From positions 1 to 29,399 of the IMG/VR virus record IMGVR_UViG_3300020183_000345: a DNA stretch of 29,399 nt, one strand, 5' to 3'. This stretch comes from a virus. The notes under the pieces are model-generated. The model searched no databases. It saw nothing but the letters and a program-made list of their open reading frames with translations, and was not told where the DNA came from. Made by a program: the position numbers and the translations under genes. Below, one piece after another: positions 1-29,399 of this stretch (position 1 is its first letter; each line of letters opens with the position of its first letter).

Positions 1-1313
1 CTGATAATCTTATAGTAAAGAACTTAGGTAAGTTACAACTAAACAATTTAACAAACTCTGTTAGTGTATCTCACTCTTGTCCATCAACTTTAGCTAATAA
101 CCATGAGTATATCTGGCCTATTAGTATGGGTGTTGCTAAAGAATCTTTAATGATTCAATCTTTCCTATCACCAAGGGTTGCTCAGTTAGTTTGGTATACT
201 CCAGTATTTTTAAATGAAATACAAACATTTACTGCTAAACAAAGCTTTACCAGTGGGGTTGATGTAACAGGAAATATAGATGGACCTAAGACATCTGTAT
301 CAACTCTAACTGTAGACAATGGTTTAGGTTCTTTGTCTTTGTTTTCTGATACATACGTTACAATTGGTAGTCAAACACAAGGTAGTTTTTTTGTAGATGG
401 TGATAACTTTGTTGTTGATGGCTCTGGTTTAGATTGGTTGTTTGGTAGTGTAGATACTACACTCACATCAACAGGTACTTTGTTTTTAAGCGGTAACATT
501 ACTTTACAGAATTCAGAAACTATTCGTAATACAACAAACGGAAGAATAGATCTAAGACCATCACCAACAGCAGCTACTGCTTATGGTTTATATGTAGACA
601 TGGTAACTACAACAGTTGGTGTAAAGCTTGGTACTATTCAATCAAGTACATCAACACTAGATAATGGTAAGATTTTATTTGGTGTTCAACCAGAAGTTCC
701 TACTTTAAAGATAAGTAGCCAAGCACTAAGTACATCCAGTGCTGGTTGTTTAGAGTATGATGGACAAGTTGTTTATGGTAATTCTGCATCTGGTCGTGGT
801 CTTATACCATGCGAACAAACATCTATAATAACATCTGATAGAACAATCTTAGCTGCTACTGGTGATCAAAATATATTTGATGTACCTCAAGATACAATAA
901 CACTTGCTGCTAATACTACATACCAAATTAGGGGATATTTATATTTAACTATGGGTACAACTTCAGCAAGACACTTAGCATTAAAGTTTATTGATAGTCC
1001 TACAGTCAATCTACCAACAATACACTTTGCTACTATTGGTACACCAAGTAATGGTGGTGCGGCAGTAAGAACTCAAGATTCTGCTTTTTATAATACTACT
1101 TTTGGTGGCAATATAACTAATGCTACATTCTCAACTAACAGCTATAATGCCTTTATTACTGGCATTATTAAAACAGCAGACTCAGTAACCATTACACCAA
1201 AGATTGCATTCAGTGCAAATCCTGGTGGTACTAATGTAGTAAAGATAGGAACCTATATAACATTTACTCCAGTAGGAACTAATGGTGTTTTATCCATTGG
1301 TCCTTGGAGCTAA
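1..1313 (+). CDS. Tail/fibre-like structural protein, 5'-truncated by window edge
   Basis: The reading frame is open from base 3 with no stop before 1313, so the first internal Met (base 126) is probably not the true start; the gene begins before the window. The visible ~437 residues are rich in Gly, Ser, Thr and Asn with alternating hydrophobic residues, as in beta-structured phage fibres. The last ~170 residues run from AGCLEYDGQVVY through RGLIPCEQ, a ...TLAANTTYQIRGYLYLT block and a segment like AFSANPGGTNVVKIGTYITF to a terminal SIGPWS. I recall this layout (AGxLEYDG, RGxxPxEQ, final xGxWS) as a recurring C-terminal domain in environmental phage structural proteins, but no function is established here. 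It lies just ahead of tiny basic genes and two further adhesin-like genes. Role in adsorption or virion decoration is inference. Confidence 0.7.
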   Translation, partial: DNLIVKNLGKLQLNNLTNSVSVSHSCPSTLANNHEYIWPISMGVAKESLMIQSFLSPRVAQLVWYTPVFLNEIQTFTAKQSFTSGVDVTGNIDGPKTSVSTLTVDNGLGSLSLFSDTYVTIGSQTQGSFFVDGDNFVVDGSGLDWLFGSVDTTLTSTGTLFLSGNITLQNSETIRNTTNGRIDLRPSPTAATAYGLYVDMVTTTVGVKLGTIQSSTSTLDNGKILFGVQPEVPTLKISSQALSTSSAGCLEYDGQVVYGNSASGRGLIPCEQTSIITSDRTILAATGDQNIFDVPQDTITLAANTTYQIRGYLYLTMGTTSARHLALKFIDSPTVNLPTIHFATIGTPSNGGAAVRTQDSAFYNTTFGGNITNATFSTNSYNAFITGIIKTADSVTITPKIAFSANPGGTNVVKIGTYITFTPVGTNGVLSIGPWS

Positions 1314-1360
1314 AAAAATTCAAATAACCAAGCAGTTAGAATCATAGAAAGGTGATTATT

Positions 1361-1501
1361 ATGCCCAAAGACGCCTGTTACAACAAAGTAATGACTAGGT
1401 ATAAAGGTAAACACAGCGCATATGCCTCAGGCGCAATGGTCAAATGCCGTAAGGTAGGTGCCAAAAACTGGGGCAATAAGACCAAGAAGGGAGGAAAGTA
1501 A
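1361..1501 (+). CDS. 46-aa basic Cys-containing phage protein
   Basis: A 46-residue protein starting MPKDACYNKV with Cys6 and Cys29 and a Lys/Gly-rich tail ending KKGGK. An AGAAAGG ribosome-binding site lies about 8 bases upstream; it sits in the loop of a weak 5-bp AATCA/TGATT hairpin (1340-1357). The next gene starts 1 base after the stop. I recall small proteins of this kind (DACYxKV..., AYASGA, KCRKVGAxNWG) in aquatic phages. Function is unknown; the charge suggests contact with DNA, RNA or an acidic protein, which is inference. Confidence 0.8.
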   Translation: MPKDACYNKVMTRYKGKHSAYASGAMVKCRKVGAKNWGNKTKKGGK

Positions 1502-1502
1502 T

Positions 1503-1616
1503 ATGCCAAAGGTAGGTAAGAAGACCTTCCCATATACCGCTAAGGGTAAGGCTGATGCTAAGGCAGCAGCTAAGAAGACAGGGAAGAAGATGATGACTAA
1601 GAAGGGTTACAAGTAA
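1503..1616 (+). CDS. 37-aa Lys/Ala-rich phage protein
   Basis: This encodes MPKVGKKTFPYTAKGKADAK followed by a Lys/Ala-rich stretch ending KKGYK, 37 residues with about 15 lysines. A good GGGAGGAAA ribosome-binding site precedes it inside the end of the previous gene, and its TAA overlaps the ATG of the next gene by one base, so translation is probably coupled. The VGKKxFPYTAKG opening recalls a small-protein type seen in cyanophage-like genomes. No catalytic feature is present and the function is unknown. Confidence 0.75.
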   Translation: MPKVGKKTFPYTAKGKADAKAAAKKTGKKMMTKKGYK

Positions 1617-1852
1617 TGGCTGACTTTTCTCAAGAAAAGAAGTACGGATTACATGGTTGGTTCAAGCGGAACAATGGTAAGGGCTGGGTAAACTGTAAGA
1701 CTGGTGGGCCGTGTGGTCGCAAGTCTGCCTCTTCAGGAGGCTCTTATCCCGCTTGCCGACCAACCAAAGCTCAGTGCACTGCTAAGGGTACTAAGGCTAA
1801 GAAGAGTTCTAAGCCAGTTAGATGGGAGAAATCTAAAAAAGGAAAGAAATAA
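1616..1852 (+). CDS. 78-aa basic Cys-motif protein (CGRKxASSGGxYPACRP type)
   Basis: A 78-residue protein with a Trp-containing N-terminal half (LHGWFKRNNGKGWVNCKTG), then GGPCGRKSASSGGSYPACRP and a Lys-rich tail with KPVRWEKSKKGKK. Cysteines fall near residues 27, 33, 47 and 54, a spacing that could bind metal or form disulfides. The CGRKxxSxGxYPACRP block is a recognisable motif of small conserved phage proteins of unknown function. The start overlaps the preceding stop (TAATG), and its own stop overlaps the next start in the same way. An overlapping frame at 1704-1913 is judged a shadow. The Cys-containing block and dense charge suggest a small folded knuckle with a disordered tail; this is inference. 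Confidence 0.85.
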   Translation: MADFSQEKKYGLHGWFKRNNGKGWVNCKTGGPCGRKSASSGGSYPACRPTKAQCTAKGTKAKKSSKPVRWEKSKKGKK

Positions 1853-1920
1853 TGGCAAAGAAAATGAAAAAGAAAAAGTCCACAAAGAAGATGTCTTGTG
1901 GTTGTGGGGGTAAGAAATAA
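1852..1920 (+). CDS. 22-aa Lys-rich CGC peptide
   Basis: A minimal gene encoding 22 residues, MAKKMKKKKSTKKMSCGCGG plus KK. It overlaps the upstream stop (TAATG) and is preceded by GGAAAGAAA as a ribosome-binding site. More than half of the residues are Lys and the only other feature is the C-G-C pair near the C-terminus, also found in the 53-aa protein at 10287. Its place in the overlapping small-gene chain supports it being real despite its size; function unknown. Confidence 0.6.
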   Translation: MAKKMKKKKSTKKMSCGCGGKK

Positions 1921-1966
1921 CACCACCCAATGGTAAGTTTTAAGAATACAGCCCTAAGGAGAACAA

Positions 1967-4900
1967 ATGCCTAATCCATTATCATATCAACAAGTACTTG
2001 CTTTAAGCAAGGGATTAAACTTTTTCTATCTCAACGAAGATGGAAGATCAACCCCAATAACATTTAATCCTATTGACAGCAAAATCTTATTGTCTGATAA
2101 TGGGATATTACTCGCTAAAAAAACATCACTAGTTCAAATCAAAACCTTTGAATTAGCTTCTGTTTTTGGTCGTCAGATCTATGGATTAGGTAATCCAATT
2201 AAAGTTAGTGGCGAGTATCCAAGTGGATATAATATTAAAAAGTGTAACGATTCTACTATTAAGAATGGTTTAAAGTTTAGTTACTTTGACTACTTTGGTG
2301 ATCCTGAATTCTTTAATAGACCAACATCAGAGCAAGGTTTTTTCTTTGATACAGAAAACGGTGAACTTGCTCCCGAAACATGGATGCAAGTAGAGCAAAA
2401 CTATATTAATAATAGCCATATAGTTAGTGTTTATGCTTTTACTGATACATCAACAAGCATACAACCATTTGTTTCTGGTGGTTCATTAAATCCAGCTTGG
2501 ACTAATTTATCAAATAATACAGCATGTGTACTTGCACTAGGCAATAGAGAATTATCTACAGTTGATGATGGCTTCTTTGTTCAGGTAGTTGGTGGTGGTG
2601 ATAATTTTATTCTTCAAAAAGCAAATGGAACAATTGATACTATAGGTGCTCGTAATGCAGAATGTGATAGTTTTGTATTTGATCCATTTAATGGTCCTGT
2701 ATTTCCTACTGGTAGATTAAATAATATTGGTGATGATTATGAAGATGTAAAACCATCTAATTATGATGCACGAATTACATCTATGGAACCATATGGATAC
2801 TGGGATGGTTCTGTTTCTGTTACTGTGGGATCTCCAGTTACACTTAATAGCAGCTCATGGGTATTTGAAGGTAATGCAGAAACAGCCCAAATCTTTAGAT
2901 TTGTTGATGCTGATATTTATACTAATGGAATTCAGCGATGTAATGATCCATTTTCAATAGATAATATATTTCCATTCTTTCCTTATTCAAAAACAACAGG
3001 GTCATCAAATAATAGTAAATTTAACGACTTAGGTGGAATGGATGGAACACTTACTATTTTAAAGAATGCTACTACTGAATATTGGGAACAAAACTTAGCT
3101 GGAACAATGGTTACATCTGGTCAGGCTGGATTTGTAAATGATAAAAGATCAGTTACAAGTACCTTTAGAGGAACACTAACAACCAAAAATTCAATTATAT
3201 CAGATATATATGGCAACCAAGGTGGCGGTTTTACTAGTTCTTTATATGAATTAGTTGACACACAAAGAAGAGCAGTTGCTTCTCCAGCTGGAACCTTTGG
3301 TGTTTTAGACGATATTGAATTTTATAGGGCACCATACTTTGATTTTATAACTGAAGAAGTAAAGGGATCTGCAAAACAAAAATTATCTTGTGGTTTCTTT
3401 TCTGCTTTCTTAATTGATGTGGGTGGAACAATTGATGCCCCACAAAATGTTTATTCTAATGTTGACAATTTAGCTTTTAGTATGGATATGACTCTTATTG
3501 TAAGAGATGTATATACTAATAGAGAACTTAGAATAGGTAATCCATATTTAGTAGATACATCTACAGCTAATACTATAGATTTAGCATTTGCTAATGGATC
3601 ATTTGCAAGTACTGTTAATTCGGCTTTAGCTGGTGAGGATATTAAAAAAGTATCTGGATACCAAAACGAGGTTGCATGGATTACTAAGGCTGGATTGGTT
3701 AAGTACGCTGGCTTCAATAGTAATATGAATAATGTGTTTACAATAGATGAAGAAGCTTTAGATGTTGCTTTAAATAAAAACACAAACCCAAGCGCAAGAA
3801 GATTTGCTTTAAAAATAAATCCAAGTGGTGAAATTACAGTAGCTGATGGTATTGTTGGTCCGTCTGCAATAGTTGATCTTGTTAACGGAACTCCAGTTGT
3901 TGGAAGCAAGGGTTCATTTGTTTCTGTAGATGCTGGTTTTGATCATGCTATTGCTCTTAGAGAGGATGGTGCTGCCTTTGCTTGGGGTTCAAACACAAAC
4001 GGTCAAACATCAACTCCAGCTGGCATATTCTTTAAATCAGTAAAAGCACACGGAAACTTTAGCTGCGGTATTGATGAGAATAATACGTTTAGATCTTGGG
4101 GATCTGTTAGTGGTTCTGTAAATAAAGCGGTTGATTACTGGGTTGGTCCTACATTTGTTGTTGTTAAATCAGTAACAACAATAGGTATATATACCGATTT
4201 CTTTACTTATACAATACTCGGAAGTGCTCCTTCGTTTGTTGTACAATTCTTTAATACATCAAAAGATTACAAAAATGTTTGTCTATCATCTACATATTTA
4301 ATTGCTGAAACAACAGATAAAGAAAACTACATTGTTACTGCTGGGTCTGGATCACCAATTAGTAATCTTCCTTCTACAACTTCTTTCCAAGATTTAGCTA
4401 TATTGCATGCCGCACAAAACTATTCTTTGGTTGTTGGACAAAACGGTATTTCTGCCCCAATAAAAGAAATATACTCTAAAGACATTAATGAAGATGGTGT
4501 TAATGAAACAAGTATTACATATACATCAATCGATCAAGCAAGTGATGTTGCATTAGTAACTTTAGATACTGATGGTTCAGTAAGATTACTTTATGTTGCT
4601 TTAGAAGCAATTGGTACAAATACTGCAGTTGGATTAGCTAGGTGTGTTTATTTTTCAAAAGAAGATTTGTTACCTTTCTTAACTGATGATACTGGCCAAA
4701 TTCCACAACTACCAGCTAATGAAGGTTTTGTTAAAGTGATTGCTGCTGGTGGATATGATAGAAGACCATGTGTTGTTTGGTTGCTACATTCTTCTGGTAG
4801 TGTTTATGGACTTGAAGTAACAACAGCAATTCAAAAAGATGTTAACGGTTGTTATTCAAAGATGGATCCACAAAGTTTTTCATTTGGTTTAAATACTGTT

Positions 4901-5911
4901 GATTTGGGTGAAACTTTACCAAAGTTATCTAGTGCTTATTCTGTTTGTTATCCTACAAATACATTTCAACCTGGTAGTACAGGTGGTTCAAGATTGTTTA
5001 TTAAGTGTGCTTTAAATAGAATTCCAAAAGATAGTAATAATGTAAGGTTCCCCGTAATAGATTTGTTTGGTTCGTATGCAACCTATGGTGGTTGTGTTTG
5101 CGCTAATACAAAATATGTAGGTAATGAATCTGCTCTAATTCCCTATCAAGAACCAGAAATTGTTATGTTCCCACCAGTTGGTTGTCTTGTTTCAAGCAGA
5201 CTTAATAACATGTTGTCTAAACTTCAACAAAGAAAAGTTACACTCAATGCCGATGGAACTGGAGTTTATATTGATAACCCAGACTTTAACAGAAACTTTT
5301 ACAACGAAGTATTTGCAATAATCGAGAGCAGTAAGGGTGATCCTGAGATTATTTATGCTCCGCCAAGAAGTGTTTCGTTTGCTCGCAGCCCATACATTTC
5401 TGCTAGCGCAGCTGACTTTACTGGATCGAATCCAGCTATATCTATTTTCAGTAATAATGGCAACTTAACTATATTAGCTACTCCTAATAGTTATGTGAAT
5501 TTTACAGCACCAGATAATCTAAGTACATTTACTAATGATTTATCAACAAAAGGATTTACAAAAACAAATGCTTTGTTTACAAATCCAGGGGTTAGTTCTA
5601 TATTTAATAGGGGTACACCAGAAACCGGTGTTCTTAGTTCTACATATTTAAAACCAGCATATGTTTCTAATCCAAGTACTTTCTTAGACGCTGTTGAATT
5701 TGATATAGATACTGGTGCTTCTGGTGGTTCTGGAACTATAGTAATTCCTGGTTTATCCTTTGATGGTGCACCAAGTGGATTCCAACAATTTTATATTGAC
5801 CAATCTTTGGTTGGTACATCGGGTGGTGATTTTAATCTAGATAGCGAAGTAAACAGTGTTGAAAAACAACTTCACTATACTGGTACTAAGATTCTTAAGA
5901 AATTAAAGTGA
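1967..5911 (+). CDS. Large structural/adhesin-like protein with RCC1-like segment
   Basis: A 1314-residue protein with a strong AAGGAG ribosome-binding site. No signal peptide or membrane segment is seen. Around residues 649-716 lie two adjacent RCC1-type beta-propeller blades: VSVDAGFDHAIALREDGAAF followed by AWGSNTNGQ, then SVKAHGNFSCGIDENNTFRS followed by W. A degenerate repeat (VKVIAAGGYDRRPCVVWLLH... GSVYGLEV) occurs near residue 920. The rest is Ser/Thr/Asn/Gly-rich and looks beta-structured. The N-terminal ~45 residues (YQQVLALSKGLNFFY...ITFNP) and Lys-rich C-terminus (ILKKLK) resemble those of the next gene, only 7 bases downstream. RCC1-like repeats are protein-interaction propellers; on a virion this could be a receptor-binding or decoration element. 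Exact role is unknown; tail fibre, appendage or head protein are all possible. Confidence 0.75.
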   Translation: MPNPLSYQQVLALSKGLNFFYLNEDGRSTPITFNPIDSKILLSDNGILLAKKTSLVQIKTFELASVFGRQIYGLGNPIKVSGEYPSGYNIKKCNDSTIKNGLKFSYFDYFGDPEFFNRPTSEQGFFFDTENGELAPETWMQVEQNYINNSHIVSVYAFTDTSTSIQPFVSGGSLNPAWTNLSNNTACVLALGNRELSTVDDGFFVQVVGGGDNFILQKANGTIDTIGARNAECDSFVFDPFNGPVFPTGRLNNIGDDYEDVKPSNYDARITSMEPYGYWDGSVSVTVGSPVTLNSSSWVFEGNAETAQIFRFVDADIYTNGIQRCNDPFSIDNIFPFFPYSKTTGSSNNSKFNDLGGMDGTLTILKNATTEYWEQNLAGTMVTSGQAGFVNDKRSVTSTFRGTLTTKNSIISDIYGNQGGGFTSSLYELVDTQRRAVASPAGTFGVLDDIEFYRAPYFDFITEEVKGSAKQKLSCGFFSAFLIDVGGTIDAPQNVYSNVDNLAFSMDMTLIVRDVYTNRELRIGNPYLVDTSTANTIDLAFANGSFASTVNSALAGEDIKKVSGYQNEVAWITKAGLVKYAGFNSNMNNVFTIDEEALDVALNKNTNPSARRFALKINPSGEITVADGIVGPSAIVDLVNGTPVVGSKGSFVSVDAGFDHAIALREDGAAFAWGSNTNGQTSTPAGIFFKSVKAHGNFSCGIDENNTFRSWGSVSGSVNKAVDYWVGPTFVVVKSVTTIGIYTDFFTYTILGSAPSFVVQFFNTSKDYKNVCLSSTYLIAETTDKENYIVTAGSGSPISNLPSTTSFQDLAILHAAQNYSLVVGQNGISAPIKEIYSKDINEDGVNETSITYTSIDQASDVALVTLDTDGSVRLLYVALEAIGTNTAVGLARCVYFSKEDLLPFLTDDTGQIPQLPANEGFVKVIAAGGYDRRPCVVWLLHSSGSVYGLEVTTAIQKDVNGCYSKMDPQSFSFGLNTVDLGETLPKLSSAYSVCYPTNTFQPGSTGGSRLFIKCALNRIPKDSNNVRFPVIDLFGSYATYGGCVCANTKYVGNESALIPYQEPEIVMFPPVGCLVSSRLNNMLSKLQQRKVTLNADGTGVYIDNPDFNRNFYNEVFAIIESSKGDPEIIYAPPRSVSFARSPYISASAADFTGSNPAISIFSNNGNLTILATPNSYVNFTAPDNLSTFTNDLSTKGFTKTNALFTNPGVSSIFNRGTPETGVLSSTYLKPAYVSNPSTFLDAVEFDIDTGASGGSGTIVIPGLSFDGAPSGFQQFYIDQSLVGTSGGDFNLDSEVNSVEKQLHYTGTKILKKLK

Positions 5912-5918
5912 GGTAAAT

Positions 5919-7250
5919 ATGGCTATTACACAACAACAACAACTAGCTTTACAACGCGGTCTTTTATACGATATAGCAGCTAATAAACTTGTGACATTTG
6001 ATCCAGTTAGTGCAAACACAAGGAATGTTGGGCAGCTACCTAGAACAGATTTACTGACAGTAACTGTACCAACAGATTCAGAAGGTTCAACTGAAGTTGT
6101 TACTTCATCTTTTCCTTTATCTTCACCAGGTGCAAGAGTAAATATTTCAGAAGGCAGTAAAACAGTATCTGGTGTTGCTACTTGGAATAGAGTTCAAGGA
6201 GCTTCTGGATCTAAATACATTTTTATTAGAGATATTCTTTCTGCTGAATCTATTCCAGCTGTTGGTGATTTTGTTGAGTCACACCCAGAAGCAACAGACA
6301 ATATGTATGAAAACTCTACTCAAATTGCTGAAATTAATCCAGCAATTACTATGAAAATTATAGATATTCAACTTCAAACAAAAACCACAGATATTTTTCA
6401 GTATGCTTTTGTTGCTATACCAGTTACACCATCTGATTTTAAATTACCAGGAGATGCTAACCAGGGTTGTATCGGACCAAAGTTTATTTTTACTATATCT
6501 GATGAAGTAGATAATACTACACTTTTATTAGATTCTTCTGGTTTTCAAGCTTTTAGAACCAAGTTTAAAGAGTTATTAGGATTTGCGGATTTTAATGATA
6601 CATCTGCTCACACACAAGTTACATTTGAAAATCTTATAGATGATGTATTTGGAGTTGGAAATGAAATAAAAGGATTTGGATCTTCAGCTCCTTCACTAAC
6701 TGTAACTAGTGGAAGAAACCAAATCAGGTGTTATTCACAAGATGGAGCACAGTGGGGAGTACCACTTGTAGTTTTTTTTGAGTTTTATAAACCACTTTCT
6801 GATTGTTTAATTTTTAGTAATGGTGCAGACGTTCCGCCTACTTTTAATAGTTTTGGTTTAAGAAACCCAAATAGTAATCCAGGTTTATGGAATACAGACA
6901 ATCCGCCAGCTAATTTTATTTTTGAAGATTTTTTAGGATTCGATACTCCAGATGCTACTGTAGAACTTGAACCAAATACAGGAGATGGTGGAGAACCGTT
7001 AAATGAAACAGTTAGTGATATTGCTTGTGATTTGCTATGCTATAAACTTAGTAAGCCTCTTATAAACTTTGAAAGCTCAGCTCCGTCTTTTTCTAAAACA
7101 AATGTAACTAATGTAGTATTTGGCTCAACCCCAGTACCAACAGAAGTTGTTTATAATGGAGATTCAATTAATAAGGATTCTTTACTAGATTTTTGGGAAG
7201 CTGGTTATCATATGGCCGGTAGAATTTTACAGAACAAACTTAAGAAATGA
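5919..7250 (+). CDS. 443-aa structural protein related at its ends to the upstream gene
   Basis: A 443-residue protein with a GTGAGG ribosome-binding site overlapping the previous stop region. Its start (QQQQLALQRGLLYDIAANKL then VTFDPVS) parallels YQQVLALSKGLNFFY and ITFNPIDS of the 1314-aa protein, and its end (AGYHMAGRILQNKLKK) parallels HYTGTKILKKLK. The middle is different, with no RCC1 blades, and is beta-rich with several aromatic/Asn-rich stretches. The likely reading is that the two proteins share virion-anchoring ends and differ in the exposed middle, but this is inference from short similarities. No enzymatic motif, signal peptide or membrane segment is visible. Function is otherwise unknown. 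Confidence 0.7.
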   Translation: MAITQQQQLALQRGLLYDIAANKLVTFDPVSANTRNVGQLPRTDLLTVTVPTDSEGSTEVVTSSFPLSSPGARVNISEGSKTVSGVATWNRVQGASGSKYIFIRDILSAESIPAVGDFVESHPEATDNMYENSTQIAEINPAITMKIIDIQLQTKTTDIFQYAFVAIPVTPSDFKLPGDANQGCIGPKFIFTISDEVDNTTLLLDSSGFQAFRTKFKELLGFADFNDTSAHTQVTFENLIDDVFGVGNEIKGFGSSAPSLTVTSGRNQIRCYSQDGAQWGVPLVVFFEFYKPLSDCLIFSNGADVPPTFNSFGLRNPNSNPGLWNTDNPPANFIFEDFLGFDTPDATVELEPNTGDGGEPLNETVSDIACDLLCYKLSKPLINFESSAPSFSKTNVTNVVFGSTPVPTEVVYNGDSINKDSLLDFWEAGYHMAGRILQNKLKK

Positions 7251-7257
7251 GGATATA

Positions 7258-7497
7258 ATGGGATTAAGAAGGAAAAAAAAGAAAGCTGCTGCTGCTGGGC
7301 CTGGTCCACAGGGAGTTGGTCTAAAGGAATCACTAGCTAAAATTAAAGTAGCAAGAACTGAAGTTCCAAAGAAATCTACAGCTACAAGAAAACAAGAAAT
7401 GGCAACTAGCCGTGATGAATCTAAGAAGAAGCGTAAAGCTAATTACGCTGCTAAGTCTGGCTCTAGTGGTAAAGTAATGGGAAGGGGGCCAATGTAA
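7258..7497 (+). CDS. 79-aa Lys/Ala-rich basic protein
   Basis: A highly basic 79-residue protein: an Arg/Lys run (LRRKKKKAAAAGPGPQG), an amphipathic middle (LKESLAKIKVARTEV) and a Lys/Arg-rich, Ser/Gly-rich tail. It probably lacks a stable fold. The ribosome-binding site GAGG overlaps the end of the upstream gene, and its TAA overlaps the next ATG (TAATGATG), indicating coupled translation. Composition suits binding to nucleic acid or to acidic proteins such as the adjacent scaffold, but nothing in the sequence proves this. No similarity to a named family is recognised. Confidence 0.7.
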   Translation: MGLRRKKKKAAAAGPGPQGVGLKESLAKIKVARTEVPKKSTATRKQEMATSRDESKKKRKANYAAKSGSSGKVMGRGPM

Positions 7498-7700
7498 TGA
7501 TGAGTGATTTCAGTCGTCGAAAACAATTAAATGGTAAAAAAAAGAAGACCGGAAAGCAAAGACCCAATATGATGTCTAACCAAGGTCCCGGGGAGGATGC
7601 TTCTACTGGTAAGTTTTCTGGAATGAGTTCTGGAATGAGTGCGGTCGGGCGAGTCGCTGGTCTTATAGCTAGATCAAGAAATAAAAAGAAAGCAGTATAA
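7497..7700 (+). CDS. 67-aa basic Met/Gly-rich protein
   Basis: A 67-residue protein starting MMSDFSRRKQLNGKKKKTGK; the first Met overlaps the previous stop and the second is an alternative start one codon later. A GGGAAGGGGG stretch upstream serves as ribosome-binding site. The basic N-terminal third is followed by Gly/Ser/Met-rich sequence (FSGMSSGMSAVGRVAGLIAR) and a Lys-rich tail. The AVGRVAGLIA stretch is mildly hydrophobic but too short and Arg-interrupted for a membrane segment. It belongs to the small basic gene group ahead of the scaffold. Function unknown. Confidence 0.65.
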   Translation: MMSDFSRRKQLNGKKKKTGKQRPNMMSNQGPGEDASTGKFSGMSSGMSAVGRVAGLIARSRNKKKAV

Positions 7701-7732
7701 GCAATGGGTGGTATGCTTAAGAATGGTTAATA

Positions 7733-7837
7733 ATGAAACCTAAAATTAATTTAGAGTATATTAAAAATCGGACTGGCCCAAAGCCAGATACTAAGAAACC
7801 TCAACAAATAAAAAAAGCTAAGACTGGTCGCAAGTGA
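7733..7837 (+). CDS. 34-aa basic protein
   Basis: A 34-residue frame, MKPKINLEYIKNRTGPKPDT followed by KKPQQIKKAKTGRK, ending 26 bases before the scaffold start. The upstream ribosome-binding sequence (AAGAATGG) is weak. Support is mainly its Lys-rich composition, like the neighbouring small genes, and that it fills the otherwise empty space before the scaffold. A tiny frame at 7704-7730 (MGGMLKNG) lies just ahead and could act as a leader or be chance. Function unknown. Confidence 0.5.
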   Translation: MKPKINLEYIKNRTGPKPDTKKPQQIKKAKTGRK

Positions 7838-7863
7838 TCAACAATCTTAGCAAGGAGAGATAA

Positions 7864-8799
7864 ATGATAGATAATAATAATGCTGAACAATCTCAGCCTG
7901 TCGAGACTCAGCCAGAGTTAGTTAACCCAGCCCCAGCCGAAGATCCTGTTACTACACATGAACGTGCTATGTTTAACAAGTACGTTAAGGACCAGGGTCA
8001 GAAGATCCCATCTAACTTCAAGGATGCGGATGCTTGGTTTAACAGCCTAATGGAAGCCCGTAAAGGCTTTACACAGGCTAGGCAGGAAGTTGCTGCCCTG
8101 AAGAAGCAGTACAATGAGAATGGCGTTAATAACCCAGGTTATCAACAGCCATCTGTGGGAAGTCAGATTCAAGAAGAGCCAAAGCAAGAAGACCTTTCTG
8201 ATGTGCCAGAAGATCTTAAGATTGCAACTCAGGATCCAACAAAGATTCCAGTTAACTCACGAATTAGTGCAGAAGATTGGGCCAAGTGGGGCAAGGAAAT
8301 TGACTCAAGTGGTTCCGTAAGTGCAGCTACTCGTAAGGAAATTAAGGATAAGATGGGTGCTGATGATGTAATTATTGAACAGATGATCCGTGGTCGCAAG
8401 GCATTAGCCAAGCAATCATGGGACGATGCTGCTTCGGTTGTAGGAGGCGGAGACAACCTAAAGCGGCTGTTCAAGTGGGCACAATCTAATCTTACCAAAG
8501 AAGAAGTTGATGCTACAAATCGTGCCTTGCAGACCAATGCATATAAGAATGTCTTGCTAGGCTTAAAGGCTAGATTTGAATCAGAAACACCACAGGCAAA
8601 GCCACAAGCTAAGGAACCACAAGCTTTGCAGAACAGGGTTAATCCCTCACAGGTTCCTCAACAGGTGCAAGTATTTAAGAATATGGCAGAACAGAAAGCT
8701 GCTGTAGCTGATCCCCGGTATCGTACTGATCCTAATTTCAGACGGGCGGTTGAGCAAATGCTTATTAATACTTCACGGTTTGGTTTTAGAAATCGTTAA
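7864..8799 (+). CDS. Capsid assembly scaffolding protein (T7 gp9-like)
   Basis: A 311-residue, Gln/Glu/Pro/Ala-rich, probably largely helical protein directly before the major capsid gene; T7 gp9 scaffold has 307 residues and the same position. The N-terminal ~35 residues are acidic and Pro-rich, followed by a helical region (AWFNSLMEARKGFTQARQEV), a Gln/Pro-rich linker near residues 80-115, a helical centre, and a C-terminal basic region ending FRRAVEQMLINTSRFGFRNR. Scaffold C-termini typically bind the capsid protein and are basic, which fits. A strong AAGGAGAG ribosome-binding site lies 7 bases upstream. It would guide prohead assembly and then leave the capsid. Identification rests on size, composition and synteny, not on a catalytic motif. 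Unlike T7, no portal gene precedes it. Confidence 0.85.
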   Translation: MIDNNNAEQSQPVETQPELVNPAPAEDPVTTHERAMFNKYVKDQGQKIPSNFKDADAWFNSLMEARKGFTQARQEVAALKKQYNENGVNNPGYQQPSVGSQIQEEPKQEDLSDVPEDLKIATQDPTKIPVNSRISAEDWAKWGKEIDSSGSVSAATRKEIKDKMGADDVIIEQMIRGRKALAKQSWDDAASVVGGGDNLKRLFKWAQSNLTKEEVDATNRALQTNAYKNVLLGLKARFESETPQAKPQAKEPQALQNRVNPSQVPQQVQVFKNMAEQKAAVADPRYRTDPNFRRAVEQMLINTSRFGFRNR

Positions 8800-8891
8800 C
8801 TCCGTATAATCTTGTACAAAGACACGGAACAATTGATGGTTTCTCCTAATATATTTATTAACAGAGAGAAACTTTTTTAAGGAGAAACAAT
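8800..8891 (+). promoter_or_regulatory. Leader of the major capsid gene with promoter-like and alternative hairpin elements
   Basis: This is the longest gene-free stretch in the window. It contains TATAAT at 8805-8810 without a good -35 element, TCCGT/ACGGA arms (8801-8805 and 8824-8828) around TTGTACAA, and TTGATG (8833-8838) with a 17-base spacer to TATTAA (8856-8861). The stretch 8847-8869 begins TAATA and ends AGAGA like a T7-class promoter (about 13 of 23 positions match). GTTTCTCCT at 8839-8847 is complementary to AGGAGAAAC at 8880-8888, which holds the capsid ribosome-binding site, and its first seven bases also pair with GAGAAAC at 8866-8872, just before six Ts. A transcription start and/or RNA switch for capsid expression is likely, but which element is used is not settled by sequence alone. 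Confidence 0.55.
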
Positions 8892-10211
8892 ATGCCTATT
8901 ATTCCAGGCGACGATATTTCTGATATTTTTCCAGTAGGTACCAACTTACAAAGTTGGCCAAATGGTGGTACAGCCCCATCAACCAACTCTATTCCAACAG
9001 TATCTGGTTCTACAGATCCTAACTACTGGCTTCCTATTTGGAGCGGTGAAGTTATTCACGCTTATGACCAGTACAATATCTTTGAACCAATGGTAGTTAC
9101 TGAGACTATTGAATCAGGTACTACTAAGCGTTTCCCAATTACTGGCACCGTTGGTCACAAGGGTGTATGGGAAGCTGGCGAAGAACTACTAGGTGATACT
9201 GGTATTTCAACCCCAGGTTGGTTCGATATCTCACTCGATCAGCGTCCAATAGCCGCATTCTTTGAGCTTGATGATATCCACCTTATGCTCACTCAGTGGG
9301 ACTATAGAGCCGAGCTTGCTCGTCAAGCTGGCCTTGCTCTAGCTAACGTCCGTGACAAGCAGATTGCTTGTATGATTGCTCAGGGTGCATTTGCTGCAAA
9401 CCGCAATCCATTCGGTACTGGCTATGCTGGTATGAATCACTCAAGCAACCTTGTTCTTCCACCTGATGAAGTATTTAATGCTTTGGGTAACACCAAGTGT
9501 GACTCAGATCCAAATACTGCAAAGGAAAAGAGAACAAACGCTGCTCTAGCTTTACTTGAGTACCTAGAGCGATACATGGTTCACCTCCAAGAAGTCGATG
9601 TAATGAGCGGCGAAGTTTACTGCGCCGTTAGCCCACAGGCTTTCCATGACATTCGTGCTCTTGGTATTGCTAGAACTCAGGGCGACCTAGCTGGCGGTGC
9701 TGGCCGTCCATTCTTCGGTGGCGTTGCTGAAGCTGGTGGTTTAGGTTCTCCACTTAGCAGCGGTATGTTTGGTCTAGCCGATACCCTTGAGTACATGGGT
9801 GTTAAGATTGTTAAGAGCAACCACCTCGCCCAGCTTGACTTTACTAAAGTTAGCAAGGCTGGTAGTGCTGTAACTAAGTCTATTAACCAAACTGGTACTC
9901 CAGAAATCGGTGATAACATTGGTATTATCAACGACCTTGGTGATGCCAAATACGACTTCGACTGGGGTCAAACCAATGGCGTAGATCCAGCGACTGGGGT
10001 ATTCTCAGCAACCGATACAACTAAACCCGTAAAGGCTTTGATCTGGCAGCGCAACGCCGTCTGCTCAATGCGTCTACAGGGCATGAAGGTTGAAACCGTC
10101 AAGGATGTCCGTAGAGGTACATTCTTCACCGTCAGCAGCATCATGGCTGGCGCTGGTATCTTGCGTCCAGAACTCTGCGGTGCAATCCAGGGCGACATCA
10201 CAGTTGCATGA
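8892..10211 (+). CDS. Major capsid protein (T7 gp10-like, HK97 fold)
   Basis: A 439-residue protein between scaffold and tail tubular genes. The C-terminal part, ALIWQRNAVCSMRLQGMKVE through FFTVSSIMAGAGILRPELCG, lines up with the end of T7 gp10A (GLFMHRSAVGTVKL... and MGHGGLRPEAAGAV), and YCAVSPQAFHDI fits the FYVSP segment. T7 gp10A has 345 residues, so this version has about 90 extra, spread over the N-terminal ~50 residues and an internal Gly-rich stretch (LAGGAGRPFFGGVAEAGG). It would form the icosahedral shell. The ribosome-binding site AAGGAG is excellent but can be paired by the upstream leader. The gene uses more C-ending codons (TTC, GAC, AAC, ACC) than neighbouring tail genes, consistent with selection for high expression. 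A strong terminator follows. Confidence 0.95.
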   Translation: MPIIPGDDISDIFPVGTNLQSWPNGGTAPSTNSIPTVSGSTDPNYWLPIWSGEVIHAYDQYNIFEPMVVTETIESGTTKRFPITGTVGHKGVWEAGEELLGDTGISTPGWFDISLDQRPIAAFFELDDIHLMLTQWDYRAELARQAGLALANVRDKQIACMIAQGAFAANRNPFGTGYAGMNHSSNLVLPPDEVFNALGNTKCDSDPNTAKEKRTNAALALLEYLERYMVHLQEVDVMSGEVYCAVSPQAFHDIRALGIARTQGDLAGGAGRPFFGGVAEAGGLGSPLSSGMFGLADTLEYMGVKIVKSNHLAQLDFTKVSKAGSAVTKSINQTGTPEIGDNIGIINDLGDAKYDFDWGQTNGVDPATGVFSATDTTKPVKALIWQRNAVCSMRLQGMKVETVKDVRRGTFFTVSSIMAGAGILRPELCGAIQGDITVA

Positions 10212-10233
10212 TAATTTAGCGTTTAGCTAATCT

Positions 10234-10271
10234 ATACCTAGGTGGTCGAAAGATCACCTAGGTATTTTTTT
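10234..10271 (+). terminator. Intrinsic terminator after the capsid gene
   Basis: A 14-base-pair stem (ATACCTAGGTGGTC at 10234-10247 with GATCACCTAGGTAT at 10252-10265, one G-T wobble) closes a GAAA tetraloop at 10248-10251 and is followed by an uninterrupted T run to 10271. This is a textbook intrinsic terminator. It sits just after the major capsid gene, the same place as the T7 late terminator T-phi, and would limit read-through into the tail genes so that capsid mRNA is made in excess. Confidence 0.93.
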
Positions 10272-10286
10272 CTATAAGGAGGTTAT

Positions 10287-10448
10287 ATGAAACCATATAA
10301 TCCAATTCAATCATCGTCAAAAGGACTTGGAGATTCCGTAGCTAAGTTTATTAAAAAGCTAGGCATTGAACAAAAGCCTGGTTGCGGCTGCGAGAAACGA
10401 CAAGAGATGCTTAATAAGTTAGTGCCCTATAAGAAAGGATCAAAGTAA
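10287..10448 (+). CDS. 53-aa CGC-motif small protein between capsid and tail genes
   Basis: A 53-residue protein, MKPYNPIQSSSKGLGDSVAK followed by FIKKLGIEQKPGCGCEKRQE and MLNKLVPYKKGSK. A strong AAGGAGG ribosome-binding site precedes it and its stop overlaps the next ATG (TAATG). The pattern KGLGDxVxKxxKxxGI...CGCxxRxxxLNxxxPY is one I recall among small unannotated phage proteins, with the CGC pair and LN..PY end conserved. The CGC may coordinate metal or form a disulfide; a helix precedes it. It is the first gene after the terminator and travels with the tail tubular genes, so a role in head-tail completion is possible but unproven. Confidence 0.8.
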   Translation: MKPYNPIQSSSKGLGDSVAKFIKKLGIEQKPGCGCEKRQEMLNKLVPYKKGSK

Positions 10449-11116
10449 TGGGTTTGTATTCGTATACAGATGCTATAAACCACATGTTACTTGCTTCCGG
10501 TGAGCATTTGGTTAATGATATTGAAACAGACTCTGGTGTTGATACCAGTGTTGCTCAGTTTATCCTTAGCCAAGCCATCAAGTCTGCAACCATGCGGGGT
10601 ATAGCAAACAATAGGTTTGTAGATACATATGAGCCTGAAGTCGATGGTAAGATATTATTACCAGCTAATGCTTGCTATGCTCAAGTTGTTGAGCCGTTGT
10701 TTGATTCTACGACGGGGGAGGTGATTCAAACTACTATTAAGTCCAATCCACCTCGGCTTTTCAACATTACCAAGCAGACAGATGTATTTGACAAGGCTCT
10801 AAAGATTGAAGTAATTGTACTACTAGGTGATCCTTCTAGCATTTCAAATCCTTATGGTTGGAATGATATTGACTCTCCACTACAGCGGGGTATTATGGAA
10901 ACTGCTGCAAGAGAATATCAAGCTATAACTCAAGGTGATCCTCAGGTAGATCAATATTTAGCTAGCCGAGAGCAATTCCATATGGCTAGAGGTAAAGCTT
11001 CTGATATCTCTAAGAAGCGTCGCAGTATATTTAATGGTGATCCAGGAACAAGAGCTTCTGTAGATCGCCGTGGTATACTTAGTAACGATCCTTACTTTAC
11101 TAGAACGAGGTTTTAA
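10448..11116 (+). CDS. Tail tubular protein A / adaptor (T7 gp11-like)
   Basis: A 222-residue protein whose layout matches T7 gp11 (196 residues): an N-terminal helical part beginning with an INHMLLASGEHLVNDIETDS stretch (compare VNDILASIGEPPV in T7), LLPANACYAQVVEP (compare LLPDVYSNLI), ITKQTDVFDKALKIEVIVLL (compare TSQSDRFDSGITVNIIRLR), and a C-terminal helical domain with AAREYQAITQGDPQVDQY. It forms the ring joining portal to nozzle in the tail. It is followed after 3 bases by the tail tubular B gene, as in T7. The ~30-residue C-terminal extension, rich in Arg, Gly and Asp, is not present in T7. Confidence 0.92.
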   Translation: MGLYSYTDAINHMLLASGEHLVNDIETDSGVDTSVAQFILSQAIKSATMRGIANNRFVDTYEPEVDGKILLPANACYAQVVEPLFDSTTGEVIQTTIKSNPPRLFNITKQTDVFDKALKIEVIVLLGDPSSISNPYGWNDIDSPLQRGIMETAAREYQAITQGDPQVDQYLASREQFHMARGKASDISKKRRSIFNGDPGTRASVDRRGILSNDPYFTRTRF

Positions 11117-11119
11117 TAT

Positions 11120-14017
11120 ATGCCTTTTATCAGACTTCCAATTAACTCCCTTAGTGGTGGCGTAGGTAGACAAGCACCCACAAAGCGTTTGATGTCCGAA
11201 GCCCAAAACATTGACAACTGTTTAGTTACACTTGAGAAGTCTGTTGAAAAGCGACCTCCACTTACTAAAGTTAGTTGCGAAGGCGGATCACCATACCTAG
11301 GGCAAACAGAAAACTCTCCCCTTAGTGTGAAGAACTCTACCCCACCAACAAACTTCTTGGATTCACTTGACCCAAATCAAGTGGATTCTTTAACAAACTT
11401 TAATACCGACAATCTATTTTTTCATTTCTTAGATATAGATGGATACAATAGATACTGTATTATTATAAATAGAGCAGCTTATAAGTTTGATCCACTAGAG
11501 GTAAATAGTTTTCACTATGAACCCGCTGGCTTTGGCGTTGCTATCGATATAAAGTTAGATGATTTTATTTCCGTTTATCGCATTGAGCCAACAGAGTGGA
11601 TTAAAGAAACAGTAGATAAAACTGCTGGCATTAATAATACTAGTGGATTTAATCGTAGCATTTTTGAATACCTTACCTTTGGTAATAAGGTTGGTAATAA
11701 CACCTATAGAATAGCAAACGAACAGGTTCAGGTATCTCAATCTACAGCAATGCGTGATACCTTCGGTGCTATTGATTATGATGTTGGTATTATTCTATGG
11801 AATAAGCTAGTACCTTTAGATTTCCTACCAAACAACGCTATTCGCGAAACTAGTGGTGGTGGGTTTAAAAGCCAAGGATACTATGCATCAATTCCAAGTA
11901 ATGAATACATTCACTCAGGTGATGTAATTAATTATAAGATTGCTAGTAGACCATCTGGTTATAATTTCCCAGCAAACATTACAGATCCAGCAATCCAAGA
12001 AGATATTCTTGGTACTTATGATACATCTGTTCCACCCGAGTTTGAAGAAAATACTTTATATTGGGATAACGTAAGAGATGATATTATCTTTGAAGTGGAT
12101 GCTTCAAACGATTTATTTGAAGAAGTTGAAAAAGGGCAGAGCCGAGAAAACTTTGGCAACATTCCTCAGATTGTATCATTAGGTTCTTCTGATGGCAATG
12201 TGTCCGCAGATGTTAGGGATGCTAATGGATTCCAAGCTGTTAGAATGATTCATCATTATTATGATAACCCAAGAAATATTCCAATTCCATTAGTTGATGG
12301 TATTGAAGTTATTAACTGGAATAAGGATCATTATCATAGAACCTCACCACTACCAGCAGAAGACAGAGATGGTGAAACAAGTTACTGGGGGTTTGGTAAG
12401 ATCTATGCAGCAAGAAGCCCGTATCTAACTTTTCCTGCTGGATTCTATAGAGCAACAAGATATAAAAAGAACCCATACTTTGAGCGGGTAAGATCAGAGG
12501 GTCCTAATACTGTATTTGATCATAGAAGATTCCCTGTAATTATTTACAAAGATACAGCTACAGATGGCAAGTGGCGTATAAAGCATATGCCTTTGTTTGC
12601 TAGAAGATCTGGTACATCTTTAAATAACCCAGGTCCTAAGTGTGTAAACAATAAAGAAAAAGTTCAGTCAATTGCTATCTGGAAGAATAGACTTTGGATG
12701 GCAACTAATAACAACCTATTAGCAAGTAAGACAAACTCATTCTTTAATTTCTGGATTGATGATGTTAATAATATAACAGAAGGTGATCCTATTGATATCC
12801 AAGCCAGTGTTGGTTCGTACAATAAGCTTAGCCACATTGTTCCATATCAGAATATAATGCTTGCACTAAGCTCTGGGTCCACACAGTTTGAAGTTCGTGG
12901 TGGATCTTTAGATACTAACATATCTGCATTCAATGTAGAGTTTAGACCGACATCTTACTTTAGTACATCTAAACTAGTAGCCCCACAAAGGATGGCAACT
13001 AGTATATTCTTTATGGATAATGGCAAGAGTTACCTTTATGTTTCTGGTGGATCTATGGGTGATGAGTACTCAACTAGCCAGGATGTTAGCTTCCACTGTA
13101 GAGGATACTTGCCAGATGTAATTAGTACAATTACAGCTAGCTCAGCAACTAACTCTATCTTTGCTGTAGATAATTCTAATAAGAATGAAATCTATGTACA
13201 TACCTTTAGAGTAAACAATAATGCAATAGCTCAGAATGCTTTCCATAGATGGATCCTAGCTACTAATGATAATATTGTTGCTATGCAAACATATGAAAAG
13301 GATATGTATTTAATATCTAAGCGGCAAGTAAGTAACTTAGGTCCAGCCGAAGGATTGGCTGTATACTATATATCACTTGAGTCTCTTCCAGTAACAACAC
13401 CAATGTTAGACTGGTTACAAAAGATTGAAGCAATTGATATTGTTTATGATTCTGTATCAGAAGAATCTACTATTAGTTTACCTGTGTTTGATCCATTAAT
13501 TGACTATGTAGTTTTACATGCAGACTGGGGGACAAATGCATATAATGCCTATGAGGTTACAGAAAACTTTGCTGATCCTATTACTGGTCAAACAAAGATC
13601 AAGGTTTCTGGTGATATCACTGAAGATGCCGTTTGGGTTGGAAGATCGTATCTAATGAATGTAGAGTTATCTCCTCTTATTGCTAGATCCAGTGAAGAGT
13701 CTTCTTCCGTTAGTGAGGGTGTTCTTAATGTTAAGAGACTAACTACTAGACATTTTAATACTGGCAACTACGATGTAATTATTCAGCGTAAGGGTAGAGC
13801 ACAGTCAGTAACAACATTTGATCCAATGGATTTAAACAATCCTCTAACACCAATTGGTAATTTAAAAATCTCTGGAGTAGGTGAGCACTTTGCTAAGGTT
13901 CTTTCATTTTCAGAAAACCTAAGCATTTACATTCAATCTCCCTATCCAACACCATGTAATATCACAAACATAGAAGTAATTGGTACATTTAGACCAAGAA
14001 ATACAAGTATTGAATAA
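11120..14017 (+). CDS. Tail tubular protein B / nozzle (T7 gp12-like)
   Basis: A 965-residue protein beginning INSLSGGVGRQAPTKRLMSE then AQNIDNCLVTLEKSVEKRPP, matching the T7 gp12 start (IKNLKGGISQQPDILRYPDQ... TEGLQKRPPL). T7 gp12 has 794 residues. Other family features are the mid-protein IWKNRLWMATNNNLLASKTN with SFFNFW, and ALSSGSTQFEVRGG, typical of the nozzle propeller core, and a terminal EVIGTFRPRNTSIE that fits the usual final strand. It makes the hexameric nozzle through which DNA leaves. A GAGG ribosome-binding site lies inside the end of the upstream gene. The extra ~170 residues appear to be in the N-terminal third, where sequence similarity fades. Confidence 0.94.
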   Translation: MPFIRLPINSLSGGVGRQAPTKRLMSEAQNIDNCLVTLEKSVEKRPPLTKVSCEGGSPYLGQTENSPLSVKNSTPPTNFLDSLDPNQVDSLTNFNTDNLFFHFLDIDGYNRYCIIINRAAYKFDPLEVNSFHYEPAGFGVAIDIKLDDFISVYRIEPTEWIKETVDKTAGINNTSGFNRSIFEYLTFGNKVGNNTYRIANEQVQVSQSTAMRDTFGAIDYDVGIILWNKLVPLDFLPNNAIRETSGGGFKSQGYYASIPSNEYIHSGDVINYKIASRPSGYNFPANITDPAIQEDILGTYDTSVPPEFEENTLYWDNVRDDIIFEVDASNDLFEEVEKGQSRENFGNIPQIVSLGSSDGNVSADVRDANGFQAVRMIHHYYDNPRNIPIPLVDGIEVINWNKDHYHRTSPLPAEDRDGETSYWGFGKIYAARSPYLTFPAGFYRATRYKKNPYFERVRSEGPNTVFDHRRFPVIIYKDTATDGKWRIKHMPLFARRSGTSLNNPGPKCVNNKEKVQSIAIWKNRLWMATNNNLLASKTNSFFNFWIDDVNNITEGDPIDIQASVGSYNKLSHIVPYQNIMLALSSGSTQFEVRGGSLDTNISAFNVEFRPTSYFSTSKLVAPQRMATSIFFMDNGKSYLYVSGGSMGDEYSTSQDVSFHCRGYLPDVISTITASSATNSIFAVDNSNKNEIYVHTFRVNNNAIAQNAFHRWILATNDNIVAMQTYEKDMYLISKRQVSNLGPAEGLAVYYISLESLPVTTPMLDWLQKIEAIDIVYDSVSEESTISLPVFDPLIDYVVLHADWGTNAYNAYEVTENFADPITGQTKIKVSGDITEDAVWVGRSYLMNVELSPLIARSSEESSSVSEGVLNVKRLTTRHFNTGNYDVIIQRKGRAQSVTTFDPMDLNNPLTPIGNLKISGVGEHFAKVLSFSENLSIYIQSPYPTPCNITNIEVIGTFRPRNTSIE

Positions 14018-14026
14018 GGAGAGACA

Positions 14027-17000
14027 ATGCCCTGCTATAGTTATAATGACGGTAATCCTGTATTTTATGCAGACAATATTGAAAAGGTATACTCAGCAAG
14101 TGGAGCAACCTATTCTTATTCAGACATCTATTGGATCTGTGAATTTCCTGTAACGTCACAGCTTAAGGTTTATACTAGAGCTTCTGCTGGTGCTGAAGAA
14201 ACACAACTAATTGAGAATACTCACTATACCATTGATGTTGACAACAACAATATTATATTTGTTACTGCTCCTGTTTCTGGTCAGGTTGTAATTAGACGTA
14301 GCACTCCATCAGATAGAATGTTATTTAGATTTACTGATGGTGCTAAGCTAACGGCAGAGCAACTAAATACATCCTTTCATCAGTTGTTGTTTACAATCCA
14401 AGAAAAAGAATTTGCTAGTGATAAGATATCTTATTTTTCAACTGGTGGCATTACAGTTGAGGGTGGTATTAGTCCATTAGTATTTGATTTAGATAGTATT
14501 GGTATTGGTGAAACACTTGTATGGGATGGTAGTAAGTTTGTTCCTGGTGAAGCAGGCACAGGAACAAGCAGTAGTACATTCCTTCCAGTTCTTACAGCAC
14601 CAATTGAAGAAGGAAGTTTATTAGTTGTTAGTGGTATTCCTTTGCAGTGGAGAAATAGTGTCCCAACTGTAAATATATTCCAAGACAATTTAATCTTTAA
14701 GGATAGAACATTCTACAAGAATAGAACAGTTGGTAATGATCTTTCATATACCAGTGATGCTTCTAGTATTGATGTATCTTCTAAGTCGTTTCTAAACAGA
14801 TTTAAAACATTAGCTCCAAACTTGCAGTGGGTTTTGCTAGATGCCCCAACAGGATATCATCTTATTAAAACTTTAATACCAACTGGTGGTATTTCCGAAG
14901 ATCCAGATCCAGAAGTTTGGTTTAATTGGGTTCAAGAAACCCTAAATGATATTGCTATTGATTCTGGTAATCCAACAAAGATGAAATTCTATTGGAACCT
15001 GGGATTAGGTAGAAAACCTTATACAGCAAATGTAAGTGCTACATTTACTAATACTACTTTTTCTGCTCCGGGATTTGAAAATACAAGAAACAGGCCATTA
15101 AACAGTACCGATACTCAATTCTGGGATCACCCTAGAGAGTTGTATTCACCATATGGTTATATTCATTCTAGATTTTTTGGTTATCCAGTTGAAGGTAATC
15201 CAAAAGAAGAAGAAGAATGTCTTATGATTGCTACTGTTACAACAGCTAAAGACCTTCAAATTATTGATATTAATGATTATACATATACTAATGTATGGGA
15301 TCATAAGTATGATAATCCTTGGGTATATGGTGATGCTAAATCACTGGGTGGATTAGACGAGTATCCTGATCCAGAAGAATTTGAAGGTGAAAACTCAATT
15401 TTAAATCATAACTCTAAAGTTTATGGCTATGGTGTAAAAGCTTTTTATCTAAGTGTTCCTCAATGTAATACTACAACTTTAAAATTACCGGTATTTACAG
15501 CCACTAATGTTTATTTTCATATGGATACTGGTGCTGGTGGTGTTTCAGAAACAACAGTAAAGAATGAAATTAATGCATTAGGCTACGAGTGGAAACCATC
15601 AGATCCTCAAACAGCCTTAGCTCTGGGAACTAGTAGAACTTACTGTGATTATTATTTACTTGGGCTTAGGGATTTAGCATTTGCTGCTGCTCGCCCCTTA
15701 TATCAGTTTGCTAGTAATCAGGATCTATCAGAACCAAAGCATAGGGATAATCTAGCCAGATACTTTAAAGGTGGTCTTATTAAAGCAGACTACTCTGGTT
15801 GGAATACTTTAAGTCCAGGTATAGGATTTACTAATGGTTTTAAACGACTAGAAATATCTTCAGAACCTATTAGACCAATTACATTTAAAATTCCAGAACA
15901 AATCATCTACTACAATGAAGCTGCATTAGCTTTAGGCATATCACCAACAAGAATAACAGTTGATGCGGTAAAAGAGGATATTAGATTTCAAGGTCTATCA
16001 AGACATTACTTATTTTTATATGATGATATAAGTTCGGCTCAATGGAACGATACAAGATCTCATAGATTTGCTAATAGTGGTTTAGACCAGTCTCCATCAC
16101 CATCTAGTGTGTCTTATGGTGGTGGTTATTATTTTAAAGCTGATGGTTTCTGGGAAGATTGGTCAAGCCAGTGGAGTACAGACCAAGTATTCTTAAGTAC
16201 TAATATTAGAGATGCATTTTTTAATATGAGAAACGAAGCTTGTATAGATTGGTTTATAACCGATACAAACTTAAATACAAATGGTGTAGTAACCGCTCCA
16301 GGAAACAATTCATATTATAATTCGTTTAATAAAATGCCTATATTGTCTACAGTAAATGCTGCTGCTGGGCAACTAAGTAATATAAAAGGTAAGTATTTTG
16401 TACCTTGGATGTTTAGGCCTAACGAACTTCATGTTACTACTCCAACACCAACAAATTACATTACAAATGGTTATCAAGGAAATCACTTAATAAACATTGA
16501 TGGTAATTGTTTATTCTCTCAAGCTCATAATTTTATTCCAGATCCAGTAGACGAGTATGTATTTAGAATTGTTTCTAAAAATACTATAGCTAGTTTAGTA
16601 AGAGATCCAAGTAAAGATGTTTTAAACTCTTCTGTTATTCTTGAGTGGGGATTAACAAATCAACCAGATTCAGGTACAACAACAACAGTAACTGATATTG
16701 CTGATATCTTTGCAGATACTTCTGATATAGAAGCATTAAGAGCATCTTCTAGATATGATTATTCAAAGTTAAAAGTATACATTAAAAACGAAAGAGTTGA
16801 AGTACAGGGTTCTACTAATAGATATGTAATTACCTTAGCTATTCAAACTCCAAGAATTAAATCAATAGGTTATTCAAAAGTATTTAGAAGATTTACTTCT
16901 CAAGACTTATTATTAGACTATCCACAATGGGATAATAGTGGTGTTGATACAGAAAAAGATGGTGGTCCTTGGAACTTTAATTTAATAGACTTTAGAAATA

Positions 17001-17293
17001 CATCTACTTCAACTGGTGATGCTTTCTATAATGAAGGCGCATTTAATGTGGATACAGTTAATTTTGGTGATGGTACTATGGATTCTGTAGAAGGAAACTT
17101 AGGCACTACTAGAATATCTGCAATTGCTCCTACAGTATCAGGACGCAATGAATGTGCTGTTAAGTTTGTAAGAGCTGGTATTCCAGGTAATCTTTGGATT
17201 AGATTATCTGTACTAACTTCGGATGCTTGTGAGCCTTTACTTGTTGGGATGGATCCAGATAACTTAAACTTTAGCGAATTTACAGAGGAGTAA
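14027..17293 (+). CDS. Tail fibre protein (T7 gp17-type N-terminal domain)
   Basis: A 1088-residue protein. Residues 1 to ~130 match the T7 tail-fibre attachment domain: YSASGATYSYSDIYWICEFP, LKVYTRASAGAEETQLIENT HYTID with VDNNNIIF, and VVIRRSTPSDRMLFRFTDGA followed by LTAEQLNTSFHQLLFTIQE. This domain docks fibres onto the tail hub. The remaining ~900 residues are unlike T7, rich in Asn, Asp, Tyr and Trp, and should form the shaft and receptor-binding tip. A possible shaft start is the segment near residues 140-190 (GGISPLVFDLDSIGIG). T7 gp17 has 553 residues, so this fibre is about twice as long. A GGAGAG ribosome-binding site precedes it. In T7 the fibre follows the internal core genes; here it follows the nozzle directly. 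Confidence 0.93.
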   Translation: MPCYSYNDGNPVFYADNIEKVYSASGATYSYSDIYWICEFPVTSQLKVYTRASAGAEETQLIENTHYTIDVDNNNIIFVTAPVSGQVVIRRSTPSDRMLFRFTDGAKLTAEQLNTSFHQLLFTIQEKEFASDKISYFSTGGITVEGGISPLVFDLDSIGIGETLVWDGSKFVPGEAGTGTSSSTFLPVLTAPIEEGSLLVVSGIPLQWRNSVPTVNIFQDNLIFKDRTFYKNRTVGNDLSYTSDASSIDVSSKSFLNRFKTLAPNLQWVLLDAPTGYHLIKTLIPTGGISEDPDPEVWFNWVQETLNDIAIDSGNPTKMKFYWNLGLGRKPYTANVSATFTNTTFSAPGFENTRNRPLNSTDTQFWDHPRELYSPYGYIHSRFFGYPVEGNPKEEEECLMIATVTTAKDLQIIDINDYTYTNVWDHKYDNPWVYGDAKSLGGLDEYPDPEEFEGENSILNHNSKVYGYGVKAFYLSVPQCNTTTLKLPVFTATNVYFHMDTGAGGVSETTVKNEINALGYEWKPSDPQTALALGTSRTYCDYYLLGLRDLAFAAARPLYQFASNQDLSEPKHRDNLARYFKGGLIKADYSGWNTLSPGIGFTNGFKRLEISSEPIRPITFKIPEQIIYYNEAALALGISPTRITVDAVKEDIRFQGLSRHYLFLYDDISSAQWNDTRSHRFANSGLDQSPSPSSVSYGGGYYFKADGFWEDWSSQWSTDQVFLSTNIRDAFFNMRNEACIDWFITDTNLNTNGVVTAPGNNSYYNSFNKMPILSTVNAAAGQLSNIKGKYFVPWMFRPNELHVTTPTPTNYITNGYQGNHLINIDGNCLFSQAHNFIPDPVDEYVFRIVSKNTIASLVRDPSKDVLNSSVILEWGLTNQPDSGTTTTVTDIADIFADTSDIEALRASSRYDYSKLKVYIKNERVEVQGSTNRYVITLAIQTPRIKSIGYSKVFRRFTSQDLLLDYPQWDNSGVDTEKDGGPWNFNLIDFRNTSTSTGDAFYNEGAFNVDTVNFGDGTMDSVEGNLGTTRISAIAPTVSGRNECAVKFVRAGIPGNLWIRLSVLTSDACEPLLVGMDPDNLNFSEFTEE

Positions 17294-17295
17294 CA

Positions 17296-17559
17296 ATGGA
17301 ACAAGAAAAACCAAATATATCATCTATTATTCAATGGATTCAGTTAGTTGTCCTAAGTGTAGGTGTTGGTGGTTTTTTTGTAGACATTGGCAAAAGAACT
17401 CAACAACTTGATAAAACAAATCAAGACTTATCAGAACTAAAGATTATTGTTCAGGATTTAGTTAAGGCACAGATTCAAATATCATCAAATGATGCTACTC
17501 ACAAGATCATGCTAGAAGATCTCAAAGCTAGGGTTGTTGAACTAGAAAGAAGAAAGTAA
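17296..17559 (+). CDS. 87-aa single-membrane-segment protein with coiled coil (holin candidate)
   Basis: An 87-residue protein with a short N-terminal segment, one hydrophobic stretch at residues 11-29 (IIQWIQLVVLSVGVGGFFVD) and a heptad-like helical region over residues 34-86 (QQLDKTNQDLSELKIIVQDL, ending ARVVELERRK). This is the shape of many small phage membrane proteins annotated as holins; T7 gp17.5, also just after the fibre gene, is a 67-aa holin. The ribosome-binding site GAGGAG lies across the end of the fibre gene, and the stop overlaps the next ATG. A holin makes the inner-membrane lesion at lysis. Alternative: an anchor or i-spanin-like partner of the next protein. Confidence 0.6.
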   Translation: MEQEKPNISSIIQWIQLVVLSVGVGGFFVDIGKRTQQLDKTNQDLSELKIIVQDLVKAQIQISSNDATHKIMLEDLKARVVELERRK

Positions 17560-18104
17560 TGTATAAGTATATATTACTATTGTGTTTAGTTCTAGTTGGT
17601 TGTAAATCACCTACGGAACAGATTGCAAAAGATGCTAATCAAGTATCTACTTTGGCTCAATCCTCTAAGGAAAGGTTCATTAGAATTGATGAAGCCACAA
17701 AAACCGAGGTTATAGATGTTGCGTCGATCCGAGCAGAAGCATCTGCTGGAACGAAAGAACAAGATACTATAGTTAATCTAACTAAGTCTACATTGGTTGC
17801 GTTAACCAAAGTAGAAGATGAGGTTCCTTGGTGGGCTAGTTTATTATCTTATGTAATGGTTACTCTTAGTATAATTGCTATTTGCTTTATACTTTGGTAT
17901 ACCGGACTAGGTACATTACTTAAGAGTATATTCTATTCTTTAGGTTTATTTATTCCTAAGGCTAAACTAGAGCAGGCTGAGTTAGCTAAGAAGACGCTAG
18001 ACGAGTCTGATCCAGTTACCCCCAGGGAAATGGTTGCTGCATTACGGGCATCAGACCCAGCTTTTGATGCAGCTTATAGTAAGTTAAGTAAAAAGGAGAA
18101 TTAA
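17559..18104 (+). CDS. Lipoprotein with internal membrane segment, unimolecular-spanin candidate
   Basis: A 181-residue protein. Residues 1-15 form a lipoprotein signal (YILLLCLVLVGC) with lipobox LVGC and the acylated Cys at 15; the next residue is Lys, not Asp, so outer-membrane sorting is expected in a Gram-negative host. Residues 18-88 are polar and helical. Residues 91-115 (WWASLLSYVMVTLSIIAICF ILWYT) form a clear transmembrane helix, with a weaker hydrophobic stretch at 117-132, then a ~50-residue charged tail. An N-terminal lipobox plus C-terminal-side membrane helix is the layout of u-spanins such as phage T1 gp11, which fuse outer and inner membranes at the last lysis step. The long tail is unusual. 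Position after the holin candidate supports a lysis role; spanin activity is inference. Confidence 0.6.
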   Translation: MYKYILLLCLVLVGCKSPTEQIAKDANQVSTLAQSSKERFIRIDEATKTEVIDVASIRAEASAGTKEQDTIVNLTKSTLVALTKVEDEVPWWASLLSYVMVTLSIIAICFILWYTGLGTLLKSIFYSLGLFIPKAKLEQAELAKKTLDESDPVTPREMVAALRASDPAFDAAYSKLSKKEN

Positions 18105-18105
18105 T

Positions 18106-18207
18106 ATGGAATCATTTTTAGGTAGTCTTTGGTTTGCTGGTATGTTATTTGTTGTTGGTTATGTAGCTGGTCATGTATTTCCAATCACTAAGCTAGGCAA
18201 GAAGTAA
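18106..18207 (+). CDS. 33-aa single-pass membrane peptide
   Basis: A 33-residue protein, MESFLGSLWFAGMLFVVGYV then AGHVFPITKLGKK, with an AAGGAG ribosome-binding site and 1-base spacing after the previous stop. Residues 4-26 form a membrane helix with small residues (G, A) on one side and a basic C-terminal end, suggesting an N-out/C-in orientation. Its place between the spanin candidate and the small terminase suggests a lysis-cassette role such as holin or antiholin. Peptides of this size and type occur in other phage genomes, but none is recognised by name. Confidence 0.7.
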   Translation: MESFLGSLWFAGMLFVVGYVAGHVFPITKLGKK

Positions 18208-18208
18208 T

Positions 18209-18430
18209 ATGAAGGAGCAATTAAATAGCCTACAGGAGTTATTGATTGCTCGCCTTATTGCCGACTTTGGTGATGAGGCTAAGTGCACTCCTGGTTTTTA
18301 TACTGTAGTCCGTGGCATCCTTAGTGACCACAAGGACCAGATCAACAAGATTCCAAGCGAGTCTATTGAAGCTGTAGAGCAGGCCATGAAGGATGCTGCT
18401 CCATTCAAAATGAAGAAGGCCGCTTACTAA
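18209..18430 (+). CDS. terS: Small terminase subunit / DNA maturase A (T7 gp18-like)
   Basis: A 73-residue protein directly before the large terminase, 12 bases away. T7 gp18 has 89 residues and the same position. The sequence is helical, with LQELLIARLIADFGDEAKCT in the N-terminal half and IPSESIEAVEQAMKDAAPFK near the C-terminus. It would bind concatemeric phage DNA and regulate cleavage and packaging by the large subunit. Identification rests mainly on size, helical character and gene order; the family is poorly conserved. The ribosome-binding site (GGCAAGAAG) is modest, and coupling to the preceding 33-aa gene is likely. Confidence 0.75.
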   Translation: MKEQLNSLQELLIARLIADFGDEAKCTPGFYTVVRGILSDHKDQINKIPSESIEAVEQAMKDAAPFKMKKAAY

Positions 18431-18442
18431 TAGGAGATTCGG

Positions 18443-20107
18443 ATGAGGGTTCCCCAAGAAGTTGTAGATGATTTTAGAAACCACCTTTACTTTTGTTTTA
18501 AACATCTCGGTCTTGGGGAACCTACCCGAATCCAGTATGAACTAGCTCGACAAATTCAAGGGGGTCCGTCAGATCAGATCATAGCCGCAGGGCGTGGTAC
18601 TGGTAAGTCAACCATTACCGCTTGCTTAGCAAGTTGGGAGTGGTTAAAGAATCCTAACTGTACTTTTCTTGTGTTATCTAATACACAGGGTAAAGCTATT
18701 GACTTTGTTTCACAAGCTAGAAAGATTTTATCTGTTGTTTCTTACTGTACTCACTTAATCCCCGGTGATACTGATAAGGACAACGCCCTTGGTTTTAACG
18801 TAGCCGTTAGGACCAAGTTTACACAGGACCTTAGTTGTGCAGCCCGTGGCATTACAGGTCAGATTACTGGTCTTCACGCAGACCGTATTATCCTAGATGA
18901 CATTGAAATTGCTGGTAAAAATGAAACACCAATAGGTAAGGAAAACTTACTTAAGAAACTCAATGAACTTGAGTCTATTAGAAACAAACCATCTAGGGTT
19001 ATCTTCCTAGGTACACCACATTATCAGGACTCTATTTATAATGTCCTTAAGGGTTCCTATCCTATGATTAAGTACCCGGCTGAGATGCCTAATGCAACAG
19101 TTCCACATGAAGTCGAGGACGTGGCTTCCTGGGTCCTAGAGCTTGATCTAGAGCCAGGGGATGCTACACAGCCCGAACGGTTCGACCGAATAGAGCTAGC
19201 CGCTAGACAGGCTAAAATGGGGCCTAGTGCCTATGCTCTCCAGTATCGTCTTATAACTTCACTAGCAGATGCCGATAGATATCCTTTAAAGTTACGGGAC
19301 CTTATTATTATAGATGTAGATCCAGAGGTTGGTCCAGATAGGTTAATCTGGCAGGGTCAAAATCAATTAGCTGGTATGCCAATGTTTGGTATTTCGGGTG
19401 ACATAATCCCAGAACCAATGCATGTATCTAATACATTCTTGCCTTGGCAACATATGCATATGACTATTGACCCATCTGGTAGAGGCACAGATCAGACTGG
19501 TGTTTGTATATCATCTGTTCTTAGTGGCATGGTGTTTATCCATGAGTTACTTGGAATAGAGGGGGGATATGATAATACAACCCTACTTAAGATTGCTAAA
19601 CTAGTAAAGGAATATAGAATACCTTTAGTTAGGGTAGAGTCTAACTTTGGAGATGGCTTGTTTACAAAAGTATTAACTCCATTTTTAGTAGAGCATTGCG
19701 GTCATGTTGGTATAGAAGAATACAAAGTAACTGGACAAAAGGAATTAAGAATTATAGAAACACTAGAACCTGTTATGTCCATGCACAGATTAGTTTTAGC
19801 AAGAAAAGCTATTAAGGATGAGCAAAACCAAATCCAACTAACTAGAATACATAGGGGTCGTGGAGCTTTAAAACACGATGACAGGGTTGATGCTTTGTCA
19901 GCAGCAGTAGAATTCTACAAAAGTCATATGTCTGTTGATACAAAAAAATCAATGCAAGATCTTGAAAAAAAGATCTGGGAAAAACGAATAAAAAACTGGG
20001 CTGATAACTTTAGGGCTGGTGATTATTATCCCAATAGCGGAGCTACTAAGCTAATCGCAACAAACCACAAACCAAGAAAGAAAGGTAAAAGCCAATGGGG
20101 ATGGTAA
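18443..20107 (+). CDS. terL: Large terminase subunit / DNA packaging ATPase-nuclease (T7 gp19-like)
   Basis: A 554-residue protein with the full large-terminase motif set. ATPase domain: Walker A GRGTGKST at residues 50-57, Walker B RIILDDIE at 148-155, and a coupling motif VIFLGTPHY near 187-194. Nuclease domain: Asp343 in MTIDPSGRG, Glu399 in VRVESNFGD and Asp479/480/483 in HDDRVDALSAAVEF, the expected acidic triad. T7 gp19 has 586 residues. It pumps DNA into the prohead and cuts the concatemer. A GGAG ribosome-binding site lies 8 bases upstream. The 3' end overlaps the next gene by 13 bases. In T7 the terminase comes near the end of the late genes, after the internal core and fibre genes; here the internal core genes follow it. 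Confidence 0.97.
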   Translation: MRVPQEVVDDFRNHLYFCFKHLGLGEPTRIQYELARQIQGGPSDQIIAAGRGTGKSTITACLASWEWLKNPNCTFLVLSNTQGKAIDFVSQARKILSVVSYCTHLIPGDTDKDNALGFNVAVRTKFTQDLSCAARGITGQITGLHADRIILDDIEIAGKNETPIGKENLLKKLNELESIRNKPSRVIFLGTPHYQDSIYNVLKGSYPMIKYPAEMPNATVPHEVEDVASWVLELDLEPGDATQPERFDRIELAARQAKMGPSAYALQYRLITSLADADRYPLKLRDLIIIDVDPEVGPDRLIWQGQNQLAGMPMFGISGDIIPEPMHVSNTFLPWQHMHMTIDPSGRGTDQTGVCISSVLSGMVFIHELLGIEGGYDNTTLLKIAKLVKEYRIPLVRVESNFGDGLFTKVLTPFLVEHCGHVGIEEYKVTGQKELRIIETLEPVMSMHRLVLARKAIKDEQNQIQLTRIHRGRGALKHDDRVDALSAAVEFYKSHMSVDTKKSMQDLEKKIWEKRIKNWADNFRAGDYYPNSGATKLIATNHKPRKKGKSQWGW

Positions 20108-20865
20108 AAGAATTATTTGCATCAATAGTTGTAATTACATTAATGGTTTTGTTTGAGAACACTGTAGACAATACTTGTTTTCTTCCAATTGCCCTTGGAG
20201 CTATGTCATTAGCTCAGGGTGTTTTTGGTGGCATGGCAGCATCTGCTAAAGCAGAAAGAGAAAACCAAGAAGCTCTTGCTAGGTGGGGTGCTGCTACTGT
20301 CCAAAAAGCTTGGAATAACTCAAAAGCTCAGCTAGAAGCTGTGCAGCAGTTTGAAAACCAATTAAAAAAGAACAGACAAATATCTGAATCAGCTTTTTCT
20401 TATAACTATGATGCAAAGGAAGCTGCTAAAGTTGCTAATGTTTATAGACAAGAAGCAACATACAATGCAGCTACCGCAGGAAGGGCTGCTCTTACATCTT
20501 CTGTTGGTGCCCGTGGTATTTCTGCCAAATCAGGATCAACAACCGCTATGCTTATAGCCCAAGCTAGGTCAATGTTAGATGAAAATGAAAAACAAGAAGT
20601 AGAGTTTGATCAGCAAATAAAGAACATTAACACGCAAACAAAAAACATGATGAACCAACGTAGTGAAAATGTATTTATTGCTGATTTCCAGGGTTATGAT
20701 GCAGCACCACTGCTACAGGATACCCAATCTCCGCTTATTGGTGGTATAATGTCCGGTGTTTCTGGAGCATTTCAAGGAATGTTAACTGGTGCCAAGCTTT
20801 CTAATGAAATGGGTAGTGACGGTATTGGTGGATTGTTTAAGATGAGTGGTGGAATCTTTGGTTGA
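20095..20865 (+). CDS. Internal virion / ejection protein (T7 gp14-like)
   Basis: A 256-residue protein overlapping the terminase gene by 13 bases. The N-terminus carries hydrophobic stretches at residues 7-20 and 29-46, followed by a long Ala/Gln-rich helix (KAERENQEALARWGAATVQK...). A central GRAALTSSVGARGISAKSGS block is followed by helical sequence. T7 gp14 (196 residues) has the same pattern: hydrophobic N-terminus, Gln/Ala-rich helix and a GSIRAAIGESMLEGSSM segment at the equivalent place. T7 gp14 forms the outer-membrane pore at DNA ejection. A Gly-rich C-terminus (GGIMSGVSGAFQGMLTGAKL) is an addition. An AAAGG ribosome-binding site precedes the ATG; Met3 is an alternative start. Assignment is strengthened by the two large ejection-type proteins that follow. 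Confidence 0.82.
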   Translation: MGMVKELFASIVVITLMVLFENTVDNTCFLPIALGAMSLAQGVFGGMAASAKAERENQEALARWGAATVQKAWNNSKAQLEAVQQFENQLKKNRQISESAFSYNYDAKEAAKVANVYRQEATYNAATAGRAALTSSVGARGISAKSGSTTAMLIAQARSMLDENEKQEVEFDQQIKNINTQTKNMMNQRSENVFIADFQGYDAAPLLQDTQSPLIGGIMSGVSGAFQGMLTGAKLSNEMGSDGIGGLFKMSGGIFG

Positions 20866-20877
20866 AAGGAATAAACA

Positions 20878-23800
20878 ATGGCAATAGATCCAAGAATATT
20901 AAAAATTGGCGGTGATCGTCAAGTAAATCTTAATGTAACTCCAGGTACTGTACAAGAGCAAGGCAGAACAATTGGAGGTAGATTCCAAGTAGGCGCACCT
21001 CAACAATCCGTAGGCCCCAGCGGAGAAGAATCCCTTTACCAAAGTTTGTCATATATTGCTGGCGGTGTTGTAGACTCGGCCCAAAACATATCACAGCTTG
21101 CTGCCCTTAATAATGATATCTTATGGAATAAATGGTATGATGATCAGTGGCAAGGTCCTAACAGTAAACGAAGATCTATCCTTGAAGATCCAGAAGTATC
21201 AAGAGAAGACAAAAGAAAAAAACTAGTTGAGTTACTAGATGCCGCACCAACTAATGGAAACAATAAAAATAGAAAAGCCCAGTTATATGGTGACTGGTTA
21301 GATCAAGACCCAGATGCTACTTCTTTATTTCAAGAAGACTATGCTAAGTTTCAAGAAGAAACTCTATCGTGGTCGCCTGAAGATAGACTAAGAGTATATC
21401 TAGAGAGGTTTAATTATGAGCTTCAAGCTGGTATGCCACAGGCTATGTCTTATTATTTAGGATATCAAAAAGACCTACAAAACCACACGCAAGAAGTAGC
21501 AGTAACTCAAGGTAAACTTAGTCTTGAAAGAACAGCAGGATTTATGCAAGACGTTTTTGAGGCTGTATTAGCAAATGATCAGGGAGATCCAGTATTATTA
21601 GATACCTTACGACAAGAAGCTACTAGTTCTGGAAGCTTACCACAACTTGAACAAGTCATAGGTCAGGTAGATCTTATTAGACAAAACGGTGGAAATTACG
21701 AAGCAATCGAAAGTGTATTAAGAGACACACTAGGAATTGAAGCAAACTCTGATAGGTATTCTCCTTACAATCATCTTATGCAGGATATAGTTGCTCAAGC
21801 TGCTTATAGATTAAGTAGAAGTATGGGTGCTGCACAGGCTGAATCAAATGCTAAATTTGAACAAGCAAATAAAGATACAAATAGAAGGGTTTTTTCTGTT
21901 ACCCCTTTACCAACACAAACGCAAGCAGCAGCAGCGGAAGTATTGGGATTGCTTTCTACAGTAAATATTAGAAATCCGGCTGATATGAACTCAGCTTTAT
22001 CATCTTTAATGGATGGTATTATAGAAACCATTAATAATAGTAACATGGGTCAAGTTGAAGCGGTTGATTATACAACAAACCTTTTAGTTAAAACATGGGA
22101 AACAGCAACACCAGCACAGCGACAAACAATGGTTGCTGCTGGTTTAGTTCGTGTTCCAAAAGATTCAACTGGTGCTTCTACATTACTTATTTTTCAAACA
22201 CCAAGTTATGCTGAAAGTAATAGAGAAAGTATAAAACAAATTGCATCTAGTACATTAAATAGTAATAGCAGATTTACTGGTGTAGTAGAAAGACAAATCA
22301 ATGCAGCAGTAGCTCCATATATAAATACAGCTATTACTGGTCTACAGTCAGCAGGACAACTACCTATCTTATTAAAGGCTACAGCAAGCAATCTTGGTTT
22401 AACTAGTGAAACATATGAACAAAATCTTATTCAAGTACTTGTAGCAACCAATACAAGTAATGTATTATTAGGTGAAGGTGGTAGAAATGTTTGGAATTGG
22501 GGTTTAGGGTTTCCGCCAAACGAGTATGACTTATATGTTGCAGCTAATCAGGGTGACCAATCACCAGAAGCAAAAGCTTTACTTAAAAAATATGGATCAC
22601 TAGCAACTAAAGATCAAGAGAATGAAGGTATAGCCAAGGCTTTTAGTGAAGATAACAAGGTTATACTTAGTTTAAACAGAGCTTTAAATAGAACCCTACA
22701 AGAAATTGGGTCCATAAAGATTGAAGAAGGTAAACAATCGGGTGTATTTACTCCAGCTCAGCTTAAAGAAGCAGCATCAGTATCTACCGATACACAAAGT
22801 GGTTGGAACTTTGCCAAAGATGCGTTTAAAAATAATCCTGCTGTTTATGATTTAGCTTTAAAAGCAAATGAAGCTTCTAATGGATTAACATATAATACAA
22901 TGGTTGGTAACGAAAGGTTTAGTTTTGCTGTTCCTGTTGCTTCTAACGGAATAACAATTAATAACTTACAACTTTTAGTAGCAGCTAGACTAGCACAACA
23001 AGAGATTAATGAACTAAAAAAAACAAATCCAACTATGGCTGCCGCTAGAGCAACAATTGCTGAAGAAGAATTAAAGAAACTAGCAACCAGAACAATAGTA
23101 TTAACTAGTATATCAAATCATCCTGCTATTGTTGGAGATAAACCAGATGAAATAGCAAGTCAACGAGCGGCAGCTACAAGGGTTGCAGAAGCTGCACTAG
23201 CAACAGAAAGCGCATTTACCTTATTATACAAGGATAGTGACCTTGATACTTCAACCTTCTATGGTCCAGTACTAGCAGATTCAAACTTAAGTACAATAAC
23301 CATTGTAGACGATAGTGGTACTCTAGATCAGGGTAATTATGCTAGGGCTGTCTTTATGGTTAGACACGGTATGTTTACCAAAGAAGATATAAAATCAAGA
23401 ATGGATAAAGCATTTGCGGATTTGTCTGCTAGAAGTGGTAATATAGAACAAATGGATAAAGGTAATCTAATGTTTTTATTTGCCATTGCTGATGGTATTG
23501 CAAGTAAAGCTGTAGCTAAATCTGTAAAAGATCCGACAACATTACAGTCATCTATTGATGCTCAGATTTTAATGATGTCTCAAGGTTCTGACATAAAGTC
23601 ATTTGTTCCTTCATTAAGATCTTTAGTTGCTTTAAAATTAGCAACCAATCAAGAATTTATAAAGGGAGATAATCGGTTTACTGTTAATAATCCAGATAAC
23701 ACAATTTCAGGACTTACAGATACTACTAGAAAAGCCTTAGGTAGTGAGTTTACTGAGCGTTCAAGTAGAATGGCTGAACTAGCTAAACGAAAACTTAAAG

Positions 23801-25356
23801 CAGCAGCAAATTTAGCAACAGATGCTGTACAAACCAAAAATCCACTTCAGATTTTTAGATCATCTAGTTGGTCTAATTCTGGTGAAGGGGATTTTAATAC
23901 TAATAATCAACTTGTATTTCCATTTTCAGTACTTACTACTAGAAATAACAGTGAAAATATAGCTAATAGAAACAATGGAGAAATGGTTCTAAAAGCATGG
24001 ACGGATTCTGGTTGGCAGATTGCTGGTAATACTTCTGAGCAGAAACAAAGAACAATTGTTAGAACACTAGCATCTACAGTTGGTATTCCATTTAAAGAAG
24101 ATGGAGATTCCTTCGTTGTAGGTATTACAATATTTGATGATAATAATAGACCAATAAACATAAAACTAACTGATGAAACATTTGGTTTTATTGTAGAAAC
24201 ATTAACAACTCCATTAAGAGCTAACCCAAACTTTAGTAATTTCCTACAAAACTATAGAGAAGCTTTTCCAGATGACACAGACTTAACTAGTGTAATGTCT
24301 TATTGGAATGATGAATCAAGTACTTTTTTCTTGGGTGGTCCAACTATTCTTCCTGACTTTTTCAGCTACGAAGTTGGACAATTTTGGACTGGAAATTGGA
24401 TGACTGATCCAGAACAAGCATTAACTGGCAATGTTCTTAGGATTCCAGCTAAACATAATAACTATGTTAATGCTCTTACAGCAGCACCAGGTTCTTATTT
24501 TCCTAATGGGGTAAGAAATCAAGAAACGGTTGAAGAAGATATCCCTGGGAGTTTATTTGATAGAGAAGAGTATCTTCCTGGTATTTCTGGTAGAGAATCT
24601 ACTTATGCTACTTTATGGTTGTTTGGTGAAAGATCAAGAATAAGTGAAGCAGAAATAAAAGAAGACTTAACTACACTAGCTAAAACTTATTATGGTGAAG
24701 ACTTAAATCCTTATACTATTGGAACTATTGAAGATGCTGCAACAAGATTAGCAGAAGATTCTAAACTTAATAGAAGAGCAAGAACAAATGCAGCTTTATT
24801 GTTTGAGTTAGAGGATATTGTATATACATCAGGAAGAGTACAAGGTAAGGGTGGTATATTACCACCAGATTTGTTAGATGTTGGTAATGGTATATTTAGT
24901 AATGCTCCTGGTAGAAAACCTAAAGTATTTTCAATTGATTTTGCAGGAGATGCTACAGTTAGACAAATGGTTTCAGATGATAGTGGATCTTACAGTATTC
25001 CTTTATCTTATGGTGTGCCATTTGATCCTAAGCTATATCCACTCCAAACTAATGAAACAATTACAGGCACTACTCAACTTACAAATCTAAATACTCAACT
25101 TGATTTTATTCGTGAATTTTTTGTAGGCGAAGAAGGAAGCACAAACTTTGGTCATCCTTGGTTACAATATATTGGCAGCCCACCACCAAGACCGCCTGGT
25201 ATTCATTATGGCTTTAATAGACAAGATCTTTCAAAAGATTATAATGACACCTTTAAATTCTCTGAACAATTTTGGAGACTAAAAAAAGAAGGCTTATATA
25301 GAACTAGAAGATTAAATGCTACGGGTCCATTGGTATTTAGAGAAGAAAGAGACTAA
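20878..25356 (+). CDS. Large internal virion protein (T7 gp15-like position)
   Basis: A 1492-residue, largely helical protein with an AAAGGA ribosome-binding site. Its N-terminal region (RTIGGRFQVGAPQQSVG..., SLSYIAGGVVDSAQNISQLA) resembles the start of T7 gp15-type core proteins, and the internal segments are Ala/Gln/Asn-rich helices with no membrane segment or enzyme motif. T7 gp15 has 747 residues, so this is about double; sequence support is limited and the call relies on position between gp14-like and a further large ejection-type protein. In T7, gp15 and gp16 form the periplasmic and inner-membrane parts of the DNA-ejection channel. The last 18 residues, RTRRLNATGPLVFREERD, hold the first copy of a 42-bp exact repeat also found in the next gene. 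No lytic transglycosylase motif is seen. Confidence 0.72.
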   Translation: MAIDPRILKIGGDRQVNLNVTPGTVQEQGRTIGGRFQVGAPQQSVGPSGEESLYQSLSYIAGGVVDSAQNISQLAALNNDILWNKWYDDQWQGPNSKRRSILEDPEVSREDKRKKLVELLDAAPTNGNNKNRKAQLYGDWLDQDPDATSLFQEDYAKFQEETLSWSPEDRLRVYLERFNYELQAGMPQAMSYYLGYQKDLQNHTQEVAVTQGKLSLERTAGFMQDVFEAVLANDQGDPVLLDTLRQEATSSGSLPQLEQVIGQVDLIRQNGGNYEAIESVLRDTLGIEANSDRYSPYNHLMQDIVAQAAYRLSRSMGAAQAESNAKFEQANKDTNRRVFSVTPLPTQTQAAAAEVLGLLSTVNIRNPADMNSALSSLMDGIIETINNSNMGQVEAVDYTTNLLVKTWETATPAQRQTMVAAGLVRVPKDSTGASTLLIFQTPSYAESNRESIKQIASSTLNSNSRFTGVVERQINAAVAPYINTAITGLQSAGQLPILLKATASNLGLTSETYEQNLIQVLVATNTSNVLLGEGGRNVWNWGLGFPPNEYDLYVAANQGDQSPEAKALLKKYGSLATKDQENEGIAKAFSEDNKVILSLNRALNRTLQEIGSIKIEEGKQSGVFTPAQLKEAASVSTDTQSGWNFAKDAFKNNPAVYDLALKANEASNGLTYNTMVGNERFSFAVPVASNGITINNLQLLVAARLAQQEINELKKTNPTMAAARATIAEEELKKLATRTIVLTSISNHPAIVGDKPDEIASQRAAATRVAEAALATESAFTLLYKDSDLDTSTFYGPVLADSNLSTITIVDDSGTLDQGNYARAVFMVRHGMFTKEDIKSRMDKAFADLSARSGNIEQMDKGNLMFLFAIADGIASKAVAKSVKDPTTLQSSIDAQILMMSQGSDIKSFVPSLRSLVALKLATNQEFIKGDNRFTVNNPDNTISGLTDTTRKALGSEFTERSSRMAELAKRKLKAAANLATDAVQTKNPLQIFRSSSWSNSGEGDFNTNNQLVFPFSVLTTRNNSENIANRNNGEMVLKAWTDSGWQIAGNTSEQKQRTIVRTLASTVGIPFKEDGDSFVVGITIFDDNNRPINIKLTDETFGFIVETLTTPLRANPNFSNFLQNYREAFPDDTDLTSVMSYWNDESSTFFLGGPTILPDFFSYEVGQFWTGNWMTDPEQALTGNVLRIPAKHNNYVNALTAAPGSYFPNGVRNQETVEEDIPGSLFDREEYLPGISGRESTYATLWLFGERSRISEAEIKEDLTTLAKTYYGEDLNPYTIGTIEDAATRLAEDSKLNRRARTNAALLFELEDIVYTSGRVQGKGGILPPDLLDVGNGIFSNAPGRKPKVFSIDFAGDATVRQMVSDDSGSYSIPLSYGVPFDPKLYPLQTNETITGTTQLTNLNTQLDFIREFFVGEEGSTNFGHPWLQYIGSPPPRPPGIHYGFNRQDLSKDYNDTFKFSEQFWRLKKEGLYRTRRLNATGPLVFREERD
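25299..25340 (+). repeat. 42-bp direct repeat, copy 1
   Basis: Starts TAGAACTAGAAGATTAAATG and ends TTGGTATTTAG. It is identical over 42 bases to 25661-25702, offset 362 bases. It lies in the last codons of the 1492-aa ejection protein and encodes RTRRLNATGPLVFR. Both copies are read in the same codon phase. Confidence 0.97.
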
Positions 25357-25358
25357 TA

Positions 25359-28157
25359 ATGAATTATGATCCTTATAATTTATTTGGCGATTCTTTTAAT
25401 CCTAAAGATTTTAGTTCATTAATACTACCCGAAGTTAGAACTGATGATGGAGAATTAGCTCGGGCAGATTTAAAGGCTTATAATGAATATAGCAATGATT
25501 TAAAAGAGTATATATACATTAGTGCTTTTCTTGAAGACGAGTACTTAAGTAGACCTAAAGAAGAAGATACCAATTTAAATAAACAAATTGCTAGTCAGTG
25601 GGCCTCTAGTTTAAGTAATACACCAAAAGATACCGATCAACTAGCTGATGAAAATACTGTTAGAACTAGAAGATTAAATGCTACGGGTCCATTGGTATTT
25701 AGGGACTATCAAACTGGCGAGTTAGTATTTGCAGATCCTGATAGAAATGAACAACAATGGATTATATCTCAGGGTAAAGATAATCTAGAAGGTATGTTTG
25801 GAATTGAAAAACCGGCAGCAGCGCAAGTATCTTTAAGATATATGGGTAAAGGGTTTAATACTAAAGATTTCTATACAGCACTTAAAGAAGCTAATATGGC
25901 TTTAGATGAAACAGAAAGAGAAAAAGCCATAGAAAAACTTAAAGGGTTTGCTGCTTGGGCTGAGTGGGGATGGGGTGCTAACTGGGTACAGTTTGTACCT
26001 TTCTTAAGTCCTGATAGCCGAGATAATATTGCAAGGGAATCAATTAAGGCTTTATCAATAGGTGGTTATGGTGGCCTTATAACATTTGGAGAAAACTATT
26101 ATTCTTCAGACCCATTTGATATAGTTTCTAACTTACCGGCAAATCCAAATTGGAATTATAATAAAGCATGGAAAGCATTTGAACAAACAAATCCAGGAGC
26201 TGCTGCCTGGTTTGTTCAAAATGGATTAGATGTCCAAGCTTTGTCTAATACAAAAAACGAATTAGATTTTTTCTATGAGTTAAATAACTTTGTAGATACT
26301 AATGCATTTGTTAGAATAATGGGATCTGATGTAGAACAAATGTCTGATCTAGGTTATTTAATTAAGACTACAGTAGGCCCCCTTATTAGAGATTCATTTG
26401 GATCTATTGATGCTCCTGTAGATATTGCAGCAACTATTGGGGTATCTGTAGTTACTGCTGGTGTAGGTGGCGCAGCTTTGCTTGGTGCCCGTGGAGCAAT
26501 CTTAGCTGGCAAGTATGGATCAACTGCAATGAAAACTGTACAAGCTGTTCAGCGATTTAGAAAGTCAGCTGAAGTCGTTACCTCTTGGTTGCCACATAAT
26601 ATTGCTGGTAGGTTTGCAAAAGAATCTAGCACCCTTACCGGCAAAGCAGCAACCTATGCTGGTGTAAGTGTAGGTAATGGCGTTATTACTGGTGCATGGT
26701 ATAACATAAACAACCAGTTAAATAATATGGATAACGATACAGCATATGAGTGGAGTACAAAGAATCTTGCTCACGATATTGGAATGGAAATTGTTGGTGA
26801 GTTTGGGTTAGGTGGTTTATCATCTGGTGTTCAGTTTGTAACATTTAAGGGTGTTAGTGCTTTAGATAAAGTTAGTGGAAACTATTTAGGTAAGGTAGTT
26901 AAATCACAGTTTGAAAAACTACCAACAAACCTACAAGAATTCCTAAAAGCATCAGCACAACTAGCAAGACCCTTTAACTCTAATGAAGATTTAAGTAACT
27001 ATGAACTTAGAATCTATACTGATGCTGTTGTTACCGCTTATGCTATGCGTACTGCTGGTATCCTGGATGCTAATAATCAATCCCCAAACTTTAGAACAGC
27101 AGCAGCTTGGGGCATGGCTTCTCAAACTTTAAGTGCAGAACGAACCGCACAAATAGTAGAGAAAGCTAAGGATAGTTTAATTAGAAAGAAAAAAGAACTA
27201 GCAGATTCAGAATCACCAGAAGTTTTAACTGACGATGATATGGATTTATATGTTGCCGAAACCTTATTCTCTGCTATGGTTTCTGATACATCTATTTCAG
27301 AAAGTGGTAAAAGCCAAATCGTTGGTCTTTGGCTTGCAATGGAACGAGAGATGTTTAACAAGAGCCAGAGAAATGAAGAACAAATATCTGGTAAACAAAA
27401 AGAAATTAGTGACCTTGAAAACGAAAAGATGAATCTTGTTGAGTACTTAGAAAAGAATAAAACAAAACTTTCTGAAGAACAAAAACAAGAAACCCAAGGT
27501 AAAATAGATTCTCTATCAGTAGATATAAGTACTAAGAATACTGAACTAGAGCAGCTTAATAAAAATGCTGATCTTAGTACCCTAAGTGCTGAAGAGTTGG
27601 CTGGTAAATTAAAGGAGTGGAGAGATGGTAAGAGAGAAAGAGCAAAAGCTTTACGCGCTTTAATTATTCCATCCGATTCTACTTCTGCTATTGATGCAGT
27701 AGCAACTAGGGAAGAACTAAGGGCAGTAGCAACTGAGCTTGGTGAAGCAGCTATTCCTGTAATAGAAGCACTAAGAGAAACCTCAACACCAGAGTCTGGG
27801 TTGCCTTCTGATATAGGACCTACCCTCGCTACTGAATTAGATAAAGCGGCAGCAGAAGTCGTTAGAACGGCAGCTCCAGCAGAACCAGCAGTAACCCCGG
27901 AAGTTATTGCAGAACCTCCCACAACGCCTTCTGAGGTTGCTCCTGAGGGTGCTGAGCCTGTAGCTGAGGCTGTTACTGAAGGTGCTGAGCCTGTAGCTGA
28001 GGCTGTTCCAGAAGTAACTGAACCTACCCCAGAACCTTCAACCGGGGTTATAGATGTCAGGGCAGCAATGTCAGAACTTGCCGAGAACTTAGAAACTGTA
28101 GATAGGATATACCTATTTAACAAGATACTACAAAAATACAAAGATGCCTGTAAATAA
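25359..28157 (+). CDS. Large internal virion protein with Gly/Ala-rich hydrophobic region (gp16-like position)
   Basis: A 932-residue protein starting 2 bases after the previous stop, with only a weak GAAAGAG ribosome-binding sequence, so translational coupling is likely. Residues 102-115 hold the second copy of the RTRRLNATGPLVFR repeat. Residues ~350-395 (VDIAATIGVSVVTAGVGGAA LLGARGAILAG) are a Gly/Ala-rich hydrophobic stretch that could enter a membrane. Residues ~665-740 look like a charged coiled coil (EEQISGKQKEISDLENEKMN...). Residues ~843-897 are a Pro/Ala/Glu linker with an 11-residue tandem repeat, and the end (VIDVRAAMSELAENLETVDR...) is a helix. T7 gp16 has 1318 residues and an N-terminal lytic transglycosylase; none is visible here. 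A role in DNA ejection is inferred from position and the hydrophobic segment. Confidence 0.72.
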   Translation: MNYDPYNLFGDSFNPKDFSSLILPEVRTDDGELARADLKAYNEYSNDLKEYIYISAFLEDEYLSRPKEEDTNLNKQIASQWASSLSNTPKDTDQLADENTVRTRRLNATGPLVFRDYQTGELVFADPDRNEQQWIISQGKDNLEGMFGIEKPAAAQVSLRYMGKGFNTKDFYTALKEANMALDETEREKAIEKLKGFAAWAEWGWGANWVQFVPFLSPDSRDNIARESIKALSIGGYGGLITFGENYYSSDPFDIVSNLPANPNWNYNKAWKAFEQTNPGAAAWFVQNGLDVQALSNTKNELDFFYELNNFVDTNAFVRIMGSDVEQMSDLGYLIKTTVGPLIRDSFGSIDAPVDIAATIGVSVVTAGVGGAALLGARGAILAGKYGSTAMKTVQAVQRFRKSAEVVTSWLPHNIAGRFAKESSTLTGKAATYAGVSVGNGVITGAWYNINNQLNNMDNDTAYEWSTKNLAHDIGMEIVGEFGLGGLSSGVQFVTFKGVSALDKVSGNYLGKVVKSQFEKLPTNLQEFLKASAQLARPFNSNEDLSNYELRIYTDAVVTAYAMRTAGILDANNQSPNFRTAAAWGMASQTLSAERTAQIVEKAKDSLIRKKKELADSESPEVLTDDDMDLYVAETLFSAMVSDTSISESGKSQIVGLWLAMEREMFNKSQRNEEQISGKQKEISDLENEKMNLVEYLEKNKTKLSEEQKQETQGKIDSLSVDISTKNTELEQLNKNADLSTLSAEELAGKLKEWRDGKRERAKALRALIIPSDSTSAIDAVATREELRAVATELGEAAIPVIEALRETSTPESGLPSDIGPTLATELDKAAAEVVRTAAPAEPAVTPEVIAEPPTTPSEVAPEGAEPVAEAVTEGAEPVAEAVPEVTEPTPEPSTGVIDVRAAMSELAENLETVDRIYLFNKILQKYKDACK
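25661..25702 (+). repeat. 42-bp direct repeat, copy 2
   Basis: Identical to 25299-25340 and read in the same phase (RTRRLNATGPLVFR), here at residues 102-115 of the 932-aa protein, followed by DYQTGELVFADPD. Flanking sequences differ on both sides, so the identity stops sharply. Confidence 0.97.
27948..28007 (+). repeat. Tandem 33-bp repeat in Pro/Ala/Glu linker
   Basis: The 27-base unit GGTGCTGAGCCTGTAGCTGA plus GGCTGTT occurs at 27948-27974 and again at 27981-28007, a period of 33 bases. It encodes GAEPVAEAV twice, with TE between, inside a disordered-looking linker. Such in-frame repeats arise by slippage or unequal recombination and can change linker length between relatives. Confidence 0.93.
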
Positions 28158-28168
28158 GGAGATATATA

Positions 28169-29399
28169 ATGGGTAAATGTAGCGAAGAAGTCTTAAATAA
28201 TATTAGAGAAGAATTAAAATCCCTAGGAGTAACTGATCCTGAAGTTGTTAATAAGATTGTATTAACCTTTGAGAATACAGTAGAAACAGATGAAAAAGCA
28301 GAAACCATCGCTACATTACTAAACAATAGTTTATTTACAGATAAAGATAGAGCAAGATTAGATACATTAATTAGTAAGTTTAGAAAAGCTAGGGGTGATA
28401 TTAGTAAAGTAACATCTGAAGAACTATCAGAGTTTTCCTACTTATGGTCTAAATGGCAAAGTTCACTGGATGGTACTATCCTTGTTAATGAGGGATTACA
28501 AACTAGAGAAACAGAAACACTTGTTAGTAGATTAAATAAACTTAAACTACGACTAGAAAGAGAAGGCAAAGCTAAAGAAGCTAAGGTTGTTAGTGGGCTT
28601 ATAAGTAGACTTGATAGAGCCAGAACACAAAATTTACAGGCTGGTAATTTTCTACGGAATGCTGACTTTGAGGGTAGATTAGAAAAATCAAGGCAGCTCT
28701 TAAGTGCTATTGATTCATCCTATCAATATGAAGCACAAAATAATCCTGAACTACTTAAGCTAAACGAAGAGCGGTTTAAGTTGGTTGGAGAACTTCGACT
28801 AGAAAAAGATCCAGAAAAACAAAAAGAAATACAAGAAAAAATCAACAAGAATATTGCAGAAGTAAGAAAGAAAACAAACGAACTACTACTTAGCAAAGCT
28901 TTTATTAAACAAAAGAAAGCTGACTCGGCTGGACAAGAACTACTCTATGATACAATCAAAGAACTTAGTTCTGCAATAGATTCAAATGCTTCTGTATATC
29001 GATTAGCTTTAAATGACGCGCTGTCTAGAATAGATACACTAGCAAACGATAAACAACTATTTGAATTAGCAAAGCAAAGCATAAACATGGTTAATACTGT
29101 TAGGGCTTTGATGGATGCTATTAGAAAAGAAAAGGGTGGCAAGGTTACTGTTGGAGAACTAAAAGAAGTACTCAGTGATCTTGGAGTCCCTGTTGATACG
29201 CTTGTCCTTGAAGTATTTAAAAACGAAAGACTAACAAGAAAAGAAAAGAAAAAACTGCTTAATGGTGAAACTGAACTATCAGATAATCAAATAGCAAACA
29301 TCTTTACTAAGCTATCTAACATTGCTATTGATCAAGCATTTGCTAATGGTATTGCGCTGGGTTACGATTTTACCCCTGCCGAACAAGTATTAGCTGCAC
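28169..29399 (+). CDS. Helical internal-virion-type protein, 3'-truncated by window edge
   Basis: An ATG at 28169, after a strong AAGGAGATATATA ribosome-binding region and an 11-base gap, opens a frame that runs without a stop to the window end (410 codons seen). The product starts MGKCSEEVLNNIREELKSLG and is almost wholly helical and charged, rich in Lys, Glu, Leu and Asn, with coiled-coil-like parts such as residues ~115-150 (LVSRLNKLKLRLEREGKAKE) and ~195-245 (PELLKLNEERFKLVGELRLE). No membrane segment, signal or enzyme motif is visible in this part. Directly following the ejection-type genes, it may be a further core protein, or the continuation of a gp16-type function split over two genes. 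Its C-terminus, possibly with an enzymatic domain, is outside the window. Confidence 0.75.
   Translation, partial: MGKCSEEVLNNIREELKSLGVTDPEVVNKIVLTFENTVETDEKAETIATLLNNSLFTDKDRARLDTLISKFRKARGDISKVTSEELSEFSYLWSKWQSSLDGTILVNEGLQTRETETLVSRLNKLKLRLEREGKAKEAKVVSGLISRLDRARTQNLQAGNFLRNADFEGRLEKSRQLLSAIDSSYQYEAQNNPELLKLNEERFKLVGELRLEKDPEKQKEIQEKINKNIAEVRKKTNELLLSKAFIKQKKADSAGQELLYDTIKELSSAIDSNASVYRLALNDALSRIDTLANDKQLFELAKQSINMVNTVRALMDAIRKEKGGKVTVGELKEVLSDLGVPVDTLVLEVFKNERLTRKEKKKLLNGETELSDNQIANIFTKLSNIAIDQAFANGIALGYDFTPAEQVLAA

Follow-up and report, generated by a model that had tools for sequence, protein, structure and literature searches.

A widespread family of u-spanin-like phage lipoproteins with a predicted cytoplasmic tail and a conserved micropeptide neighbour

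Introduction

Can a phage lipoprotein that is laid out across two membranes like a unimolecular spanin (u-spanin) also possess a domain inside the cell? This question is raised by a gene in the window analysed here, a 29,399-base IMG/VR record that represents a genome fragment and not a whole phage. A preliminary description of the window had read the gene product as a u-spanin-like lipoprotein with an extra cytoplasmic tail, and had offered another role, such as exclusion, as an alternative. In the parts of the spanin survey used here (PMC6139136), u-spanins are defined by an N-terminal outer-membrane lipoprotein signal and a transmembrane domain at the C-terminus. The same parts report that none of the u-spanins surveyed (58/58) has a periplasmic Cys, that the periplasmic domain of T1-type u-spanins is beta-rich (a trait that is not strictly defining), and that the shortest two-component spanin pair has a periplasmic length of 62 (PMC6139136).

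Results

The lipoprotein gene and its surroundings

The lipoprotein gene (17559..18104, + strand) translates into 181 residues; the gene is real and its reading is correct. Upstream of the cassette to which it belongs lies the gene for a tail-fibre-like protein with a Pfam Phage_T7_tail match (14027-17293). The first gene of the cassette (17296..17559, +) encodes an 87-residue protein, hereafter the coil protein, in which a membrane helix at about residues 11-29, with a GKR basic pair after it, is followed by a coiled coil. Its stop codon and the ATG of the lipoprotein gene share one base in a TAATG overlap. Downstream of the lipoprotein gene lies an ORF for a one-helix micropeptide of 33 residues (18106..18207, +; MESFLGSLWFAGMLFVVGYVAGHVFPITKLGKK), a likely partner within the cassette, whose Shine-Dalgarno-like AAGGAGA sits inside the end of the lipoprotein gene. 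Next come the genes for the terminase small subunit (TerS; 18209..18430, +), which matched PHROG 1351 (E 4e-5) and, below the cut-off of that family, Pfam DNA_Packaging_2 (E 0.001), and for a T7-type terminase large subunit (TerL; 18443..20107, +). The position of the lipoprotein gene is late, with the tail fibre on one side and the terminase genes on the other. T7-type phages keep their holin and spanin genes near the tail-fibre and terminase genes, and the named relative HTVC119P has an annotated lysozyme in the interval between the tail fibre and TerL.

Two other features of the window were recorded in passing. A 1314-residue protein (1967-5911) matched the RCC1 repeat (PF13540, E 3e-12), and the 14-residue peptide RTRRLNATGPLVFR occurs identically at the C-terminus of a 1492-residue protein and at residues 102-115 of the next protein, of 932 residues (25300-25341 and 25662-25703, the DNA of both copies being nearly identical). 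A loose motif search of seven related contigs did not find this peptide.

The lipoprotein begins with a signal peptide and the lipobox LVGC (residues 1-15; 17559..17603, +), and residue +2 after Cys15 is Lys, which agrees with the lipobox and non-Asp next residue of the preliminary description. The strong membrane helix that had been placed at residues 91-115 (17829..17903, +) was recovered both by hydropathy, the best 19-residue segment past residue 15 being 94-112 with a mean KD of 2.43, and in AF2 models; it is preceded by PWW and ends in WYTG, both conserved. The predicted periplasmic part (residues 16-89; 17604..17825, +) was modelled with alpha helices at 18-47 and 54-84. About 66 residues lie beyond helix 91-115, or 69 when counted from the 19-residue segment. 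The second weakly hydrophobic stretch that had been noted here is present, but the idea that it is a second membrane span was rejected, as the 19-residue segment from residue 114 has a KD of only 1.21. The models and a hydrophobic moment of 0.49 favour a short amphipathic helix for the segment 117-128, modelled at about 117-127 (17904..17939, +) and predicted to lie at the cytoplasmic face of the membrane. The predicted cytoplasmic tail (134-181; 17958..18101, +) includes the best-conserved stretch of the family, residues 151-175.

AF2 models built from 23 and 52 sequences had mean pLDDT values of 77.4 and 84.4 and pTM values of 0.40 and 0.47. They contained helices at 18-47, 54-84, 91-114/115, 117-127, 134-147, 155-165 and 167-180, the packing of which is unreliable because the pTM is low. 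The periplasmic part is all-alpha in these models, the beta-rich trait of the T1 family being absent.

A widespread lipoprotein family with a conserved tail

Relatives were collected in five scans of viral contigs and one scan of genome contigs, in addition to the window itself, four of the viral scans contributing the best 80 of 107, 190, 180 and 178 relatives, respectively. This yielded at least 297 profile matches, corresponding to at least 152 places that are distinct by sequence and at least 142 distinct proteins. At least 151 of the places are IMG/VR contigs, and one (L162) lies on a contig of 7.5 kb that is catalogued with a Nitrospiraceae genome. Judged by these relatives, the family is uncharacterised and widespread in uncultured phages.

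Homologues lacking the lipobox Cys, which had been named beforehand as evidence against a spanin, did not come to light: the Cys is present in all 148 members with an N-terminus among the at least 152 places, four members whose contigs end there having been left out of this count. Alignment at the Cys15 column was obtained for 144 of the 148; the other four (L005, L006, L008 and L009), with the lipobox GCKSPTAQ, had been trimmed by the script at a second, periplasmic Cys. The lipoboxes of L196 (CVAC) and L261 (LTAC) were missed by an earlier pattern and were read by eye. Among 119 members parsed by a stricter script, residue +2 is Ser in 77, Lys in 29, Asn in 7, Gly in 4, Val in 2 and Asp in none, the Cys picked for L182 in this tally probably being the wrong one. 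In 29 members read by eye it is Asn or Ser, except in L231, where it is Asp. The 119 parsed members have 54-74 residues between the Cys and the Pro that precedes the helix (54-57 in 75 of them), which is near the length of 62 of the shortest two-component pair. The periplasmic part of the window protein is free of Cys, as in the surveyed u-spanins; a periplasmic Cys is present in 7 of the 119 parsed relatives, the subgroup L005-L011 (in SECSDG, SECSAG or DECNLG), unlike in the surveyed u-spanins. In every one of the 148 members, the helix flank facing the tail bears more positive charge than the opposite flank.

Among 52 representatives of less than 85% identity, the mean major-residue fraction rises from 0.38 in the periplasmic part to 0.55 in the helix, 0.57 in residues 134-150 and 0.71 in residues 151-175. 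Over 451 non-independent pairs, dN/dS is approximately 0.13 in the periplasmic part, 0.12 in the helix and 0.13 in the tail, compared to 0.45 in the signal peptide. The well-conserved tail, with its dN/dS of this order, is therefore under selection and no read-through accident. That conservation peaks in the tail and not in the periplasmic part suggests an intracellular function.

A micropeptide accompanies the lipoprotein

The micropeptide belongs to a family of one-helix peptides of 33-45 residues with the core [FL]LG[ST]xW[FA], a later GYxxG, a conserved GxxxG pair and a positive C-terminus. A profile seeded with four peptides was applied to the forward-strand ORFs in a region reaching from 3 kb upstream to 4 kb downstream of each lipoprotein gene. 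The seed model at once produced 131 matches in 5,585 real ORFs, while there were none in 5,585 reversed ORFs and none in 10,399 opposite-strand ORFs, and the iterated profile search placed a micropeptide downstream of the lipoprotein in 148 of 152 places. In the four exceptions (L014, L027, L218 and L247) the contig stops with the lipoprotein gene or no more than 28 bases from it, so every place able to show a micropeptide has one. Of 147 micropeptides with the core motif, 135 start no more than 120 nt from the lipoprotein stop codon and 12 start at 254-433 nt; in the two distant cases that were looked at (L106 and L129), one further small ORF lies in between. The dN/dS of the micropeptide is approximately 0.13 (771 pairs). 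The micropeptide is thus far a candidate for a one-helix holin-like peptide. The preliminary description had suggested a search for homologues next to holins. For both the micropeptide and the coil protein, matches to known holin families stayed at chance level, and the genes alongside included no recognised endolysin.

The coil protein is frequent but not always adjacent

By a crude filter without a chance control, a small helix-plus-coil ORF was found directly upstream of the lipoprotein gene in 125 of 148 members, the helix being N-terminal in 104, C-terminal in 10 and intermediate in 11; the other 23 members had no passing ORF. In L106 the helix stands at the C-terminal end of the directly upstream protein. 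The coil protein is encoded further upstream, with other ORFs in between, in L162, L068, L069 and G021, and a similar coil-helix ORF that does not adjoin the lipoprotein gene lies 1.7-2.7 kb upstream in L068, L069/G011 and G021. Since the lipoprotein and the micropeptide occur together in every place where the contig continues and the coil protein is not always adjacent, the pair is the constant part and the coil protein a frequent one. The charge bias of 67 distinct coil proteins leaves the orientation ambiguous (41 ties, 14 N-in, 12 N-out), and a Cys is present in the coil part of 1 of 82 upstream proteins. For the coil protein of the window, Pfam and PHROGs gave chance-level matches only and NCBIfam gave none. 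Membership of the coil protein in the Mu gp25 releasin family was rejected: PF10805 matched in none of 20 contigs at E 10, in a test whose control passes the family cut-off in 1 of 14 genomes, and hhalign to Mu gp25 gave a probability of 1.6%. In CRP-403, gp37 (L164:1549-1821) is a helix-plus-coil protein of 90 residues after the tail-fibre region, with a layout like that of the 87-residue protein of the window.

Searches for a second spanin gene and an endolysin

A separate Rz/Rz1 pair in the same genome had likewise been named as evidence against a u-spanin. The search of the window, itself a genome fragment, and of five long relatives (G001, G002, G005, G006 and G021) brought up no further credible lipoprotein (o-spanin) gene, and the leftover candidates there overlap longer ORFs (124 to 4,040 codons) and have a weak ribosome-binding site or none. 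The filter requires K/R and bars D/E in the signal; it missed the family member of G017 itself, so other lipoproteins can be missed. For G011 its output further included three candidates that lie within ORFs of 230-791 codons.

Amidase_2 was found in none of 14 related contigs, and Phage_lysozyme, Peptidase_M15_4, SLT and CHAP in none of 20 contigs each. GH108 and GH19 each gave one match among 20 contigs, below the cut-off, and both tests are weak because the controls detected GH19 in 0 of 14 genomes and GH108 in 1 of 14, below the cut-off. Peptidase_M23 exceeded the cut-off in one of 20 contigs (G011), where the match falls within a frame of 704 codons surrounded by virion genes. Pfam searches with gene predictions from a simple in-house script recognised no endolysin in G001 (covering 36 of 67 predicted proteins and 3,530 of 4,172 residues of the giant protein), G021 (24 of 41 and 2,539 of 2,886) or G006 (10 of 71 and 3,392 of 3,740). 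As endolysins are diverse, a failed search is weak evidence of absence. The giant protein of G006 (17958-29180; L148) matched a polyvalent-protein ADP-ribosyltransferase domain (PF18760, E 3e-36), and a 189-residue protein of the same contig (40710-41279; L149:2710-3276) matched the citrate synthase C-terminal domain (PF00285, E 4e-12).

Phage backbones that carry the pair

The lipoprotein-micropeptide pair is carried by T7-like phages of 60-69 kb; the window has T7-type TerL, capsid-assembly and tail-fibre domains, and the T7-like G001 has an RNA polymerase and a T7 primase domain. It is also carried by G021, a 39.9-kb podovirus contig with an Sf6-type TerS, a GP7 capsid and Bbp16, and by L106, L129 and L162, which have other terminases. 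The occurrence of the pair in unrelated backbones points to a portable functional unit. In G002, G006, G011 and G017 the first 60 bases are repeated near the end, as in terminally redundant genomes; the same test found no such repeat in G001, G005 and G021.

Database and literature searches

Searches of the lipoprotein against Pfam, PHROGs and NCBIfam gave chance-level matches only. The best PHROG match (E 0.0023) was obtained with 2 of 52 members and concerned a PHROG family without function, and matches of family members to PHROG spanins were at chance level (E 0.02-0.3). Sequence and fold searches of the PDB gave nothing useful, and BFVD contained one relative, a phage protein of 129 residues (E 3e-6 and 7e-7). 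No match was found in INPHARED by tblastn with the lipoproteins of L068, L106 and L253, the micropeptide of L106 and the coil protein of the window. Two P0001 matches to Desulfovibrio phage records (E 0.2) were dismissed as chance; they lie inside a 442-residue ORF without a lipobox. Inspection by eye of the named marine T7-like phages HTVC119P, CRP-403 and P-SSP10 found no lipoprotein or micropeptide at the corresponding place. In the titles and opening abstract lines of the top-ranked open-licence papers there was no description of the lipoprotein family or of a u-spanin with a cytoplasmic domain, and top-ranked open-licence papers on micropeptide holins contained nothing that matched. Parts of two further papers were drawn on (PMC12596118, PMC4411677). 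The family appears novel mainly because, at the sensitivities used, it could not be found in Pfam, NCBIfam, PHROGs or INPHARED.

Discussion

A proposed role for the lipoprotein

We put the chances at about even that the lipoprotein is the outer-membrane-disrupting, u-spanin-like element of a conserved late membrane cassette. This reading draws on the lipobox Cys, the charge of the helix flanks, the status of the gene as the sole credible lipoprotein gene in the window and five long relatives, its late position and the constant company of the micropeptide on all contigs long enough to show it. It also draws on the recurrence of the pair in unrelated backbones, on the Cys-free periplasmic part of the window protein and on a periplasmic length near that of the shortest two-component pair. 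Of the preliminary u-spanin-like reading, the two-membrane layout, the place in a late operon and the extra tail have held, while a spanin function is putative. The helix is not C-terminal, as 66-69 residues follow it, the modelled periplasmic part lacks a beta-rich character, and the searches beside the cassette recognised no endolysin; the protein is therefore named u-spanin-like and is not filed as a u-spanin.

In the proposed mechanism, a lipid on Cys15 would hold the N-terminus in the outer membrane, as the lipobox and the non-Asp residue at +2 suggest, and helix 91-115 would hold the protein in the inner membrane with its tail inside, in keeping with the flank charges and the models. Residues 16-89 would link both membranes across the cell wall through their two helices. 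Once the wall is cut, these helices may fold together and draw the outer and inner membranes close until they fuse, which is how other spanins have been proposed to act. In the least certain part of the proposal, the amphipathic helix and tail (116-181) might bind the micropeptide, and perhaps the coil protein, and this binding could tie bridging or triggering to events at the inner membrane. Some observations count against the reading. Conservation is highest in the tail, and neither the comparison with T1 gp11 nor the matches to PHROG spanins rise above chance. The periplasm is about 20-25 nm wide, for which a fully helical periplasmic part of about 10 nm is short; one member (L231) has Asp at +2, and seven (L005-L011) have a periplasmic Cys.

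Alternative readings concern the partners and the membrane in which the lipoprotein acts. An Asp at +2 is an inner-membrane retention signal in E. coli, a rule that may not hold in the host of this phage. Under that rule, its near absence (0 of 119 parsed members, and L231 among the 29 read by eye) speaks against an inner-membrane protein that controls the timing of lysis, in which both lipid and helix would sit in the inner membrane and which would join the micropeptide and the coil protein in a complex of holin/antiholin or releasin-like type, operated from the cytoplasm. The best-conserved part being the tail, the one helix, GxxxG pair and positive C-terminus of the micropeptide, and the resemblance of the coil protein to the Mu gp25 releasin, as laid out in the part of that report used here (PMC9239132), all suit such a complex; a lipobox would be needless in an inner-membrane protein with its own helix, however, and the DUF2730 (PF10805) and hhalign comparisons given above failed to link the coil protein to gp25. 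We consider this reading unlikely. A two-component spanin, with the coil protein as an i-spanin (N-in, periplasmic coil) and the lipoprotein as an o-spanin that gained a helix and a tail, seems rather unlikely, even though the genes overlap at TAATG, a helix-plus-coil ORF passed the crude filter directly upstream in most members and the charge bias leaves the orientation of the coil protein unfixed. The weak matches of the upstream protein to phrog_13, an Rz-like spanin (E 0.05 in the window and 0.014 in L162), stand among unrelated families at the chance level of coiled coils. The lipoprotein's own helix 91-115 would be superfluous in an o-spanin, which has no membrane helix; the helix of the upstream protein of L106 is C-terminal, and the coil-helix ORFs of L068, L069/G011 and G021 are remote from the lipoprotein gene. 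Cys is nearly general in two-component spanin systems according to the parts of the survey used (PMC6139136), whereas the coil part has one in only 1 of 82 proteins.

Two readings would place the lipoprotein outside lysis altogether. A membrane anchor for virion assembly or DNA packaging would explain why the gene adjoins TerS and TerL in the window and has terminase genes nearby in L106, L129 and L162, and a conserved tail would then face the cytoplasm; yet no terminase was seen by eye in the 6 kb downstream of the gene in L198 and L229, and the lipobox Cys is kept in every member showing its N-terminus. We judge this very unlikely. Small phage lipoproteins can block receptors, and the exclusion role offered in the preliminary description, or another envelope function unrelated to lysis, would fit that precedent. 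Exclusion genes are usually accessory and variable, whereas this is a late gene beside structural and packaging genes; it occurs at 152 or more places in unrelated phages, accompanied by the micropeptide in all cases in which the contig continues. Such a role strikes us as highly improbable.

Returning to the u-spanin-like reading, it can be extended to a portable egress module of a coil protein, a bridge with an endodomain and a peptide of 33-45 residues, in which disruption of the outer membrane would be switched from the cytoplasm, and which would either carry lysis or work with an unrecognised wall-cutting step in phages without a recognisable endolysin. This extension is a speculation that we think quite unlikely to hold. 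The family itself is a widespread uncharacterised candidate whose tail could show whether spanin action is controllable from inside the cell. The micropeptide can be named as a candidate partner of the lipoprotein, and the family profile is usable for annotating lysis regions in uncultured phages.

Comparison with known systems

T1 gp11 and KP34 gp54 share with the lipoprotein an N-terminal lipobox, one membrane helix and, as predicted for the lipoprotein, an N-out/C-in layout, and with the window protein also the lack of a periplasmic Cys and of a separate Rz1 that could be found. In contrast, their periplasmic part is beta-rich and not alpha-helical as in the models, and no pinholin or SAR endolysin was recognised beside the lipoprotein gene. 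The tail, which the preliminary description had correctly held to be absent from T1 gp11, comprises 69 residues after the 19-residue helix segment, as against 8 in T1 gp11 and 12 in KP34 gp54, and an hhalign comparison with T1 gp11 was not significant (probability 1.3%). As in lambda Rz/Rz1, the lipoprotein gene overlaps a helix-plus-coil gene and the periplasmic part is helical; unlike in lambda, the lipoprotein brings a membrane helix and a tail of its own, and Cys is rare in the coil of the putative partner (1 of 82). The coil protein resembles the Mu gp25 releasin (DUF2730) in its short N-terminal helix, basic pair and coil, as far as described in the part of the report used here (PMC9239132), and the lysis genes of Mu also lie just before the terminase genes; it differs in having no DUF2730 match, no profile similarity and no recognised SAR endolysin. 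The reovirus FAST fusogens act in other hosts and on other membranes, and we draw an analogy only and claim no relation; in the portion of the source used (PMC7830690), they too have an outside N-terminus, one helix and a cytoplasmic endodomain with an amphipathic helix.

Follow-up and report, generated by a model that had tools for sequence, protein, structure and literature searches.

A 42-bp direct repeat in two putative ejection-protein genes of a T7-like podophage, probably the trace of a recent short duplication

The closest described counterparts of the two genes considered here are those for gp15 and gp16 of phage T7. The latter protein stabilises the C-termini of gp15, and its residues 157-228 form a 'molecular tape', an extended region which cements the gp15 binding interfaces (PMC8954989). 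For the repeat that joins the two genes, the nearest comparison is with short non-tandem duplications arising by template switch or illegitimate recombination; the literature consulted gave background on ejection proteins and no described case of such a repeat.

The DNA analysed (the window) covers 29.4 kb of a probable 65-70 kb genome of an uncultured virus. It carries a terminase large subunit (TerL) and a nozzle protein of the T7 type (PF22530, PF25675), while a T7-type single-subunit RNA polymerase (PF00940) was identified in all six relatives of 65-69 kb. Judged by these predicted genes, with terminase and nozzle from the window and the polymerase from its relatives, the phage is a T7-like podophage. 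Two large genes on the plus strand, gene 1 (20878..25356, 1492 aa) and gene 2 (25359..28157, 932 aa), are designated putative internal virion or ejection proteins by gene order only. Like those for gp15 and gp16 they follow a short gene, and their position, in a phage whose terminase and nozzle are of the T7 type, is the usual one of ejection-protein genes in T7-like phages. However, unlike the T7 pair they are larger, sit downstream of the terminase gene and show no sequence or family match, the PHROG and Pfam comparisons giving none for either gene, gp15 and gp16 included. AlphaFold models of gene 2 and of the C-terminus of gene 1 had a pLDDT of about 30 and were too poor for a fold search.

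The 42-bp exact direct repeat, TAGAACTAGAAGATTAAATGCTACGGGTCCATTGGTATTTAG, is found at positions 25299-25340 (copy 1) and 25661-25702 (copy 2), both on the plus strand and at an offset of 362 bp, and can be extended to 45 bp with one mismatch. Copy 1 lies at the 3′ end of gene 1 and encodes residues 1475-1488 (RTRRLNATGPLVFR, followed by EERD and the stop codon), while copy 2 encodes residues 102-115 of gene 2 in the same codon phase; coordinates, residues and phase are as given in the original prediction, which had been made from the letters of this DNA. That prediction also had every base of 14 shared codons identical, which is true of 13 codons together with 3 flanking bases, the 14th codon being AGA in copy 1 and the synonymous AGG in copy 2. 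At a threshold of 16 bp this is the sole dispersed exact repeat in the window, the only other family being a tandem repeat at 27931-28029, and the longest direct repeats in 40 first-order Markov shuffles of the window measured 13-17 bp. A search for further copies, as had been proposed, covered this fragment of the genome, and no third copy with three or fewer mismatches to either half was detected in its 29 kb.

Both copies possess the codons ACG and TTG, which had been called uncommon in this DNA and are so, ACG accounting for 2% of Thr codons in the window (16 occurrences) and TTG for 9% of Leu codons (60 occurrences). Were the same peptide encoded by codons chosen independently, an identical choice would be expected with p ~1e-5 given the codon usage of this genome, and therefore protein constraint alone is not the cause of the identity of the copies, a point on which the earlier reasoning was sound. 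It was likewise right that the frames are compatible, in that deletion of the 362 bp between the copies would join both into one. The shared phase, to which weight had been given, is real; nevertheless it is a weak argument and no evidence of peptide function, as the other two frames of the repeated segment contain stops and a copy within the open tail of gene 1 must therefore have this phase.

Three contigs possessing both genes (L003, L004, and L005) were used to establish the direction of the copying. Gene 2 of the window shares 78% identity with that of L003, about 55% with those of L004 and L005 and about 30-31% with that of the more distant L027. At the site of copy 2 the first three have the peptides RSRRLNATGPLVYR, RSRELNNIGPLVFR, and RSRELNNIGPMVFR respectively, conforming to R[ST]R(R/E)LN..GP[LM]V[FY]R, and a weaker but recognisable block, QNRLLRGQGPILFRDYQDG, is present in L027. 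Residues 102-115 of gene 2 thus constitute, on this alignment, an older and moderately conserved block. Profile scans (A1, A2) added one further relative, which is truncated, and a scan of genome contigs with the gene 2 alignment gave no matches.

Gene 1 is less similar, with 58% identity to L003 and about 41% to L004 and L005, and it is at its C-terminus that the window differs most plainly from these contigs. Their gene 1 ends in GHPWLSLKESK or GHPWIHFKGDSNK, stopping 6-10 residues past the conserved GHPW and about 55 residues before the end of the window's protein. In the window, GHPW is followed by LQYIGSPPPRPPGIHYGFNRQDLSKDYNDTFKFSEQFWRLKKEGLY, then by the copied RTRRLNATGPLVFR and then by EERD. 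This window-specific tail (25162..25356, plus strand, LQYIGSPPP...REERD and stop) adds 64 in-frame codons to gene 1 at a G+C content of 0.34 vs 0.36, holds copy 1 and leaves the stop-start junction between gene 1 and gene 2 intact. Both the tail and copy 1 are absent from gene 1 of L003, L004, and L005. As the peptide is present in gene 2 of these relatives and their gene 1 has no tail, the comparison shows copy 2 to be the original and copy 1 to be a recent addition within a tail that, among these sequences, only the window appears to have. The genome thus contains the segment twice in near-identical form, while relatives lack one of the two at the orthologous place. The tail itself could be an acquisition of the window's lineage or could have disappeared from the others; with three relatives on two branches lacking it, acquisition is the simpler course.

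No second genome with copy 1 was found among viral contigs by scans with the exact 43 bases, a degenerate motif or the tail peptide, and tblastn of gene 1, gene 2 and the tail against annotated phages returned no matches. Sequence scans of viral contigs, annotated phages and the window itself also gave no homologue that might be the source of the remaining 46 tail residues, and the tail and copy 1 may derive from two separate events.

With regard to the age of the copy, the orthologous 45-bp segment differs between the window and L003 at 7 of its 45 bases, while the two copies within the window differ at none of 42, or at 1 of 45 when extended, and so are more alike than the orthologues. Across gene 2 the window and L003 use the same codon for 62% of 554 identical residues and are identical at 52% of 4-fold sites. 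Had the copies existed since the split from L003, 13 identical codons out of 13 would be expected with p ~0.002 (by our own arithmetic, 0.62 to the 13th power). It follows from this value, and from 7 vs 1 differences per 45 bp, that the copying is recent on the scale of gene 2 divergence, although in genes 1 and 2 even the nearest relatives are far removed and the date is to be taken as an upper bound only. A recent copying event was among the proposals of the original prediction, and it is the one that the relatives, with their gene 2 copy only, bear out.

The two genes also appear to lie in a mosaic block. Identity at 4-fold sites between the window and L010, which is the same contig as L003, is 99% for the gp11-like gene, 93% for a 181-aa gene and 91% for TerL; it falls to 50-62% for genes 1 and 2. 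Given this sharp drop, an exchange between lineages is the most likely history of the block formed by genes 1 and 2. The C-termini of gene 1 look dissimilar among one another across the whole group, distant relatives included, and with such ends in an exchanged block a tail of arbitrary origin would plausibly be tolerated. A new tail of mixed origin fits this mosaic setting.

Taken together, the repeat probably (at a probability of about 0.77) records a single, recent duplication of the non-tandem kind, from gene 2 into the tail of gene 1. The codons for residues 102-115, a stretch of some 42-45 bp in the 5′ part of gene 2, would have served as donor, and their copy would have been placed 362 bp upstream at the 3′ end of gene 1, inside the C-terminal tail that its relatives lack. 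In the simplest account this was a local error of copying, in which a nascent strand or a broken end may have left its own template for that of gene 2, 362 bp away, over about 42-45 bases; alternatively, a fragment may have been joined by illegitimate recombination, and either could have happened as the tail arose or afterwards. A replication template switch or illegitimate recombination is the likely mechanism, and the two copies would have no function as a pair. The locus resembles described short non-tandem duplications in that a short exact copy lies nearby in the same orientation, a few hundred bases off, and in that the repeat occurs singly with no mobile-element signature seen. It differs from them in that breakpoints and microhomology between donor and acceptor are not readable here without the ancestor that preceded the event.

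Most likely, then, an ordinary rearrangement took place once and the repeat is no conserved signal, and the comparison of junctions agrees. The tail of gene 1 was compared with the first 1500 bases of gene 2 at 32 junctions, that of the window and 31 related ones. The longest match was 42 bp in the window and 8-12 bp in the others with the exception of L041, where a longer match is an artefact of overlapping frames, the same DNA being counted twice. The two relatives of 68-69 kb have the motif once each. A conserved recombination hot spot, as had been suggested, is not borne out by relatives with a single motif and no other gene 1 tail repeating gene 2; nor is a peptide regularly used twice, as the relatives hold it once and never in gene 1. 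The idea of a scar left by gene splitting, for which fused versions were to be sought, fares no better, the two genes being separate and none fused in all 31 related junctions.

It is considered unlikely that the copied peptide has a selected role in the virion, with the tail of gene 1 presenting the gene 2 segment as a contact or processing site. Among the relatives, L027 (about 31%) included, gene 2 retains the block with moderate conservation, and the tape of T7 gp16 on gp15 makes contact between the N-terminal block of gene 2 and the C-terminus of gene 1 conceivable (PMC8954989). However, the peptide occurs in gene 1 of no relative, no match to gp15, gp16 or any family was obtained for the two proteins, both regions were modelled at low confidence, and recency alone explains the identity at the DNA level. 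That a conserved gene 2 peptide was grafted onto the gene 1 tail to give the ejection complex a shared docking or processing segment appears less likely again. Perfect identity, rare codons included, is also what would be expected of a DNA or RNA element such as a recombination site, a promoter or a structured RNA kept identical by selection, and the original prediction had allowed for a function at this level. Such an element is highly improbable, as there are just two copies in 29 kb, folding of the repeat is no better than that of shuffles (z -0.03 to 1.55) and promoter-like matches are equally numerous in shuffled sequence; moreover, silent sites and some coding sites of the orthologous segment have diverged in L003, L004, and L005, each record holding a single copy.

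It is very unlikely that the repeat is a chimera of assembly or amplification in a metagenomic contig. The sequence is a fragment of an uncultured virus and its tail is present in no second independent contig, but the tail remains in frame with gene 1 for 64 codons at a similar G+C content and its junction with gene 2 is undisturbed. In addition, reads and assembly words usually exceed 42 bp in length, which also speaks against a chimera. Least probable of all is an origin of the whole tail by tandem duplication of gene 2 residues ~56-115 and subsequent decay, with the identity of only the last 42 bp preserved or restored by conversion. Upstream of the motif, 37 residues in the register of the repeat are identical at 7 positions, a score that ranks first among 896 positions of gene 2 and sixth among 8298 in the proteins of the window. 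Nevertheless, DNA identity in this register is at background (33% vs 29%, p 0.17), a gapped alignment is no better than shuffles, and the orthologues in L003, L004, L027, L013, and L014 have no notable similarity to the tail; on these three counts the resemblance of these residues to gene 2 was put down to chance.

The favoured duplication from gene 2 provides a clean, polarised case in which a very short intragenomic copy supplies part of the new C-terminus of a virion gene. Set in a mosaic block of ejection genes, it shows one way in which gene ends may diverge, and taken alone it changes no view of the ejection machinery.

A number of other features of this phage group should be mentioned. 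The tandem repeats at 27931-28029 belong to a 33-bp family and encode a linker rich in Ala, Pro, Glu, and Val near the C-terminus of gene 2; tandem repeats are also present near the gene 2 C-terminus in L013, L014, L020, L026, L031, and L036. The gene 3′ of gene 2, whose orthologue in the window starts at 28169, encodes a protein of at least 3328 aa without a Pfam match in L004 (12760-22743), its size and place recalling the giant virion proteins of N4-like phages. The L004 phage with this gene also has the T7-type RNA polymerase. Besides the polymerase of 812-833 aa, the records of L017 and L044 (in a 637-aa frame) and of L081 (in a 717-aa frame) have another frame that matches the T7-type RNA polymerase family, though more weakly.
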